Shown: positions 1 to 64,000 of the stretch, one piece after another
Layout of the letters: each line of letters begins with the position of its first letter
Position numbering within the stretch: position 1 is the stretch's first letter
Assembly: GCF_000800015.1 (NCBI RefSeq)
Contig: NZ_JUGR01000001.1
Location: forward strand, 496,001 to 560,000
Source of the DNA: Terriglobus sp. TAA 43
GTDB taxonomy: Bacteria > Acidobacteriota > Terriglobia > Terriglobales > Acidobacteriaceae
DNA length: 64,000 bases
Direction: 5' to 3'
The notes under the pieces: generated by a model
The model's database searches: none
Told to the model about the DNA's origin: nothing
What the model saw: the letters and a program-made list of their open reading frames with translations, nothing else
Made by a program: the position numbers and the translations under genes

Positions 1-3000
1 CATCTGCGCTCAACGGCAACGACAGCCCTGTTTCCGCGACGTGGCAGGTGGGCAGCTACGACATTCCGCTCACGGGCTATGCCCAGGCTGCGGCAACTTC
101 TCTATCTGCTACGACGATCGACTTTGGTCGCCAGTATGTGAATGGCATACGCACGCCGCGCTATCTCTACATGAGCAACGCCAGCGATACTCCCCAGTCA
201 CACATGAAGGTGGCGTCTACCAATACCGTCTTCACGGTGACCGATGAATGCCCTGCAACATTGCAGGCGTCTTCCATCTGCCGCATCGCGATCAGCTATC
301 TCTCTGCGGTAGCGCCAAGCAGCGACGCGCTTTCACTTGTGGTGGATGGCACAGCAGTCACGGTACTGGGTGAGACATTGCCCCAGCCATCCATCACAGG
401 TTCTTCAACGAATCCGAACCTGACGGTTTCGGCCACCTCACTCACATTCAGCGATCCGGTCATTGTGACCACTGCTTCCACCACAGTCCAGACCGTGACC
501 GTCGGCAACATTGGTGCCGTTGCTTTCGCGCTTCAAGTTGCCATCACTGGTGACTTTACGCAGACCTCCGATTGCCCTGCGTTGCTCGCAGGTGGCGCTT
601 CATGCACCGTGAACGTCACGTTCACCCCGTCCGCTTCGGGATTGCGCGAGGGATTGCTGGCGGTTACTGCGGGGTTGGCAGGACCGACATACGTTTCGCT
701 TAGCGGTACAGGAACCGCCATCCTTCCGCAGAACAACGGCATCGCCTACGGAGACGTGCCGCTCAACACCCCGTCTGTGCAATGGTTGAAAGTGCAACAA
801 GGGCTGGTATCGGCAACGGCATCATCCAGCGACGCTGCATACAAAGTCATCCTCGTGGAAGACATTGGTTATGGGCATGGACAGCCCACCGCCAGCAGTT
901 TTTCATCGACTACTTCAGGTTCGTGTCTGAACTGCTGGCTCGGCATACAGTTTCAGCCAACAACAAGCGGGACTGACATTGCCATGATCTCGGTGCGTTC
1001 CTCGAGCGCTGGCAAAGCTGCGTCCGTCATCGTTAGCGGCAATGGAGTGCCGTTGACAGGATTGATCCTGACGCCGTTGACGGAGGACTTTGGTTCTGTT
1101 GCAGTGCATACCACCAGCGCTGCAACTGTGTTTCAACTTACGAACGCAACCCCTGCCGCCATCACAATCACCGATGCAACAACCAGCGGCGACTTCCGTA
1201 TCAACTCGGACGCTACTGGCGGTGTCTCCTGTACCGCTGCAACGGTACAGCCCGGTGCAAGCTGCTTCGTACCGGTCGACTTTGTTCCTGCAGCAACCGG
1301 TACACGGACTGGTCAGCTTACCGTACAGAATTCCGCCGGCAACACCTCAGCCGTTCTGACAGGGACAGGCTCAGACGATCCGGGAATCAGCTTTACTCCC
1401 GGTGAACTTCGTTTTGACAACGTGCCCGGTATCACTGCAACACAGCAGACGATCACGCTGACCAACACGGGTGCCGTGTCCGCGAGCATCGGTCTACCCA
1501 CCACCAGCGACTCGCACTTCACTGTCAGCAGCGGCTGCTCTTCTTTGGCAGTGGGGGCATCGTGCACGCTTACGGTGGTCTATCGGGCTACAGCCGCACT
1601 CAGCACCGGTGTCCTCAGCGTTCCTGTTATCACTTCGCCTGCAGGAGCAGCGTCCACGGCAACGTACGCGATCGCTCTGACGGGCCAGTACACCTCGGAA
1701 TCCGCTGGCATTCAGATCATTCCGGGCGAACACAATACCGTCAATTTTGGATCAGGTGCGACGGGAAGCATCGCCGCAAGCCGGGTGTTGCACGTGAATA
1801 ATCTCAGTGGCAAAGCTCTAACGCTTAACGTTGGCGAGCCCCGTAATTTTTCCATCACTTCCAGTAACTGTGGTGCACTCGCAGGGGGTGGCAGTTGCGA
1901 TCTTACGGTGCAGTTTGTCCCACAAATCAGTGGCAGCATCACTGGAACGGTTTTCGTGTCAGGAACTCCCGCCGACGGTTCAACGGCACAAAACGGTCTG
2001 GGATACCTAGAGGGATATGGCGAGGGCTCAGGAAACCTCAGTATTACGGGAAATATTTCTCCGCTGGGCGTGTTGCAGTTTGGCCAGGTGACGTCGGGGC
2101 AGACCGCGTCGCAGACGCTGACAGTAACGAATCCCACAAGTGCAACGGCTGTCGTGAGTCTTACGGTTCGCCGTATTCGGTCTGAGGCACCGTTCCTCAC
2201 GACGACCGACTGCGGGCAGCCATTGGCCCCCGGACAAAGCTGTTCCATCACCGTAACGTACGCGCCCGTGTATCAGGTGACCGGGAGTACCGCGCTGCTG
2301 ACCGGTCGAATCGATAGTTCCAGCATCACCATCGAAAGCGATGCAGGCAACGCGCCGCAATTCATCGCGTTGAGTGGACAGGCTGCTCCGATTGCGTCCT
2401 CCGTTGCCAGCAGTGATGCCCCGTTGCAGACGTATTCGCTAAGTCAGGGGGCACTCACGTTTGCCAATACGGCAGTGGGGGACAGTTCCCCTGCGCAGCT
2501 CATTGAACTCGCGAATACGGGCACAGCCACAGTTCATATTCAGAAGCTTGTTGCATCCACTGGCTTCGTAGCTTCCAGCAACTGCGCCACACTTCCCGTG
2601 GGGGCCACGTGCAGCATTTCCGTGAACTACCAGCCGCAATCGACAGGTGTCACCACTGGCACACTGGAAATTCAAAGTGACTCAGTTGCATCGCTGGAGT
2701 TTGTGACGCTGGTGGGTACCGGTAGCACTGCTTCTGTTTCCCTTGCGCCGCAGTCCATCGATTTTGGCCGCGTTCTGGTGGGTGCAAGCAGTTCGCAATT
2801 CGCGACGCTCACCAATACCGGCGCGGCCCCAGTCACGATGAAAACCGTCGCCGTTACAGGTGCGAACTTCGTGCTGGCAACATCGTCTTCTTCGTCGACG
2901 CCATGCCCTGCTGCTGGAGACACATTGGCTGCAGGCGCGTCCTGCACCGTTGCCGTAGTGTTTACGCCACCCTCTGCAGGCACGATGCGCGGAACACTTT

Positions 3001-3902
3001 CTGTCGCAACTTCGGCAACACCTCTTCCCTTGTTGGTTGCACTCTCCGGTGTCGGCACACAGCCGCTGCTCGCAGTCACGCCTACCTCTCTCGCATTTGG
3101 CAACGTTCTTCTCGAATCAAGCAAGACGCTTTCGCTCACGCTGCGAAATATCGGAGCGGACCCAGTTGGCGGCCTTGGATTTACCGCCAGCAAAGACTTC
3201 AGCGTAACCAGCACCTGCGGCATCACGACGCTGAACGCGACATCGTCTTGCTCTGTAAACATCACCTATTCGCCTTCCACCACGGGCAATGCGAGCGGCA
3301 CGCTCACGATTCAAAGCACAGACCCGGCGTCGCCTCTGATCGTGCCTCTAACCGCGAGCGGTATCGCAGGTGGTGACTTGCTTTTGACTGTGAATGGTGG
3401 TTCCAGCGCCTCGGTAACAGTACTGCAAGGCATTGCGGCGACCTATTCGCTAAGTGTTGCACCAGTGAATGGTTTTGCGGGGTCCGTTGCGCTTACTTGT
3501 ACACCAGACGCGCCTGTCGCGTATGCCGCTTGTTCGCTGCTGCCCTCCACCGTAACTCTGAACGGTGGGTCGCAATCATCCGTTGCTACCATCACGACGG
3601 TAACGGTCGTCAATTCGAACACGGCCAAGCTTGAATCGCAGTCCGGCAGCAGAGCGATTCTTGCTTGCATCCTGCCCGCAGGCGCAATCTTCCTCTGGCT
3701 GCGTCGTCGCAGATCTCCAGGCATGCTTCTGTTGTGTCTGTTCTGTATTTCGCTGATCGGCTGCGGTAGCGGCGAAAGCGGTTTTCGTCTTCGCTCCGTC
3801 GTACCTGGCACGTACACGTTTCATGTCACGGCGAGCGCAACAAATGGCACCACGGCTTCGCAAACGGTCAAACTTACGCTTGTGGTGACATCGCCAACCT
3901 AA
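1..3902 (+). CDS. Giant choice-of-anchor-D / Ig-like repeat surface protein (5' end outside window)
   Basis: The reading frame is open to the left edge, so this is the 3' part of a larger gene; the first in-window start-like codon (GTG at 48) is internal. The visible ~1300 residues consist of about ten ~100-residue beta-sandwich repeats. Each has a 'dFG.v..g' strand, a 'vtltNtG' strand and a Cys-containing segment 'C..L.agasCt..V.f.P', the signature of ASPM/SPD-2/Hydin-like choice-of-anchor-D repeats common in Acidobacteria. Near the C-terminus two hydrophobic stretches separated by RRRR interrupt a last Ig-like domain, which resumes at 'PGTYTFHVTAS'. Likely cell-surface or secreted, and possibly adhesive. 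No enzyme motif is seen. Stop TAA is followed 7 bp later by the convergent ribBA-like gene. Confidence 0.85.
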   Translation, partial: SALNGNDSPVSATWQVGSYDIPLTGYAQAAATSLSATTIDFGRQYVNGIRTPRYLYMSNASDTPQSHMKVASTNTVFTVTDECPATLQASSICRIAISYLSAVAPSSDALSLVVDGTAVTVLGETLPQPSITGSSTNPNLTVSATSLTFSDPVIVTTASTTVQTVTVGNIGAVAFALQVAITGDFTQTSDCPALLAGGASCTVNVTFTPSASGLREGLLAVTAGLAGPTYVSLSGTGTAILPQNNGIAYGDVPLNTPSVQWLKVQQGLVSATASSSDAAYKVILVEDIGYGHGQPTASSFSSTTSGSCLNCWLGIQFQPTTSGTDIAMISVRSSSAGKAASVIVSGNGVPLTGLILTPLTEDFGSVAVHTTSAATVFQLTNATPAAITITDATTSGDFRINSDATGGVSCTAATVQPGASCFVPVDFVPAATGTRTGQLTVQNSAGNTSAVLTGTGSDDPGISFTPGELRFDNVPGITATQQTITLTNTGAVSASIGLPTTSDSHFTVSSGCSSLAVGASCTLTVVYRATAALSTGVLSVPVITSPAGAASTATYAIALTGQYTSESAGIQIIPGEHNTVNFGSGATGSIAASRVLHVNNLSGKALTLNVGEPRNFSITSSNCGALAGGGSCDLTVQFVPQISGSITGTVFVSGTPADGSTAQNGLGYLEGYGEGSGNLSITGNISPLGVLQFGQVTSGQTASQTLTVTNPTSATAVVSLTVRRIRSEAPFLTTTDCGQPLAPGQSCSITVTYAPVYQVTGSTALLTGRIDSSSITIESDAGNAPQFIALSGQAAPIASSVASSDAPLQTYSLSQGALTFANTAVGDSSPAQLIELANTGTATVHIQKLVASTGFVASSNCATLPVGATCSISVNYQPQSTGVTTGTLEIQSDSVASLEFVTLVGTGSTASVSLAPQSIDFGRVLVGASSSQFATLTNTGAAPVTMKTVAVTGANFVLATSSSSSTPCPAAGDTLAAGASCTVAVVFTPPSAGTMRGTLSVATSATPLPLLVALSGVGTQPLLAVTPTSLAFGNVLLESSKTLSLTLRNIGADPVGGLGFTASKDFSVTSTCGITTLNATSSCSVNITYSPSTTGNASGTLTIQSTDPASPLIVPLTASGIAGGDLLLTVNGGSSASVTVLQGIAATYSLSVAPVNGFAGSVALTCTPDAPVAYAACSLLPSTVTLNGGSQSSVATITTVTVVNSNTAKLESQSGSRAILACILPAGAIFLWLRRRRSPGMLLLCLFCISLIGCGSGESGFRLRSVVPGTYTFHVTASATNGTTASQTVKLTLVVTSPT

Positions 3903-3909
3903 TGAACGA

Positions 3910-5067
3910 TCAAACAGCTTTGACGGCTTCGCCCATCAGAACCTGCTCGACAATCTCAACGCCAAACCCCTGGAGTGCAGGAACGTGGGTGGGCCGTGAC
4001 ACCAGCAGGCGCAAGCGGTGAATCCCCAGATCAGAGAGGATCTGGCCGCCAATCCCGGTGTGTCGCAGCGTCTGCGTCTGGTCCTTGCCGCGTGCTATAC
4101 CGTCACGATGCAGCACCATGCGAGGTGGCGTGACCGTGCGGTCGATTCCAAAGCCACGGCTTCCATTGTGGAGGTACACCAACGCACCGCGTCCCTCTTC
4201 GCCAATCCGACGCAACGCCGTTTCAATGCTCTGCCTGCAGTCGCAGCTATCGTGGCAAAAGATGCCGCCAGCCAGACAATGCGTGTGCACACGAACCAGT
4301 GGCACTTCCGCGCCGCCCGCAGCCGTGACGTCGCCCATAACCAGTGCGAGGTGGCTTTCCCCCTCCTCGACGTCGCTGGCATAGGCAATCGTGCGGAACT
4401 CACCCCAGGGGGTACGCAATAGCGTCTCCGCCTCGCGATGGATGTACCGCTCATGCTGCAACCTGTAACGAATCAACTCCGCAACGGTCAGCATGGCCAT
4501 ATCGTGTTCGCGGCAGAACGACACAAGGTCTGGCACCCGCGCCATGGTGCCGTCTTCGTTCATGATTTCGCAGATCACGCCCGCAGGAATCAATCCGGAC
4601 ATGCGAGCCAAATCAACCGACGCTTCCGTCTGTCCCGCGCGTACCAGCACGCCGCCTTTGCGAGCGCGGAGCGGAAAAACGTGACCCGGTCGTGCCAGAT
4701 CAGCCGCGGTGCTTCCCGGATTTACCGCCGTGAGAATCGTATGTGCCCGGTCTGCGGCGGAAATGCCAGTCGTCACGCCTTCGCGGGCCTCGATGCTCTC
4801 CGTAAATGCCGTACCAAAGCGGGAGGTGTTTTCGGCGGCCATGGGCATCAGTCGGAGATAATCGGCGCGCTCTTCTGTCAGCGTCAGGCAGATCAGTCCG
4901 CGTCCATACTTCGCCATGAAGTTGATCGCCTCGGGTGTAACGTGTTCCGCCGCAAGGGTCAGGTCGCCCTCGTTTTCGCGGTCTTCATCGTCCACCACAA
5001 CAATCATCTTCCCTGCGGCAAACTGTCGCAGCGCTTCCGGTACGTCGACAAACGGGCTCTCAGGCAT
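3910..5067 (-). CDS. ribBA: RibBA-like: 3,4-dihydroxy-2-butanone-4-phosphate synthase fused to a divergent GTP cyclohydrolase II domain
   Basis: 385 residues, the normal RibBA length. The N-terminal DHBP synthase domain (about 1-205) looks active: [11 protein letters not shown] at 26-36, [10 protein letters not shown] at 126-135 and TEASVDL at 147-153. It would convert ribulose 5-phosphate to the four-carbon riboflavin precursor. The C-terminal domain (about 215-385) keeps the zinc cysteines C264, C275 and C277 in C-x10-C-x-C spacing. However, the canonical RQEGRGIG block reads HNGSRGFG (300-307), and the segment after it, which normally holds D..AN..LGF, has been replaced. The cyclohydrolase half is therefore probably inactive or repurposed, as known for RibBX-type proteins. 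No other rib gene lies in the window and I found no FMN riboswitch upstream. Confidence 0.88.
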
Positions 5068-5130
5068 ACGCCTCCAGTGTAGTCTTCCCTTCTTTCGGAT
5101 GCTGCACGGAAAGAAAGGCTTCGAAAAAGC

Positions 5131-5162
5131 AGAGGGGCTCCGTCCGAAGACGAAGCCCCTCC
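5131..5162 (-). terminator. Rho-independent terminator of the 75-aa protein gene
   Basis: Arms GAGGGGCT (5132-5139) and AGCCCCTC (5154-5161), continued inward by CGTC/GACG after one C-A mismatch, with a CGAA tetraloop. On the minus strand the hairpin is followed by TGCTTTTTCG, so it ends transcripts of the gene at 5181-5408. Confidence 0.75.
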
Positions 5163-5180
5163 ATCACTGATGTCAATTTC

Positions 5181-5408
5181 TTACAGGGTGGACTCGATTT
5201 CAAATCCCCACGCTTCCAAAAGCGATTCCGGGATGTACTTCGAGTTCTTATTACGGCGGGCCCACTCACGCAACCGCGTAGACCGAACATACTGGTCCGG
5301 GGTCAGCTTGTATTCCTTCACGATCAACTCAAACGATGTCACCGTCGGGACGACCGGCCCAATCGGCTCCGGCTTGCCCCAATTCGGATTGCCACGACGC
5401 TTCGCCAT
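5181..5408 (-). CDS. Small basic conserved-looking protein of unknown function (75 aa)
   Basis: I do not recognise the family. The protein starts with a basic, Pro/Gly-rich tail (MAKRRGNPNWGKPEPIGP). A compact, mostly helical part follows with 'SFELIVKEYKLTPDQYVRSTRLREWARRN', split here only for description, and an acidic end. The alternating charged/hydrophobic pattern and a good GAGGGAG ribosome-binding site 6 nt before the ATG argue that it is real. It has its own terminator downstream. No signal peptide, transmembrane segment or cysteine motif. The basic WARR/NKNSKY region could bind nucleic acid, but that is a guess. Confidence 0.7.
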   Translation of the reverse strand: MAKRRGNPNWGKPEPIGPVVPTVTSFELIVKEYKLTPDQYVRSTRLREWARRNKNSKYIPESLLEAWGFEIESTL

Positions 5409-5566
5409 GCACGCTCCCTCACGTCAATTCGTCGACCACTGCTCAGCGCGTTTCGCGAACCCGTAGTCAACACCTTAGTATACCTCGATTTTCGCCTGAT
5501 TCCAAGTCGAAGCAGCCTCGCAGAGGTGCAGCAAGCTAAGATGGCTACCGGATAAGGAGTTGCCGA

Positions 5567-6985
5567 TTGGATCGCCGGGATTTTCTTCGTAAAAGTGGAC
5601 TTGCAGCAGCCGCACTGACCGCCAGTGGTGAAATACCAGCCCAAACGGCATCTCGCCGTCGGCCGAACATCATCCTGTACCTTTCCGACCAGTTTCGCTG
5701 GGACTTTGTCGGGGCAAACGGTGCGAATAGCTCCACTCAAACGCCGAATCTGGACGCGATGGCACGTCGTGGCACCAATTTCACCCATGCCATCACGAAT
5801 CAGCCGGTCTGTGCGCCATCACGCTCGGTCCTCTTTACCAGTCGTTACGCAACAGAAACCGGCGTTTGGCAAAACGGCCCCGGCATGCGGCAGGACCTGC
5901 CCACGCTGGCTGGGGAACTTCGGAAAGCTGGCTACTCCGCAAACCTGATCGGGAAATGGCATCTGGCTCCGGGCAACGTGAAGCAGGGTGGTGGCGATGG
6001 TGCCGTGCCTCCGCAATGGCGAGGTGGGTTTGACGATCTGTGGGAGGGTGCGAACGCCCTGGAGCACACCAGCCATCCGTACGAAGGCACACTCTACGAT
6101 CGGGACGGCAAGGAGATTACCTACAAAGACCGTTACCGCGTAGACTTCCTGACTGATCGCGCGGAACAGTTCCTGCGCCAGAAGCACGACAAACCGTTCT
6201 TCCTCTTCGTGTCGCAACTGGAACCGCATCAACAAAACGACCTGAACCGCATGGTTGGTCCCAAAGGCTCGGCGGAGCGATTCATCAACGCTCACGTCCC
6301 TCCTGATCTTCGAGCGTTTCCCGGCGACTGGCACCAGCAATTGCCGGATTATTACGGTGCCTGCGAAAGCATTGATGCTTCGGTAGGACGCCTCCACAGC
6401 GTGCTGAAGGAAACCGGGCAGGATGAAGGCACTATCTTCATCTTCTTCTCAGACCACGGTTGCCACTTTATGACGCGCAATACCGAATACAAGCGCTCCA
6501 CGCACAACAGCAGCATCCGCGTGCCCATGATCATCGACGGCCCCGGCTTCAACGGAGCGCAGCAGATCAGCCAGCTTGTGGGCATCATCGACATGGCTCC
6601 GACATTGCTGCAGGCTGCAGGTGTTCCTATTCCCTCTTCGTGGAAAGGTCATAGCTTCCTGCCGTTGCTGCAGGACGGAACTGCGCGCACCGCATGGCCA
6701 GATCAGCAATTGGTACAGATCAGCGAATCGATGACAGCGCGCGCACTTCGCACGCAGGACTGGACCTATTGCGTGGCTGACATCTCTGGCGCCAAAAACG
6801 CTGCAAGTCCGCAATACATGGAATGGCAGATGTACGACCAGCGCAACGATCCGCATGAGCTGGTGAACCTTGCCGGACGCAAAGAGTATCGCGAAAAGGC
6901 GAAGGAGCTAAAAGCGCTTCTTATGGAACACATGAAATATGCAGGCGAGACCGCTGAGATAAAAGATGCGACGCTGTACCACTAA
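5567..6985 (+). CDS. Tat-exported type I sulfatase
   Basis: 472 residues. It begins with a twin-arginine signal (RRDFLRKSGLAAAALTA), so it is exported folded to the periplasm. The sulfatase fold is clear: RPNIILYLSDQFRWD holds metal-binding aspartates, and CAPSR (near residue 84) is the C-x-P-S-R signature whose cysteine is oxidised to formylglycine. Further motifs are GKWHL and 'FFSDHG'. It hydrolyses a sulfate ester, probably on a sugar or polysaccharide; the substrate cannot be read from sequence. The start is TTG at 5567, chosen because AAGGAG lies 7 nt upstream and the Tat motif follows at once. No formylglycine-generating enzyme is seen in the window. The gene is monocistronic, with tRNA-Leu 65 bp downstream. 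Confidence 0.9.
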   Translation: MDRRDFLRKSGLAAAALTASGEIPAQTASRRRPNIILYLSDQFRWDFVGANGANSSTQTPNLDAMARRGTNFTHAITNQPVCAPSRSVLFTSRYATETGVWQNGPGMRQDLPTLAGELRKAGYSANLIGKWHLAPGNVKQGGGDGAVPPQWRGGFDDLWEGANALEHTSHPYEGTLYDRDGKEITYKDRYRVDFLTDRAEQFLRQKHDKPFFLFVSQLEPHQQNDLNRMVGPKGSAERFINAHVPPDLRAFPGDWHQQLPDYYGACESIDASVGRLHSVLKETGQDEGTIFIFFSDHGCHFMTRNTEYKRSTHNSSIRVPMIIDGPGFNGAQQISQLVGIIDMAPTLLQAAGVPIPSSWKGHSFLPLLQDGTARTAWPDQQLVQISESMTARALRTQDWTYCVADISGAKNAASPQYMEWQMYDQRNDPHELVNLAGRKEYREKAKELKALLMEHMKYAGETAEIKDATLYH

Positions 6986-7050
6986 AGCCACCACAACGGC
7001 CGAGTCCTTCCACACCGCAACGGCGCGACGGACTCTACAATAGACATCAA

Positions 7051-7137
7051 GCCCGGATGGTGAAATCGGCAGACACAGCGGACTTAAAATCCGCAGACCG
7101 CAAGGTCGTGGGGGTTCAAGTCCCCCTCCGGGCACCA
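7051..7137 (+). tRNA. tRNA-Leu (anticodon UAA)
   Basis: Acceptor arms GCCCGGA (7051-7057) and TCCGGGC (7127-7133), then discriminator A and an encoded CCA. The anticodon stem GCGGA/TCCGC (7078-7082/7090-7094) encloses loop CTTAAAA, giving anticodon UAA at 7085-7087. A long variable arm (GACCGCAAGGTC region) and T-loop GGTTCAAGTCC fit a class II leucine tRNA. A TACAAT box at 7036-7041 could be its -10 element. Confidence 0.97.
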
Positions 7138-7208
7138 TGTATCAACGAATCAAGGCCGCAAATCCCATAAGAACCGCATCTCTGTAAGCCCACAAGTACA
7201 CTGGCAAT

Positions 7209-7739
7209 ATGATCATCGCCGCGCGCATTTTTCGTCTGCTGGCTCTTGCTGTTTGGCTTGGTGGCATTGTCTATTTTGGAGCAGTTGTCGCACCCGGCGC
7301 AGCCGCGATCTTTGGCACCACGGAACGCTTCGCGGACTTCATTGGCCGCTCCATCCTGATGCTGCACATGATCGGCATTTATTGCGGCATCGTCATGCTC
7401 GTCGCACTGCGATTTCTGAATAACCGCGCGTTTAAACCGCTGTGGCAAGGCATTCTGATTCTGCTGATGCTTGTGCTTACGTTTGTATCCAATCGGGCGA
7501 TCGTTTTGCCCATGGAACATGACCGCGCACTCGCAGGCGGCAACATCAGCGTCCTTCTGCCGGATTCACCGTTGCGCCAGGATTTCGACGCTCGGCACCA
7601 GTGGTCTACACGCGTTGAAAGCACGGTACTCTTGCTCGGCATCGGACTCGCAGTTCTCATCGGTTGCGAAGCGGGTCTGCGCGAACGCATCACCACTGCC
7701 CCGCCGAAGCGCGTCTTCGATCTGGATGACGAAGAATAA
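7209..7739 (+). CDS. DUF4149-like integral membrane protein
   Basis: 176 residues with four hydrophobic helices, at roughly 5-30, 45-68, 78-97 and 132-155. The first carries 'ALAVWLGGIVYFGAVVAPGA', typical of the DUF4149/TMEM205-like family. A soluble loop of about 35 residues lies between helices 3 and 4, and the C-terminus is acidic (DLDDEE). The function of this family is not established; no catalytic residues are evident. It ends 9 bp from the convergent SMR transporter gene. Confidence 0.75.
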   Translation: MIIAARIFRLLALAVWLGGIVYFGAVVAPGAAAIFGTTERFADFIGRSILMLHMIGIYCGIVMLVALRFLNNRAFKPLWQGILILLMLVLTFVSNRAIVLPMEHDRALAGGNISVLLPDSPLRQDFDARHQWSTRVESTVLLLGIGLAVLIGCEAGLRERITTAPPKRVFDLDDEE

Positions 7740-7748
7740 GAGCAGGCT

Positions 7749-8093
7749 TTAGTGTGCCTGCGACTTCGAAAAGATCTGGATGACCAGCACGCCGGAGCAG
7801 ATCAGCACAATGCCCAGCACGGCGGGGACATCCAGGCGTTCGCGATACACCAGCCATCCCAGCAGTGAAATGAGCGTAATGCCAACACCAGACCAGATGG
7901 CATACACCACGCCCACGGGCATGGTGCGAAGTGCAATGGTCATGGAATAAAAAGCGATGGCATAGCCAATCACAACGATGACGGAAGGCCAGAGTCTCGT
8001 GAAACCGTGCGACGCCTTCAACGCTGTAGTCGCGGAAGTCTCTGCAATGATTGCGACCGCAAGAGCAAGCAGACTGGCAGTACGTGGAACCAT
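7749..8093 (-). CDS. Small multidrug resistance (SMR/EmrE-SugE type) efflux protein
   Basis: 114 residues with four transmembrane helices, the standard SMR size. The first helix contains the essential membrane-embedded glutamate in 'VAIIAETSATTALKAS'. Helix 2 carries 'YAIAFYSMTIALRTMPVGVVYAIWSG', split here only by reading, which is the GG7/YAIWSG region of EmrE homologues, and helix 4 has 'LGIVLICSGVLVI'. It would be a proton-coupled exporter of cationic or guanidinium compounds, working as an antiparallel dimer. No guanidine riboswitch is visible upstream and the gene is single. Confidence 0.9.
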   Translation of the reverse strand: MVPRTASLLALAVAIIAETSATTALKASHGFTRLWPSVIVVIGYAIAFYSMTIALRTMPVGVVYAIWSGVGITLISLLGWLVYRERLDVPAVLGIVLICSGVLVIQIFSKSQAH

Positions 8094-8118
8094 ACTGCCA
8101 GTCTAGCGTCTGCGCGCA

Positions 8119-9279
8119 TTACTCCACGGGCATGCGGGCACGGTATCCATCACGCGCCATCACCGAATACTTCAGCTTCTTGCTCTTCTCATCCACCATT
8201 GTTAGCGGCTGGCCTTCACGATCCACCAGATCCACTTTGATCTTCCGGTACGTGCCATCCTGCGCTGTATTGGTGGGGTGATAAGTCAATACATACTGGT
8301 TGCGGATTGAGTTGTTGATCGACGCAAACACCTCTGGAAACGCGCCCTGAAAGACCGGGAAATAACTCTGCCCACCAGTCATCGCCGAGATGGTCTTCAT
8401 CTCGTTATCCGCCTGCAGATAATCCATGCGTGCAATGCTGCCCATGGCACCGCGTGAATCCGATATCTCACGCGCTAGTCCGCCGGTGCTTACCGTGTAA
8501 ATCGTAATGTCCTTGGACTCGCGCACTTTTTTGTAAATCTGATCCAGGTTCAGCTTTGAGAACGTATCTCGCCCGCTCGAAACCAGGATGATGTACTTGC
8601 GGCCTTCAATGCGGCTTAGACGATCCAGCGTCTCAGACAAAGCGTCGAACTCATTGGTATCACTGAATCCAGGAATCGTCAGCGATTGCAACGCTTGTGC
8701 CGTCAACTGCTTGTCCTGAGTGAAGTCCGTCAGGATGTGCGTCCTCAAGTCATACGTCACCACGGCAACGTAATCCTCCGGCTTCAACTGCCTGAAGAAC
8801 ACATACGAAGCCTGCTGCATATCGCGAATGAACACCCAGCTATTCGCCGCAAATTCCAGCAGCATCACTGCTGTAATGGGCTTCTGCTGCATACGCAAAT
8901 CGGTCAGTTTCTGTGGCACACCATCTTCCGTCACACGGAAGTTTTCCGGCTTCAGACCAGGTACAAACTGGCCTGTCTTCTGCAGCTGGACACTCACATC
9001 CACCGTGACCACAGGCACATCCACGCGGATGGAGTAGTTCTCCAGTTCCTTGGGATTCTTCACCTTCTCCTCATCCGGAGCAGGCGGTGGCGGCTCGTCT
9101 TCCTGTGCGTTGGCACGCTTTTTCTTCAGAATGACGGGAGAATCCTGCTGCTGCGGCCCGGCATCGTCTGTCTGCGTAGGCGCGGCGGGCTTGGTTTGCG
9201 GTGTCTGTGCCATGGCTGCAACCGGCAGCAGCATTGTCGCGGCAACCATTGCAGCCAGGGTGTGCTTCGTTCTGCTCAA
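8119..9279 (-). CDS. Secreted VWFA-related acidobacterial protein (TIGR03436 type)
   Basis: 386 residues with a signal peptide (MSRTKHTLAAMVAATMLLPVA, cut near AMA-Q), a Pro/Asp/Glu-rich linker, and the hallmark 'VDVPVVTVDVSVQLQ ... ENFRVTEDGVPQ' strand block. A von Willebrand A-like alpha/beta fold follows (YIILVSSGRD, TIYTVSTGG) and a C-terminal beta domain ('NQYVLTYHPTN'). The family is abundant in Acidobacteria and has no proven function. The expected metal site D-x-S-x-S is altered here: the first strand reads LLEFAANSW, so MIDAS metal binding is doubtful. Divergently transcribed from the S55-peptidase gene. Confidence 0.87.
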   Translation of the reverse strand: MSRTKHTLAAMVAATMLLPVAAMAQTPQTKPAAPTQTDDAGPQQQDSPVILKKKRANAQEDEPPPPAPDEEKVKNPKELENYSIRVDVPVVTVDVSVQLQKTGQFVPGLKPENFRVTEDGVPQKLTDLRMQQKPITAVMLLEFAANSWVFIRDMQQASYVFFRQLKPEDYVAVVTYDLRTHILTDFTQDKQLTAQALQSLTIPGFSDTNEFDALSETLDRLSRIEGRKYIILVSSGRDTFSKLNLDQIYKKVRESKDITIYTVSTGGLAREISDSRGAMGSIARMDYLQADNEMKTISAMTGGQSYFPVFQGAFPEVFASINNSIRNQYVLTYHPTNTAQDGTYRKIKVDLVDREGQPLTMVDEKSKKLKYSVMARDGYRARMPVE

Positions 9280-9366
9280 GACTTCGTCTCCCGAATCCGT
9301 TGGCGGTATTCCCTAGCCTAAACCCGTCCGGCCACGTCCATCACGTGTAAGGGGGCAAGGCGAAAC

Positions 9367-11193
9367 TTGGCACAGGGTACACTTGGCCCTACTCTGGTAG
9401 ACGTGATTCTTCCCCGAAAGGCTACGCTGGCAGCGGCAGCACTGGCTGCCGTTTTGCCTATGGCCGTTGCTGCGGCACAAAACGCCGCACAGCCGCCCCT
9501 GCACGCCGATCCGTTTCCGCTCGCCGAGGTTCACCGCGGCCTGCACGGCACCGCATGGACGGTCTTTGAAGGCACCGACCCCGAGCCCATGGACGTAGAA
9601 ATCCTGGGACGCCTGAAAGACGCCATCGGCCCCGGCCAGGACATGATCCTGGCACGCCTCCACGGTGCCAAGCCCGAGTTCACCGGTGTGGTCGCGGGCA
9701 TGAGTGGTTCACCCGTTTACGTCGACGGCAAACTTCTGGGCGCACTCGCCTATCGCATCGGTCAATTCAGCAAGGAACCCATCTGCGGCATCACGCCAAT
9801 CGGCAGCATGTTCCAGGTGCGCGATCTGCCGACGCTCTCGCCGCCAGCGATCGCTACACCGCTCAGTAAAGCCTCCGTCAGCGAAGCCAGCCCGGAGATT
9901 CACGCCATTGACACTCCGCTCGTCTTCAGCGGCTTCTCGCAGGACACCGTCGCGAAATACGCCGATAACTTCCGCAACATGGGCCTTGAGCCTGTCAGCG
10001 GTATAGGCTCTGCGTCGCCGGATACACGTCAACCGGCGCCCATCGTCCCAGGTTCCGCGGTTTCCGCCATTCTCGCGCGCGGCGACCTCAACGTAGCCGC
10101 CACCTGCACCGTTACCTACGTCGATGAGAAGCAGCTCCTTGCCTGCGGCCATCCCATGACGCAGTACGGTGACATCTCCATCCCTATGACGAAATCCGAG
10201 GTGATCGCGACGCTCGCCTCTCCGATGAACGCCTTTAAGATCGTCAATTCAACGGAGACAGTCGGTTCGTTTACGCAGGACCGTGCCAACGCCGTAGCCG
10301 GCACTTTCGGTCGCACTGCCCGCATGATTCCAGTCGCGGTCGACATCACGCCGGAACCCGGCAGCGGCCTCCCTGCTCAATCACTGCATTTTGAAGTGCT
10401 GGACAACCGGCAGCTCACACCGCAGGTTATGCTGGCGTCCGTCTACCAATCGCTGAACCAGAACAATACCGCTGCCAACCAGATGAGCCTTCGCCTTACC
10501 GGCGACATTGCATTGGAAGACGCGGAGGGTCGTCCCGGTACCGTGCATCTCGCGAGCACCTTCGCTGCCTCGGACAATCAACCCGCGGCTCAGCTTGCTA
10601 CTGTTTCTTTCGCGCAGAAATTCCTCGCCGTCTTCGGCAACGACCTCGCGCAACCCAAAATCACCAGCATCCAACTCCACGCCATTGCCGTACCGCGCCG
10701 CGAGTCCGCTGAACTGGAAACGGCGCGTCTCAGTACCAATGAAGCGCAACCCGGCGACACCATCCAGGTGGAAGCCACCATTCGTCCCTTCCAGCGCGAG
10801 TCCCGCGTCGTGCGCATCCCCGTTACGTTGCCAACGACGTTGACGCCCGGGCCGCTGCGCATCTTCGTCAGCGATGGCCCGTCGCTCGACCGGCTGCTCA
10901 CACCACCATCTGCTGCAGGCAGCGTGAACCTCGGCGTGCAGGATACCGTCGCGCAACTGAACCGCACACACAGCAACGACCGTCTCTACGTCACGCTCCT
11001 CGACCACCAGACGCAGGCCGTCACCGCCGCGGCCGCGCTGCCATCGTTGCCGCCTTCCATTGCGAATGTGCTGCAGCCCATGCGCGGCACACGCCAGATC
11101 ACGTTCACTTCTGAGACCGCCGCCGAGGCGGGCTCCGCACCCGCGGAAGCCCAACTTTCGGGCGCAGAAGTTCTCACTATTCGCATTCGTTAG
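9367..11193 (+). CDS. Secreted SpoIVB/S55 peptidase-domain protein
   Basis: 608 residues. The N-terminus is a signal sequence (ATLAAAALAAVLPMAVAAAQ). The S55 domain follows, with the nucleophile motif GMSGSPVYVDGK, as in SpoIVB, then a cysteine-bearing 'LACGHPMTQYGDIS' block. The C-terminal half is beta-rich and lacks transmembrane segments. TTG at 9367 has AAGG 6 nt upstream; GTG at 9403 is an alternative that gives a more usual signal peptide. In Bacillus SpoIVB is a sporulation signalling protease, but nothing here suggests sporulation. The following gene starts about 10 bp downstream, so the two are probably co-translated and both products exported. Confidence 0.86.
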   Translation: MAQGTLGPTLVDVILPRKATLAAAALAAVLPMAVAAAQNAAQPPLHADPFPLAEVHRGLHGTAWTVFEGTDPEPMDVEILGRLKDAIGPGQDMILARLHGAKPEFTGVVAGMSGSPVYVDGKLLGALAYRIGQFSKEPICGITPIGSMFQVRDLPTLSPPAIATPLSKASVSEASPEIHAIDTPLVFSGFSQDTVAKYADNFRNMGLEPVSGIGSASPDTRQPAPIVPGSAVSAILARGDLNVAATCTVTYVDEKQLLACGHPMTQYGDISIPMTKSEVIATLASPMNAFKIVNSTETVGSFTQDRANAVAGTFGRTARMIPVAVDITPEPGSGLPAQSLHFEVLDNRQLTPQVMLASVYQSLNQNNTAANQMSLRLTGDIALEDAEGRPGTVHLASTFAASDNQPAAQLATVSFAQKFLAVFGNDLAQPKITSIQLHAIAVPRRESAELETARLSTNEAQPGDTIQVEATIRPFQRESRVVRIPVTLPTTLTPGPLRIFVSDGPSLDRLLTPPSAAGSVNLGVQDTVAQLNRTHSNDRLYVTLLDHQTQAVTAAAALPSLPPSIANVLQPMRGTRQITFTSETAAEAGSAPAEAQLSGAEVLTIRIR

Positions 11194-11202
11194 AGGCACG
11201 CC

Positions 11203-13377
11203 ATCCGACACGCCGCCGCCATCCTGCTCGCCACCACCGCTCTCACCGCAACGGCACAAGGAACCCGCCAGTGGACGGAAACCCGCTACGACGAGTTCGA
11301 ACGCGGTACCCCCACCAACGTCGCCATGCGTAACGACGGTCGCCTGGAACCCGCACCAGCACTCCGCAGCATCGCCGCAACTTCCAGCACCTTCCTCTGG
11401 TCCATCGCGGCGGCTGGCACGGATCTTTATGCAGGAACGGGCGCACCCTCCGGCGGCTCGCAACTCCTCAAGATCGACGCGAAGGGCGCCATCAGCACTG
11501 CAGCATCCTTCAAAGAGCTGAACGTTCAGGCTACTCTCGCGCTCGCCGACGGCAGCATCCTCGCGGCGACGTCGCCGGACGGCAAGGTCTATCGCGTTAC
11601 CCCCGGCAACACCACGCCGCAAATCGTCTTTGACCCCACGCAGACCGCAGAAAAGCCGAAGTACATCTGGTCGCTCGCAATCGCAAAGAACGGTGATTTG
11701 CTCGTCGCAACGGGTGCTCCGGCAACCATCTTTCGCGTGCCGCTGCAATCGCCCAATGCCAAGCCGCAACTGCTTTTCCGCAGCGGCGACCAGCACATCC
11801 GCTCACTCGCGGTAGCCGCAGATGGCACCATCTACGCAGGTTCTGACGGTGCAGGACTCATCTATCGCATCGCTCCCGATGGCAAGCCCTTCGCTCTCTA
11901 CGCGGCACCCAAACACGAAATCACCGCACTCGCGCTCGATGCAGCAGGAAACCTCTACGCAGCAGCCGTAGGTGATCGCAAGCCGCCGGTGCTACCGCCG
12001 CTTCCCGCGTCCGGCCAGCCCACCGCTGCCATGGCCATCACCATCCTGCAGCCCGGCTCAGCGATCTCCGCGACGAACAACTCCATTGTTCCCGATGGCT
12101 CTGAAATCTATCGCATCGCTCCGGACGGCACACCGCGGCGTCTCGTTGCGCTTCAGCAGGACGTGGTTTACGCGCTGACTGTTCGCAACAACGCTCTCTT
12201 CGCAGCGACTGGCAATCGCGGTCGCGTCTATCGCATTGACACGGTACAGGCCAACAAGTACACCGACATCGCTCATACCGAAGCCAGCCAGGTAACTGCC
12301 ATCGCGCAGACGCCTTCCGGTCTCGCTCTTGCCACAGCCAACAGCGGCAAAATCCTTCAGGTGTCAGACATCGTTGCAGCCAATGCCACCTTTGTATCTG
12401 ACGTCTTCGACGCCTCCACCACCACACGTTTCGGTCGTGTCGAAACGGAAGGCAGTGCCACCGGCATTGACCTTTTCGTCCGGTCGGGCAACGTCGAAAA
12501 CGCACACGACTCGCTCGCGCATCTCTGGTCTGACTGGACACCCGTCAAACCAAACCAGACACCGCTTCCCATCCCCGCCGCACGCTACGTGCAATGGAAG
12601 GCCGTCTTCCATCCCGGCACCCAACTTCGCTCTGTCGCTGTGAATTACCTCCAGCGCAATCTACCACCACAGGTTGACGACATTGCTGTGCAGCCCGGAG
12701 CGCGCATTCCCAACGCGACAGCAGCAACATCAACAGGCGGCGGCAGCATCGCAGTTGGCTTTAGGGGCGCTCCCTCTGCCGCGCCAGCGCTCACCATTGC
12801 AGAAACCGGCGCACCGCCCATCATCGCCACACGCGACCGCAATGCCGTTACCGCTCGTTGGCTGGCACACGATCCCAACAACGACCCACTTACCTTCACC
12901 GTGGATTATCGCGACGTCCGAGAAACCAACTGGCACACGCTGAAGACCGACATCCGCGAACGCGCCTACAGCTTCGACTCTTCGCAACTTCCAGACGGCA
13001 ACTACGAACTCCGCGTCACAGCATCAGACGCCGCTGTACACACCACCGCCGAGGCGCTCACCGGACAACGTGTCTCTGACACCTTCACGCTGGACACCAC
13101 GCCGCCGGTCCCCGGTCCGCTGACGGCCACGCTACAAAACGGCAAGCTGCACGCCACGTTCGAAGCCACAGATGCCACCAGTCCCATCGCGCGCGCGGAG
13201 TACTCTCTCGACGCAGACGACTGGCAATACCTGGAACCCAGCGGCGGCCTCAGCGACAGCCTCACCGAACGCTATGACTTGACCCTCCCGGTCACAGGAA
13301 CAGGCGAACACACCATAGCCATCCGCCTCGCGGATCGTGCCGGAAACGCCACCAGCGTAAAGGCCATCGCAAAGTAG
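11203..13377 (+). CDS. Secreted beta-propeller protein with C-terminal Ig/FN3-like domain; apparent ATC start
   Basis: From the first ATG (11326) the protein would lack its beginning. The frame is open back to the TAG of the previous gene (11191-11193) and encodes a convincing signal peptide (IRHAAAILLATTALTATAQG) and the family-like 'YDEFERGT' segment. That stretch contains no ATG, GTG or TTG. The best start is ATC at 11203, with AGAGG 6 nt upstream, overlapping the region of the preceding stop. About 725 residues result. Repeated 'dG.iya...dG.iyri' blades (residues ~80-370) indicate a 6-7-bladed propeller. The C-terminal ~250 residues are Ig/FN3-like and end in 'AIRLADRAGNATS'. Function unknown, likely periplasmic or surface. 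Coupled to the S55 gene. Confidence 0.8.
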   Translation: MRHAAAILLATTALTATAQGTRQWTETRYDEFERGTPTNVAMRNDGRLEPAPALRSIAATSSTFLWSIAAAGTDLYAGTGAPSGGSQLLKIDAKGAISTAASFKELNVQATLALADGSILAATSPDGKVYRVTPGNTTPQIVFDPTQTAEKPKYIWSLAIAKNGDLLVATGAPATIFRVPLQSPNAKPQLLFRSGDQHIRSLAVAADGTIYAGSDGAGLIYRIAPDGKPFALYAAPKHEITALALDAAGNLYAAAVGDRKPPVLPPLPASGQPTAAMAITILQPGSAISATNNSIVPDGSEIYRIAPDGTPRRLVALQQDVVYALTVRNNALFAATGNRGRVYRIDTVQANKYTDIAHTEASQVTAIAQTPSGLALATANSGKILQVSDIVAANATFVSDVFDASTTTRFGRVETEGSATGIDLFVRSGNVENAHDSLAHLWSDWTPVKPNQTPLPIPAARYVQWKAVFHPGTQLRSVAVNYLQRNLPPQVDDIAVQPGARIPNATAATSTGGGSIAVGFRGAPSAAPALTIAETGAPPIIATRDRNAVTARWLAHDPNNDPLTFTVDYRDVRETNWHTLKTDIRERAYSFDSSQLPDGNYELRVTASDAAVHTTAEALTGQRVSDTFTLDTTPPVPGPLTATLQNGKLHATFEATDATSPIARAEYSLDADDWQYLEPSGGLSDSLTERYDLTLPVTGTGEHTIAIRLADRAGNATSVKAIAK

Positions 13378-13398
13378 CTACATCAAAATGCGCAAAGA

Positions 13399-13435
13399 AA
13401 AGTGCCCAGGTTCACGAAGCTGACCTGGGCACTTT
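13399..13435. terminator. Bidirectional terminator between convergent genes
   Basis: Perfect 13-bp stem AAAGTGCCCAGGT (13399-13411) and ACCTGGGCACTTT (13423-13435) with an 11-nt loop. It lies between the propeller gene and the LolC/E-type gene, with A-rich sequence on the left and T-rich on the right. Confidence 0.8.
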
Positions 13436-13469
13436 CGCATTTAGGTGCAATCAATCGATCAATGATCGC

Positions 13470-14702
13470 CTATTCGTACCGCAGGGCTTCAGCAGGCAAG
13501 ATCTTTGCTGCCGACCCACTGGGATAAAGCGTAGCCAGCAACGAAACAGCCAGAGACACCGCAGCCACCAACACTCCGTCAATCACCCGCGGCGCAAATG
13601 GCAGATAGTCAATCGAGTACACCTCTGCCGAAAGCTGGATGAAGTGGTAATGCCCACCAACCCACGACAACGAATAACCAAGCACCAATCCAATCACAGT
13701 ACCGGTCAACGAAATCAGCAGACCCTGTGCCAGAAAGATCCTTCGTACCTGCTCCGGCTTCACACCAAAGCTCATCAGTACGGCAATGTCGCGTGTCTTC
13801 TCCATCACCAGCATCGTGAGAGCGATGAGAATATTCAGCGCCGCCACACACACAATCAACGCAATCACAATGAACGTAACGATGCGCTCCAACGATAAGG
13901 CCCGGAATAGTTCACGGTTTTGATCAATCCAGTTCGTCGCTTGAAAGCCCTGTCCCGCAGCCTCTTCAATCGTCTTACCTATCTCTTTCGCGCGGTACAT
14001 GTCGTCCACCTTGAACGAAATGACAGAGGTCAGGTCCGGCTCACTGAACAACCGCTGCGCATCCATCAGCCGCGTAAACGCATAGCTGGAGTCGTACTGA
14101 TAAAACCCAGAATGAAAGATGCCCACCAATTGAAACCGTTGATACTTCGGCACAATTCCCAGCGGTGTTAACTCACCCTGCGGGCTCGTCACCAGTACGG
14201 TGTCGCCCACACCCGCACCAATCGTCTCTGCTAAGTCCGAACCAAAAACGATCGGCGGTAAGGCCATCGGACCAGTGCTTTCCAGGGCTGAAGCACTTCC
14301 CTTCTTCACCGATTGCAACAGGTCACTGACGGTCTTCTCTTCCGCGGGAACAACGCCTTTAATCAGGCCGCCACCGGACCGAGGCCCACGGGAAATCAAC
14401 ACCTGCCCATACAGTCCAGGAGCAGCCGCCGTTACATGCGGCGCCTGTCGCAGCCGCTCCAACAGCGGACGCCAATCACGGATACCATCACCCGCCACCC
14501 GCATCAGGTCCACATGTGCCGTCGACCCCAGCAAGCGGGACTGCAAATCGCGTCGCATGCCATTTGTAATAGCCAGCGCAATAATCAGCGATGCGACACC
14601 CGCAGCCACACCGGCCACGGAGATCGCCGTAATCACACCAATGACCGCCTGCCGCCGTTTGGCGCGCAGATAACGGGCGGCAATAAAAAGCTCAAAACGC
14701 AT
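13470..14702 (-). CDS. LolC/LolE-family ABC transporter permease (FtsX fold)
   Basis: 410 residues in the standard MacB/LolC layout: an N-terminal helix (about 20-46) after 'FELFIAARYLRAKRRQ', a ~220-residue periplasmic domain, and three C-terminal helices (about 270-300, 315-345, 370-395). 'FISVAGVAAGVASLI'-like and 'EKTRDIAVLMSFGV' sequences match lipoprotein-releasing permeases, which extract lipoproteins from the inner membrane for transfer toward the outer membrane. No LolD ATPase or LolA gene is adjacent, so the partner must be elsewhere. LolC and LolE cannot be told apart here, hence no symbol. Confidence 0.87.
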   Translation of the reverse strand: MRFELFIAARYLRAKRRQAVIGVITAISVAGVAAGVASLIIALAITNGMRRDLQSRLLGSTAHVDLMRVAGDGIRDWRPLLERLRQAPHVTAAAPGLYGQVLISRGPRSGGGLIKGVVPAEEKTVSDLLQSVKKGSASALESTGPMALPPIVFGSDLAETIGAGVGDTVLVTSPQGELTPLGIVPKYQRFQLVGIFHSGFYQYDSSYAFTRLMDAQRLFSEPDLTSVISFKVDDMYRAKEIGKTIEEAAGQGFQATNWIDQNRELFRALSLERIVTFIVIALIVCVAALNILIALTMLVMEKTRDIAVLMSFGVKPEQVRRIFLAQGLLISLTGTVIGLVLGYSLSWVGGHYHFIQLSAEVYSIDYLPFAPRVIDGVLVAAVSLAVSLLATLYPSGSAAKILPAEALRYE

Positions 14703-14740
14703 CGTCTAGCAGTATCGCAGCCTGAGTGCAGCAAATGAGA

Positions 14741-14764
14741 ACAGGGACCTTTTCAGGTCCCTGT
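14741..14764 (-). terminator. Terminator of the alpha/beta hydrolase gene
   Basis: 10-bp perfect stem ACAGGGACCT/AGGTCCCTGT with a TTTC loop. Read on the minus strand it follows the stop codon at 14790 and is trailed by TCTCATTTGC. Confidence 0.7.
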
Positions 14765-14789
14765 AAAGGTAGAACAAGACCGCGGCGAA

Positions 14790-15755
14790 CTACTGCGCCC
14801 AGCCATTCACCTTTAGCCAGTTCAGCAACAAATCCGGCCAAACGCTCAGTTCTGGATTCCCTGTAGCCAATCCCGCTCCGTGCGCCCCGTGCCGAAAGAT
14901 ATGCATCTCAACCGGCACTTTCGCTTTCACCAGCGCGGAATAGAAAAGAATCGAATTAGCAATTGGCACAGTCTTGTCATCGGTTGTGCTGAACAGGAAA
15001 GTCGGAGGTGTCTGCTCCGTTACCTGCAGCTCGCTCGACATCAGAGTCACCAGTGCCGGATCAGGATTGTCACCCAATAAATACTTCTTCGAACCCGCAT
15101 GCATCACCGTCGGATCCCACGAAATCACCGGATAGGCCAACACCAGAAAGTCCGGTCGGCTTGATACGCGATCCATTGGATCGGTTGCAGAAGCATTCCC
15201 CGCGTCGAAGTGTGTTCCTGCAGACGACGTCAGATGACCGCCAGCCGAGAAGCCCCACATACCGATGTGCGATGTATCCACGCCCCACTCGGCGGCGTGT
15301 GAACGAGCAAAACGGATGGCCCGCTGCGCATCACCCAGTTCAATGGGATGGTGATACTTCGGCCCCAGGCGATAGCGCAACAGAACAGCAGCCACACCAT
15401 GCTGATTCAGCCACTGCACAATGTCGTAACCCTCATGCTTGATGGCAAGGTGAACATAACCACCGCCTGGTGCCACCACCACAAGTGAATGCGTGGGGTT
15501 TTCCTTCGGCAGGAACACGCTCACTGCAGGGATGTCGATAACCTCATTTCCCTGCTGTCCCGGCGCGCCATCTGGCCAAAGCGGCGTCCAAGTATGCCCC
15601 TCAGGCAACGGCAGCAAAGTCTTACCGGGATCGGGCGGAAACGACGTAGTAAAGCCCGGAGGCACTGCGTTCTGAGCAGGAGCAGCAACCGGCGCAGCCG
15701 TCTGCGCCACACCCACCGCTGAAACAAGGGCAAGCATCACAGCAACAATTCGCAT
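14790..15755 (-). CDS. Secreted alpha/beta-hydrolase (acetylesterase/BD-FAE-like)
   Basis: About 321 residues from the ATG at 15755, which has AAGGA 7-8 nt upstream and starts a signal peptide (MRIVAVMLALVSAVGVAQ); a longer frame upstream is unlikely. The fold is an HSL/esterase-like hydrolase: oxyanion segment 'VVVAPGGGYVHLA', nucleophile elbow GFSAGGH, an acid in the 'TTDDKTVP' loop and the histidine in 'FRHGAHGAG'. Similar proteins deacetylate xylan or other hemicelluloses in the periplasm, but the substrate is not proven. Divergent from recQ, 85 bp apart. Confidence 0.85.
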   Translation of the reverse strand: MRIVAVMLALVSAVGVAQTAAPVAAPAQNAVPPGFTTSFPPDPGKTLLPLPEGHTWTPLWPDGAPGQQGNEVIDIPAVSVFLPKENPTHSLVVVAPGGGYVHLAIKHEGYDIVQWLNQHGVAAVLLRYRLGPKYHHPIELGDAQRAIRFARSHAAEWGVDTSHIGMWGFSAGGHLTSSAGTHFDAGNASATDPMDRVSSRPDFLVLAYPVISWDPTVMHAGSKKYLLGDNPDPALVTLMSSELQVTEQTPPTFLFSTTDDKTVPIANSILFYSALVKAKVPVEMHIFRHGAHGAGLATGNPELSVWPDLLLNWLKVNGWAQ

Positions 15756-15840
15756 CAAGGTTCCTTTGCGCACCAGCCTAACCCAGCTCAGTGCATTCTG
15801 AAAACAGGGAGAAGATTGTGCGAAAATAGCACCACCCCTG

Positions 15841-18054
15841 ATGCACTCCCCCACCCCATCTCCGGACCTCGAATCGCTCCTTCACAGCGTCTTCGGATTC
15901 CGCGAATTCCGAGCCAGCCAGCGCGCCGTCTGCGAAGCCACCACCAAGGGACGCGATGTCCTGCTGGTCATGCCAACGGGCGCAGGCAAAAGCCTTTGCT
16001 ATCAGCTCCCGGCCATTGCCCTCGGCGGTACGGCGTTGGTCATCTCACCACTGATCGCGCTCATGGACGATCAGGCGCACAAGCTCACATCGCTCGGTCT
16101 CAACGTCGGACGCATCCACTCCGGCCTTGACCGCGAAGCAAGCCGCCAGGTCTGCCGCGACTACCTCAACGGCAAACTGCAGTTCCTTTTCATTGCGCCC
16201 GAGCGGTTCCGCGTGCCCGGCTTCGGCGCAATGCTCGCCAAGCGTAAGCCCTCGCTCATCGCGATCGACGAAGCGCACTGTATCTCGCAATGGGGACACG
16301 ACTTTCGCCCTGACTATCGCAACCTTGCTGCGCATCTCGGAGCTCTTCGCCCCGCTCCGATCATTGCCCTTACCGCGACCGCCACACCGCAGGTACAGAA
16401 AGACATCGTTACCGAACTCGCGCTGACGAACGCCGCGGAATTTATCCAAGGTTTCCGTCGCACCAATCTCGCCGTAGAAGTTGTGGAAGTCTCCAAGCCG
16501 CGTCGCACGGAGATGGCGCGCAAGCTTCTTTCAGAATCGGCCAGTCGTCCCGCCATCATCTACGCGCCATCGCGCAAAGATGCGGAGACGCTCGCCACAG
16601 AACTGAACAGCAACTTTCCCACCGCCACGTATCATGCAGGCCTTGAACCGGCCACGCGCGACAAGGTGCAGCGTGGCTTCCTGGACGGAAAGCTGGAAGT
16701 CGTCGTCGCCACCATCGCCTTCGGCATGGGTATCGACAAAGCCGACGTGCGCACTGTGCTCCACATGGCTATGCCCTCCACCGTCGAAAGCTTCTACCAG
16801 GAGATCGGCCGCGCCGGACGCGATGGAAAACCTGCCCGCTCCGTGCTGATGTACAGCTTCGCCGACCGCCGCATGCACGACTTCTTCCTGGAGCGCGACT
16901 ACCCGCCCACAGACACTCTTTCGCGAATCGCTACGGCGCTCCCAATCGAGCCCATCCACGCCGACGACCTTCGCATCAAGCTCCGTCTTGATCTCGACGT
17001 CTTCGGCCCAGCGCTCGACAAACTCCTCGCTCAAGGCGCAGCGCAAATCGACATGGGCGGCAACGTCACGCGCGCAGACAATCCTTCGCCCGCATGGATG
17101 GCTCGTTACAACACGCAGGTCAGCTTCCGCCGCGGCCAGATTGATGCCATGATGCGCTTCGCATCAGCTGCTGAATGCCGCATGTCGGCACTCATTCGTC
17201 ACTTTGGCGACATGTCAGACAACCGCGCCTGCGGACTCTGCGACTTCTGTTCGCCCGAACGCGCTTCCTCGCAAACCTTCCGCGATCCGTCCACGCCTGA
17301 GCTACGGGAAATTCATCGCGTCCTCCGAGAACTCGCCGCTTCACCCCACGGCAAATCCACTGGCAAGCTCCACACAGAGCTGTACTCGCGCAACGAGCTC
17401 GATCGCAAAGAACTCGACGTCCTGCTCGACGCCATGGGCCGCGCTGGTTACATTACGCTGGAATCCGCAACCTTCATGAGTCCTGAAGGCAAAGAGATCA
17501 GCTACCGCCGTGCCCTCATCACTCACGAAGGCCGCGAAGCCAACGACGGCGAACCCATCATCGGTATCCAGATGCGCGACGTTACAGAGACATCGGCTCT
17601 GCCGTCCAAACGCTCGCGCAGTCAATCCAAGAGCAGCTCATCCGGAGGCCGCTCTAAGTCGCAGAAGGCTGAGCAGGAAAATACGCCGCTCACCGCCGAT
17701 CAAAAGATCGCCGACGCAGCTCTACGCGGCTGGCGTGCTGATGAAGCCAAGAAGCTAAAGAAGCCTGCCTTCGTCATCTTCGGCGACCGTACGCTTCGCC
17801 AGATTGTTCTCGACAATCCCCGCTCCGTGGAAGATCTGGAAGACGTATCCGGCATCGGCGCAGCCAAAGCCGCGCGCTGGGGCGACGCGATCATCGCTGT
17901 CCTGCACGGCGAACTTCCGCTGCATATCACCGACCAACCTACCCCAACATCGAAAGACGAATTCTCTTCTACGCCAACAGAAAAGAAGCCGGATACGACA
18001 CGCAATTTCAAACCAACGCCGATGCGTCCATCCACGCTTTCTTACATGCGATAA
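15841..18054 (+). CDS. recQ: ATP-dependent DNA helicase RecQ
   Basis: 737 residues. Superfamily 2 helicase motifs are in order: MPTGAGKSLCYQ (Walker A, ~40), IDEAHCISQWGHDFRPDY (DEAH plus the RecQ aromatic loop), 'ALTATAT', 'ATIAFGMGIDKADVR' and 'QEIGRAGRDG'. The RecQ zinc module follows (C..S.L..HFGD.......CGLCDFC), then a winged-helix domain. The C-terminus has a charged linker and an HRDC-like domain ('LEDVSGIGAAKAARWG'). It unwinds DNA 3'-5' during recombination and fork repair. No clear ribosome-binding site precedes the ATG at 15841, so it may be leaderless or poorly translated. Confidence 0.96.
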   Translation: MHSPTPSPDLESLLHSVFGFREFRASQRAVCEATTKGRDVLLVMPTGAGKSLCYQLPAIALGGTALVISPLIALMDDQAHKLTSLGLNVGRIHSGLDREASRQVCRDYLNGKLQFLFIAPERFRVPGFGAMLAKRKPSLIAIDEAHCISQWGHDFRPDYRNLAAHLGALRPAPIIALTATATPQVQKDIVTELALTNAAEFIQGFRRTNLAVEVVEVSKPRRTEMARKLLSESASRPAIIYAPSRKDAETLATELNSNFPTATYHAGLEPATRDKVQRGFLDGKLEVVVATIAFGMGIDKADVRTVLHMAMPSTVESFYQEIGRAGRDGKPARSVLMYSFADRRMHDFFLERDYPPTDTLSRIATALPIEPIHADDLRIKLRLDLDVFGPALDKLLAQGAAQIDMGGNVTRADNPSPAWMARYNTQVSFRRGQIDAMMRFASAAECRMSALIRHFGDMSDNRACGLCDFCSPERASSQTFRDPSTPELREIHRVLRELAASPHGKSTGKLHTELYSRNELDRKELDVLLDAMGRAGYITLESATFMSPEGKEISYRRALITHEGREANDGEPIIGIQMRDVTETSALPSKRSRSQSKSSSSGGRSKSQKAEQENTPLTADQKIADAALRGWRADEAKKLKKPAFVIFGDRTLRQIVLDNPRSVEDLEDVSGIGAAKAARWGDAIIAVLHGELPLHITDQPTPTSKDEFSSTPTEKKPDTTRNFKPTPMRPSTLSYMR

Positions 18055-18159
18055 ACGGATGCCATTCACACGCACGAAATAAAGCGGCATATCGCTGCTA
18101 AAATGAAGCCATCTCCGTCTTAACATCCGGAACATTCGTCATTACAAGGAGCATTCGCC

Positions 18160-19116
18160 ATGGCTGACCTGTCTTCTTCCAACGGCAACTACGCGCCGCA
18201 CGGCCTTCGTCTCAAGACTGGTCTGGCGGAAATGCTCAAGGGCGGCGTCATTATGGACGTCATGAACGTTGAGCAGGCTCGCATCGCTGAAGAGGCGGGC
18301 GCCGTCTCCGTCATGGCGCTTGAGCGCGTCCCTGCCATGATCCGCGCCGAAGGTGGCGTGGCCCGCATGGCGAACCCCAAGCTCATCAAGGAAATCATCG
18401 GCACGGTCTCCATCCCCGTCATGGCCAAGGCCCGCATCGGCCACTTTGCCGAAGCTCAGATCCTTCAGGAACTCGGCGTCGACTTCATTGACGAGTCGGA
18501 AGTCCTCACGCCCGCCGACGACACCTTCCACATCGACAAGCACGCCTTCACCACGCCCTTCGTCTGCGGCGCACGTAACCTGGGCGAAGCACTCCGTCGC
18601 ATTGCGGAAGGCGCAGCCATGATCCGCACCAAGGGCGAACCCGGCACTGGCGACGTCATCCATGCCGTGCAGCACATGCGCACCATGGTCCGCGAGATCA
18701 AACAGCTCAGCGTTATGGGCGACGACGAGCTTTACCACGCCGCCAAGAACCACGGCGCGCCCTACGAACTCGTTCGCATGGTCAAGGAACTGGGCAAGCT
18801 GCCCGTTCCCAACTTCTCCGCGGGCGGCATCGCAACCCCGGCAGACGCAGCCCTTATGATGCAGCTCGGTGCTGAAACTGTATTTGTGGGCAGCGGCATC
18901 TTCATGAAGGAGCGTGCCACCCCCCTGGACGTGGAGAACAACGCGAAGGAACGCGAAGAAGCTGTCAGCCGCGCCACTGCCATCGTTCAGGCTGCCCGCC
19001 ACTTTGACGACCCCAAGATCCTTGCAGAGGTCAGCGAGCAGGTTCTGGGCAGCATGAAGGGCCTGGCCGCCCTCGCCATCGAGGAAAAAGAGCTGATGCA
19101 AACCCGTGGTTGGTAG
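18160..19116 (+). CDS. pdxS: Pyridoxal 5'-phosphate synthase lyase subunit PdxS
   Basis: 318 residues. It is highly conserved with Pdx[23 protein letters not shown], '[16 protein letters not shown]', '[15 protein letters not shown]' (catalytic lysine), '[31 protein letters not shown]' (phosphate loop, divided by domains) and '[22 protein letters not shown]'. It condenses ribulose/ribose 5-phosphate, glyceraldehyde 3-phosphate and ammonia to PLP, normally with the glutaminase PdxT. No pdxT lies beside it; the next gene is unrelated. AAGGAG stands 9 nt before the ATG, and a strong terminator follows. Confidence 0.97.
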
Positions 19117-19141
19117 CCGCTCTATCTACCAAAAAGTGGAG

Positions 19142-19177
19142 AACGGAAGCCGCGACTGATCGCGGCTTCCGTTTTTT
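19142..19177 (+). terminator. Rho-independent terminator of pdxS
   Basis: 14-bp perfect stem AACGGAAGCCGCGA/TCGCGGCTTCCGTT with a CTGA loop, followed directly by a T run. Confidence 0.93.
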
Positions 19178-19306
19178 ACGTCCGAAAACGCTCATCTGAA
19201 GTAACCGAATACCCTCTGGGAACGCCAAACCACGCCAATCCTACTGAATTATGTAGATTTCTTAGCCTCATAGCAGAAATATGCAACTTCTCATAGATTT
19301 TTGCGT

Positions 19307-19431
19307 CATAATCAGTGTGAGGGCAAGAGAGCCCGAAAGTTCGCGGACGGTAGAGCAAACATCCCGCCGCTACAAGTTGCGTCACTGGCCTCCCCCCTAT
19401 CGGCGATCTTCGTCGGTAGGGGCTTTTTTTT
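19307..19431 (+). ncRNA. Candidate structured RNA or leader element ending in an intrinsic terminator
   Basis: The 454 bp between pdxS and the next gene hold no ORF of note but show nested complementarity. A closing helix CAGTG (19313-19317)/CACTG (19383-19387) encloses two hairpins: GGGC-AAGAGA-GCCC (19321-19334), and GCGGaCGG...CCGCCGC (19343-19350/19364-19370, one bulged A). A strong terminator then follows at 19394. A CATAAT box (19307-19312) could be a -10, although a start from it would fall just inside the closing helix. This could be a small RNA with its own terminator or an attenuator/riboswitch for the TIGR03435 gene 140 bp on. I could not match it to a known riboswitch consensus. 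Confidence 0.45.
19394..19431 (+). terminator. Intrinsic terminator upstream of the TIGR03435-type gene
   Basis: 13-bp stem CCCCTATCGGCGA/TCGTCGGTAGGGG (two G-T pairs) with a TCT loop, then C and eight T. It lies between the candidate structured RNA and the next start codon, so it either ends the RNA or works as an attenuator. Confidence 0.88.
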
Positions 19432-19570
19432 GTTTGCGGTAGGGCTTCCGCTCTGCCTCACGCTCCGTCACATCCATAACCTGTCATGACGCTCGCGATT
19501 TCGCATGTGTTCCGTCAGGGACCGCCGTACTATGGTTTCAATTTCCTGCCACAAGTTCTGCGAGGTCTCC

Positions 19571-20752
19571 ATGCGCCTGTCCTTATCCGTGCCGGTTCGT
19601 TCGGTGGTTCTTGCCTGTGGTTCGCTACTGTCGATAGCGTCTGTCACGCTTCCCTCTCTTGCGGCGCAGACCGCGGCACAGGTAAAGCTCGACGGCACGT
19701 GGCAGGGCGCAGTGCGTCAGCCCGACGGCAAAGACAACCGGTGGGTCGTGAAGATTGAGAAGGCGGACTCGGGTTGGAAAGGGACCATGTGGTTCATCGA
19801 TCAGAAGTCCCCCGCAATTCCGATCGAGAAGGTCGAATTCGTGGACGGGACGCTGAAGCTCAACATCGAGCGCGTCTTCATCACCTACGAGGGCAAGATG
19901 TCGCCCGACGGGACCACCATCTCCGGTATACGCACCTCGGGCGACAACAAGGTACCACTGATCTTCGTGCGAGCCACGACAGAGACAGCATGGGCCATCC
20001 CTGAGCCTCCCCCGCCCCAGCCCAAGATGGATCCCAACGCAAATCCGTCGTTTGAGGTAGCTACCATCAAGCCTCAGGCACCGGGCGACAAGGGATTTGC
20101 CTTCCTGCTGAATCGCGGAAACTTCATTGGCAAGGGACTCACCCTTGAAAAGATGATGACGATCTCATTGGGACTGAATGCCGCACAGATCGTGGGTCTC
20201 CCGGACTGGGCCACTCAGGATAAGTACGACATTGATGCAAAGCCCGACACTCCGGGACAACCGAGCCTGAAGCAGTTCATGAGCGAGGTCGCAAAACTCA
20301 TGACGGATCGTTATGGCTTGAAGTACCACACCGAGAAGCGCACGATGACCGCCTACTCATTGACGGTGACTAAGAGCGGCATCAAGATGAAGCCGGCGCC
20401 TACGGGATCCGGCGACATTCCAGGATTCGGCTTGCCTCCGGGGCGGCTCTTCATCAACAACGCGACCATGCAGGAGTTCGCGCGGTTTCTGCAATCGGAC
20501 ATGTTTGATCACCCTGTCGTTGATCAGACGAACCTGGGAGCTGCCCGCTACAACGGCACGCTGAAGTACCAGATGGATGACAGCCAACTGATGAAGATGG
20601 GCCTGAAGGCTCCGCCGCAGTCTGACACCGGCGATACACCACCACCGCTCATCACCGCGCTCTCTGAAGAGTTCGGGCTGAAGCTGGATTCCGGCAAGAT
20701 ACCGGTGGATGTGCTCGTAATTGACAGCGTCTCAAAGCCAACGCCGAACTAG
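19571..20752 (+). CDS. Secreted TIGR03435-family protein with N-terminal beta domain
   Basis: 393 residues from ATG 19571, chosen because GAGG lies 5 nt upstream and a signal peptide follows (VVLACGSLLSIASVTLPSLAAQ). Residues ~30-130 form a lipocalin/beta-barrel-like module ('LDGTWQGAVRQPDGKDNRWV', 'GWKGTMWFIDQ', 'MSPDGTTISG'). After a Pro-rich linker comes the TIGR03435 domain, beginning 'PSFEVATIKPQAPG' and containing 'LMTDRYGLKYHTEKRTMTAY' and a final 'EEFGLKLDSGKIPVDVLVIDSV'. The family is a soil-bacterium paralogous group of unknown role. The N-terminal beta module is an extra beyond the core domain. Confidence 0.85.
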   Translation: MRLSLSVPVRSVVLACGSLLSIASVTLPSLAAQTAAQVKLDGTWQGAVRQPDGKDNRWVVKIEKADSGWKGTMWFIDQKSPAIPIEKVEFVDGTLKLNIERVFITYEGKMSPDGTTISGIRTSGDNKVPLIFVRATTETAWAIPEPPPPQPKMDPNANPSFEVATIKPQAPGDKGFAFLLNRGNFIGKGLTLEKMMTISLGLNAAQIVGLPDWATQDKYDIDAKPDTPGQPSLKQFMSEVAKLMTDRYGLKYHTEKRTMTAYSLTVTKSGIKMKPAPTGSGDIPGFGLPPGRLFINNATMQEFARFLQSDMFDHPVVDQTNLGAARYNGTLKYQMDDSQLMKMGLKAPPQSDTGDTPPPLITALSEEFGLKLDSGKIPVDVLVIDSVSKPTPN

Positions 20753-20782
20753 AACGTCGTTCACGCCGGGGAGAATGAAAGG

Positions 20783-21904
20783 CTATTGCAGAATTGTGCG
20801 GCAATGGCGTGCAATCTGTAGTTCTTCCTGCGCCGGGACAACAGTGATGCGATCCGGGGTGAGGCCTAGAAACTCCAGGCCATCGCATATCCTCGTGCGC
20901 ACGTCGCCACTGTGCTCGCCAATGCCTCCGGTAAAGACCAACAGGTCAATGCCGCCCATCAGTGCGGCGTAAGCTCCGATGGTCTTGCGAACGCTGAGAC
21001 AGAAGGCATCGACGGCAAGCGTGGCGGGCGCATCGCCTGTTGCGCGTCGTTGTAACAACGCACGCATGTCGCTTTCGCCATTGCTATATCCTGCAAGTCC
21101 GCTGCTGCGATTCACCAGAGCTTCCAGTGCATCTGCACCCAATGTCTCTTTGCGTATTAGGTACAGCAACACGCCAGGGTCCAGATCACCTGTGCGTGTC
21201 CCCATCACAATACCGCCTGTCGGAGTAAGCCCCATGCTGGTATCGATAGACTTGCCTCGGAAGACCGCGGTCACGCTGCCGCCGTTTCCGAGGTGAGCCA
21301 TGACTGTGCGTTCTGGAAGACCGCTGCCAAGGCGATGCACGATGGACTCGTACGAAAGACCATGAAAGCCATAACGCATCACGCCTTCTTCAAAATAATC
21401 CGAGGGCAAAGGAAGCTGTGCTGCCACGGGTGGCATAGTGCGATGGAATGCCGTATCGAAACATGCGATATGGGTCGCATTGGAAAATATTTCCTGCGCC
21501 TGGCGGACAAGCTGTAAAGCCGATGGAATATGCAGTGGTGCAAAGTGAACCGCTGCATCCAGCGTTTGTAATACCTGTGGTGTTATGCGTTGATGCTCAC
21601 GCAGATGTGGTCCACCGTGAACAATGCGATGACCCACTGCAATGGGAGCTTCGTGTAAGTACTCCTGCAACGAAGCAGCGATCGTTTGTAACGCTTCGGT
21701 TTGCGATTCGAGGATGGCTTCACGGTGTACCAGCGTCGTACCATCCGCAGCCTGAATCTGAAGAGTTCCGTCGTCACGACCGATTCCCTGCGCACTGCCG
21801 GACAACAACAGTTCCTCATCGTCGCCTGAGTTTGCAAAGACTCCGAACTTCAACGATGAGGAACCGCTATTCAGTGTGAGGATAGGTTTACGCGATGCGC
21901 TCAT
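20783..21904 (-). CDS. ackA: Acetate kinase
   Basis: About 373 residues from ATG 21904 ('MSASRKPILTLNSGSSSLKFG'); an earlier in-frame start would overlap xfp and adds no conserved sequence. ASKHA kinase motifs are present: NSGSSSLKF, 'GHRIVHGGPH', 'CFDTAFHRTMP', 'RYGFHGLSYESI', 'HLGNGGSVTA', 'GTRTGDLDPG' and 'FTGGIGEHSGDVR'. It interconverts acetyl phosphate plus ADP and acetate plus ATP. The xfp stop lies only 4 bp upstream, so the two form an operon in which phosphoketolase makes acetyl phosphate and AckA harvests ATP from it. Confidence 0.95.
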   Translation of the reverse strand: MSASRKPILTLNSGSSSLKFGVFANSGDDEELLLSGSAQGIGRDDGTLQIQAADGTTLVHREAILESQTEALQTIAASLQEYLHEAPIAVGHRIVHGGPHLREHQRITPQVLQTLDAAVHFAPLHIPSALQLVRQAQEIFSNATHIACFDTAFHRTMPPVAAQLPLPSDYFEEGVMRYGFHGLSYESIVHRLGSGLPERTVMAHLGNGGSVTAVFRGKSIDTSMGLTPTGGIVMGTRTGDLDPGVLLYLIRKETLGADALEALVNRSSGLAGYSNGESDMRALLQRRATGDAPATLAVDAFCLSVRKTIGAYAALMGGIDLLVFTGGIGEHSGDVRTRICDGLEFLGLTPDRITVVPAQEELQIARHCRTILQ

Positions 21905-21908
21905 CGCA

Positions 21909-24290
21909 TTAACCCGGCCATGTCCAGTTGCGAATCTCTTCGCTGTCAATGCCTTCCGCATAGGCATAGTTCAGGTGTTCGATGATTTCGTTCTTCAGCC
22001 AGTCCTTCAAGTGTGCAGCCGTGTCACGGAAACGTGGCACTCGATCGATCACGTCAATCGCAAGGTTGAACCGATCAATCTGGTTGATGATGGCCAGTTC
22101 GAGTGGCGTATTGATGTTGCCCTTTTCTTTGTAGCCACGGACGTGAATGTTCTCGTGATTCGTGCGGCGATACGCGAGTTTATGAATCAGCGATGCGTAG
22201 CTATGAAACGCAAAGATGACGGGCTTGGTTTTGGTGAACAAGGAATCGAAGTCGCGATCTGATAAACCATGCGGATGTTCTGCATTCGGCGTTAAGCGGA
22301 ATAGATCGACTACATTGACGAAACGGAGCTTCAGGTCTGGCAGCTTCTCTTTCAGAATTGCTGCGGCCGCAAGAGCCTCCATCGTGGGAACATCACCGGC
22401 ACACGCCAGAACGATGTCTGGTTCCTGTCCATTGTCGGTGCTGGCCCAATCCCATATGCCGATGCCTTTTGTGCAATGCTTTGCCGCATCGTCCATGCTG
22501 AGGTACGTGAGATGCGGTTGCTTATCGGCAACAATCACGTTGAAGTAGTCAACGGATTTAAGGCAATGATTCGCCACACTCAGCAGACAGTTCGCATCGG
22601 GCGGCATGTAAATGCGGACGACATCCGGGCTCTTGTTGGTGACAATATCCAGGAATCCAGGATCCTGATGCGTGAAGCCATTGTGATCTTGTCGCCACAC
22701 CAACGATGTAATCAGCAGGTTGATGGAGGAGATGGGCGCGCGCCAGCTTAGCTCGTTCTTTGATTTCTCCAACCACTTCGCATGCTGGTTGAACATGGAG
22801 TCGATCACGTGAACGAATGCTTCGTAGGTGGAGAAGAACCCGTGGCGCCCTGTTAGGACGTATCCTTCGAACCAGCCCTCCAACGTGTGTTCACTGAGCA
22901 TCTCCATCACGCGGCCATCAAGCGCGATCTCAGTACCATCAGCATCTTCCGGCTTGTACTCTGCTATCCACGTTTTTTCAGATGCGGCATAAATTCCATC
23001 GAGCTTGTTGGAAGCAGTTTCATCCGGACCAAAGACGCGGAAGGTCTTCATATTCTGCTTCATCACGTCGCGCAGAAAGCTTGCAAGCGTGGCTGTAGGG
23101 GAAATGTATTCGGTTCCAGGTCTTTTCACTTCCACTGCATAGGAATGGAAGTCGGGAAGGTTAAGCGGCTGGCGAAGCACGCCGCCATTTGCATGAGGGT
23201 TTGCGCTGATGCGACGAGTGCCTTCCGGTGCCGTGGCACGTAGGTCCGGGCGCAGTCGGCCTGTCTCGTCAAACAGCTCTTCTGGCTTATAGCTGCGAAG
23301 CCATTCTTCGACCATCGCAAGGCTCTTCGGATTGGTGACCGGGTCAAGAATGGGCACTTGATGCGCTCGCCAGAAGTCCTCCACCTTGTGGCCGTTTACT
23401 TCTTTCGGCCCTGTCCATCCTTTGGGAGAGCGCAGCACGATCATGGGCCAACGAGGGCGTTCAAACGTTCCTGCAGCACGAGCCGCATCCTGAATCGCAC
23501 GAATCTCTAAAATGCACTTTTCAAGCGTTGCTGCCATCTCCTGGTGCATCACTAGAGGATCAGAGCCTTCGACAAAGTAAGGCTTATATCCCAAACCGAG
23601 GAATAGCCACTCCAATTCTTCATGCGGAATACGCGCGAGGATCGTCGGGTTCGCAATCTTGTATCCATTGAGATGAAGGATCGGAAGTACTGCGCCGTCA
23701 CGAATAGGATTCAGGAATTTGTTTGAGTGCCATGATGTTGCAAGCGGCCCTGTCTCTGCTTCACCGTCGCCAACGACGCAAGTGACGATCAATTCGGGAT
23801 TATCAAACGCCGCTCCGTAAGCGTGCGACAGGCTGTATCCCAGTTCTCCGCCCTCGTGAATAGACCCCGGCGTCTCTGGCGTGCAATGACTACCGATTCC
23901 TCCCGGGAAAGAAAACCGGCAGAAGAACCGCTTCATACCCGCATCATCGAGCGTGCGATCCGGATATATCTCGGTGTAGTGTCCTTCCAGATAGCTGTTC
24001 GCAAGCGTCGCAGGCGCGCCATGCCCTGGCCCCGAAACATACATCACGTCCAGGTCATATTTGCGAATCAAGCGGTTCAGATGAACCCAGACAAACGATT
24101 GTCCAGGATCAGAACCCCAGTGTCCCAGCAGCCTGTTCTTAATGTGCTCTGGCTTGAGTGGTTCGCGCAGCAACGGATTGTCACGCAGATAAATCATGCC
24201 TGCCGAAAGATAGTTGCAGGCCAGCCAATAGCTATGGATCTTGCTCAGTTCATCTTGTTCAAGGGGAGTGCTGGGGGTGGTACCGGACAT
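21909..24290 (-). CDS. xfp: Xylulose-5-phosphate/fructose-6-phosphate phosphoketolase
   Basis: 793 residues from ATG 24290, which has AAGGAG 6 nt upstream. This thiamine-diphosphate enzyme splits xylulose 5-P (and often fructose 6-P) with phosphate into glyceraldehyde 3-P (or erythrose 4-P) and acetyl phosphate. Motifs: '[20 protein letters not shown]', '[17 protein letters not shown]', '[29 protein letters not shown]' (divided over the XFP N-terminal signature), '[15 protein letters not shown]' (ThDP binding), and C-terminal '[15 protein letters not shown]' and '[25 protein letters not shown]'. First gene of the operon with ackA. It offers a carbon-saving bypass for sugar phosphates. Confidence 0.96.
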
Positions 24291-24455
24291 TCGAAACTCC
24301 TTCACAGAAAAAGGGACCGTTTACGAAGGGCGGAGATAGTTCACCGCCAGAACCATACACGGACCAGCCGATCCGTTGCTAACAGCATACGTTCCCTTGT
24401 GCGGTTGCGCAGCAAACGACCTGCCGATGGCAAGTTTCGTCGGATGCAAAAGAGC

Positions 24456-24475
24456 GAAGCCCCTTGCGAGGCTTC
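24456..24475 (-). terminator. Weak terminator after the GH95 gene
   Basis: GAAGCC/GGCTTC 6-bp stem with an 8-nt loop, 9 bp beyond the GH95 stop on the minus strand and followed by GCTCTTTTGC. Modest but correctly placed. Confidence 0.5.
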
Positions 24476-24483
24476 ATTGATGT

Positions 24484-26973
24484 TTATTGAATTTTCACTT
24501 CGTACGATTGATTTCTCTTCACTGACAGGACACCGCCTGTTAAAGCAACTCTCCTGCCCTGACTTGTAACTTCCGCAACAGTGTTCCCTGTCGGTAACAA
24601 GAGTTGCAGCTTTGTATCTCCGTCTGCATGGATACGCAAAGCAGTGATCTTGCCATTACTCCAACGCATGTCAACGCTGGCACCGCCCCGCACGCGCAAG
24701 CCTGTAACAGCACCGGAACTCCATTGCCGCGGCAATGCCGGAAGCAGCTCCAACTCCGCTCCATCTTTCGTCCAGCGCGATTGCAAAATCGCTTCGAGCA
24801 TTCCGTTGGCTGCGCCCAGATTGCCATCAATCTGAAAGACTCCCGGTGGATGTGTGTCCATCAGGTTGGGAAAGGTCGATTGCCGGAACAACACCTGCAG
24901 GCTCTCGTATGCCTTCTCACCTTCATGCAGATGATCCCAATAGTTGACCACCCACGCGCGCGACCATCCCGTCTGTCCGCCGCCATTCGCGAGTCGGCGT
25001 TCCAGTGTTACGCGTGCTGCCTTTGCAAGCTCCGGTGTGTGCGCCAACGAAATCTGCGTTCCCGGAAATAGGGCCCATAGGTGAGAAATGTGGCGATGTC
25101 CCGGAGCATCTTCTGTGTAGTCCAGCGGCCATTCCTGCAACTGCCCCAACTTGCCCACCTGGAATGGCAGCAGCTTCGCTCGTGCATCCTCAACCTGCTT
25201 CAGGAACGCAGGATCTTCATGCAGGACACGTCCGCTATCAAGCGTGCGCGTGAAGAGCTCACGGATGATCTCCATGTCCATGGTTGGCCCCATGGCCAAC
25301 GAATGCGACTTGCCGTCTGGCAACTTGTACTTGTTCTCCGGCGAGAGCGATGGCCCGGTAACCAGATGCCCTGAACCATCATTGGTCAGGTAATCCAGAT
25401 AGAACTGCGAAGCATCATGCAGGATGGGCCATGCCCGCTGCTTCAAAAATGCATTGTCCAGCGTGAAAGCGTAATGCTCCCACGCATGTAACGCGAGCCA
25501 CGCGCCGCCCATAGGCCAGATACCGTATTGATATCCATCAATCGGTTCTGCATCACCCCACAGGTCGGTGTTGTGATGAATCACAAATCCACGAGCGCCA
25601 TAATACTTCTGTGCCACCTGGGTGCCACTTCCACTCGATGGGGTACGCACCATGTCGATGAGATTGATCAGCGGTAACGTCGTATCTGAGAGTCCGGCGG
25701 GCTCCGCGAGCCAGTAGTTCATCTCCGTGTTCACGTTGATGGTGTACTTAGACCCCCACGGATTGTTCACGCCTGCGGCCCAAAGCCCTTGCAGGTTTGC
25801 AGGCAGCCCATCCGGACGCGACGAACTGATCAGCAGATAGCGGCCGAACTGAAAGTAAAGCTGTTGCAATCCGAGATCGTCAGCACCGGCGCTAACGCGC
25901 TTCACGCGCTCATCGGTTGGCAGCGATGTGATTGCGGCATCAGTCGCACCCAACTGCAGCTTCATCCGCCGATAGACCGGCTGATACACCGCCTGCTGCG
26001 CTCCGAACATGGCAAGGAAGGTCAGATCGTTTGCCTTCCGAAATGCCTGCTGGCATTGCTGCTCTGGATCACCGCCTGCAAACGGACCGCCCTTGAAGTC
26101 TGTCGCTGCAGCAATCAGTACGGTGACGGTGTCTGCGCCGGATACGACAATCTCTTTGCCATCCGCCTTTACAGTGCCTCCGTATGCTACGAACTTTGTC
26201 TCGCTAGCAAAGTGAATCTGCCCTTCGTGTTTTGTTCCTTCGCGCAGCACTAAGGTGTCGTTGCCCTGTGTGCGAACAGCAAAGTCCTCAGGCCGATCCA
26301 TGCTGGCACGGAAGCCGATCGCCCCCTTCTTATCTGCCGATATCCTCATAACAATGAGTTGTTGCGGGATCGACGCGAATACTTCACGCGCGTAATGCAC
26401 ACCATTCATCGTGTACGTGACACGGACCACGCCTGTTTGCAGATCAAGCTCGCGGCGATAGTCGCTGACTGGCTGAGCGTTGGTCGCACGTAAATAGAGA
26501 TCGCCCAGCGTGCTGTAGCCAGGCATCTTGATCGGTACGCCTAGCATGCCTTCCTGTGCAATCTTCTCCGCAGCGGCTATCTTTTCGCCGTCGGTGCCCT
26601 TGGACTCCAGCAGCAGCTTGCGTGCCTCAAGAAACGATTCTCGCCCCTTGGGATTCAGTCGATCTGCACGACTTCCCTGCCACACGCTGGTTTCGTTCAG
26701 TTGCAGATGTTCATCCGCAGCCGAGGTCTGACTGCCGTCCATCAACGCGGCGTTTTCCTTGGCGTCCTGCAGGTCGCCATTATTCGCGCCGGTATTTGTG
26801 CCGCCGAACACCATGGCACCAAGCCGGCCGTTGCCAATCGGCAAGGCGTGATCCCAGATAGGAGCAGGCTGGCGGTACCACAGCACACTCTCGTCCGGCG
26901 CGACAGAGTGTGTTTGCGCTGGAAGGCATAGGCCTCCCATTAACAGGAATGGAAGGACAAGGATGCAGCGCAT
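24484..26973 (-). CDS. Glycoside hydrolase family 95 (alpha-L-fucosidase/galactosidase-type), secreted
   Basis: 829 residues with a signal peptide (LVLPFLLMGGLCLPAQTH). The N-terminal beta-sandwich begins 'WYRQPAPIWDHALPIGNGRLGAM', the GH95 signature. The (alpha/alpha)6 catalytic barrel has 'NVNTEMNYWLAEPAGL' (asparagines that activate water), 'GPSLSPENKY' (general acid region), 'HRHISHLWALFPG', 'GWSRAWVVNYW' and 'FQIDGNLGAANGMLEAILQS'. It removes alpha-1,2-linked L-fucose or L-galactose from plant or mucin-like glycans with inversion. The LacI gene 21 bp upstream runs in the same direction, so the two are probably one operon; the substrate sugar would then be the inducer. Confidence 0.93.
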   Translation of the reverse strand: MRCILVLPFLLMGGLCLPAQTHSVAPDESVLWYRQPAPIWDHALPIGNGRLGAMVFGGTNTGANNGDLQDAKENAALMDGSQTSAADEHLQLNETSVWQGSRADRLNPKGRESFLEARKLLLESKGTDGEKIAAAEKIAQEGMLGVPIKMPGYSTLGDLYLRATNAQPVSDYRRELDLQTGVVRVTYTMNGVHYAREVFASIPQQLIVMRISADKKGAIGFRASMDRPEDFAVRTQGNDTLVLREGTKHEGQIHFASETKFVAYGGTVKADGKEIVVSGADTVTVLIAAATDFKGGPFAGGDPEQQCQQAFRKANDLTFLAMFGAQQAVYQPVYRRMKLQLGATDAAITSLPTDERVKRVSAGADDLGLQQLYFQFGRYLLISSSRPDGLPANLQGLWAAGVNNPWGSKYTINVNTEMNYWLAEPAGLSDTTLPLINLIDMVRTPSSGSGTQVAQKYYGARGFVIHHNTDLWGDAEPIDGYQYGIWPMGGAWLALHAWEHYAFTLDNAFLKQRAWPILHDASQFYLDYLTNDGSGHLVTGPSLSPENKYKLPDGKSHSLAMGPTMDMEIIRELFTRTLDSGRVLHEDPAFLKQVEDARAKLLPFQVGKLGQLQEWPLDYTEDAPGHRHISHLWALFPGTQISLAHTPELAKAARVTLERRLANGGGQTGWSRAWVVNYWDHLHEGEKAYESLQVLFRQSTFPNLMDTHPPGVFQIDGNLGAANGMLEAILQSRWTKDGAELELLPALPRQWSSGAVTGLRVRGGASVDMRWSNGKITALRIHADGDTKLQLLLPTGNTVAEVTSQGRRVALTGGVLSVKRNQSYEVKIQ

Positions 26974-26994
26974 AACGTTCCTCTGTGGTGCGGG

Positions 26995-28071
26995 CTATTC
27001 TTTCGCGGGCGGTGCCGTCGATTCGCGTAAAACGATGTTTGCCGACAGCGTTGGTTCGATCACATGCTCTTCTCCGTCAACGTAGCGGAAGAGCATATCG
27101 AGAACGCTGTGAGCCAGCTCGTTGCGAGGAGTTGCCACTGTCGTCAATGGAGGATGCAGGAAGCGGCACAGATACGTGTCGTCGAATCCCACAACGGAAA
27201 CATCGTTGGGAATCGTCAGACCTGCTGCCTGCAACGCGCGGAATGCACCAAGCGCCACAAGATCGTTGATGGCCACCACCGCAGTAAAGCGATAGTGTTT
27301 CAACGCGCGCTCGACAGCGCTCAGACCCGCGGCAGCCGGTTCGCCCGGCTCGTCGATGATATGAACATCCATGTCTTCAGCGTTGTACTGATGCAGAGCT
27401 TCTTCAAAGCCGATCTGACGTTCCATGTGCGAGAACATCGGTGGCGCAGTGGAATCGCGCTGCGAATTTTTGATCAGCAGAATGCGCCTGTGTCCAAGCT
27501 CAAGCAGATGCTTCACTGCTACATACATGCCGTGACGCTTATCGACGCGCACCGTGCCAATGGTCGGCGCGGAATGATTGTTGTCCAAATAAACTGCAGG
27601 AGTACCACTGGCTTTGAGCTGGAAAAAAGCCTCCGGATCGTTCTCAGAGGTCATCATGGCGATACCGGCAACCCGCAGCGACAGCATCTGACGTACCGCT
27701 TCCCCCTGTTGCTCCAGGTTGAAGTTCGTCGATGTCAGGAAGGTCTCATATCCATGCTTCCGTGCTTCGATGTCGAGAGCACGGGCGATCTCTGCGAAGA
27801 AGGGATTGAGCAGATCGGACACGATAATGCCGATCAGCTTCGTACGGCGGCGCGCCAGGTTGCTGGCGAACATATTCGGCGTATAGCCAAGCTGCGCAAT
27901 CACATCCAGCACGCGTTGCCGCGTCTCTGGACGAATATTGTCCTTTTCGTTCAGCACGCCGGAAACGGTGCTGAGCGATACCTGCGCCAGCCGTGCGACG
28001 TCCTGAATTTTGATTCGGCCGGAGCGGCTCTTCTTACGTGCATCCGGTTTTCGGGTAACGGACAAGTTCAA
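26995..28071 (-). CDS. LacI-family transcriptional regulator (GH95-linked)
   Basis: 358 residues: a basic N-terminal tail, then helix-turn-helix 'KIQDVARLAQVSLSTVSGVLN' (about 21-41) and hinge 'YTPNMFASNLARRR', followed by a periplasmic-binding-protein-like effector domain ('GIIVSDLLNPFFAEIARAL', 'VVGFDDTYLCRFLHPPLTTV'). The start is TTG, with AGGAG directly upstream; a second TTG two codons on has better spacing (8 nt). It lies upstream of and co-directional with GH95, so it probably controls that gene in answer to a fucosidase product. It could also be the regulator of the pectin locus, but no evidence decides this. Confidence 0.92.
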   Translation of the reverse strand: MNLSVTRKPDARKKSRSGRIKIQDVARLAQVSLSTVSGVLNEKDNIRPETRQRVLDVIAQLGYTPNMFASNLARRRTKLIGIIVSDLLNPFFAEIARALDIEARKHGYETFLTSTNFNLEQQGEAVRQMLSLRVAGIAMMTSENDPEAFFQLKASGTPAVYLDNNHSAPTIGTVRVDKRHGMYVAVKHLLELGHRRILLIKNSQRDSTAPPMFSHMERQIGFEEALHQYNAEDMDVHIIDEPGEPAAAGLSAVERALKHYRFTAVVAINDLVALGAFRALQAAGLTIPNDVSVVGFDDTYLCRFLHPPLTTVATPRNELAHSVLDMLFRYVDGEEHVIEPTLSANIVLRESTAPPAKE

Positions 28072-28195
28072 ATCTCCTGAGAAGGCAAAGCAGATAACAC
28101 GGTGAAACCGAGAATTGCGTTGTAAAACTTATACATTCTTCAACCCCCAAAGGGGCCGCGAACTCGCATAAAAGTAGCACTTACGTCCTTCTGCA

Positions 28196-29575
28196 TTACT
28201 GCGCCTTTCCTTCTTCCAATGCGCGGGCCTTTGCAGCCCACGCGTCGTAGATCAGCACGTTCTTCTGCCGTTCCCACTCATCGTCTGGCAGCACCATCAG
28301 ATCCTTGCGAGGAATTGCGGGAAAGCCCTGCCCCACAGCATCCAGGCCGCCCTCGCGGTCTTCGCGGAAGTAGGTGGGTGCAATGTCGACGTTATTGGCG
28401 CGAATCCACGTGGAGATATGGGTCGTACCCGCGGCGCGAATCGCTGCTTCATCCCACAGGGCAAAGTGAAGCTGCTGGTTCAGCCAAAGCATTCCATCCA
28501 GATTTACCCAGCTGGTGCGGTGGCTGATGCCGGGATACATGATGTTCGTGAACATATTGCGATCATTGCCGTTCAGCGCAATTGCCCGTGCGCGCACCGC
28601 ATCAAACCACGGCTGCGGATGATCCGCCATCTTCATCACGGTGTCGCTTTCGCCGTTCATGACATAGAGAGGCCCGCGAGCCGCATTCAGTGCATACAGG
28701 ATGGCTCCGCGGTCTCCCAGCACACCCAAGGAAAGATACGGCGGTGTCTGGCATGGCAGCTTGTTGCTGTCGTAATACTCGTGTGGGCCGTCATAGACTC
28801 CGCCTCCGCTCAGCACAATGGCATGAATACGAAGATCAATTGCGCCCGTAATTCCTGCGATCAACGAACCCAGAGAGTACCCCACCATACCGATACGCTG
28901 AGAATCCACCTCCGGAAGCGAGCGCAGATAGCTGACTCCCTGCATTGCGTCCATCTGCATCAATCCCGCGAGGCGCTGTCCCCAGTGGGGTAGATCCACA
29001 ACGTGGTCATGCTCGGCTGGAGACTGGCGACTGGCCTTGTGCGCATTGCGCTCCCCTTCACCAATCTGGTCGTAGGTGACGGCAACGGCTCCAGCCTTGG
29101 CAAACAGGATGCCGCTGTAAAAGGCGTACCAGCCAAACTTGTCGTTACCATGCCCGTTCACCACAACGACGCCGGGCAGCTTGCCCTTCCAGTGCGTCGT
29201 CTTGGGATCAGGCCGATACACAATGGCGGGCACCCGCATGCCATTGGCCGTCGAATATGTCACACGGTCTGCCAGAACACCGGGCGCAGGAGAAAATGTG
29301 GACCAGACTTTGGGCTGTAATGCCGGAAGTTTGTCCGGAACAAAGAGCTGTTTGCGGATCTCCGCACGCCACACATCATCGCGCTTCTTGATCTGCGCTG
29401 CGGAAAGGTCTTTACCCGGCGTGACAAAGATTCCGCTGTTATACGGCGCTTGTACCGAGAAGAACTGGTCAGGGCGAGGCTCTCCACCGCCACCGGCGGC
29501 AACCTGTCCCGGCAGGTTTGTGGAAGCGGAAACGGTAATCAATAGGGCAACGGAGAGACAAGATGAGATTCGCAT
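28196..29575 (-). CDS. Secreted alpha/beta hydrolase (acetyl xylan esterase/dienelactone-hydrolase-like)
   Basis: About 459 residues from ATG 29575, beginning with a signal peptide (MRISSCLSVALLITVSAS). GTG at 29602 is a longer alternative but lies inside a terminator stem. Hydrolase features are 'LPGVVVVNGHGND' (oxyanion strand), nucleophile elbow 'GMVGYSLGSLIAG', 'NGESDTVMKMADHPQPW' (acid region) and 'MYPGISHRTSW' (histidine). It fits an esterase acting on acetylated or feruloylated plant polysaccharide. It follows the TonB receptor gene closely, has no visible ribosome-binding site and sits behind that gene's terminator, so expression may depend on read-through. Confidence 0.83.
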   Translation of the reverse strand: MRISSCLSVALLITVSASTNLPGQVAAGGGGEPRPDQFFSVQAPYNSGIFVTPGKDLSAAQIKKRDDVWRAEIRKQLFVPDKLPALQPKVWSTFSPAPGVLADRVTYSTANGMRVPAIVYRPDPKTTHWKGKLPGVVVVNGHGNDKFGWYAFYSGILFAKAGAVAVTYDQIGEGERNAHKASRQSPAEHDHVVDLPHWGQRLAGLMQMDAMQGVSYLRSLPEVDSQRIGMVGYSLGSLIAGITGAIDLRIHAIVLSGGGVYDGPHEYYDSNKLPCQTPPYLSLGVLGDRGAILYALNAARGPLYVMNGESDTVMKMADHPQPWFDAVRARAIALNGNDRNMFTNIMYPGISHRTSWVNLDGMLWLNQQLHFALWDEAAIRAAGTTHISTWIRANNVDIAPTYFREDREGGLDAVGQGFPAIPRKDLMVLPDDEWERQKNVLIYDAWAAKARALEEGKAQ

Positions 29576-29589
29576 AAGTAGAAGGAAAG

Positions 29590-29630
29590 AAGACAAGACC
29601 ACCGATCATATTAATCGGTGGTCTTGTCTT
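29590..29630 (-). terminator. Very strong terminator between TonB receptor and esterase genes
   Basis: 17-bp perfect stem AAGACAAGACCACCGAT/ATCGGTGGTCTTGTCTT with a 7-nt loop, 15 bp past the receptor stop. On the minus strand it is followed by CTTTCCTTCT, and the next start codon comes 14 bp later. Confidence 0.88.
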
Positions 29631-29644
29631 TCTGAGGTTAAGAG

Positions 29645-32600
29645 TTAGAACTCGATACGTGCAGCAAGCTGCAGCGCGCGGATATAAGGAACCGTTGTGT
29701 CACGAACCTTGGTGCCGTAGCTGGACGTGCCAAAGGTGCTGATAACGGCATTTGACTGGCTGTAAACGAACCGTGTGTGGTTCGTCACGTTGAAGTAGTC
29801 TGCCTCAAGCACCAGCTTGGTACCTTCATGCCGTCCGGTCGGGATGTCGATCGCCCGGCGAAGGCTCATGTCCAGGTTGTAGTTGCCCGGCTGGAACAGT
29901 CCCGACAGTGGGGCCGAACGCGCCGTCGTGCTGAACATATAGTTCGGCGTGTTCGCCGTGCTCAGGAACGCACTGGAATCCAGATACTGCGTGGTTCCCA
30001 GGTCGGCCGAGGTCTTCGGACGGGTACTGCCCTGAATCTGTCCGTTACCCGAATAGCTTGGGTTCAGGAACGGATAGCAGACGTTCTGCGACGGGTTCGT
30101 GTTGCACGAGTTCATCACAATGGACAGTGGCGCACCAGAGAACGCCTGGAAGATACCCGACAGCTTGAAACCGCCAAACGCCGTACGAGTGAACGCATTG
30201 CCCCCACCCAGCGCGCCGGTGCCAAAGGGTAGATTGTAGGCGCCGGTCACGACGAACTTGTGACGCTGATCGCCCAGCGACAGGCTCTTGTCCAGCGAAC
30301 GCGCGGCATGGAACTTTCCGTCCGATGCGTAGGCTGCCGGAATGTCGTAGCCGGAACGGAAGGTTGCGTTGTTGTCGATCGACTTCGCCCACTGATAGTT
30401 CGTCATGAAGGTGAGGCCGTGTGTCAGACGCTTCGTCATGTACACCTGCAGCGCATGGAAGCGAGTGTTGCCTACGAATCCATATGCGTCGCTGATGCTG
30501 CCATACTGCGCGTAAGGCTTCAGAGCCTGAGCAATGGAGGGGTTCTGCGATCCACCGAAGCTGGCGTACGGTACTGTGACGCCTGCCGTTGCCAGATTTG
30601 CAGCGGTAGCCGTGTTCGCCAATTGTGTTCCCAGTCCCAGGTACTTGGGATCAAGCTGGTTGCTGGCAATGCCGCGACCGTTAAGGCTGTCCGGCTGCAG
30701 GAAGTGTCCCTGCGACCCGACGTAGCTGATGGTCAACGTAGTGCTCGGGCTGATCTCACGCTGCAGGCCGAAGTTCCAGTTCAGGAACTGCGGTGCACGT
30801 CCACCGTAGTACGGGTCAGCGTACGTGGGTGTCTGTGAGGAAGCGGTCGTTGCAGTTGTGTACGACGTACCCAAGCCCGGATCAAGCGTTGGCGGCAAGG
30901 TATAGGTCGGATACGGGTTGTCGATCTTCCAGTATTGCGTTCCCGTCTGGCTGGCGGTCGGTTGAACAACCGTGGTGCTTGGGCTCACGCTGTAGCCTTG
31001 CAAACCAGAGCCCTGACGGCTGGTCGCCGAACCACCGTTCGCGTTGCCGTGGGTGTAGATCACACTGAAGCTTCCGCGGAACACCGTTTTGGGATCGGCC
31101 TGGTAGGCAAATCCAACGCGGGGGCCGAAGTTCTTCATGTAGTCATGCACGGGGCTGCTGCAGTTGCAGAGCCCATTGCCATAGCCACCGAAAGCGAGCG
31201 CGCCCTTCGATCCCGTGAGCGGATTCGTTGCATTCGGGTCGAAGTAGGCGAAGCGGTTCTTCACTTCGCGATACGTTGGGAAGTAATCCCAACGCAAACC
31301 GTAGTCGAGCGTGAGCTTTGAAGTGACCTTCCAGTTGTCCTGGAAATAGGGCGATTGCGGACGGAAACGACCGCCTGTTTCAGGTACTGAAGACAACGTG
31401 AAACCACCCGAATTGGCCGCTCCCAGCATGTAGCTGGCGTAGCCCTGACCGGAAGTCGAAAGCGCGGTCGTGTTGTTGCTGTAACCCGCTGTCAGCGCAT
31501 TGGAAAACGTAAGCTGAAGCGGATTGACTCCCGTTGCGTTGTTCAGGAAGTTGTACTGCATCCAGGCGATCTGGTAGCCAAAGGTAAACGTGTGGCTTCC
31601 CTTCACCCACTGCAGGTTGTCCAGCAGTACATAACCGTTGGCGACGGGACGATTGCTGGAATAACCAGCCCAGCGGTTGATGTTGGTGTTGCCGCTGAAT
31701 GTGACCGTCGGGAACGAGTCCTGTGCCTGACCTGCGGGAAGTCCCTGGATGCCATTCGCTGCAGCGCCGTAATTACCGCCGATGTCCTGGTTGTAGCCTG
31801 GACCGTCGTAGCGACCAAAACCGTACTTCAACTGGTTCGTGACGTGCGGGGTGATGGCATACGTGTGCTCGAACAGGAACACCTTCGTCTTTGGCGCGAA
31901 CTGCTGCGACGAGATGTACGGCGGTGGCATGCCGTTTGACGTTGAAGAAACCGTCACGGCTGCGGGCGCGGTGGTCGCCTGGCGTCCCCAGGCCAGCACA
32001 ACCGATGCCGCCTGCTTCTGATTGATCGTCCAGTCAACGCGATTTGTGGTGGTCCAGTTGTTGAGGCCAGTCTTGTAGTTGACCAGGTAGTTGTTGTTTA
32101 CGTTGCCGTTGGTCGGCGCTGGCAGATAGGACTGCATGCGCTGCGCCACTGGAGACAGGCGCGAACCCGGAATGATGTTATTGGCAAACGGCGTACGTTG
32201 ATAGGCCTGCGTCGCCTTACCGTTCACGTTGATCGTCACAAGCCTTGTGCTGTCTGGATCGTAGATGCAACCCGCAACGGCCTGCGTAGTGGGGGCAGTG
32301 CCGCAGCTCGCGGGATTCGTGACGAACTCGCCAAAATCACCCTGACGCATGCGAGCGGTGGGGATCGTCTGAAGCTGGAATGGCACCTGGCGCGAGAAGC
32401 GATAGCCTTCGTACCCACCAAAGACAAACAGCTTGTCTTTGATGATGGGCAAACCTGCGAACAAGCCATATTCGTGCTGATGTTCGGTTGGCTTCTGCGC
32501 GCGGCCCGTCACAGGGTTGATTGTCTGCTGGAATCCCCAGGTATCCAGGCCGGTGTCACGGAAGTAGTCGTACACAGCGCCGTGGATGTTGTTGGTACCG

Positions 32601-33394
32601 CGCTTCACCACGTAGTTTTGTACGCCCTGGCCTTCGTAGATTGCCGAATAGCCGACGGTCTGCACCTGGAACTGCTCGATTGCGTCCACGGCCATAGACG
32701 TCCATACAAAGCGCGGGTCGCCTTCACCAGCTACCGAGGTGATGGGCACGCCGTTGATGTAGATCGCCGAAACCGCACCACGGCTACCGCTACCGTTGAC
32801 CGACCCCGCGTTCGTCGTCTGGTTGCCGTTGGTGGTCTGGGAGTTCACGCCCGGCAGGAGAGCCGCGAAGTCGGTCGCACGACGCTGGCCGCCGCCATCC
32901 TGAATCAGCGGCAGCGCAGAGTACTGCTCCTGCTCGATGGTGACACCCAACGTGGCATTGGAGGTTTCGAGGGTCGGCGGCGTGTCGACGACCGTAACCG
33001 ATTCCGTTGTCTCACCGGTGGGCAGTGTCAGATCGACGGAGAACGTCTGCAATGCATTGACGTTCACATTCTCCTGCGTCACGGACTTGAAGCCATCGTG
33101 GGCGACTGTGATCGTGTACTTGCCGGGGTCAAGGGAGAAGCTGTACTCACCCGAACCGCTCGACTTCAGACTCTGCAGCTTGTTTGTTGCGTTGTCCTTG
33201 ATGGTGACTGTCGCATCAGGGATGGCGGCGCCAGTGTTGTCCACGACACGGCCATTGATGGCGCCCTTGCCGGCAAGCTGCGCTCCCGCTGTGAGAGTCA
33301 TGGTGGCCACCAAGGCGAGTGGCGCCGCAATGCGCATTGGCTGCAGAAGACCTGCTCCAAGCGTCATGCGGGATAGTGGGTTGCGAAACGTCAT
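29645..33394 (-). CDS. Oar-like TonB-dependent receptor with carboxypeptidase-regulatory domain
   Basis: 1249 residues. A signal peptide (AAPLALVATMTLTAGAQ) is followed by a CarboxypepD_reg-like domain ('GRVVDNTGAAIPDATVTIKD', 'SGEYSFSLDPGKYTITVAHDGFKS'), a plug domain ('FAALLPGVNSQ', 'AIYINGVPITS', 'AIEQFQVQTVGYSAIYEGQG') and a long beta-barrel that ends 'NVTNHTRFVYSQ...ALQLAARIEF', with the usual C-terminal aromatic. It sits in the outer membrane and imports large substrates with TonB energy. Its place next to the pectin genes suggests import of pectic oligosaccharides. ATG 33394 has AGGAG 7 nt upstream. Confidence 0.93.
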   Translation of the reverse strand: MTFRNPLSRMTLGAGLLQPMRIAAPLALVATMTLTAGAQLAGKGAINGRVVDNTGAAIPDATVTIKDNATNKLQSLKSSGSGEYSFSLDPGKYTITVAHDGFKSVTQENVNVNALQTFSVDLTLPTGETTESVTVVDTPPTLETSNATLGVTIEQEQYSALPLIQDGGGQRRATDFAALLPGVNSQTTNGNQTTNAGSVNGSGSRGAVSAIYINGVPITSVAGEGDPRFVWTSMAVDAIEQFQVQTVGYSAIYEGQGVQNYVVKRGTNNIHGAVYDYFRDTGLDTWGFQQTINPVTGRAQKPTEHQHEYGLFAGLPIIKDKLFVFGGYEGYRFSRQVPFQLQTIPTARMRQGDFGEFVTNPASCGTAPTTQAVAGCIYDPDSTRLVTINVNGKATQAYQRTPFANNIIPGSRLSPVAQRMQSYLPAPTNGNVNNNYLVNYKTGLNNWTTTNRVDWTINQKQAASVVLAWGRQATTAPAAVTVSSTSNGMPPPYISSQQFAPKTKVFLFEHTYAITPHVTNQLKYGFGRYDGPGYNQDIGGNYGAAANGIQGLPAGQAQDSFPTVTFSGNTNINRWAGYSSNRPVANGYVLLDNLQWVKGSHTFTFGYQIAWMQYNFLNNATGVNPLQLTFSNALTAGYSNNTTALSTSGQGYASYMLGAANSGGFTLSSVPETGGRFRPQSPYFQDNWKVTSKLTLDYGLRWDYFPTYREVKNRFAYFDPNATNPLTGSKGALAFGGYGNGLCNCSSPVHDYMKNFGPRVGFAYQADPKTVFRGSFSVIYTHGNANGGSATSRQGSGLQGYSVSPSTTVVQPTASQTGTQYWKIDNPYPTYTLPPTLDPGLGTSYTTATTASSQTPTYADPYYGGRAPQFLNWNFGLQREISPSTTLTISYVGSQGHFLQPDSLNGRGIASNQLDPKYLGLGTQLANTATAANLATAGVTVPYASFGGSQNPSIAQALKPYAQYGSISDAYGFVGNTRFHALQVYMTKRLTHGLTFMTNYQWAKSIDNNATFRSGYDIPAAYASDGKFHAARSLDKSLSLGDQRHKFVVTGAYNLPFGTGALGGGNAFTRTAFGGFKLSGIFQAFSGAPLSIVMNSCNTNPSQNVCYPFLNPSYSGNGQIQGSTRPKTSADLGTTQYLDSSAFLSTANTPNYMFSTTARSAPLSGLFQPGNYNLDMSLRRAIDIPTGRHEGTKLVLEADYFNVTNHTRFVYSQSNAVISTFGTSSYGTKVRDTTVPYIRALQLAARIEF

Positions 33395-33693
33395 TGGGTA
33401 CTCCTGGAGTGGATCGAAAGGTTTTTATTATTACTGCCAGCTAGCTCCCTTTGCATGCTGGTAGAACATAATCTCGGTTTTTAACGAGAACGGGCGAATA
33501 CTAGCGGCCAATGCATAGCGTCGTCAACCAATTTTCACGGTTTTGCAAAATGTCCGAGAAAACAGCGAAACGCTTTGGGACTATTCGGGCAATTTCCCCG
33601 TATTGGCGAATATTTTGCACTCTTGAATCGTTTCGATTTGAATCGAATCACATACCCTTTTTCTTCGCTTTACGGGTGCTCGCAAGGTTGCCC
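33395..33693. promoter_or_regulatory. Promoter region of the TonB receptor gene with CGAAACG palindromes
   Basis: No gene is seen in these 299 bp. AT-rich sequence contains two odd palindromes around CGAAACG: AGCG-AAA-CGCT at 33564-33574, and AATCG-TTT-CGATT at 33626-33638, the latter flanked by a direct repeat of TTGAATCG (33623 and 33638). They resemble, but do not equal, the operator-like sites before GH28, kduD and GH105, and they lie farther (170-230 bp) from the receptor start. Confidence 0.4.
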
Positions 33694-34755
33694 TTACCTG
33701 CGGTGACGCAAGCTGTCGGCCGCGGCCACAGGGTTCCAACCGTCTTCGCCAGCCAAGAGAGCATTAGCAGTAAGGCGCCCTTCTTCTTCCGGAGACAACG
33801 GAGGATAGGACACGATCCGATGTTCTCCGTTCACTCCGGGGCCGTGCGAAAGGTATTCGCGATAGGTGCTGGTCTTCAGTTTGCCGCCCCACTCTGACCA
33901 ACCATCGGCGGCTAACATCGGTTGAATCTCCGTGTCGTAGAAGAGCACCGTCGAGTACGTGCGCCACGGCCTTCCCAGCACAAGCTTTTCGGCGGGTTGC
34001 GAATCGCCGGTGATGCGGCAATGCAGGAAGTAGTATCCCGAATCTTCTTCAGGGAACTGACGGCTCTGCGCCGTGAACATCACATTGCTATTGTGCCTCG
34101 CGTGCAGTTCGCAGTGATCGAAGACAGCCTTCGCGTCGCCAAAGATGAAGTCCACGTGGCCTTCGATATAGCAGTTGCGGAAGTATTGCCTTGATGCCTG
34201 GCATGCCGCGCGTCCCGGAGAAGGTGGGCTCCCGTCCTTCGGCAGATTGTCGTGACACGTACGGCTATTAGCGTAGAGTGTGTCCTGCGCCGCAATCAGT
34301 CGCACGTTGTCCAGCACGGCGCGATCACTGCTCATCAACAGCGCGACGGCCTGCGAGCCCTCCTCGGTTCGCGTGTGCTCCAGCTCCCAGGTGTTCTCGA
34401 TGGTCAGGTTCTCTGCCATGAACCCATCTGCGTCGACACTGACACTACCGCTCTTTCCTGTGCCGCCTGCGCTCTTCGCAGAATCATTCCAGCTCAACAC
34501 GACATCCTGTGGCTGCTTCCCGGTGCCGATCAAATGGATGTTTGGCGTGCTGATATGAATCTTCTCGCGATAGGTGCCCGGAGCGATGCGAATCTCTTCG
34601 CCATCGGTGGGCGCATGATCGATCGCCTCCTGCAGCGTATGGAAGTCTGACTTCCCATCACGCGCTACGGTGACATGTTTCAACGACTGCGCAGGGCAGG
34701 TCGTCACGCAAGTAAGAGCAGCAAGCAAAGCAAGAGGAATTCGGCGCACGGTCAA
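33694..34755 (-). CDS. Secreted pectin methylesterase (CE8)
   Basis: 353 residues with a signal peptide (ALLAALTCVTTCPAQ). Right-handed beta-helix with the pectinesterase signatures: 'AIDHAPTDGEEIRIAPGTYREKI', 'GSQAVALLMSSDRAVLDNVRL' region, 'AAQDTLYANS' (first catalytic Asp), 'GHVDFIFGDAKAVF' (nucleophilic Asp), 'VLGRPWRTYSTVLFYD' (Arg) and 'GWSEWGG'. It removes methyl esters from homogalacturonan so that GH28 and lyases can act. Last gene of the GH28-acetylesterase-CE8 run, 27-28 bp from its neighbour and in the same direction. A Cys-rich insert between the two catalytic motifs is longer than usual. Confidence 0.94.
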   Translation of the reverse strand: MTVRRIPLALLAALTCVTTCPAQSLKHVTVARDGKSDFHTLQEAIDHAPTDGEEIRIAPGTYREKIHISTPNIHLIGTGKQPQDVVLSWNDSAKSAGGTGKSGSVSVDADGFMAENLTIENTWELEHTRTEEGSQAVALLMSSDRAVLDNVRLIAAQDTLYANSRTCHDNLPKDGSPPSPGRAACQASRQYFRNCYIEGHVDFIFGDAKAVFDHCELHARHNSNVMFTAQSRQFPEEDSGYYFLHCRITGDSQPAEKLVLGRPWRTYSTVLFYDTEIQPMLAADGWSEWGGKLKTSTYREYLSHGPGVNGEHRIVSYPPLSPEEEGRLTANALLAGEDGWNPVAAADSLRHRR

Positions 34756-34782
34756 TCCTTTTCGAAGATGGAGCAGTAAGTA

Positions 34783-36291
34783 TTAGTGCCCGTCGGTGGG
34801 AGCAGCCTGCAACACGGCCAGCGCGCCGTCTGGAAGTCCATTGACATTGGGTCCCAGTTCCACCTGTACGCGGATTACATTGTCGGCAACCATGCGCCCA
34901 AAGATAGCCTTACCTTTGTCATTCAGGTGTGTGCGATCGGGCTTGGCGGCGCCTGCATTTTCCGCCTTCTCATCTGGATGACCAACCATGTCAAAGGTAT
35001 CGGCCTGCTGCTGCGTGATGCCACTGAGATACTTTTGCGACACGCTGAACAAATCAACGACCGTCACCTTCTCCTCGGCACCCACTTTACGAACGGAAGC
35101 CGCATAGTCTTCCAGACCATCCTTCACCAGTGCGCCATCCTTGTAGTTGCGACGAGACAGGGGTGTCACTAAAACAGGAATCGCACCCATCGCGCGAACA
35201 TCGTGAATGAAGCGACGCAGATTCTCCGCGTAGAGTCCGTCTGCATCCGCATGACGTTTCGGATCGGGTTTCTGATCGTTGTGGCCGAACTGGATGAAGT
35301 AGTAGTTCCCTTTCTCGTCCAGTGCTTTTTGCCACAGGCCCTCGTCGATATAGCTCTTCGTGCTGCGACCATTCATGGCCACATCAACGCACGAGACGTT
35401 GGAGGTTAGTGTGGCGCAGAATCCAGGCCCCCAGCCGCCTTCTGTAGCAACCGTGGAGTCACCCGCAAGAACAATCTTGAACGGTGCCTGCTGGATCACA
35501 CGCATGGCAAGCTGCCCTTCTGCAGGTAGGGTTGCGGCCTGTGCAAGCACAAACTTCTTCAATGCGGGCACGGCGCTTCCAAGATCCATTGCGACCATTC
35601 GACCGAAGACATAGCTCCCCTGCCAGTTCAGGTGTGTCTTGTCAGCGATCGTTCTTCCCTGTCCGTCTTTTTTCGTGATCCCAAGCTTGGTGCCGGCAAC
35701 CTCGCCGATGCTGTCCAGATACGCAATGCTTTCGCTCTGCAGATCAATCAATGCCACATGCATGTTGGCAGCGACCTGTTTCATCACTGCTGCGTGCTTC
35801 AGAAGATCGCTATGGATCTTTCCGTCCGCTTGAAAGTAGCGGCGTGTTAACGGCGTCACCAGTACCGGCTTGATGCCGTGGTTTCGCGCCTCGGTCACAA
35901 ACTTTCGTAGGTTCTGCTCGTATACAGCGATTGGAACCTGACGATCGTTATGTTCAGCCGATTCCATGTCGTTGTGGCCGAACTGAATCAACATGTAATC
36001 CGGCTTCGTGGCGAGCGCGCGATCCCACAGCCCAAGTTCGCGATACGTCTTGGTGCTTGCACCGCCCTTGGCCATGTTGAGGCAATCGACCTGCGGAGAC
36101 AGATTCGCGCAGAAGCCACGGCCATATCCCGCATTGTCCGTCTGCGTTGAGTCTCCGATCAGATCAATACGCACAGAAGTTCCTGCCTTACGTTGCGCAG
36201 GATTATTGCCGACGTGCGCTTCCTGTCCGAACGCACTCATGGTGCTTGCGACGAGAAGCGCGACAGAAAATGAAACCTTATGCCAAGACAT
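34783..36291 (-). CDS. Tandem SGNH/GDSL acetylesterase (rhamnogalacturonan acetylesterase-like), secreted
   Basis: About 502 residues from ATG 36291, giving a clean signal peptide (FSVALLVASTMSAFGQ). Two homologous SGNH domains lie in one chain. Copy 1 has IDLIGDSTQ, 'GGASTKTY', 'LIQFGHNDME' and 'DKTHLNWQG'; copy 2 has 'IVLAGDSTVA', 'NGRSTKSYIDEGLW', 'FIQFGHNDQK' and 'DRTHLNDKG'. Each therefore retains the block I Ser, block III Asn and block V Asp/His. They would deacetylate the rhamnogalacturonan backbone. The start lies 7 bp after the GH28 stop, indicating an operon. The two copies are clearly diverged, so they may differ in acetyl position preference. Confidence 0.92.
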   Translation of the reverse strand: MSWHKVSFSVALLVASTMSAFGQEAHVGNNPAQRKAGTSVRIDLIGDSTQTDNAGYGRGFCANLSPQVDCLNMAKGGASTKTYRELGLWDRALATKPDYMLIQFGHNDMESAEHNDRQVPIAVYEQNLRKFVTEARNHGIKPVLVTPLTRRYFQADGKIHSDLLKHAAVMKQVAANMHVALIDLQSESIAYLDSIGEVAGTKLGITKKDGQGRTIADKTHLNWQGSYVFGRMVAMDLGSAVPALKKFVLAQAATLPAEGQLAMRVIQQAPFKIVLAGDSTVATEGGWGPGFCATLTSNVSCVDVAMNGRSTKSYIDEGLWQKALDEKGNYYFIQFGHNDQKPDPKRHADADGLYAENLRRFIHDVRAMGAIPVLVTPLSRRNYKDGALVKDGLEDYAASVRKVGAEEKVTVVDLFSVSQKYLSGITQQQADTFDMVGHPDEKAENAGAAKPDRTHLNDKGKAIFGRMVADNVIRVQVELGPNVNGLPDGALAVLQAAPTDGH

Positions 36292-36298
36292 GGTTGTG

Positions 36299-37714
36299 TT
36301 AATCCTCATACGGAACAAACTTGCCATCGCAAGAAAGAGTGGGCTTCACTGCAGGCGGCGTGGCTGGGTTGCTCGTTACGCCCTCGCCTGAGAAGCTAAT
36401 ATTCGCGCCCTTCGGTCCGTAAGTGAAGGCAGCAAACCGAGCCCGCATCTGCGCAGGCTGAATGCCGCGCACTTCCACGCCGTTCAGCGTGACTTCACTG
36501 ATGTGGTCTTTGTTCAGTCCTGCGACCTGCACGATACCCGGAGTGATACTAAGCACATCTTCGATGTGGATGCCCTTGTAATCGGGTGTCATATCGCCTT
36601 TCAGGCCGGTGTCTTCAATGCCATCGGTTGTTTGTCCGGTGTAGAACGGAGAAATGGAAATCGGCATCGCGACATTACGCATGCACACGTTGCGGTAGCT
36701 CACACCGCGCACGATTCCGCCGCGCTGCACGTTGCTCTTAATGCGAATGCCACTGGTCGTGTGGTCCAACGTCAGCGTGTCTACGTAGATGTCCGATTCA
36801 TCGCGGGCCTCGGACCCCATCGACATACCGTGACCGCTGTAGAAGTGGTTATCTAACACGCTCATGTGGTGCACGCTGGCCTTGATTGCGATGTTGTCGT
36901 CGCCGTTATCAATCCAGCTTTTGGCTACGGTCACGTTCTCTGAGGAACCAGGATCAATGCCGTCGGTATTGCGTGCGTCTGTACCGCGCACGGTTGGTGT
37001 CAGCAGATGAACGCCCCACGCTGTGAAGCCGTTGGTATTGCTCACCGTCACATGAAAGTTGGGCGAGTTGTGGAGGCGAATGCGATACAGGATCAATCCA
37101 TCCGCGTGGTTCGCGACGATCAGCCTTGGCGCGGAGTATTTCGTGTTCGTCGGTTCCATGGCTCGTGACTGCTGCCACCACGTGAAAGTTTTGCCCAGGA
37201 TCTGTTTGTCGCCGCGTCCATCAATCACACCATCACCCATGACAGCGGCGTTCTTCACGTCGCGCACGTTGATTAACGCGAGGCAGTTCTTCGCCTGTGG
37301 CCCTGTAATGCCGCAGGTATCTGGCGTTGCATCAAAGAGCCGAGGATCCCGCGATGCGTACAGCGTTACGCCTTTATCAATCATCAGTGTCACGCCATTG
37401 CGTAATTCCAGCGGCCCGCTGAGAAAAGCGTTGGAGACGCCATCCGATTTGAGGACCACCGCCTTGCCTTCGCCGCAATGATCCATGGCCTTCTGGATAC
37501 GCTCGGAGTCCAGTTTCTTTTCGTCCTCCTCCCCCAATGCGTTGCTGGTCGCATGGAGTTGCGCCTTCAACACCGTGCATGCGGGAGGGATCACCGGCTC
37601 AATGACGTGCCGGGTGTCCTGTGCGTGGAGGAGAAGCGGTGGAGCAAACAGAAGTACTGCGACTGCATAGCGTTTCAAGCGGATTCCAGTCTGGTGCGGA
37701 TTCGAGCGATGCAC
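36299..37714 (-). CDS. Secreted polygalacturonase-type glycoside hydrolase family 28
   Basis: 471 residues; signal peptide 'RLKRYAVAVLLFAPPLLLHAQ'. Right-handed beta-helix with all four GH28 signatures in order: NTDGID, 'DNGDDNIAIK' (catalytic aspartates), 'YSGHGMSMGS' and 'SGIRIKSN'. It hydrolyses alpha-1,4 galacturonan, or galacturonate-rhamnose linkages, with inversion. First gene of an apparent operon with the acetylesterase and pectin methylesterase. Its promoter region carries a perfect CGAAACGTTTCG palindrome 41 bp before the ATG. Confidence 0.95.
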   Translation of the reverse strand: MHRSNPHQTGIRLKRYAVAVLLFAPPLLLHAQDTRHVIEPVIPPACTVLKAQLHATSNALGEEDEKKLDSERIQKAMDHCGEGKAVVLKSDGVSNAFLSGPLELRNGVTLMIDKGVTLYASRDPRLFDATPDTCGITGPQAKNCLALINVRDVKNAAVMGDGVIDGRGDKQILGKTFTWWQQSRAMEPTNTKYSAPRLIVANHADGLILYRIRLHNSPNFHVTVSNTNGFTAWGVHLLTPTVRGTDARNTDGIDPGSSENVTVAKSWIDNGDDNIAIKASVHHMSVLDNHFYSGHGMSMGSEARDESDIYVDTLTLDHTTSGIRIKSNVQRGGIVRGVSYRNVCMRNVAMPISISPFYTGQTTDGIEDTGLKGDMTPDYKGIHIEDVLSITPGIVQVAGLNKDHISEVTLNGVEVRGIQPAQMRARFAAFTYGPKGANISFSGEGVTSNPATPPAVKPTLSCDGKFVPYED

Positions 37715-37755
37715 CGCAACTATAGGAGCCCATATTCACTGTCGTCAACGAATAT

Positions 37756-37767
37756 CGAAACGTTTCG
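37756..37767. promoter_or_regulatory. LacI-type operator candidate before GH28
   Basis: Perfect 12-bp palindrome CGAAACGTTTCG within GAATATCGAAACGTTTCGT, 41 bp upstream of the GH28 start. Central CG and AAACGTTT match the general LacI/GalR operator pattern. Ten bases (ATCGAAACGT) recur in inverse orientation before kduD. Confidence 0.6.
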
Positions 37768-37786
37768 TATTCTGACGTGGCGCGGC

Positions 37787-38608
37787 CTAATGCGAGGTGA
37801 ACACCAGCAAATTCCCGTCCGGATCACGAGCCAGAACGCGATGATGCTCTACAGTGGCCGGAAGGCCTTGTTTTTGTAGTTTTCGCAACGTTTCTTTCTC
37901 TTTGACGCCGGTGAAGACCAGCACAAGCTTCTCCGGCGAACTCTGAGACAGAAAAGCGAATGAGCCGTCCTTGCCACCGGCAGGAGACGTGACGTGCGCG
38001 CCCTCGCGCACGCCTCCGTCCACGAAGTTCATTTTCTGGATGAAATACTCCGCCGTAGCTGCTGGATCCTTCATGGGAACCACTGCCGCAGCGAGATGTG
38101 TTGCGATGCGGTCCCCGTCCAGGTGCTGGCCAAAATCGTTGCTGTGTTTCGAACCCGGAAGGTATTCCGTGATCTCTTCGGTTTGCCCTTCCGGCCCCTT
38201 CCACGCCAGCAGCATGTTCCCTGCCCCAGCCTTGCGTACAGGCGGCGCAACCACACCATTCGCGGTGTAAATCGGATACAGACCCGGCAGATTCACCGCC
38301 TCAAAGCACACATGCAGAAACGCCGCCGTCTGCCCTGCGTCTGCTGGATATAGTTCCAGATACTGGCGGTCATTCAGCTTGATGAACGCTTCTGTAACCT
38401 TGCCGTCCTTGGTAATTTCAAACGGTTGCGCGAAGCCAAGTTTCTCGTAGAACGCGCGGGATGCCTGCAAGTCGGCCACACGAATCGCCACATGCGCAAT
38501 GCCGACGATCGCGGGCTTCTGCGCTGCACTGGGCGACTCTACTTGCGCATGGAGTGCCGGCAGCAGCATCGCGGACCAAAGGGCCAAGCCAGCAATGTTC
38601 TTGTTCAT
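37787..38608 (-). CDS. Secreted VOC (glyoxalase/bleomycin-resistance fold) protein
   Basis: About 273 residues from ATG 38608, which overlaps the kduD stop as ATGA (kduD precedes it in the same direction); the longer upstream frame only repeats kduD's opposite frame. A signal peptide (GLALWSAMLLPALHAQ) is followed by two beta-alpha-beta-beta-beta modules: 'GIAHVAIRVADLQASRAFYEKLGF' at the first and 'ATHLAAAVVPMKDPAATAEYFIQKM' at the second, with metal-ligand-like His and Glu ('EITEYLPGSKH', 'FTSH'). Role unknown. Tight coupling to kduD suggests a job in uronate handling, but its exported location differs from KduD's cytosolic one. Confidence 0.8.
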   Translation of the reverse strand: MNKNIAGLALWSAMLLPALHAQVESPSAAQKPAIVGIAHVAIRVADLQASRAFYEKLGFAQPFEITKDGKVTEAFIKLNDRQYLELYPADAGQTAAFLHVCFEAVNLPGLYPIYTANGVVAPPVRKAGAGNMLLAWKGPEGQTEEITEYLPGSKHSNDFGQHLDGDRIATHLAAAVVPMKDPAATAEYFIQKMNFVDGGVREGAHVTSPAGGKDGSFAFLSQSSPEKLVLVFTGVKEKETLRKLQKQGLPATVEHHRVLARDPDGNLLVFTSH

Positions 38609-39375
38609 CGCGCCATCCATCCCCCGTCCACGGTCAGGACGGTTCCGGTGACGTAGTCGCTTGCTGCCGACGACAGAAAGAGCGTCGCACCCACCAGATC
38701 CGAAGGCTGCCCCCAGCGACCAGCAGGAATGCGTTCCAGGATCTGCCGATTGCGGGTTTCGTCGGCTTGCAATGCTTCGGTATTCGTCGTTGCGAAATAG
38801 CCAGGAGCGATCGCATTCACCTGAATTTGCTTCACAGCCCATTCGTTCGCCAATGCCTTGGTCAACTGAGCCACACCGCCCTTCGACGCAGCATAGGCAG
38901 GCACGCGGATGCCGCCCTGAAAGCTCAAGAGCGACGCGATGTTCACAATCTTGCCCGGTGCGTTGCGGCTGATCAGATCGCGACCCACGAGCTGCGAAAG
39001 CTGGAACACGCTCGTCAGGTTCACCTGCAACACGCGCTGCCAGTCCTCCAGCAGCACGCTCTCCGCTTCATTACGATGGATCATTCCAGCGTTATTGATG
39101 AGGATGTCAACGCGGCCGAACTTCGCCTTCGCCTGGTCAAAGAGGGTGCGTGCGCCTTCTGTTTCGGCCAGATCTGCCTGAAACGCGGCGGCAAAACCGC
39201 CAATGGCAGCCGCAGTTTCATCTGCTGGACGGCGGTTTCCATGCACTGCGACGGACGCACCGGCCTGGGCAAGGCCCACGGCAATGGCAGCACCAAGACC
39301 GCTGGCCGCGCCAGTCACCAGAGCGACCTTTCCATCCAACCGAAACAGATCGAGCGAAGAAGCTGAAGTCGACAT
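38605..39375 (-). CDS. kduD: 2-dehydro-3-deoxy-D-gluconate 5-dehydrogenase (KduD, SDR family)
   Basis: 256 residues. Classical short-chain dehydrogenase: cofactor motif TGAASGLG, 'NNAG', catalytic Ser in 'IASLLSFQGG', YxxxK in 'YAASKGG', and the KduD-like 'IHRNEAESV' and 'TNTEALQADETRN' segments. It reduces 5-keto-4-deoxyuronate-derived 2,5-diketo-3-deoxygluconate to KDG in pectin breakdown. Cytosolic, with no signal peptide. It is followed by the VOC gene with a 4-bp overlap. An ACGTTTCGAT half-palindrome lies 43 bp before the start. Confidence 0.92.
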   Translation of the reverse strand: MSTSASSLDLFRLDGKVALVTGAASGLGAAIAVGLAQAGASVAVHGNRRPADETAAAIGGFAAAFQADLAETEGARTLFDQAKAKFGRVDILINNAGMIHRNEAESVLLEDWQRVLQVNLTSVFQLSQLVGRDLISRNAPGKIVNIASLLSFQGGIRVPAYAASKGGVAQLTKALANEWAVKQIQVNAIAPGYFATTNTEALQADETRNRQILERIPAGRWGQPSDLVGATLFLSSAASDYVTGTVLTVDGGWMAR

Positions 39376-39418
39376 ATCTGCATGTCACTTTATGCGCCGT
39401 ATGCCACGATCTGCAAAT

Positions 39419-39428
39419 ACGTTTCGAT
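39419..39428. promoter_or_regulatory. LacI-type operator candidate before kduD
   Basis: ACGTTTCGAT, the exact reverse complement of the left ten bases of the GH28 site (ATCGAAACGT), 43 bp from the kduD ATG. The other half is degenerate. Confidence 0.5.
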
Positions 39429-39439
39429 GAAGGGCGGAG

Positions 39440-39934
39440 TTATCGGACACTTCCCTCAGACGAGATCAGGTAGAACGTTACTTTATCGGCGGTTGTTCGC
39501 TTGTGGAGCGTCCCACGAGGGATCACCAGAACATCGCCTTTCTTCAACTCGACACGAGTGGCTCCGTCCGCCGATGGTGCAAGCCATTCTCCTGGCTTCA
39601 CATTACGGCCATCTTTCGGAGTTCCGCCGAGTTCATAAACCGTGGAGCCTTCCAACACCTGGAGGATATGGTCGCGACCTTCGTGCCACTCAAATTCTTT
39701 CGCAGCCTTCTTCTCTTCCACGGTCATCGCCATGGTCAGTCCAGCAGATCCTTTAAACAGGTTGTCGTTGCCGGGACTGGCATTCAGAGTCTTCTTGGAT
39801 GCCTCCAGTTTCTCGTTCGAGAACACCTGAAACGGCTCGGGGTGCGGGATAGCCTGCGCCTGTGTCTCCATCAAAGGAAGAGCCAATGCGGTCAGCGATG
39901 CAGACGAAAGAAAACTGCGGCGAGTCGATGTCAT
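39440..39934 (-). CDS. Tat-exported cupin-domain protein
   Basis: 164 residues from ATG 39934. It begins with a twin-arginine signal (STRRSFLSSASLTALALPL), then a single cupin barrel: motif 1-like 'EWHEGRDHILQVLEGSTVYELGG' and motif 2-like 'LKKGDVLVIPRGTLHKRT'. His, Glu and a second His are placed to bind one metal. Small exported cupins can be isomerases, dioxygenases or sugar binders. With kduD behind it and kduI divergent in front of it, a role on pectin-derived uronates is likely but unproven. No clear ribosome-binding site. Confidence 0.8.
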   Translation of the reverse strand: MTSTRRSFLSSASLTALALPLMETQAQAIPHPEPFQVFSNEKLEASKKTLNASPGNDNLFKGSAGLTMAMTVEEKKAAKEFEWHEGRDHILQVLEGSTVYELGGTPKDGRNVKPGEWLAPSADGATRVELKKGDVLVIPRGTLHKRTTADKVTFYLISSEGSVR

Positions 39935-40007
39935 AGCCATGGTGTGTGAAGCATACATGTGCGTTTGCACTTGCGGCTACATCATTGCGGCTCGCTATAC
40001 TGCACAC

Positions 40008-40838
40008 ATGAAGCTGCTTCAAATGTCCGATCCGGTGCGCTTTCCCCGCATGACCACTGCAGAATTGCGCGAGACCTTCCTGCTGGAAAACCTCTTCACC
40101 GCAGGTGCAATCGATCTGGTCTACGTTGATCTGGACCGCACCGTTATTGGCTCTGCTGTTCCTACGGCGACTCCGCTTCATCTTGAAACACAACCAGAAT
40201 TGCGCGCAGAGTTCTTCTGCGAGCGTCGCGAACTTGGTGTGCTGAATGTCGGCGGCACTGGCACCATCACCGTGGATGGCGAGCGTTATCCCATGGAGAA
40301 ACTTAGCTGCCTCTACGTCGGGCGCGGCAGCAAGGTTGTCACGTTTGACAGTGAAAACGCTGATGCACCCGCAGCGTTTTACCTGCTGAGCTATCCCGCA
40401 CACGCGGACTATCCTACAAAATCTGTTGCATTCAAAGACCTGCAAGGATTGCAGCTTGGCACCGTGGAAACGTGCAATAAGCGCACGATTTACAAAGCTA
40501 TTTATCGCGACGGCATTCGTTCCTGTCAGCTTGTGATGGGTTTCACGTTGCTGGATGCAGGATCAAACCTGAACACCATGCCTCCGCACACGCACATGCG
40601 CCGCTCTGAGGTGTACATGTACTTCGACGTCGATCCTGCGCACCGCGTGTTGCATCTGATGGGGCCGCCGCAGGAGACCCGCCATCTCGTCGTTGCGAAT
40701 CGCGAAGTCGCCGTTTCACCAGGATGGAGCATCCATGCGGGCGCGGGCACCAGCGCCTACGGTTTCTGCTGGGGCATGGGCGGCGAGAATCAAGCCTACG
40801 ACGACATGGACGGTGTCAGCATCGCCGACCTGAAGTAA
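40008..40838 (+). CDS. kduI: 5-dehydro-4-deoxy-D-glucuronate isomerase (KduI)
   Basis: 276 residues from ATG 40008; the open frame runs back to 39939 but that part (Cys-rich) is not family-like and overlaps the divergent promoter. Tandem cupin with KduI hallmarks: 'DPVRFPRMTTAELRETFLL', 'FFCERRELGVLNVGGTGTI', zinc ligands in 'MPPHTHMRRSEVYMYF' and 'WSIHAGAGTSAYGFCWGMGGEN'. It isomerises 5-keto-4-deoxyuronate to 2,5-diketo-3-deoxygluconate, the substrate of KduD. Cytosolic. Divergent from the cupin gene, with a GTGC-GTTT-GCAC inverted repeat (39959-39970) between the two. Confidence 0.94.
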   Translation: MKLLQMSDPVRFPRMTTAELRETFLLENLFTAGAIDLVYVDLDRTVIGSAVPTATPLHLETQPELRAEFFCERRELGVLNVGGTGTITVDGERYPMEKLSCLYVGRGSKVVTFDSENADAPAAFYLLSYPAHADYPTKSVAFKDLQGLQLGTVETCNKRTIYKAIYRDGIRSCQLVMGFTLLDAGSNLNTMPPHTHMRRSEVYMYFDVDPAHRVLHLMGPPQETRHLVVANREVAVSPGWSIHAGAGTSAYGFCWGMGGENQAYDDMDGVSIADLK

Positions 40839-40854
40839 GCACACTAACGAATCT

Positions 40855-40891
40855 GAAGACGGTCCGCACCTACTTCGTGCGGGCCGTCTTC
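40855..40891. terminator. Bidirectional terminator between kduI and the GH105 gene
   Basis: 15-bp stem GAAGACGGTCCGCAC (40855-40869)/GTGCGGGCCGTCTTC (40877-40891), one T-G pair, 7-nt loop. It overlaps the last codons of the GH105 gene. Confidence 0.85.
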
Positions 40892-42117
40892 TTTGCGAGT
40901 TGTTGTATCTCGCTCGTAGCCAGAAGATACGCGCCGACGCCCTTCGCGTCGTTGTCACCTACGGCTTCATGAACGTAGTAGTTGTAATCGCCTGCGCGAT
41001 AGGGCTTGCCGCCCAAGCCGCTGACCTTCACAGTTCCATGCAGCGTGACCTTGCCGCTGCTGTCCGTGGTGATGAATTCCTTCTCGATGCCGAGCCAGCC
41101 CTTGACTGCATTCGCGCGATATTTATCTGGCAGATAACCCAGTCGCACGCCTTTTGCTAATGCGTATGTGAACATCGCGCTTGCAGATGCTTCACGGAAA
41201 TTGCCAGGCTGTCCGCCTTTGTCCATCACATCCCACCATGTGCCGCTCTTTGCATCCTGATACTTCGCAGCGCCCTCGGCAACATGTTGCAACACGGCAA
41301 TCAACTTCGCGCGTTGTGGATGGTTCGCGGGAAACGACGGAATGGTATCGACCAGCGCCATTGCATACCAACCCAATGCGCGCGCCCACACTTCCTGTGA
41401 AAGCCCCGTCGTCTTATCCGCCCACGGCTGCTCTTTGCTCGCATCCCATCCGTGGCGCAGCAATCCTGTCTTTGGATCGCGCATGTGTTCGTCCATCAGC
41501 AGAAGCTGCTTGGCAATATCGTCGAACTCGTCTGCAACATGAAAAGTCTTCGCATACCCCGCGCGAAATGGCTCACCCATGTAAGCGCCGTCCAGCCACA
41601 TCTGATTCGGATAGATCTGTTTGTGCCAGTAGCCACCCGCGGAATTGCGCGGCATCGTCTGAAACTGATTGAAAATCAGCTTCGCTGCTTTCGCATATCG
41701 TTGATCGTTGGTTTTCTCATACACCGCGAGTACAGCGCGACCGGGCTCCAAATTATCGAGCGTATGTAGTTCCGGGTTGAAAGCCTTGCCAAGCTCTGTC
41801 GTCACATTGCCGTCTTTGTCCACCCAGCGGTCGACTGTTGCGCGCACATACGCAAATGCATTCGCATCATCTGCTGCTCGTGACTGCGCTGTCATACCGT
41901 CCAGCAATGTGCCAACTTCATAAGCCCATGCGCCCGGCCGAGCCTGAGTGGTGATGACACCTGCGGACCAATTCTGTTCCACGGTGCGTGCCATCGCTGC
42001 GCCTTGCGTGGCAGCTTTTTGAGCGACTGAATCCAAAGCCTGTCCATGCACTGGCGCAACCGCCGATAACACTACCGCAGCCAAAGCTAACCGAACACCG
42101 ATGACTCGAACCGACAT
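40870..42117 (-). CDS. Secreted GH105 unsaturated rhamnogalacturonyl/glucuronyl hydrolase (YteR-like)
   Basis: 415 residues; signal peptide 'VRLALAAVVLSAVAPVHG'. (alpha/alpha)6 barrel with the GH105 signature 'NQMWLDGAYMGEPFRAGYAK', whose Asp is the catalytic acid, plus 'HGWDASKEQPWADKTTGLSQEVWARALGWYAMALVD' region and 'GQPGNFREASASAMFTYALAKGVRLGY' region, here given by position ~215-330. It hydrates and releases the terminal delta-4,5-unsaturated uronic acid from lyase products, yielding 5-keto-4-deoxyuronate for KduI and KduD. A lyase is needed to make its substrate and none is in this window. Operator-like palindrome 46 bp upstream. Confidence 0.93.
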   Translation of the reverse strand: MSVRVIGVRLALAAVVLSAVAPVHGQALDSVAQKAATQGAAMARTVEQNWSAGVITTQARPGAWAYEVGTLLDGMTAQSRAADDANAFAYVRATVDRWVDKDGNVTTELGKAFNPELHTLDNLEPGRAVLAVYEKTNDQRYAKAAKLIFNQFQTMPRNSAGGYWHKQIYPNQMWLDGAYMGEPFRAGYAKTFHVADEFDDIAKQLLLMDEHMRDPKTGLLRHGWDASKEQPWADKTTGLSQEVWARALGWYAMALVDTIPSFPANHPQRAKLIAVLQHVAEGAAKYQDAKSGTWWDVMDKGGQPGNFREASASAMFTYALAKGVRLGYLPDKYRANAVKGWLGIEKEFITTDSSGKVTLHGTVKVSGLGGKPYRAGDYNYYVHEAVGDNDAKGVGAYLLATSEIQQLAKKTARTK

Positions 42118-42163
42118 GGAACCTCTTCTGGGATAGCGTTTTCACCCGTTGTCTTGCGTGGAG

Positions 42164-42175
42164 AAAAACGTTTTT
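42164..42175. promoter_or_regulatory. LacI-type operator candidate before the GH105 gene
   Basis: Perfect 12-bp palindrome AAAAACGTTTTT followed by AGTATTC, 46 bp from the GH105 start. It shares AAACGTTT and the trailing GTATTC with the GH28 site. Confidence 0.55.
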
Positions 42176-42281
42176 AGTATTCCTACGCCCAAATACTACG
42201 GCATGGAATACACGTCCGTCAGATTCGGCATTCCGCAATCTTCCACGAAGGGGCACGTCGCCTGATATTCTTCCCCTTGAG

Positions 42282-42548
42282 ATGACTACCGTTGACGTGC
42301 TCTACCACTACGAGATCCAACCGACCGAACGCTCCGTTCTGGCCATTGCGCGCATTCGCGAGGTTTACGGCATCCGCCGTGTCACTCTGGACGAACGCGC
42401 CAAGACGATTGGACTTGAGTACGACGCAACACGTCTGACCGAACCCGCCGTGCGCCAGCTTGTGCGCCGCGCTGGTGTCATGCTGGTCGATCCGCCATCG
42501 CCGGAAGAGCCACTGGAAATTGACGATCCGGCAGTCGTTCAGGCTTAA
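42282..42548 (+). CDS. Small HMA-like (ferredoxin-fold) hypothetical protein
   Basis: 88 residues, no signal. The secondary-structure pattern beta-alpha-beta-beta-alpha-beta ('DVLYHYEIQ', 'ERSVLAIARIREVYGIRRVTL', 'TIGLEYDATRL', 'EPAVRQLVRRAGVMLV') matches the heavy-metal-associated fold, but the CxxC metal motif is absent, so copper binding is unlikely. The first module 'IARIREVYGIRRVTLD' resembles an HMA helix and strand. Function unknown. A strong terminator follows, so it is transcribed alone. Confidence 0.75.
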   Translation: MTTVDVLYHYEIQPTERSVLAIARIREVYGIRRVTLDERAKTIGLEYDATRLTEPAVRQLVRRAGVMLVDPPSPEEPLEIDDPAVVQA

Positions 42549-42564
42549 AAACATGCAAGAAACA

Positions 42565-42597
42565 GCGACGGCGTAATCGAAGAGATTACGCCGTCGC
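42565..42597 (+). terminator. Rho-independent terminator of the HMA-like gene
   Basis: 14-bp perfect stem GCGACGGCGTAATC/GATTACGCCGTCGC with a GAAGA loop, then TTTGTTTCT. Confidence 0.9.
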
Positions 42598-42681
42598 TTT
42601 GTTTCTGGCATGACTTGAATGTTCTGTTGGGGTCGATGTTGTCCAGCAAGTCCGCGACAGAAAGCCATATTTCAGACGCGC

Positions 42682-43731
42682 TTAGGCATCTCGCGCGGCT
42701 TTCAACAAGCGATCACGAATGGCCTCGACCAGTGGTTCTTCACTGGAGGAAGGGAGAGGACAGACGATGGTCCGAACTCCCTTTTCGTCGAGCGTGCGCA
42801 GCCCCGTATAGAGTGTTCTCGCTAGCGCGGCAGGCTCGTTCCATGCTTCCCACGCAAAGACCTTACCGCTCCATCCGCTTGCCTTCCAGCCTTTGGGCAG
42901 CATCACGCCGGTATGCTCGGGAGTAACGTGCAATAGCAGATCGTCCATGTCCGCTTGCGTATGTACCAACATCACGTTTGCCTTTGGTGCGTAATGCCGA
43001 ATGCCCACACCCGGCGACGGGAGGCTTTCCGGCTTCGCCGCAGGCTTGGTGACGTCCTCACGTCGGTGATACACGGTGACAGGCTTACCCAGTACCGCTT
43101 CGATCTGAGCCCGGCTCACGCCCCCTTGGCGATATAACACGCGCGTCACTGGATCGAGAACTGTCGATTCCACGCCGATCTCCGACGGACCGGCATCCAG
43201 GACAGCGTCAATCCGTCCATCCAGATCCGCCAGGACATGCGCGACGGTCGTGGGGCTTACGTGGCCGAAAAGATTGGCGCTGGGAGCGGCCAGCGGCAAC
43301 TCGGCACTACGGATCAACTGCTGTGGCGTCTTGTGCGCCGGCATTCTTACCCCTACCAGCTCTCGTCCTGCCGTCACACTATCGGACAGGCTCCGATGGC
43401 GTGGCAACAACAGAGTGAGTGGTCCGGGCCAGAACCTCTCCATTAACATCAACGCAGCGGTGGGCACCTCACGCACCACGCGGGAGAGCATCGCCATGTC
43501 GCTCACATGGACAATGAGTGGATCCCAGCTGGGGCGTTTCTTCGCGGCAAAGATCGCAGCTACGGCTTTTTCATCCAGAGCGTTTGCGGCCAGGCCGTAC
43601 ACGGTCTCGGTTGGCATGGCGACCAGTCCGCCATCCTGAAGAATCTTTGCCGCTTTTTCGATGTCGGCGGGTTGATCGGCCTGAAGATGCAGCGTCCGTT
43701 GTGCAGAGGAAGAAGATGTCGCAATTTTCAC
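42682..43731 (-). CDS. sua5: L-threonylcarbamoyladenylate synthase, Sua5/YwlC type
   Basis: About 349 residues if started at GTG 43731; the frame runs on to 43815 but that would overlap the divergent CYTH gene, so the shorter form is preferred. YrdC domain (about 15-210): 'LQDGGLVAMPTETVYGLAANA', 'KKRPSWDPLIVHV', 'FWPGPLTLLLPR', 'VGVRMPAH', 'APSANLFGHVSPTT' and 'GVESTVLD'. The C-terminal Sua5 domain begins 'SPGVGIRHYAPKANVMLV'. It makes threonylcarbamoyl-AMP for t6A37 modification of tRNAs that read ANN codons. Start uncertain, no clear ribosome-binding site. Confidence 0.9.
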   Translation of the reverse strand: MKIATSSSSAQRTLHLQADQPADIEKAAKILQDGGLVAMPTETVYGLAANALDEKAVAAIFAAKKRPSWDPLIVHVSDMAMLSRVVREVPTAALMLMERFWPGPLTLLLPRHRSLSDSVTAGRELVGVRMPAHKTPQQLIRSAELPLAAPSANLFGHVSPTTVAHVLADLDGRIDAVLDAGPSEIGVESTVLDPVTRVLYRQGGVSRAQIEAVLGKPVTVYHRREDVTKPAAKPESLPSPGVGIRHYAPKANVMLVHTQADMDDLLLHVTPEHTGVMLPKGWKASGWSGKVFAWEAWNEPAALARTLYTGLRTLDEKGVRTIVCPLPSSSEEPLVEAIRDRLLKAARDA

Positions 43732-43789
43732 CGGTCTATACTGCCCACTTTCTCGTACCGTTCGCAAGTACCCATGCCTATACTTTGTT

Positions 43790-44377
43790 ATGCAGCACGC
43801 GGAGATTGAGCTCAAGTTCCGTGTCGGCGATGCGCGCGAGTTTCATGCGCGCGCCCTGCGCGCCGGCTTTCAGATCCACACCGAACGCACACTCGAACGC
43901 AATACTCTCTTCGACACGTCGGAACGCCGCCTTCTCTCGGAGCGCCAGATCCTGCGGCTTCGCGAATACAACGGCCGCAACCTGCTGACCCACAAGAAGC
44001 CACCGGCGGATAACGACGACACCTCGTTCTACAAAGAACGAGTGGAAACGGAGACAGATGTTGCCGACCCGGACGCGTTGGCAACAGTCTTTGTTGAGCT
44101 TGGCTACGGTCCGGTGTTTCGCTATGAGAAGTTCCGTACCGAATTTCGCGATGGCCAGGGTGAACTATTGCTGGATGAGACTCCAATTGGCATCTTTGCG
44201 GAACTGGAAGGCACACCAGATTGGATTGACCGGGCACTGGAACGCCTGAATGTATCCCGCGAGCTCTGCTTTACCGATAGCTATGGCCGCATGTTTCTGG
44301 ACTGGAAGCAACGTAGCGCATCCCTTGCAGAGAATATGACCTTTGAAGAGATCGAATCTTCACGCGCTCTGGTATAA
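43790..44377 (+). CDS. CYTH-domain protein (CyaB-like class IV adenylate cyclase/triphosphatase family)
   Basis: 195 residues. The N-terminal 'HAEIELKFRV' carries the ExExK signature of the CYTH superfamily. Later basic and acidic residues of the triphosphate tunnel are visible: 'RQILRLREYNG', 'LLTHKKP', 'YKERVETETDV', 'RYEKFRTEF', 'LLLDETPIGIFAELEG'. Members cleave inorganic triphosphate or thiamine triphosphate, or make cAMP; which one applies cannot be told. Divergent from sua5. The first tRNA follows after 115 bp. Confidence 0.88.
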   Translation: MQHAEIELKFRVGDAREFHARALRAGFQIHTERTLERNTLFDTSERRLLSERQILRLREYNGRNLLTHKKPPADNDDTSFYKERVETETDVADPDALATVFVELGYGPVFRYEKFRTEFRDGQGELLLDETPIGIFAELEGTPDWIDRALERLNVSRELCFTDSYGRMFLDWKQRSASLAENMTFEEIESSRALV

Positions 44378-44451
44378 AGTCATACTTTTGGCAGGAATCA
44401 AAACATGTAACTGCTTTCCACAGCAGATGTTATTCCAAGGCCCAGCGCACG

Positions 44452-44480
44452 TTGACCTCAGCCTTCTCATTCGATATAGT
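44452..44480 (+). promoter_or_regulatory. Sigma-70-type promoter of tRNA-Gly
   Basis: TTGACC (44452-44457) and TATAGT (44475-44480) separated by 17 bp, 12 bp before the tRNA 5' end. Confidence 0.8.
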
Positions 44481-44492
44481 TAATCTTGTTGA

Positions 44493-44567
<75 letters not shown>

Positions 44568-44665
44568 TTTCCAGCCTTGCCTCTCCGGCGTGCTGATACC
44601 GGCTTCAGACTATCGAAGCAAGCGTAAGATAGATTGCACATTCCTCTTCTCCTGAATGTGTGAAT

Positions 44666-44740
44666 GGCGCGGTACCCAAGTGGTAAGGGAGAGGTCTGCA
44701 AAACCTTTATGCGTCGGTTCGATCCCGACCCGCGCCTCCA
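44666..44740 (+). tRNA. tRNA-Cys (anticodon GCA)
   Basis: Acceptor GGCGCGG/CCGCGCC, discriminator T, CCA encoded. Loop CTGCAAA between AGGT/ACCT gives anticodon GCA. T-loop GGTTCGATCCC. It lies 98 bp after tRNA-Gly and may share its transcript. Confidence 0.96.
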
Positions 44741-44795
44741 CTCCCCTATCGCGTCTCGGATTCCCTTTTCTATAAATTCAGCTACACAGCTGTCG

Positions 44796-45842
44796 CTACG
44801 AAATCCACTTCAACAAGCGAATGATTCCCATCTCTGCTGGTTTGCGATGTGCACTTACGTCCGTACGCGCGGCGATTTCGCGGCGATTCTGTTTGTAATA
44901 GTCATATGCGCGCAGGAGCATCTCTTCGTTCGTCAGAGTCGGCTGCCAGCCTAGTCCGCGTTTGATCTTCGTAGTGTCGAAGATGAAACTCTCCGCAATC
45001 ATCTTGTAGTGGTAGGGCCCCAGTGGGGACACCTTCAGCTTGTGAGCCAGCATCATCGCCGCGATTGTTGGAGTCTTTGGCAACGAGCGGACTTTACTGC
45101 GGCTGCCACCTGCGGCGATGACAGCTTCATACACCTCGCGCATTGACTTCACGTTGTCGGACCCAATGTGGAAGATGCCACTGCCCTGGTAGCTGGCGCC
45201 CTGAATGCAGGCTGTCGCCAGATCGTCGGCGTAGATGAACTGGTACCGATTGCTACCGTCACCCACTACCCATACCGTTTTGTGGTCATCGATGAACTCG
45301 TACAGAATCGCGAGTAATCCCAACCGACCGCTATCCATGATCGTGGGGCAACGAATGATGACCACGTTCAGGTCGTCCATGAACGGCTTCAGGCGATGCT
45401 CCGCCTCCAGCTTGGAGCGGCCATAAAGCTCCACGGGAGCAGGTGTGTCGTTTTCCTCATGAACCGGATGCCCCAGGTTCGACGCCCACAGACAATTCGT
45501 CGAGACGAAGACGAACGGTTTCACACCATGCTTCTTTGCCAATTCAGCCAGCAAAGCTGTGGCATCCACGTTGCTGGTCCACATTAGGTGCTCATCCAGC
45601 TTCATGCCATGCGCGAGCTGTGCTGCCGCATGAAAGATGGCGTCGAAGCTGTGCTCGGCAAACGTGCGCTCCATCAGCGCGCGATCGCGTAGATCACCCT
45701 GAATGCTAGTTAATCCGTCGAGCCCGGCGTCTTCGTCGCGCTCAAGATCAATGTTGACTACGGTATGTCCTTCGCGCAGAAGCCTGCGCTTCAACACGCC
45801 GCCAAAGAATCCTGATGCACCGGTAACGAGATAGTGAGCCAC
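44796..45842 (-). CDS. NAD(P)-dependent nucleotide-sugar epimerase/dehydratase (extended SDR)
   Basis: 348 residues. Rossmann motif TGASGFFGG at the N-terminus, 'DLRDRAL', 'FHAAAQLAHG', catalytic region 'FVSTNCLWASN' and YxxxK in 'LYGRSKLEAEH'; 'QFIYADDLATACIQG' and a C-terminal 'RGLGWQPTLTNEEMLLRAYDYY' complete the fold. Such enzymes epimerise or dehydrate nucleotide sugars for glycans, but sterol- or quinol-like relatives also exist. It is divergent from the FAD oxidoreductase gene 117 bp away, and the two may serve one glycan or lipid pathway. Confidence 0.88.
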   Translation of the reverse strand: MAHYLVTGASGFFGGVLKRRLLREGHTVVNIDLERDEDAGLDGLTSIQGDLRDRALMERTFAEHSFDAIFHAAAQLAHGMKLDEHLMWTSNVDATALLAELAKKHGVKPFVFVSTNCLWASNLGHPVHEENDTPAPVELYGRSKLEAEHRLKPFMDDLNVVIIRCPTIMDSGRLGLLAILYEFIDDHKTVWVVGDGSNRYQFIYADDLATACIQGASYQGSGIFHIGSDNVKSMREVYEAVIAAGGSRSKVRSLPKTPTIAAMMLAHKLKVSPLGPYHYKMIAESFIFDTTKIKRGLGWQPTLTNEEMLLRAYDYYKQNRREIAARTDVSAHRKPAEMGIIRLLKWIS

Positions 45843-45959
45843 TGAAAATCCTGTCTTCTATCGTACCGAAATACACCGTTGCCAAACCGGATCGTCACAA
45901 TAGAAGACACTTACGCGATGCAATCCGTACACTAGCGTGAGCAAGTCTTGAAGGAAGCA

Positions 45960-47603
45960 ATGCCGTCCCGCAAAACCGCCCTCATCATCGGAGCAGGCCC
46001 CGCTGGCCTCACCGCAGCACTGGAGTTCCAAAAGCAGAGCTCCATTCACCCCGTCGTCCTTGAAGCAACTGGCGAAATCGGGGGCATCTCGCGCACGGTA
46101 CAGTACAAGGGCAACCGCATGGACATCGGCGGCCATCGCTTCTTTTCAAAGAACGATCGCGTGATGAAGTGGTGGCTAGACCAGATGCCCACCGAACGCG
46201 GAGCGGACAGTAAGGCTGCCATCGCCTACCAGAACAGCACTCGCTCAATTGAGGGGCTAGCGGAGAGCTCTGACAAAACGGCTCAAGAAGCGGATTTACT
46301 GATGCTTATCCGCCCGCGCAAAAGCCGCATTTACTACCTCCGCCGGTTCTTCGACTATCCCATTACGCTCACACGCGACACGCTGGAAAAACTTGGACTG
46401 TCGCGGGCAGTGCGTATCGGCATCAGCTACATCGAGTCGCGGCTTGCGCCCATTGAAAATGAAAAGTCACTCGAAGACTTTCTCATTAACCGGTTTGGTC
46501 GCCAACTCTACCTCACCTTCTTCAAGAGCTACACGGAAAAGGTGTGGGGCACACGATGCGACGAAATCAGCGCAGAATGGGGCGCACAGCGTATCAAGGG
46601 ATTGTCGCTCACCACTGCGATCAAGCATTTCCTTAAGAAGTCCTTCAGCAAGAAGGACGCTGATTTGTCGGATATTCAGCAAAAGAAGACAGACACATCG
46701 CTGATTGAGCGCTTTCTGTACCCCAAGTACGGGCCAGGCCAACTCTGGGAGCATGTCGCGGACAAGATCGTATCCAACGGTGGGGAGATTCAGCTCGAAA
46801 ACCCCGTCGTCGGCATTCACACAGAAGGCAATCGTGTGATCTCAGTAGACGCAGCTGATGGCCATGGCAATGTCACAAATCATCCTGCGGACGTCTTCGT
46901 GTCCACCATGCCGATGCGTGATCTCATCCGCGCGATGGAGCGCACGGGCACAGCGATTCCTGCGAACGTGAAACAGGTCGCAGAAGGCCTTGTGTATCGC
47001 GATTTCATCACAATCGGCCTACTCGTGGATCGTCTTGCGGTTACTGAAAACGATGGTTCATTACTGAAAGACACGTGGATCTATATCCAGGAGCCAGATG
47101 TCCTGATTGGTCGTCTACAAATCTTCAATAACTGGAGTCCGTATCTCGTCGCGTCCGACAAAATCTGGATTGGCCTTGAGTATTTCTGCTATGAAACAGA
47201 CCCGCTGTGGAGCATGCCGGACGACGAGTTAAAGCGACTTGGTGCAGTAGAGCTGCATAAGATCGGCATTCTTCCCTCGCCGCAGTTTGAAGACGCGCAT
47301 GTGGTCCGCGTCCCCAAGACCTATCCTGCTTACTTCGGCACATACGATCGCTTTGACGAACTTCGCGCCTTCACCGACCAGTTTGAGAATCTGTTTCTTG
47401 TTGGTCGTAACGGCATGCACAAGTACAACAACCAGGATCATTCCATGCTGACCGCAATGCGTGCCGTCGACAATGTGATCCATGGCATCACAGACAAGCG
47501 CAATCTCTGGAAGATCAATTCGGAGATGGTCTATCACGAAGAGAAGGACGCCGAAGAAGTACCCGACGCGGAAGAAGACTCGATGCGCACTCCGACGACC
47601 TAG
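45960..47603 (+). CDS. FAD-dependent oxidoreductase (amine-oxidase/protoporphyrinogen-oxidase/UDP-galactopyranose-mutase-like)
   Basis: 547 residues from ATG 45960, which has AAGGA about 5 nt upstream; a TTG 12 bp earlier is less likely. FAD-binding '[18 protein letters not shown]', then '[25 protein letters not shown]', and a C-terminal FAD motif '[27 protein letters not shown]'. The 'GHRFF' and '[10 protein letters not shown]' elements match a COG1232-like group that often sits in polysaccharide loci. The substrate is unknown. The stop codon overlaps that of the Rieske gene within CTAG. Confidence 0.85.
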
Positions 47604-47917
47604 ATGGAGTTAGGAAGCCTAACGAACACTTCGTCGTCATATCGACGGATCTCGTAGGTTCCCAGATCAGGGTCGGCAATGTTCTCACTCTTGCCGTTCG
47701 TTACGTCGAATCGCCATGCGTGATACGGGCATACGACCATACAACCGTCCAGATGCCCTGCGGATAGAGGTGCACCCTGATGCGGGCAGTGGTTGTCGAA
47801 TGCAACCAGCTTTCCTTCGATCTCTGTAACGCAGATTTGCAGTCCATTGCGACCCGCGAAACTCTTCATTTTTCCTGCGTCTGGCAGGTCTTTCGCATCG
47901 CATAACTTCGCAATCAT
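47600..47917 (-). CDS. Rieske-type [2Fe-2S] ferredoxin
   Basis: 105 residues, the typical single-domain length. Cluster ligands are '[10 protein letters not shown]' (Cys, His) and '[14 protein letters not shown]' (Cys, His). It carries electrons to an oxygenase or acts as a small-subunit partner, in the cytosol. Start '[15 protein letters not shown]'. Convergent with the FAD oxidoreductase; the two stop codons share the palindrome CTAG. Confidence 0.93.
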
Positions 47918-48005
47918 TCCAAAACCTTTTCATGGCGGAACTTGACATCGTCCGCACGGCATCCTAACGTGACATTCGCAAAGCACTTATTGCATCGAGG
48001 ACCGT

Positions 48006-48122
48006 TTGAGCACATCGCCATCCGCAGGCCGCACTCTTAGAGCCATTGTTACCGACGTTCAGTTCTGGGTGCCAGTTGCCGTTCTTGGTTTCGGCCTCGC
48101 GCTGCTTATCGCGCTTCACTAA
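48006..48122 (+). CDS. 38-residue single-span membrane peptide (unannotated size)
   Basis: TTG start at 48006 with GAGG at 47997-48000, then 38 codons and TAA at 48120-48122. The peptide is S/T/P-rich and basic at its N-terminus ('STSPSAGRTLRAIVTDVQF'), followed by one hydrophobic helix ('WVPVAVLGFGLALLIALH') to the end. It lies alone in a 200-bp gap before the transporter gene and in the same direction, so it may be part of its operon. Function unknown; small membrane peptides often regulate transporters or enzymes. Confidence 0.6.
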   Translation: MSTSPSAGRTLRAIVTDVQFWVPVAVLGFGLALLIALH

Positions 48123-48150
48123 GCGCTAATTTCTCTTCAGGATTACTGCC

Positions 48151-49431
48151 CTGTCACAAGAACATTCATCCAATGCGTCGTCGCTGCATTCCCTAGGCGT
48201 TCTCTGCGGTCTGACTGCAGGTGTCTGGCTGGGAGCCGCAGAAGCGCCCACAAAACTCGTTACCGCGGGCTTCTCCCCATTTGCCATCTCGCTCTGCATG
48301 GTGGCAGGTGTCTTTACTGCACGCTGGACATTCCCCACGCTGCTCAAAGGCACAGGTTACGTTTTTCGCGATCTGATGGCGCGTAAGCACCTGCTGGTGT
48401 GGGCAATCCTTGCGGGCGCCTTGTGGGCCGTTGCGAATACGCTGACGGTGTTCGCCATTCGTGATGTGGGCCTGGCCATTGCCTTCCCCATGTGGAACAC
48501 CAACTCCCTCGTAGGCCTCTTCTGGGGACGTATTCTCTTTCGCGAACTACAAGGTGCGGACGGCAAGACAACAACCAAGGTCGTCCTGGGAACCACCTGC
48601 ATCATCATCGCTGCGATTATGCTCGGCTTCAGCACTCTGCATGGAGCCACCTCCACCGGACACAATGCGCTGGGAGGCGTTCTCGCCGCTATCGGAGCCA
48701 GCCTGATGTGGGGCACCATGTACGTGCCTTACCGCAAGGCATATCTCAGCGGCATGAATCCGCTGTCGTTCGTCACAGCTTTCACCGTGGGTGAACTGTT
48801 CACGATGTTCGCCCTTACATGGACACTTGATGGCGGGCGGCATTCTTCCGCGTTCACACTCGTGCAGAGCGGTCCGCTGTTGTTCTGGCTCTTCCTCGGC
48901 GGATTTGTCTGGGTTATCGGAGATCTCTTCCAGCAGTTCGCAACGAAGTACCTCGGCATTGGCCGTGGCATTCCTCTCTCCAACACGAACCAGCTTTGGG
49001 GGTTGGCATGGGGTGCGCTCGTGTTCGGCGAACTCCGCAATGCCGACGGCCAACACAAAGCTCTGGTCATTGCCGGATCGCTCATCATGATCCTCGGCGC
49101 CCTGTTTATCAGCACCGCCAAAGCTTCCATCGGGGAGCACACGTCGCGTAACAAGGCCCTCGAACGTGAGTGCGACCGCTATGGCTTGGACTATCGCGAA
49201 ACCCTTCTGGCTCAGGCGGGCGATGAATTCTCAGGACGCGAAGAAAAGCGACGCTGGTGGGATTACCTCATCGTCGGAGTCGCTACCAGCTTCTTCATTT
49301 TTCTCGCTGTGCGCGCTGTCGTACCACCGCTGGAGATGAACTTCCGCTGGATGGCCGTACTTGGTATTGTCCTGGTGGTTAGCCTGATCGCCGCCGGGAT
49401 GCGCCTCCGCCGCGAGACACGCTTTTCCTGA
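48151..49431 (+). CDS. DMT-superfamily (RhaT/GRP-like) transporter with apparent CTG start
   Basis: The first ATG (48298) would remove the first two helices. The frame is open back to TAA 48127 and encodes hydrophobic sequence ('LGVLCGLTAGVWLGAAEAPT', 'FAISLCM'), with no ATG, GTG or TTG before 48298. CTG at 48151, with AGGA some 9 nt upstream, is the best start, giving about 426 residues. Ten helices in two repeats are visible ('FWGRILFREL' and 'LAWGALVFGEL'). A C-terminal charged segment (~300-370) precedes the last two helices. It would take up or export a sugar, cyclitol or related small molecule. The LacI-MIOX-kinase genes next to it suggest inositol or sugar-acid uptake. Confidence 0.8.
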   Translation: MSQEHSSNASSLHSLGVLCGLTAGVWLGAAEAPTKLVTAGFSPFAISLCMVAGVFTARWTFPTLLKGTGYVFRDLMARKHLLVWAILAGALWAVANTLTVFAIRDVGLAIAFPMWNTNSLVGLFWGRILFRELQGADGKTTTKVVLGTTCIIIAAIMLGFSTLHGATSTGHNALGGVLAAIGASLMWGTMYVPYRKAYLSGMNPLSFVTAFTVGELFTMFALTWTLDGGRHSSAFTLVQSGPLLFWLFLGGFVWVIGDLFQQFATKYLGIGRGIPLSNTNQLWGLAWGALVFGELRNADGQHKALVIAGSLIMILGALFISTAKASIGEHTSRNKALERECDRYGLDYRETLLAQAGDEFSGREEKRRWWDYLIVGVATSFFIFLAVRAVVPPLEMNFRWMAVLGIVLVVSLIAAGMRLRRETRFS

Positions 49432-49460
49432 TGTCCCCTGCACCGTAGACTGGATTCACT

Positions 49461-50480
49461 GTGGCCGTACGACTGAAAGACATTGCGCGCGATCTGAACG
49501 TGTCTACCGTGACCGTTTCTAAGGTGCTGCGGGGCAATCCCGACATCAGCGAAGCCACCCGCGCACGCGTTCTACAGCGCATGCAGGAATTGAACTACCA
49601 GCCAAACATGCTGGCGCGGGGACTGGCCAGTGGCCGCACCTACACCGTAGGTCTTGTGGTTCCAGACCTCGTGCAAACGTTCTTTGCCGAGTTCGCAAAG
49701 TCCCTTTCTGAAGTTCTGCGTGAGACGGGCCGCGCTCTCATCATCGCGTCGTCAGAGGATGACCCGGCGATCGAGCAATCGGAAATTCGAACCATCCTTA
49801 GCCGTGGCGTGGATGTGTTGCTCGTCGCGTCGTGCCAGCAGAATTTGGCCAGCATCTACCAGTCTGGCGACGAACGAACGCCATATCTGCTCATCGATCG
49901 TAACTATCCAGAGTTAGAAGCACCTTTCGTTGGCGGCGATGACTTCGCAGTAGGCCGCATGGCCACGCAGCACCTCATCGACACTGGCAGAAAGCGCATT
50001 GCGCACATCACGGGGCGGCCGCTGAGCCCGTCCATGGAGCGCGCGCGCGGCTATCGCGAGACTCTTGCTGCAAACCAGCTTCCGGTGGATGAGTCTCTCG
50101 TCGTCCGGTTCGACCACATGGACGAAGCCGGCGACCGCGAAGGCTATGCTGCGATGCAACGCCTGTTAGGAGAGCATCCGGATGTGGATGCCGTCTTCTG
50201 CTACAACGACCTGGCGGCCATTGGTGCCATGGAAGCTGCACGTGACGCAGGCCGCTCCATCCCCAAAGAGATTGCCTTCGTTGGCTGCGGCAACATGCCT
50301 TATGCCCGCTATCTGCGGACGCCATTAACTTCTATCGATCAGAGCACCGAGCGCCTCGGCCAGCAGGCCGGGCGGCTCGCAATTCAGCTTGCGGAACAGC
50401 CGAACCTGGAACCTCGTTCCGTCCTTCTGGAACCAACATTGGTCGTCCGCGAATCCTCTCTGACAACTTCTGCCAAATAA
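49461..50480 (+). CDS. LacI-family transcriptional regulator (MIOX-linked)
   Basis: 339 residues, GTG start at 49461. Helix-turn-helix 'LKDIARDLNVSTVTVSKVLRG' and hinge 'PNMLARGLASGRT' precede the effector domain ('VGLVVPDLVQTFFAEFAKSL', 'FCYNDLAAIGAMEAARDAG', 'RYLRTPLTSIDQ'). It sits between the DMT transporter and the myo-inositol oxygenase, all on the same strand, so it may respond to a cyclitol or uronate. It could also be the regulator of the pectin operators described above. Confidence 0.93.
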   Translation: MAVRLKDIARDLNVSTVTVSKVLRGNPDISEATRARVLQRMQELNYQPNMLARGLASGRTYTVGLVVPDLVQTFFAEFAKSLSEVLRETGRALIIASSEDDPAIEQSEIRTILSRGVDVLLVASCQQNLASIYQSGDERTPYLLIDRNYPELEAPFVGGDDFAVGRMATQHLIDTGRKRIAHITGRPLSPSMERARGYRETLAANQLPVDESLVVRFDHMDEAGDREGYAAMQRLLGEHPDVDAVFCYNDLAAIGAMEAARDAGRSIPKEIAFVGCGNMPYARYLRTPLTSIDQSTERLGQQAGRLAIQLAEQPNLEPRSVLLEPTLVVRESSLTTSAK

Positions 50481-50492
50481 GAACTTTTATCC

Positions 50493-50522
50493 TTGCGCAC
50501 CGTCTCATTGACTGGGTATAGT
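50493..50522 (+). promoter_or_regulatory. Candidate promoter of the inositol oxygenase gene
   Basis: TTGCGC (50493-50498) and TATAGT (50517-50522) with an 18-bp spacer, 48 bp before the MIOX ATG. GGAGG follows 6 nt before that ATG. Confidence 0.6.
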
Positions 50523-50569
50523 TACCGCTAACTAAACGCCCGTACGAAAGGCGTAGCTGGAGGGTTGTC

Positions 50570-51436
50570 ATGGGTACTGCAGTTGTTGATGCCGTTGGTG
50601 AGAACGGTTTACCAATCGAGCACGAGTGGGAAGAATTTCTTCAGGGACGTTACAAGGAAGGCAAGAGCCAGGAGGAATTTCGCGTTTATGACGCAGAGGC
50701 AAACCCCGGTGTTGCAGAGTTTTACCGCCTAAACCATACCTACCAGACGCACGAATACGTGCTGGGCAAAGAAAAGGAATACTTTGGCCTGACGCGCGGT
50801 AAAAAGAGCATCTGGGAAGCTGCGGAATACCTGAATACCCTCGTCGACGACAGCGACCCCGACACAGATCTGACCCAGATTGAACATCTGCTGCAGACCT
50901 CTGAAGCCATGCGCGCCAACAATGAGCCGCGCTGGATGGTGGCCACCGGCTTTGTTCATGACCTGGGCAAGTGCCTCTGCCTCTACGGCGAGCCTCAGTG
51001 GGGCGTCGTGGGCGATACCTTCCCCACCGGCTGTGCGTACTCCAATCAAGTGGTCTTCCCCGAATATTTCAAGGCAAATCCGGATTACAACAACCCGCTG
51101 TATCAGACCAAGTACGGTATCTATGAACCAAACTGCGGTCTGGACAAGGTGAAGATGAGCTTCGGCCATGACGGCTACATCTACGAAGTAACGAAGAACT
51201 ACCTCCCCATGGAGGCGCTCTACATGCTTCGCTATCATTCGTTCTATGCCTGGCACCGTCACGGCGCATATGACCACCTGTGCAACGAGCAGGATCGCGC
51301 CATGCTCCCTTCCGTGCTTCGGTTCAATCCCTACGATCTGTACTCCAAGGGCAATACCAAGCCAGACATGGCTCAGTTGAAGCCCTACTACGACGATCTG
51401 TTTGCTGAGTTCTTTCCTGAGAAGCTTGACTGGTAA
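50570..51436 (+). CDS. Inositol oxygenase (myo-inositol to D-glucuronate)
   Basis: 288 residues, very similar in layout to animal and plant MIOX. All six diiron ligands of the human enzyme have counterparts: His in 'QIEHLLQTSE', His-Asp in 'FVHDLGK', His in 'SFGHDGY', His in 'RYHSFYAWH' and Asp in 'NPYDLYSK'. 'GEPQWGVVGDTFPTGC' and 'PNCGLDKVKMS' also match. It cleaves the C1-C6 bond of myo-inositol with O2. Such full-length MIOX is uncommon in bacteria. The glucuronate made could feed the same uronate pool as the pectin locus. GGAGG precedes the ATG; a terminator follows. Confidence 0.95.
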   Translation: MGTAVVDAVGENGLPIEHEWEEFLQGRYKEGKSQEEFRVYDAEANPGVAEFYRLNHTYQTHEYVLGKEKEYFGLTRGKKSIWEAAEYLNTLVDDSDPDTDLTQIEHLLQTSEAMRANNEPRWMVATGFVHDLGKCLCLYGEPQWGVVGDTFPTGCAYSNQVVFPEYFKANPDYNNPLYQTKYGIYEPNCGLDKVKMSFGHDGYIYEVTKNYLPMEALYMLRYHSFYAWHRHGAYDHLCNEQDRAMLPSVLRFNPYDLYSKGNTKPDMAQLKPYYDDLFAEFFPEKLDW

Positions 51437-51458
51437 ACCAGCGTCATTCCATCTCCAG

Positions 51459-51480
51459 GGCCCTCGGTTATCCGGGGGCC
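51459..51480 (+). terminator. Terminator of the inositol oxygenase gene
   Basis: 9-bp stem GGCCCTCGG/CCGGGGGCC with a TTAT loop, followed by TTTCGTTT. Confidence 0.75.
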
Positions 51481-51537
51481 TTTCGTTTGGTACGACCAGC
51501 AACTTGACGTTCTATTTTTGCTTTTGAGGGGAGTACG

Positions 51538-52509
51538 ATGAAGGAGATGTCGCAAAAACCGAAGAGCACAAAGGTCGATCTGGTAGGCGTGGGTCTCAAC
51601 GCCACCGATACTGTCATTCCCCTTGCCAGCTTCCCTGCCCTCGGTTCCAAAACCGAATATTCGGAGCGCAGCATCCTTCTCGGCGGCGAAGTTTCTACCG
51701 CTGTTATCGCCTGCCGCCGCTGGGGTCTGCGCACGCGCTACATCGGACGTCTCGGCGATGACTACGCGGCACGGCTGCACCGCGCCGCATTTGACGACGT
51801 CGGTGTCGAAACGCGCATAACGACAGTCGAAGACTCCGCCAGCCCGCAGTCGCTGATTCTTGTCGACGGCTCCGGCGAGCGCACCGTTCTGTGCCATCGC
51901 GACCCGCGCCTTACGCTACAGCCAGAGGACCTTCACCGCGAATGGATTACTTCTGCCCGCGCGCTGCTCGTGGACGGATATCACACCACTGCTGCCATCA
52001 CCGCAGCCAGTTGGGCTCGTGAGGCTGGCATCCCTGTCATTGCGGACTTAGACGTGATCCGCCCCGGCGTGGATGACCTGCTGCCGCTGGTCGACTATGT
52101 TCTCGCCAGTCGCGAGTTCCCTTCTGCACTTACCGGCGAGCCCGATCCCTTGAAAGCTCTAAAGCTCCTCCAGGAACGCGCAGATTGCAATCTTGCCGGA
52201 ATCACTCTGGGGCTTGAAGGCGTGCTCACTTTCAACGGTAAGCAGATTCTGCAGCGACCCGCCTATCGCGTCTCCACAGTTGATACAACAGGTGCGGGCG
52301 ACCTGTTCCACGCAGGCTTCATCTATGGACTGCTGCAGGGCTGGCCACTCGAGCGTCAACTCGACTATGCCTGTGCCGCAGCCGCTTTGAACTGCACACG
52401 TGCGGGCGCACGTGGTCGCATTGGAACAGTGGAAGAGATTACGCGCATCATGCTCGCAGATCAGCGCTATGCGAGCCAGAATGCGGTTGCGGAAAAGACT
52501 GCCCAGTAG
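51538..52509 (+). CDS. PfkB-family carbohydrate kinase
   Basis: 323 residues; ATG 51538 chosen for GAGGGGAG 4 nt upstream. Ribokinase fold: 'LVGVGLNATDTVIPLASFP', glycine pair 'LLGGEVSTAVIACRRWG', 'YIGRLGDDYAARL', and the catalytic anion-hole signature 'VDTTGAGDLFHAGFIYGLLQG' near residue 250. It phosphorylates a sugar, nucleoside or sugar acid; the substrate cannot be named. It sits after the inositol oxygenase but behind a terminator, so it is probably a separate transcript. Convergent with nadC, 2 bp apart. Confidence 0.9.
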   Translation: MKEMSQKPKSTKVDLVGVGLNATDTVIPLASFPALGSKTEYSERSILLGGEVSTAVIACRRWGLRTRYIGRLGDDYAARLHRAAFDDVGVETRITTVEDSASPQSLILVDGSGERTVLCHRDPRLTLQPEDLHREWITSARALLVDGYHTTAAITAASWAREAGIPVIADLDVIRPGVDDLLPLVDYVLASREFPSALTGEPDPLKALKLLQERADCNLAGITLGLEGVLTFNGKQILQRPAYRVSTVDTTGAGDLFHAGFIYGLLQGWPLERQLDYACAAAALNCTRAGARGRIGTVEEITRIMLADQRYASQNAVAEKTAQ

Positions 52510-52511
52510 CT

Positions 52512-53369
52512 TTAGCTGTCTTCGATGTCCAGACCGAGATCCAGCGCGCGCACGCTATGCGTCAGTGCGCCCACCGAAATGATGTCCACGCCTGTCTCCG
52601 CAATCTCACGAATGCGTGGCAACTGAACACCACCGCTTGCTTCCACCAGGGCGCGTCCATTGATCTGCTTCACCGCATCACGCATCTGCTCCGTGGTGAA
52701 GTTATCGAGCATAATTGTGTCCACGCCTGCGGACAGCACAGGTTCAATCTGATCGGGACGATCTACTTCCACTTCAAAATGCGTTGTGTGCGGAAGACGG
52801 CTCCGTGCCTCTCGTAAAGCCGTGGACAGATCTTTTTTGCCCCCGTCTGTAACGATGGCAAGGTGATTATCCTTGGCCAACACTGCATCCGACAGCGAAT
52901 AGCGATGATTGGATCCGCCACCGCAACGGACAGCATAGCGCTCCAGCAGCCGCAATCCCGGCGTCGTCTTGCGCGTGTCCACGATGCGAGCCTTCGTTCC
53001 CGCGGTCTCCGAGACATACTTTGCTGTGAGCGTTGCAATGCCGCTCATCCTCTGGATGAAGTTCAGCGCAACGCGCTCTCCGCGAAGAACATTGCGAGCA
53101 AATCCACTCACCGTGGCTAGCACCTGACCAGCGGTAAACGATTCTGCGTCCCGTACAGAGAAGGTAACGAGCGTTGCAGGGTCGACCAGGCGCATCGCCG
53201 CAGCGAAAACCTGCGCGCCGGAAAGAACACCATCTTCCCTCGCTGCGAGAATTGCTGTTACCTGCGTATCTTCGGAAATCAGAAGCTCGGAAGTAACGTC
53301 ACCCCAGGGAGCGTCCTCGTCCAGTGCAATGCGGACAATGCGATCGACAGCGTCTACGGCGAGTATCAT
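52512..53369 (-). CDS. nadC: Nicotinate-nucleotide (quinolinate) pyrophosphorylase
   Basis: 285 residues from ATG 53369, overlapping the nadA stop by one base (TGATG). Type II PRTase features: 'EDAPWGDVTSELL', 'VLRGERVALNFIQRMSGIAT', 'VDTRKTTPGLRLLERYAVRCGG' and 'VLAKDNHLAI', plus 'EVEVDRPDQ' and 'MLDNFT'. It converts quinolinate and PRPP to nicotinate mononucleotide, the step after NadA. Translationally coupled to nadA. No nadB lies next to them. Confidence 0.95.
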   Translation of the reverse strand: MILAVDAVDRIVRIALDEDAPWGDVTSELLISEDTQVTAILAAREDGVLSGAQVFAAAMRLVDPATLVTFSVRDAESFTAGQVLATVSGFARNVLRGERVALNFIQRMSGIATLTAKYVSETAGTKARIVDTRKTTPGLRLLERYAVRCGGGSNHRYSLSDAVLAKDNHLAIVTDGGKKDLSTALREARSRLPHTTHFEVEVDRPDQIEPVLSAGVDTIMLDNFTTEQMRDAVKQINGRALVEASGGVQLPRIREIAETGVDIISVGALTHSVRALDLGLDIEDS

Positions 53370-54646
53370 CAAGCAACCTTGGGCTTCACATAAAGCATAC
53401 GTTCCAGCGCAATACGCGCAGGCTCGGCCACATCCTCTGGAACGGTAATCTGGTTAACGATTTCACCGCGATCCATAGACTCCAGCACCCACGCCAGATA
53501 ACTGGGATGAATGCGATACATCGTAGAGCACGGACAGATGATGGAATCCAGGCAGACGATGGTGTGTTGGGGATTCTGGTCGGCGAGGCGCTGTACCAGG
53601 TTGATCTCAGTGCCGACAGCAAACACGCCGCCGGGTTCGGCCGCTTCAATGCGCCTCTTAATGTAATCCGTCGAGCCGTACTCGTCCGCAGCGTCAACCA
53701 CTTCCATTGGGCACTCCGGATGTACGAGCACACGCACACCGGGATGCCGGTGACGCGCGTGGCGAATCTGTTCTACCGTGAACCGCTTGTGCACTGAGCA
53801 GTAGCCATGCCAAAGGATGACCTTTGCGTCACGCATCGCTGCTTCCGTGTTGCCGCCAAGCTCCTGCTCGGGCTGCCATACCGGCATCTGAGCCAGTGGA
53901 ATACCCATGGCCTTTGCAGTGTTGCGTCCGAGATGCTGATCTGGGAAGAACAACACGCGCTGTCCGCGTGCGAAGGCCCACTCCAGCACTTGAGCCGCAT
54001 TAGACGACGTACAGACAATACCGCCATTGCGTCCACAAAACGCCTTCAGTGCTGCTGAAGAGTTCATGTACGTGACTGGGATAACGGGAGTACGACCATC
54101 GGCATCTGGCTCGTTGCCGTATAGATCCATCAACTCTTCCCAGCAATCCTGCACGCTATCCAGATCGGCCATATCGGCCATGGAGCATCCAGCGGCAAGA
54201 TTCGGCAGGATTACCGATTGATTCGGCTGCGATAGCATATCGGCGGTTTCTGCCATGAAGTGGACGCCGCAGAAAACAATGTATTCCGCGTCGGGTCGGG
54301 TCTTTGCTGCCTGTGCGAGCTGGAAACTGTCGCCAACAAAGTCGGCGTACTTTACGACTTCATCGCGCTGATAGAAGTGGCCAAGCATTACCAGTCGATC
54401 GCCCAGCGAATGTTTCGCCGCACGGATACGCAGATCAAGCTCGGCTGCCGAGGCATTGCGATACTCCCGCGGAATCACACCCTGTGCGGGCGAACCTTCG
54501 GGTAGCGCATCACGCTGTGACGCACCGGGACCATAGCCTGCGGTCGCGTCATACTGCCAGGGATCGTCTGCAAGTGCGGAGGAGCAACTGGAGCCTTGCT
54601 GTTCGCCAATACGAATCAGCCGGAGGGTATTGTCAACGGAAGCCAA
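53369..54646 (-). CDS. nadA: Quinolinate synthase
   Basis: 425 residues from TTG 54646, preferred because GAGGA lies 6 nt upstream; a longer frame starts at 54727 without a ribosome-binding site. The first ~70 residues (low-complexity, Gly/Ser/Pro-rich) are extra compared with the usual ~350-residue enzyme. The core has 'VMLGHFYQRDEVVKYADFVGDS', 'FCGVHFMAETADML', 'ILPNLAAGCSMADMA', 'FFPDQHLGRNTA', 'HPECPMEVVDAAD' and 'IICPCSTMYRIHP', supplying the three Cys of the [4Fe-4S] cluster. It condenses iminoaspartate with DHAP to quinolinate. First gene of nadA-nadC. Confidence 0.93.
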   Translation of the reverse strand: MASVDNTLRLIRIGEQQGSSCSSALADDPWQYDATAGYGPGASQRDALPEGSPAQGVIPREYRNASAAELDLRIRAAKHSLGDRLVMLGHFYQRDEVVKYADFVGDSFQLAQAAKTRPDAEYIVFCGVHFMAETADMLSQPNQSVILPNLAAGCSMADMADLDSVQDCWEELMDLYGNEPDADGRTPVIPVTYMNSSAALKAFCGRNGGIVCTSSNAAQVLEWAFARGQRVLFFPDQHLGRNTAKAMGIPLAQMPVWQPEQELGGNTEAAMRDAKVILWHGYCSVHKRFTVEQIRHARHRHPGVRVLVHPECPMEVVDAADEYGSTDYIKRRIEAAEPGGVFAVGTEINLVQRLADQNPQHTIVCLDSIICPCSTMYRIHPSYLAWVLESMDRGEIVNQITVPEDVAEPARIALERMLYVKPKVA

Positions 54647-54754
54647 CGCGAATCCTCGTAACCACGCGTCCCGGGATTCCGCTGGCACTCGATGTTCCGA
54701 TGCACCGCGTGTACGCGCTTCTACCAAGGATAAACGTTTCCGCGAAGTCTCGTA

Positions 54755-55852
54755 TCAGGCCGCTTTTTTCAGGAGTGATCGCTGATGTAACAGGTTCACC
54801 AGTTCGCGTTCTTCAGCATGTAACGCTGAGGGGTGTTTCGCAATACTCTTGCGCTCTTCGAGAATCTGGTTCTCAAGCTGCTTCTCCGCTTCCTCAGCAC
54901 TGATTGCGCCAAAATAGCGTTCCAGAACTGCAGGATGGACGTAGCATTTGCGGCATACGCTGGGAGTATTTCCGAGCTTCGACGCTACCTGAGCGATGGC
55001 CTGCACCACATTCTTTTTCGCCTGCGTCATGGATGTTGCCGGTTCCGACTCATTGAGCAAAGAGCAGCACAGGACGCTGCCTGCCCACGTACGGAAGTCT
55101 TTTGCTGTGAAGTGTTCACCCGTAATCTCTTTCAGATAGTCATTCACGTCCGTGGAATCGATGCTATGGCGATTGCTCTCATCGTCCACATACTGAAATA
55201 GCTCATATCCCGGAAGCTCGCTGATCTGGCGGATGATCTTCGCAAGCCTGCGGTCTTGCAGGTTGATGGTGTGATGAACACGGCTCTTGCCTTGAAAGTC
55301 GAAGGTAACGTGCGTCCCATGAACCTCCACATGTTTCGTCCTCATGGTAGTCAGGCCGTAGCTTTTGTTGGTGCGCGCGTATTCCTCGTTGCCAACGCGA
55401 ATATGAGTCTCTTCCATAAGCCGGACTACGGTGGCCAACACCTTCTCACGCGGCAACCCCGGTTGCTCCAGATCATTTGCGACACGTTTACGAATGATCG
55501 GCAATGCCTCCGCGAAAAGTGACATGCGCTCATACTTCGTCTCGTCGCGGACTTCACGCCAACGCGGATGATAGCGACTCTGCTTGCGTCCGCGCGCATC
55601 CCGCCCGGTACATTGCAGGTGACCGTTGTCGTGCGTGGTGATCCAGACATCGGTCCATGCCGGCGGGATCACCAGTGACCGGATACGTGCAAGGACCTGC
55701 TTCTCCCGCAGCACCTTGCCATCGGGCGTGGTGTAACGAAACGTCTTGCCATGCGCAATCCGATGATGCCCAGGTTGACGATCGCTTGTGTAGCGAAGCC
55801 CTGCTGACTTTGCCGCTTCGACCGGATCAAGAATGATTTCCGGTGCCTTCAT
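54755..55852 (-). CDS. DNA topoisomerase IB (poxvirus-like bacterial type)
   Basis: 365 residues from ATG 55852, which has AAGG about 8 nt upstream; ATGs at 55870 and in the longer frame lack support. The N-terminal domain includes 'GLRYTSDRQPGHHRIAHG' and 'IPPAWTDVWI'. The catalytic domain has 'IRVGNEEYARTNKSYGLTTMR', 'FDFQGKSR', 'EITGEHFTAKDFRTWAGS' and the active-site tyrosine in 'VCRKCYVHPAVLERYF'. It relaxes supercoils through a 3'-phosphotyrosine. Divergent from the purine permease. Confidence 0.93.
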   Translation of the reverse strand: MKAPEIILDPVEAAKSAGLRYTSDRQPGHHRIAHGKTFRYTTPDGKVLREKQVLARIRSLVIPPAWTDVWITTHDNGHLQCTGRDARGRKQSRYHPRWREVRDETKYERMSLFAEALPIIRKRVANDLEQPGLPREKVLATVVRLMEETHIRVGNEEYARTNKSYGLTTMRTKHVEVHGTHVTFDFQGKSRVHHTINLQDRRLAKIIRQISELPGYELFQYVDDESNRHSIDSTDVNDYLKEITGEHFTAKDFRTWAGSVLCCSLLNESEPATSMTQAKKNVVQAIAQVASKLGNTPSVCRKCYVHPAVLERYFGAISAEEAEKQLENQILEERKSIAKHPSALHAEERELVNLLHQRSLLKKAA

Positions 55853-55965
55853 TCCGACTGCCTTCTTCATCGCAACGAATGGGATGCAGAATCCGCAACT
55901 GGGGTGACCGCCGTCTGGAGATGGATGTCTCGTATAGTTGGCATATCCCCTCCTGCAGAAAGGAC

Positions 55966-57279
55966 ATGCTTTTGCGCCAGGCACTGGAGCGCTATTTCGA
56001 CTTCGCCGGTCTTCACGCCACATGGCGCACGGAGATCCTTGCGGGTCTAACGACCTTTCTGACGATGGCTTACATCATCTTCGTCAACCCTGCGATCCTG
56101 TCGAAGACGGGTATGCCGATTGCCGCGGTGACGGCTGCCACATGTCTTTGCGCCGCATTTGGCTCCATTCTGATGGGGTTTATGGCGCGCTATCCGTTGG
56201 CACTGGCACCGGGGATGGGGTTGAACGCGTACTTCACCTACACGGTGTGCCTGAAGATGCATATTCCCTGGCAGACGGCGCTGGGGGCGGTGTTTATCTC
56301 CGGTGTGGTCTTCCTACTGCTTACCTTTGGGGGCATCCGGCAGTTGCTGGTGGAGGCGATCCCGCGTGAGCTGCACGCCTCGGTCGCTGGTGGTGTTGGA
56401 CTGTTCATCGCCTTCATCGGGTTAATGGAGTCCGGGATCATTGTGCGTGATCCGGATACCACTGTTGCGCTGGGGAATCTGCGCGCACCGGGAACGGCGC
56501 TGGCGTTGTTCGGGCTACTGTTGATTGGTGTGTTGCAGATCCTGCGTGTGCGTGCGTCGATCCTTATCGGTATTGCCGGGACGTTGCTCACTGGATATGT
56601 GTTTGGGCAGGTGCATCTGGCTTCGCAGCCGTTCTCCTTCCGGGCGATTACGGCGACGGCGTTTCACCTGGACATTCGAGGCGCTCTGCATACGGGCGCG
56701 CTGGAGATCATCTTCGTCTTCCTCTTCGTGGACCTGTTCGACAACGTGGGAACACTCGTTGCCGTGACCAAGAAGGCTGGACTCATTACGGACGATGCGA
56801 AGATACCTCGGTTGTCGCGTATCTTCTTCGCCGACGCGACCGCCACGATTGCGGGATCGCTGGCGGGAACGAGCACGGTGTGCTCTTACATTGAGTCGTC
56901 GGCTGGTGTTGCTGCTGGTGGACGGACGGGGATTCCGGCCATCGTGACGGGACTGTGTTTCCTGGTGTCCATGTTCGTGGCGCCTCTTGTGGGAGCGATT
57001 CCCAGTTCGGCTACTGCGCCTGCGCTCATCATCGTCGGGGCGCTGATGCTGGGTTCCATTGCCGAGGTGAACTGGAGCGATCCGACGGTTGCCATTCCGG
57101 CGTTCCTTACGCTGGTGATGATTCCGCTGACGTATTCCATCGCCAATGGACTTGGTATTGGCATTACCAGCTTTGCGCTCTTGCGGCTGTTCAGCGGCCA
57201 ATCGTCGCGCAAGGACTGGTTGCTGTTTGTGCTGGCAGCGCTATTCGTCGCGCGGTTCCTCTTTCTGTCACATCACTAA
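55966..57279 (+). CDS. AzgA-type (NCS2) guanine/hypoxanthine permease
   Basis: 437 residues from ATG 55966; TTG 55972 is an alternative with better ribosome-binding-site spacing. About 12-14 membrane helices. AzgA hallmarks: 'ERYFDFAGLHATWRTEILAGLTTFLTMAYIIFVNP', split by reading, 'ALAPGMGLNAYFTYTV', 'VDLFDNVGTLVAVTKKAG', 'GSLAGTSTVCSYIESSAGVAAGGRTG' (substrate-site helix), 'GIGITSFALLRLFSG'. It imports purine bases with protons. No purine riboswitch is evident in the 110 bp before it. Terminator downstream. Confidence 0.93.
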   Translation: MLLRQALERYFDFAGLHATWRTEILAGLTTFLTMAYIIFVNPAILSKTGMPIAAVTAATCLCAAFGSILMGFMARYPLALAPGMGLNAYFTYTVCLKMHIPWQTALGAVFISGVVFLLLTFGGIRQLLVEAIPRELHASVAGGVGLFIAFIGLMESGIIVRDPDTTVALGNLRAPGTALALFGLLLIGVLQILRVRASILIGIAGTLLTGYVFGQVHLASQPFSFRAITATAFHLDIRGALHTGALEIIFVFLFVDLFDNVGTLVAVTKKAGLITDDAKIPRLSRIFFADATATIAGSLAGTSTVCSYIESSAGVAAGGRTGIPAIVTGLCFLVSMFVAPLVGAIPSSATAPALIIVGALMLGSIAEVNWSDPTVAIPAFLTLVMIPLTYSIANGLGIGITSFALLRLFSGQSSRKDWLLFVLAALFVARFLFLSHH

Positions 57280-57295
57280 ACGCACCTGCATGAAG

Positions 57296-57326
57296 AATGG
57301 CCGCAACGTGAGACGTTGCGGCCATT
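57296..57326. terminator. Bidirectional terminator between the permease and DsbA-like genes
   Basis: 14-bp perfect stem AATGGCCGCAACGT/ACGTTGCGGCCATT with a GAG loop, flanked by TTCT on the right and GAAG on the left. Confidence 0.88.
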
Positions 57327-57349
57327 TTCTATTCAGTCGATGCGAACAA

Positions 57350-58276
57350 CTACTTCAAACCTTCCTGCTTCAAATCCCAGTCGATGACTTGCTTCAGGGT
57401 CTCGTAGGGTACGCCACCCAGGGGCATCAGGTGGCCGTTGACCGCGAGCATGGGGGTCTGGTCTACGCCCAGCTTCCCTGCCAGCTCGATCTGTCCGTCT
57501 AGCTTAGTCTTGGCGGCGGGTGAGGCGGCGCAGGTGGCCATGGCGGCGGGATCAGCACCGGCAGCCTTTACGGCGTTGGCAATCGTGGTGTCTGCCATCG
57601 AGTCGGTCAGGCCTTCCTGGTGGGCGAAGACGTCCTTGATGTAGGTGAAGAAGGCTGCATCACCCTTGGCCTGCGCTATGCAGTTGCCGATTGCGGCAGA
57701 CTTGTAGGCGAAGGGGTGAATCTCCACCAGCGGATAGTTCTCGTACACGAAACGTGCCTGCGGGAAGTCCTTCTGTAGCTGTTCCATCACCGGCTCTGCT
57801 TCCTTGCAATGCGGGCACTGAAGGTCGGCAAATTCTACGAAGAGGATCTTCTTGTCGGCGGCACCGGTGGCGGGGCCGTTGGCTTCGGCGGCGAGCACCT
57901 TAGCGTTGTCGTCGAAGGGATGCGCTCCGAAGCGGAAGACTGTATCGGCAATGGCGTATTTACCATCTGCCGTGACGTAGAAGCGGACGCTGTCTACCTT
58001 GTTGCCCTGGCTCTTATCGGCTACAAAGATGGTCACCTTGCTCACGCCGGGAGCAGGCGTCTTCTGGATGGCCATGACCTTCCAGGAGCGGTTGGTGTCG
58101 TAGCCCCAGATGGCCTTGAGGAAGGCTTCCACGTCGGCCGAGGTGGGCGAGGTGGCATCGAAGTACTTCGGGTTGGTAGCCGGGAATGCGGGTTCGGCAG
58201 GCGCCTGGGCAACAGCGGCAGAACCAACCGCAATCGCCACGGCAGCAGCAAAGGAGAGCAAGGACTGGATTCGCAT
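57350..58276 (-). CDS. Secreted DsbA-like thiol-disulfide protein with N-terminal domain
   Basis: 308 residues from ATG 58276; GTG/TTG alternatives lie up to 24 bp upstream. Signal peptide 'SFAAAVAIAVGSAAVAQA', then a ~110-residue NTF2/SecB-like N-terminal domain ('SADVEAFLKAIWGYDTNRSW', 'DSVRFYVTADGKYAIADTVF'), then a thioredoxin fold with 'ILFVEFADLQCPHCKEAEPV' (CPHC active site) and cis-Pro loop 'VDQTPMLAVNGHLMPLGG'. It would oxidise or isomerise disulfides in the periplasm. This two-domain arrangement is common in Acidobacteria. Confidence 0.88.
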   Translation of the reverse strand: MRIQSLLSFAAAVAIAVGSAAVAQAPAEPAFPATNPKYFDATSPTSADVEAFLKAIWGYDTNRSWKVMAIQKTPAPGVSKVTIFVADKSQGNKVDSVRFYVTADGKYAIADTVFRFGAHPFDDNAKVLAAEANGPATGAADKKILFVEFADLQCPHCKEAEPVMEQLQKDFPQARFVYENYPLVEIHPFAYKSAAIGNCIAQAKGDAAFFTYIKDVFAHQEGLTDSMADTTIANAVKAAGADPAAMATCAASPAAKTKLDGQIELAGKLGVDQTPMLAVNGHLMPLGGVPYETLKQVIDWDLKQEGLK

Positions 58277-58366
58277 GATCACGTTTATCTTCTCACCCAA
58301 GAGCGATGTCGCAAGCCCCTTTCACTGCGCCGGGTTGCGCTACCCCCTCCCCTCCCCCTGTTTTTC

Positions 58367-58460
58367 TAAAATCGTCTTTCTATTGGAGTTACGGCATGGG
58401 TGGCGCTAAAATCGTCTTCCCATTAGGGTTAGAGGCAAAATCGTCTTTCTAAACGACTTA
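58367..58460. repeat. Three AAAATCGTCTT repeats in the 58.3-58.6 kb intergenic gap
   Basis: AAAATCGTCTT(T/C)C begins at 58368, 58408 and 58437. Unit 1 is 40 bp; unit 2 keeps only ~29 bp and diverges after ATTAGGGTTA; unit 3 continues to CTAAACGACTTAGGG. An imperfect hairpin GGGCCaCG..CGcGGCCC (58461-58481) follows. The 281-bp gap between nadE and the DsbA-like gene otherwise holds nothing I can recognise. The pattern looks like a dispersed genomic repeat rather than a gene; a tiny ORF (MGGAKIVFPLGLEAKSSF) crosses it by chance. Confidence 0.7.
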
Positions 58461-58581
58461 GGGCCACGCTATACGCGGCCCTTTGGTCTCTGTTTCTATT
58501 GTAGAGCTTTCGTTGAAATACCATGCCAACTCTATCTGCTTTGCTTTCTTGACGTTGAGACCTCAAGGGGCTTGACAGATT

Positions 58582-60252
58582 TTAGAGTTGTTGACGCGTG
58601 CGTGCTGCGAGCGGAAAGCGGCGGCCTGTGCCGAAGCTCTTGGCTGTCACCTTCAGGACGGGGGCAGCCTGCTGACGCTTGTATTCGCTGCGTTCTACGA
58701 GCCTCAACACCTGTTCGACTCGTTCTCGATCTACGCCCTGCGAGGTGACGATCTCGTCTGCCGATTCGTAGCGTTCCACGTATGCCTGAAGGATGGGATC
58801 AAGCACCTCGTAAGGCGGCAGCGAGTCGGTGTCTTTCTGGTCGGGACGCAGCTCTGCACTGGGCGGTTTGCTGATGGTGTTTTCGGGGATGACTTCGCGT
58901 TCGCGGTTTGCGTAATGGGCAAGCTGGTAGACCTTTGTCTTCCAGACGTCGCCGATGACTGCTAATGCGCCGACCATGTCGCCGTAGAGCGTGCAGTAGC
59001 CGACGGACATTTCGCTCTTGTTGCCGGTGGTCAGGACCAGGTGGCCGAACTTGTTGGAGACGCTCATCAGCAGCGTGCCACGGATACGAGCCTGCATGTT
59101 CTCTTCTGCGAGGCCGAAGGGGGTTCCTGCAAAGACCGGCTCCAGAGCCTTATCCATTGCATTGAATGTTTCGCGAATCGCGATGATTTCGCACCGGATG
59201 CCAAGATTCTTTGCCAACGCGAGCGCGTCATCGACCGAGCCGCTGGAGGAGTATTCGCTGGGCATGCCGATGCCCATGACGTTCTCTTTGCCAACTGCAT
59301 CGACCGCCAACGCAGCGACGACAGCGGAATCGATACCGCCGCTGAGACCGATGAGCACTTTCGAGAAGCCACACTTACGCACGTAGTCGCGGATGCCCAT
59401 TGCGAGCGCTTTCCACGCTGCTTCCACACCGTCGAGGACGGGTGCGATGGTGTGCGATGCGGCAGGTGCGGTGTCAAAAAGCAGGAGATCTTCTGCAAAG
59501 CTTTTTGCTGCAGCTACGGTTTCACCCTCACTGTCGACCACGAAGGAGGCACCATCAAAGAGAAGGCTGTCGTTGCCACCCACCTGCGCGGCCATGGCTG
59601 CCGGAACACTGTGACGCTTTGCGATTGCGCCAATCATGCTGCGGCGTATCTGCTGCTTGCCTTCCCAATAGGGCGAGGCCGAGATGTTCAGCAGCAACGA
59701 GGGCTTTCGGCCATTAAGCGTGGAGGTGAGCAGACGTTCCACGGGATCGTTTGCGTAGAGGCGTTCTGCCCAGAAATCCTTGTCGTTCCAGGCATCCTCG
59801 CAGATGGTGATCGCGAGTACTTCGCCCTGAAACTCCACCAGCGACTGTGACTCCGCGGGTTGGAAGTAGCGCTGTTCGTCGAAGACGTCGTAGAACGGCA
59901 GCAGCATCTTCTGCTGGACGAACTGCACCTTGCCGTCGTAGCAGAGTGCGGCGACGTTGCGAGCGTGCTTGCCGGGATTTGCGGTGGACTCCAGCGCGGT
60001 TCCGCAAAGGATGCCAGGCATTCCGGGCTGCAATGTGGCTTGAGCAATTGTTTCCAGCGAGCGCTGGCAGTGGGCGAGGAAGTTTTCGTCTTCCAGCAGA
60101 TCCTGCGGTGGATAGCCGGGGATAGCAAGCTCCGGGAACACGACCAGATCGGCGCCCAATTCGCCGGCGCGTTTTGCGTAGTCCAGGATGCGAGCGGTGT
60201 TGCCCTTGAAATCGCCTACGGTGGGGTTCAACTGCGCGAGTGCAATCTTCAC
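58582..60252 (-). CDS. nadE: Glutamine-dependent NAD+ synthetase
   Basis: 556 residues. N-terminal nitrilase-type glutaminase (about 1-260) with the Glu-Lys-Cys triad in 'VVFPELAIPGYPP', 'QQKMLLPFYDVFDEQRYF' and 'LAITICEDAWNDKDF'. C-terminal synthetase with the P-loop 'IGLSGGIDSAVVAALAVDAVG', 'GIGMPSEYSSSGSVDDA', 'TTGNKSEMSVGYCTLYGDMVG' and 'ISKPPSAELRPDQKDTDSLPPY'. It aminates nicotinate adenine dinucleotide to NAD, the last step of the pathway that nadA-nadC begin. Single gene. The divergent promoter region toward the sugar transferase is short. Confidence 0.96.
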   Translation of the reverse strand: MKIALAQLNPTVGDFKGNTARILDYAKRAGELGADLVVFPELAIPGYPPQDLLEDENFLAHCQRSLETIAQATLQPGMPGILCGTALESTANPGKHARNVAALCYDGKVQFVQQKMLLPFYDVFDEQRYFQPAESQSLVEFQGEVLAITICEDAWNDKDFWAERLYANDPVERLLTSTLNGRKPSLLLNISASPYWEGKQQIRRSMIGAIAKRHSVPAAMAAQVGGNDSLLFDGASFVVDSEGETVAAAKSFAEDLLLFDTAPAASHTIAPVLDGVEAAWKALAMGIRDYVRKCGFSKVLIGLSGGIDSAVVAALAVDAVGKENVMGIGMPSEYSSSGSVDDALALAKNLGIRCEIIAIRETFNAMDKALEPVFAGTPFGLAEENMQARIRGTLLMSVSNKFGHLVLTTGNKSEMSVGYCTLYGDMVGALAVIGDVWKTKVYQLAHYANREREVIPENTISKPPSAELRPDQKDTDSLPPYEVLDPILQAYVERYESADEIVTSQGVDRERVEQVLRLVERSEYKRQQAAPVLKVTAKSFGTGRRFPLAARTRQQL

Positions 60253-60294
60253 AACACCATTATGGAACGGTGAGCGCAGTTGCTGCGAGTGCCC

Positions 60295-61770
60295 TTAGCT
60301 GCCGGTGCCGCTGATGACCACGCTGATGGTGCGGAGAAGGATCTTCAGATCGAGCCAGAGATTCCAATTCTCCACGTACGCCGTATCAAGCGAGATATAG
60401 CTGTCGAACGATGGGTCCTGACGCGCTTCTACCTGCCAGAGGCCTGTGATGCCGGGAAGCACGTCGAGGCGGCGTAGATGGGAGAGGTCGTAACGCTCCA
60501 CTTCTGCCGCGATGGGCGGGCGGGGTCCGACGAGGCTCATGTCGCCTTTGAGCACGTTGAAGAACTGCGGAATCTCATCCAGTGAATACTTGCGGAGGAA
60601 GCGGCCCACGCGGGTGATGCGCGGATCATTGCTCATCTTGAACAGGATGCCGTCGCGCTCGTTCATGTGTTCCAGCTGCGACTTCAGGTGATCGGCATTC
60701 TGGACCATGGTGCGGAACTTGTAGCAGTTGAAGGTGCGTCCCTTACGGCCAATGCGACGTGCACGATAGAAGATGGGGCCAGGCGAATCCAACAGAACCG
60801 CCAGCGAGATCAGAAACAGTATGGGGCTGAGTACGACAATCGCCAGAAACGACAGGGCAAGGTCGAGCGTGCGCTTGACCATGAACGAGCCGATTGGAAA
60901 CTCGCGACGATGCAGCGGGATCGTGGGAAACTGGCCCACGTATTCGATGGGTGCGTTCCAGGCGAGGCCATCGTAAAGATCGGGCACTACGCGGACGTCA
61001 ATACCGAGTTCACGTGCTTCCTGAACGAGGTCAATCACGATCTTCTTGTCGGCAGGGACGGAAAAGAAGATTTCATCGACAAAGAGTGCGCGGGCGATGG
61101 CGAGGCAGTTGCTCATGTCGCCAACGTTATCTGCGTCGCCTGATTCGGTCTCGCTCTCGTTGAGGGCGATGAAGCCGCGGAAGCGGAATCCAAGGTGACG
61201 GAGCGACTCAAGGTGATTTCGGAGGGCGTGGCCTACTCGGCCGGAGCCGATGATGAGTACGTTTCGGGTATCGACGCCATCGCGGTAGCGGGTGTAGACC
61301 ATGGAACGCCAGAGAGCCCGGCGTGCGCACAGCATGGTTCCCGTGAGGATGACGGAAAGCATGACCACGATGCGGGAGACTGTTTCGCCGCGGAGAAGAT
61401 AGATGCTGCCGCAGAGCAGAAGGCCGGCGACCAGGGTGGCCTGGATAGTGAGGCGCTGCTCATTCAGACCACTGCGGTTCTGGATGGGGCCGTAAAGTCC
61501 GTAGGATCGGGAGAAAAATGCGAGGCACAGCGCAAACCACGTCATGTACGCGCCGTATTGGCTCCAGAGAAGATGGAAGACACCATTCTGCGTAAGGGTG
61601 CCGCTCTCATGCGAGGCATCCAGCCGGAAATGCATGGCGATGAGGCTGCCGATGAGCGCGGTGAGTATGTCCAGCGCGGCCCACGCTGCTCCTGTAATGG
61701 ATGGCTGCTCCAGCACGCCCGCCGCCATGGACATACCACGTCCTCGAAAGGACGGTGCCTCCGTGGTCAT
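60295..61770 (-). CDS. Exopolysaccharide polyprenyl-phosphate sugar phosphotransferase
   Basis: 491 residues from ATG 61770, which has AGGGGAG 4 nt upstream. Four N-terminal helices (about 25-140) and a CoA-binding-like Rossmann module ('NVLIIGSGRVGHALRNHLESL', 'VDEIFFSVPADKK', 'VRVVPDLYDGL') precede another helix and the bacterial sugar-transferase domain: 'MVKRTLDLALSFLAIVVLSP', 'GPIFYRARRIGRKGRTFNCYKFRTM', 'DPRITRVGRFLRKYSLDEIPQFFNVLKGDMSLVGPRPP' (split by domain) and 'RLDVLPGITGLWQVEAR'. It puts the first sugar phosphate on undecaprenyl phosphate for polysaccharide assembly. Confidence 0.94.
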   Translation of the reverse strand: MTTEAPSFRGRGMSMAAGVLEQPSITGAAWAALDILTALIGSLIAMHFRLDASHESGTLTQNGVFHLLWSQYGAYMTWFALCLAFFSRSYGLYGPIQNRSGLNEQRLTIQATLVAGLLLCGSIYLLRGETVSRIVVMLSVILTGTMLCARRALWRSMVYTRYRDGVDTRNVLIIGSGRVGHALRNHLESLRHLGFRFRGFIALNESETESGDADNVGDMSNCLAIARALFVDEIFFSVPADKKIVIDLVQEARELGIDVRVVPDLYDGLAWNAPIEYVGQFPTIPLHRREFPIGSFMVKRTLDLALSFLAIVVLSPILFLISLAVLLDSPGPIFYRARRIGRKGRTFNCYKFRTMVQNADHLKSQLEHMNERDGILFKMSNDPRITRVGRFLRKYSLDEIPQFFNVLKGDMSLVGPRPPIAAEVERYDLSHLRRLDVLPGITGLWQVEARQDPSFDSYISLDTAYVENWNLWLDLKILLRTISVVISGTGS

Positions 61771-62079
61771 GACACTCCCCTGCGCGTATTCTTGTGCCGG
61801 CATTCGCTACCTTTTGGCCGTTGGATGCGGTTCGGGCCATTCAGGGTGGGTTTTATTGCCACCTGATTTGCGGGAAAAAAACCGTGTGACAGAACGGCGA
61901 ACCGTTCAACTGTTCTTTGTTCTCTATTGCCTTCTTTCTTTTCAGGATATCTCAACCAACCCATTGTTTCGTTCAACCCGCACCATATCTGTCACATGCA
62001 CCCTTAACGGCTCGCCCTGAAGTCAGTTTGTTGCGTAGCATCCTTTGCGATTGGGGATGCAGCCTTTACACTCCCCGTG
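61771..62079. promoter_or_regulatory. 309-bp divergent promoter region with inverted repeats
   Basis: No gene seen. It holds AACGG-CGAA-CCGTT (61893-61906) nested in a longer imperfect dyad, and an 8-bp inverted pair TGTGACAG (61885-61892)/CTGTCACA (61989-61996) 96 bp apart. These may be regulator sites for the sugar transferase or the deacetylase gene, or chance. Confidence 0.35.
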
Positions 62080-62949
62080 ATGCCATCCGATAAAACTGCC
62101 CAACGGCGCCTGATTGTGAATGCAGACGATTTCGCCCTTACGGAGGGTGTCAACCGTGCCATTGGAGAACTTTCAGAGGCTGGCGCTTTACGATCCTGCA
62201 CGTTGATGGCAGCAGGCGCCGCCTTTAAAGACGCTGTTCGTACTACTAAGGAGTACAAAAATCTTCGTGTGGGTTGCCACGTGGTGCTGGTAGACGGCAA
62301 TTGTGTTGCGCCAGCGGAGACGGTACGTGCCCTACTCGACGGAGACCAGGGGCAATTGCGCTCGTCGTTGCCGAAGTTTATTGCTGACCTGCAACGCGGA
62401 AAAATACCGGAAGAACAGATTGAAGCGGAGGCGGTGGCCCAGATCCGGCGGTTGCAGGATGCGGGGGTGACCGTCACCCACGTGGACACCCATAAACATA
62501 CGCACCTCTTCCCACGTGTGGCTCGTCCGTTGATGCGGGCGGCCATGCAATGTGGTGTTTCGGCGATTCGGAACCCGTTTGAGCAGGCGTGGTCTGCGCG
62601 GCTGACGCGTGGGCCGCTGCTGCGGAAGCTGGAAGTCACGGCTCTCCGTAACTTCAGCAGCACGTTTGAGAAGCTGTTGCGCGCTTCCGGGCTGAAGACA
62701 ACAGCGGGGTCGATTGGAGTGTCGGCGACGGGAACTCTTGATGCTGAGAACCTGGCGCGGCTGCTGGAGGGTATGCCCGAGGGAACGTGGGAGCTGGTGT
62801 GTCATCCCGGCTACAACGATGCCGCGCTGGCGGCGGTTCGTACGCGGCTCCGTGATCAGCGAGATGCAGAACGGAATGCCCTGCTGGGGTATATTCCTGC
62901 AGCTGTCCGCGAAGGGCGCTTTGAGTTGATCGGATATGACGAGATTTAG
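62080..62949 (+). CDS. YdjC/ChbG/HpnK-family carbohydrate deacetylase
   Basis: 289 residues from ATG 62080 (GTG at 62077 directly before it). YdjC-like fold: metal motif 'RRLIVNADDFALTEGVNRAI', 'VGCHVVLVDG', 'VTHVDTHKHTHLFPRV' (His/Asp ligands) and 'ELVCHPGYNDAAL'. Members remove N-acetyl groups from chito-oligosaccharides or from hopanoid and other glycolipids. The adjacent polysaccharide transferase suggests a glycan substrate. Ends with a 4-bp overlap of the convergent kinase gene. Confidence 0.88.
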   Translation: MPSDKTAQRRLIVNADDFALTEGVNRAIGELSEAGALRSCTLMAAGAAFKDAVRTTKEYKNLRVGCHVVLVDGNCVAPAETVRALLDGDQGQLRSSLPKFIADLQRGKIPEEQIEAEAVAQIRRLQDAGVTVTHVDTHKHTHLFPRVARPLMRAAMQCGVSAIRNPFEQAWSARLTRGPLLRKLEVTALRNFSSTFEKLLRASGLKTTAGSIGVSATGTLDAENLARLLEGMPEGTWELVCHPGYNDAALAAVRTRLRDQRDAERNALLGYIPAAVREGRFELIGYDEI

Positions 62950-64000
62950 TTTCGGGCGCTTGTTGTGCTCTGCTGGAGTTCGGTGGTGGCGACTACCGGC
63001 ATTTCGAGGGTGATGCGCGTGCCCCGGCCGGGGCGGCTTTCCATTTCGAGGATGGCGTCGTTGCCGTAGAGCACTTCCATGCGCTCGCGGACGTTCTTCA
63101 TGCCGATGCCGTTGCCGGGGCGTCGGAGGCCGCTGACGGGCATGGCGACGTCGCGTTCGGGGGCGATGCCTACGCCGTCGTCTTCTACTTCTAACAGTAG
63201 GCGTTCGCCACGGATGCGGCTGCGCAGGGTGACTGTGCCGCCGCTAATGCGCGGTTCGAGGCCGTGCTTGATGCTGTTTTCAATCAATGGCTGGAGCAAC
63301 ATGCTTGGAACTACGAGGTCGAGGGTGTCTGGGGCGATTTCTTTGACGACTCGGAGCTTTTCGCCGAAGCGGACGACTTCGATGGCGAGGTAGTCGTCGG
63401 TGAAGGCGAGTTCGTCGCGGAATGGGACGAAGGCTTCGCGCTTCTTGAGCAGGATGCGCAGGATGTTGGCGAGACGCACGATCATCTCGCGTGCGAGTTC
63501 GGGTTCGAGGCGGATGAGCGAACCAATGGAGTTGAGGGTGTTGAACAGGAAGTGCGGGTTGATCTGGCGTTGGAGTGCATCGAGGCGCGCTTCGAGCAGG
63601 AGGCGGGCCTGTTGTTCCAGCTTGTCTTCAATGCGGATGGCGTTCCAGATCTTCAATGGAATGCCGACGATGACCGGGGCTGCGGCGGCGATGGCGAGTT
63701 GCAGGAGCCACAGGTTCGATCGCAGGGCGAAGTAGCGGCGAGGACGGTACATGGCAACTTCGCTGGCGCACAGTTGCAACAGCATGATGATGAGCAGCAA
63801 CAGGACCTGCCGGTCCAGGTGCGGGCGGCGGAGATTGCGGCGCACCCACTGGTACAGGCTGAGGTCGATCATGGGCGAGAAGGTCCAGATCGCTTCCACG
63901 TCGGCGAAACGATAGAAGCCTCCTGCGACGGTTGCGGCGACGAGATTGACCGGAAGCGCGAGGAATTCGTGGTGCAGTAGTGCTGGAAACGACAGGATGA
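62946..64000 (-). CDS. LytS/YehU-type sensor histidine kinase (N-terminus beyond right edge)
   Basis: The frame is open through the right end of the window, with hydrophobic sequence upstream of the first in-window start-like codon (GTG 63899), so the membrane-sensor part is incomplete. The visible portion has helices near 'QVLLLLIIMLLQLCA' and 'LLQLAIAAAAPVIVGIP', a coiled-coil linker, the His_kinase phosphoacceptor 'LQRQINPHFLFNTLNSIGSLI', and an HATPase domain with 'PLIENSIKHGLEP', 'VEDDGVGIAP' and 'GNGIGMKNVRERMEVLYG'. It would phosphorylate a LytTR-type response regulator, presumably encoded to the right of the window (upstream of or near the missing end). Confidence 0.9.
   Translation of the reverse strand, partial: ILSFPALLHHEFLALPVNLVAATVAGGFYRFADVEAIWTFSPMIDLSLYQWVRRNLRRPHLDRQVLLLLIIMLLQLCASEVAMYRPRRYFALRSNLWLLQLAIAAAAPVIVGIPLKIWNAIRIEDKLEQQARLLLEARLDALQRQINPHFLFNTLNSIGSLIRLEPELAREMIVRLANILRILLKKREAFVPFRDELAFTDDYLAIEVVRFGEKLRVVKEIAPDTLDLVVPSMLLQPLIENSIKHGLEPRISGGTVTLRSRIRGERLLLEVEDDGVGIAPERDVAMPVSGLRRPGNGIGMKNVRERMEVLYGNDAILEMESRPGRGTRITLEMPVVATTELQQSTTSARN

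Follow-up and report, generated by a model that had tools for sequence, protein, structure and literature searches.

A candidate pectin regulon of a local LacI-family regulator in Terriglobus sp. TAA 43

The pectin-degradation locus of Terriglobus sp. TAA 43 raises the question of whether its genes share one regulator, and which protein this might be. The original prediction for this DNA, a stretch of 64 000 nucleotides here called the window, was that ACGTTT-centred strings before three genes are operators through which one remote LacI-type protein controls extracellular depolymerization and cytosolic uronate conversion together. The three strings do lie where they were said to be: CGAAACGTTTCG (37756-37767) before a GH28 polygalacturonase gene, ACGTTTCGAT (39419-39428) before kduD, which is the exact reverse complement of ATCGAAACGT within the GH28 string, and AAAAACGTTTTT (42164-42175) before a GH105 gene. 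We consider it quite likely that LacI1 (26995-28071, minus strand), a single local regulator of the LacI family encoded in the pectin cluster, uses these and further sites as its operators.

Predicted operators at the GH28 and outer-membrane genes

The octamer AAACGTTT is present three times in the 64 kb, with 0.78 copies expected, and at least three copies were found in 2 of 100 shuffles. The third copy (54732-54739) was rejected as a fourth operator, being beside nadA and outside the top 25 matrix matches, and it is apparently unrelated; the octamer by itself is therefore no more than slightly unusual. The hexamer GTATTC, pointed out earlier as following both sites, is indeed common to GH28 and GH105, but its offsets differ and it is kept only at GH28; at GH105 the other two close species differ, and we do not regard it as a shared element. 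A scoring matrix was built from 13 sites in five congeners with none from the Terriglobus sp. TAA 43 genome; because these sites were picked by a match of at least 9 of 12 letters to the palindrome originally proposed, the matrix is independent of that genome, although not of that consensus. Across the 64 kb this held-out matrix ranks the GH28 site first and a distal site before an outer-membrane protein gene second (chance expectations of 0.035 and 0.04, respectively); ranks 4, 5 and 7 fall to sites elsewhere, and the kduD site is only at rank 8.

GH28 (36299-37714, minus strand; assigned by Pfam) is the first gene of a row that continues with a GDSL esterase (34783-36327) and a pectinesterase (33694-34755), and is a predicted target. 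Its main operator, ATACGAAACGTTTCGATA in the minus-strand reading, occupies 37753-37770 and is centred 13 bp upstream of the −35 hexamer of the best promoter-like match of the region, TTGACG-18-TATAGT (37719-37748, minus strand). This promoter implies that transcription begins downstream of the ORF start called at 37714, so that a TTG near 37678 is the likelier initiation codon; the true coding start is probably there, judging by the sequence, and the distance of 41 bp first given between site and gene would become about 77 bp. Ravcheev et al. (2014; PMC4052901) describe LacI operators as even palindromes of 16-22 nt with a central CG, mostly 30-140 bp before the start codon. The GH28 site has all of these features and comes first in the held-out ranking, which supports the LacI-type assignment, and it is a clear, if predicted, LacI-type operator. 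A weak site (37881-37898; score 7) 128 bp farther upstream, within the preceding glyoxalase-like gene, may be the distal partner in a paired operator; second sites 122-128 bp upstream of the main one occur in congeners in differing gene contexts, with scores from 7 to 21.6.

The main GH28 operator is present in 9 of the 10 congeneric orthologues examined, with its centre 13 bp from the −35 hexamer in seven genomes and 14 bp in G076 and G065 (in G065 this is the proximal site, its distal site scoring higher); conservation in relatives, by which the original prediction was to be judged, is thus found at this gene. A similar TTGAC-18-TATAGT-like promoter is conserved in all 10 orthologues scanned, including that of G066, where the promoter is kept and the operator is absent (best score 1.7).

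Overlooked in the original prediction were three candidate sites before the gene for a CarboxypepD_reg/OMP_b-brl_4 outer-membrane protein (29645-33394, minus strand; Pfam), which appears to be of the TonB type and is a further predicted target, with a promoter TTGACG-18-TAGTAT at 33498-33527 (minus strand). The distal site (33621-33638), the one ranked second, has counterparts in G031, G064, G076, G061, G060 and G065. The second, proximal site (33563-33580; score 11.0) is centred 44 bp upstream of the −35 hexamer; its footprint is kept in G031 and was not found in G064. The third (33412-33429) falls within the 5′ untranslated region, some 26 bp ahead of the ATG, and scores 15.6 here, 13.5 in G031 and 19.8 in G064, with no counterpart seen in G076, G061, G060 or G065. 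At 26, 177 and 235 bp from the start codon, the three lie outside the usual 30-140 bp range of LacI operators. In G066 an outer-membrane orthologue of 74 % identity has no operator upstream (best score 5.9).

Membership of kduD and GH105

The two remaining genes are weaker candidates. The gene at 38605-39375 (minus strand), a probable target, finds its best match in the NCBIfam kduD model (2-dehydro-3-deoxy-D-gluconate 5-dehydrogenase), at 337.6 bits just below the cut-off of 338.85. Its operator-like site, CATCGAAACGTATTTGCA in the minus-strand reading (39412-39429; score 10.0), abuts the −35 element TTGCAG of a promoter-like sequence, TTGCAG-18-TAAAGT (39387-39416, minus strand), which was recognized by inspection, has similar counterparts in G031 and G064, and is missing from the promoter-scan matches listed for the region. 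The GH88/GH105-type unsaturated uronyl hydrolase gene (40870-42117, minus strand; Pfam Glyco_hydro_88) is a possible target; its site, ACTAAAAACGTTTTTCTC in the minus-strand reading (42161-42178), has a matrix score of 5.3 and is the least certain member, and no convincing promoter was found for this gene.

It is possible, on balance not probable, that kduD and GH105 are outside the regulon, their strings being chance or other promoter elements, and that the targets in the window are GH28 and the outer-membrane gene. The scores of about 10 and 5 would fit this, as at GH105 unrelated strings in three other homologues reach 5.2, and of 12 kduD orthologues in the genus 9 lack the kduD site. In the 180 bp before kduD, scores stay under 8 in 30 of 31 family relatives, and only L007 differs, with an 11.6 string 57 bp before the gene; with these counts we reject the kduD site as an ancestral feature, noting that a 12-letter comparison alone cannot show absence in relatives, since the Terriglobus sp. 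TAA 43 site itself matches only 9 of the 12 palindrome letters. What argues for membership is that a 19-bp block at kduD and a 17-bp block at GH105 are identical in three close species while their flanks diverge, that the sites occur exactly where the two genes lie in the pectin cluster, and that GH105 of G065 has a site scoring 14.7 at the start of its ORF. The kduD and GH105 footprints are conserved in the three closest species only, and these (G000, G031 and G064) are so closely related, with GH28 91-94 % identical, that they are not three independent witnesses.

Mode of control and known systems

In the mechanism that we favour, a LacI1 dimer would read ATYGAAACG|NTTYRAT-like palindromes with a central CG. 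In this genome it would control the outer-membrane gene and the row of GH28, GDSL esterase and pectinesterase genes, with kduD as a probable and GH105 as a possible further target. Beyond the window, a second pectinesterase gene and a rhamnogalacturonase-like one would come under the same control, joined in relatives by uxaE. From the site positions, their conservation, the co-occurrence of sites and regulator, and the gene content, we infer LacI1 as the binding protein, its ligand, looping and the sign of control. The ligand is likely to be a pectin-derived uronate or oligogalacturonate, and the presence of multiple sites per promoter suggests that spaced pairs of operators are bound cooperatively or with looping. 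By default LacI1 would repress and the ligand would relieve repression, as with most LacI proteins.

The GH28 and kduD sites do not sit just over their promoters, as had been proposed for the operators: the centre of the GH28 operator is 13 bp above the −35 hexamer, and the kduD site abuts the −35 element of its own promoter. Positions upstream of −35 are atypical for steric repression, and the GH28 arrangement leaves both repression and activation possible. CcpA can repress or activate depending on the position of its site. By sequence, CcpA of Bacillus (1zvv) is the nearest solved relative of LacI1 and has the same domain order; LacI1 was rejected as a CcpA itself, as it scores 173.5 bits where the CcpA model has a cut-off of 442.35, and sits in a pectin cluster. 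We give a minority chance to LacI1 being an activator, or a dual regulator like CcpA or Cra, that recruits or stabilizes polymerase from sites above −35 and represses from sites over or below the promoter. The centre-to-−35 distances (13-14 bp at GH28 in nine genomes, 3-4 bp at kduD, and at the proximal outer-membrane site 22-24 bp in four genomes or 44 bp in two) step by about one helical turn from kduD to GH28 to the outer-membrane gene, and the sites at uxaE in G065 and at the rhamnogalacturonase gene in G061 overlap or lie just below a promoter-like match. These promoters are few and all predicted, however, and G064 lacks the proximal outer-membrane site; the outer-membrane sites flank the promoter in G000, G031, G064 and G155, which repression by looping would fit too. 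A further argument against activation is that the 12 LacI and DeoR regulators of Caldicellulosiruptor bescii, whose sites overlap promoter elements or fall within the 5′ untranslated region, were all judged to be repressors (PMC8579813). A more specific form, which we hold to be rather doubtful, has LacI1 act mainly as an activator in a position-dependent manner: operators at roughly whole turns above −35 (about 4 bp at kduD, 13-14 bp at GH28, 22-24 or 44 bp at the outer-membrane gene) would recruit polymerase, those at uxaE, the rhamnogalacturonase gene and the outer-membrane 5′ untranslated region would repress, and the regulon would have grown by new kduD and GH105 operators when these genes entered the cluster in one sub-clade.

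The enterobacterial KdgR is an IclR-family repressor that couples pectinases with kduD/kduI; it differs from LacI1 in protein family and operator, and only the logic is convergent. In C. bescii, UxaR, PecR, HemR, PecR2 and KdgR likewise govern pectin depolymerization and uronate catabolism, there through several local regulators (with UxaR of the DeoR, PecR of the AraC and KdgR of the IclR family; PMC8579813), whereas here a single LacI-family protein would do so. The palindrome type and the carbohydrate targets of the LacI1 system are those of the local LacI sugar regulons described by Ravcheev et al. (2014), although its GH28 operator is upstream of −35; most local regulators in that description are also autoregulated, whereas LacI1 has no operator directly before its gene, and in seven genomes no 12-mer with at least 9 of 12 matches was found in the 200 bp before it. 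The text of that study mentions neither Acidobacteria nor pectin, and no paper on LacI operators in soil acidobacteria was found in the open-licence literature. The predicted LacI1 pectin regulon would be an ordinary kind of sugar switch, new as a prediction. For pectin use in soil acidobacteria it supplies a regulator, an operator and a set of genes, all open to testing. It also suggests a route by which intracellular genes could join an extracellular-enzyme regulon, by moving next to it, and prompts one to ask whether a LacI protein can act from a position above −35.

The regulator and its sites across genomes

LacI1 is a LacI-family protein by its Pfam LacI (PF00356, 64.2 bits) and Peripla_BP (PF13377, 108.2 bits) domains. 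Its DNA-reading helix region, VSLSTVSGVLNEK, has few variable places among 11 orthologues, and the hinge ASNLARR is kept in all 11; the hinge leucine would, as in PurR, read the central CG. Orthologues of at least 77 % identity occur in 10 of 19 genomes of the genus and in G155. In the three close species the gene belongs to the same co-directional pectin cluster. Of the 11 LacI1 genomes examined, 10 have it next to pectin-type genes, G063 being the exception, and 9 have a strong operator in or beside the LacI1 cluster. Both the LacI1 orthologue and the GH28 operator are missing from G066; G063 and G073 have LacI1 with no strong site near it, while in G067 and G069, assemblies of 410 and 720 contigs, a site is present and LacI1 was not found. 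Operator-like sites number 1.88 per Mb in the 10 LacI1-containing congeners and 0.84 per Mb in the nine without it (P=0.0017; G067 and G069 counted among the latter, which are less complete on average, and genome sizes rounded), against 1.44 and 1.41 per Mb for the reversed control (P=0.84).

The regulator thus need not be remote, as originally supposed, LacI1 being within the pectin cluster itself. We regard it as improbable that LacI2 (49461-50480, plus strand), or another paralogue elsewhere, binds the sites. LacI-type genes are numerous in this genome (14-17 candidates at a first look), AAACGTTT-type sites are common to several LacI proteins, some of the genome-wide sites precede non-pectin genes, two LacI1 genomes have no strong site nearby, and the LacI2 locus itself has a match, though only a weak one (score 11.7; 47917-47934), at a distance of 372 bp from the sugar transporter gene that follows it in the LacI2 row. 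The cluster, however, contains LacI1 and not LacI2, and it is LacI1 whose distribution largely follows that of the operator; LacI2, which we do not support as the binder, has a different recognition helix, and a 67 % orthologue of it is present in G066, whose GH28 promoter has no operator.

Genome frequency, the second measure attached to the original prediction, gave a divided answer, in that the count equals the control and the upstream location does not. The 12-mer is not rare in its own genome (four copies, two for the reversed control), and the palindrome is not above its reversed control (13 sites and 15, respectively), which removes over-representation as evidence and leaves the case to rest on position and conservation. 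Strictly upstream of a called gene are 8 of the 13 sites and none of the 15 control sites (P=0.0004), with ORFs called mechanically and L239, L244, L245, L249 and L250, which fall inside called ORFs, not counted; at L239 and L249 the ORF or its start is apparently mis-called. In G065, G064 and G061 a strictly upstream position was found for 13 of 36 sites from outside the cluster, control sites having been placed in the Terriglobus sp. TAA 43 genome only. The equal genome-wide count might suggest that every site is a palindrome arisen by chance against the AT-richer background of promoters. This is extremely improbable and already contradicted by conservation in 9 of 10 orthologues, besides the near-fixed spacing, the location bias and the lack of both site and regulator in G066.

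A site lies before or at the start of uxaE (tagaturonate epimerase) in G065 and G062, the latter with the gene order uxaE-pectinesterase-GH105-LacI1. Eleven sites of the Terriglobus sp. TAA 43 genome are outside the cluster; two of them recur at the corresponding gene of the more distant G061, and these are the ones at the rhamnogalacturonase and pectinesterase genes. Sites before uxaE, the rhamnogalacturonase gene and the second pectinesterase gene in relatives, with those at GH28 and the outer-membrane gene, support the proposed joint control of extracellular depolymerization and cytosolic uronate conversion. For the 14 sites that G065 has outside the cluster, there is no counterpart at an orthologous gene in Terriglobus sp. 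TAA 43; G064, a close relative, keeps 7 of the 11 whatever the gene, including those before unrelated genes for a sigma-54 activator, gvpL/F and a MocA-type oxidoreductase. The site at the second pectinesterase gene overlaps the start codon in G000 and G064, and could be a coding coincidence.

Conservation of the operator sites

The three ACGTTT-centred strings of the original prediction, before GH28 (37756-37767), kduD (39419-39428) and GH105 (42164-42175), are all present where they were reported. The octamer AAACGTTT occurs three times in the window against 0.78 expected, a mild over-representation only, and the genome has 4 copies of the 12-mer CGAAACGTTTCG, hardly a rare string, versus 2 of its reversed control; statistics within the genome are therefore indecisive, and it is comparison between genomes that decides. 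The pectin cluster is kept in two congeners, G031 and G064, and when the upstream regions of the three genomes are aligned each site falls inside an identical block with variable flanks (ACGTCAGAATACGAAACGTTTCGATA at GH28, ATCGAAACGTATTTGCAGA at kduD and CTAAAAACGTTTTTCTC at GH105). The GTATTC noted beside the GH105 site is not conserved in these two relatives. The GH28 palindrome is conserved among the 5′ regions of orthologous loci, with an operator in nine of ten GH28 orthologues. Those of G076, G061, G060, G065, G067 and G069 (69-77 % protein identity) have palindromes, mostly TATTGAAACGTTTYGATT-like, ahead of the promoter TTGAC-18-TATAGT. Across the nine, the operator centre lies 13 bp from the −35 element in seven and 14 bp from it in the other two, G076 and G065. 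Genome G066 has a like promoter without the operator (best matrix score 1.7), an outer-membrane orthologue (74 %) without operator sites (best score 5.9), and no LacI1 orthologue. In the region 37676-37714 (minus strand), the GTG at which the GH28 ORF was called precedes the point where the conserved promoter would have transcription begin; a more likely start is the TTG near 37678, after which comes a signal-peptide-like stretch.

Among the predicted targets, the original list missed the outer-membrane gene (29645-33394, minus strand), which has operator-like sites at 33621-33638, 33563-33580 (the middle site) and, in the 5′ UTR, 33412-33429. With a matrix built solely from the sites of G076, G061, G060, G065 and G067, the GH28 site ranks first in the 64 kb window and the three outer-membrane sites second, sixth and third respectively, the chance expectations in Markov-model sequence being 0.035 for GH28 and 0.04 for 33621-33638; ranks 4, 5 and 7 are sites elsewhere in the window and kduD is rank 8. 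Outer-membrane orthologues in G076, G061, G060 and G065 carry site pairs 65-69 bp apart, the 5′ UTR site is confined to the G000 (Terriglobus sp. TAA 43), G031 and G064 group, and the middle site is absent in G064. A terminator-like hairpin of 19 pairs lies directly 3′ of the gene (29590-29630, minus strand), and the esterase and LacI1 further downstream may thus be served by a promoter of their own.

The probable regulator and its possible mode of action

We consider it quite probable, from sequence comparison, that the sites are operators of LacI1 (26995-28071, minus strand), a LacI-family protein encoded in the pectin cluster. The regulator had been thought remote, but LacI1 shares the strand of the outer-membrane gene and starts 1.6 kb past its end. 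Searching 300 family genomes gave LacI1 orthologues (identity of at least 77 %) in 10 of the 19 genomes of the genus, plus one in G155, which belongs to another genus. In 10 of these 11 the gene has outer-membrane, pectinesterase, GH28, GH105 or acetyl-esterase genes close by; around the exception, in G063, only a 23 % outer-membrane homologue about 3 kb off and an α-L-rhamnosidase were seen. A strong operator lies in or beside the LacI1 cluster in nine of the 11, and in seven of them both GH28 and the outer-membrane gene carry it. In G155 there are operators at an outer-membrane gene (score 26.6) and at the LacI1-adjacent GH28 (21.9); in G062, where the genes are arranged uxaE-pectinesterase-GH105-LacI1, one precedes uxaE (19.0). 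No strong operator was found in or beside the cluster in G063 and G073. Binding by a remote regulator, either LacI2 (49461-50480, plus strand) or another LacI paralogue, seems unlikely: it is favoured by a weak match (11.7) at 47917, located 372 bp ahead of the transporter gene in the LacI2 row, and by the recurrence of non-pectin sites in G064, but G066 has a 67 % LacI2 orthologue yet lacks the operator, and the recognition-helix region, nearly invariant among LacI1 orthologues, differs in LacI2. Cluster position, co-occurring operators and these two observations make LacI1 the better candidate. The separate LacI2 row (48298-52509) encodes a sugar transporter, myo-inositol oxygenase and a PfkB kinase, and is probably an inositol/glucuronate locus.

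A LacI1 dimer would probably bind the palindromes at spaced pairs, and we infer both pair binding and looping. Spacing is 122-128 bp at GH28, where the distal site is weak in Terriglobus sp. TAA 43 (score 7), and at the outer-membrane gene it is either 58-69 bp or, where the pair spans the promoter, about 210 bp. LacI regulators mostly repress, and LacI1 may act as a repressor or as an activator. The sites had been placed just over the promoters, but the GH28 and proximal outer-membrane operators both lie above the −35 element, in steps near one helical turn, an arrangement that would also suit activation. It differs from that of the Caldicellulosiruptor bescii LacI regulators described in PMC8579813, whose sites overlap the promoter or 5′ UTR. 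The system predicted here for Terriglobus would be a local carbohydrate regulon of the LacI family, like those in the survey PMC4052901; no description of this LacI1 regulon was found in the literature searched.

Possible membership of kduD and GH105

The kduD site is present in three of 12 genus orthologues, only those inside the pectin cluster, and the GH105 site follows the same pattern (three of 13 homologues); in G065 the beginning of the GH105 gene holds one more candidate. Upstream of kduD in family relatives the score is below 8 in 30 of 31, the exception being an 11.6 string without the central CG, 57 bp before kduD of Edaphobacter modestus. A smoother matrix gives kduD 10.0 and GH105 5.3; unrelated strings before three other GH105 homologues score 5.2, and the matrix therefore does not back GH105. 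The simplest reading is that both genes gained operators upon joining the cluster, but the sites may also be partly due to chance. In Edaphobacter and Granulicella (loci L007, L010, L014, L022, L024, L025 and others), a string like CATACGAAAC...CGTCAA (TTGACG...GTTTCGTATG on the other strand) recurs some 85-135 bp ahead of kduD; it seems to be a divergent gene's promoter and may be a site for another regulator. A small ORF (42283-42549, plus strand; MTTVDVLYHYE...) runs divergently from GH105, and the sequence around its start looks conserved in G031 and G064.

Sites outside the cluster

The pattern TYRAAACGTTTYRA, with at most one mismatch, is no more frequent in the genome than its reversed control (13 sites versus 15), and in count the original prediction finds no support; in location it does, as eight of the 13 but none of the 15 lie strictly upstream of a called gene (Fisher P=0.0004). 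Besides GH28 and the outer-membrane gene in the window, sites belong to a rhamnogalacturonase-like gene, a pectinesterase (covering the start codon), two carboxylesterases, a second outer-membrane gene, a sigma-54 activator, gvpL/F, a MocA-type oxidoreductase and one gene without a Pfam match, the remaining two being in or near other genes. Of 11 outside-cluster sites, seven are found again at the matching gene in G064, a close relative, whether or not that gene is linked to pectin, and two (rhamnogalacturonase and pectinesterase) in the more distant G061; none of the 14 outside-cluster sites of G065 corresponds to one of ours (tblastx, 1e-30). In G065, uxaE has a site that overlaps the start of its ORF. 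Across the genus, sites number 1.88 per Mb with LacI1 versus 0.84 without (P=0.0017), and the reversed control 1.44 versus 1.41.

The two carboxylesterases are paralogues on different contigs (C2 and C3; loci L249 and L251) with similar upstream regions, in both of which TCGAAACGCTTCGA stands some 107 bp ahead of the ORF. A perfect CGAAACGTTTCG precedes the gas-vesicle gene gvpL/F and the corresponding G064 gene (L243, L313, L198); G031 has a similar flank, and the locus has no apparent pectin link. Operator-like strings reading M-R/K-N-V overlap the pectinesterase start codon in G000 and G064 (L244:1499-1514, L315) and a possible GH105 start in G065 (L167:1477-1494), and may be operators or coding coincidences.
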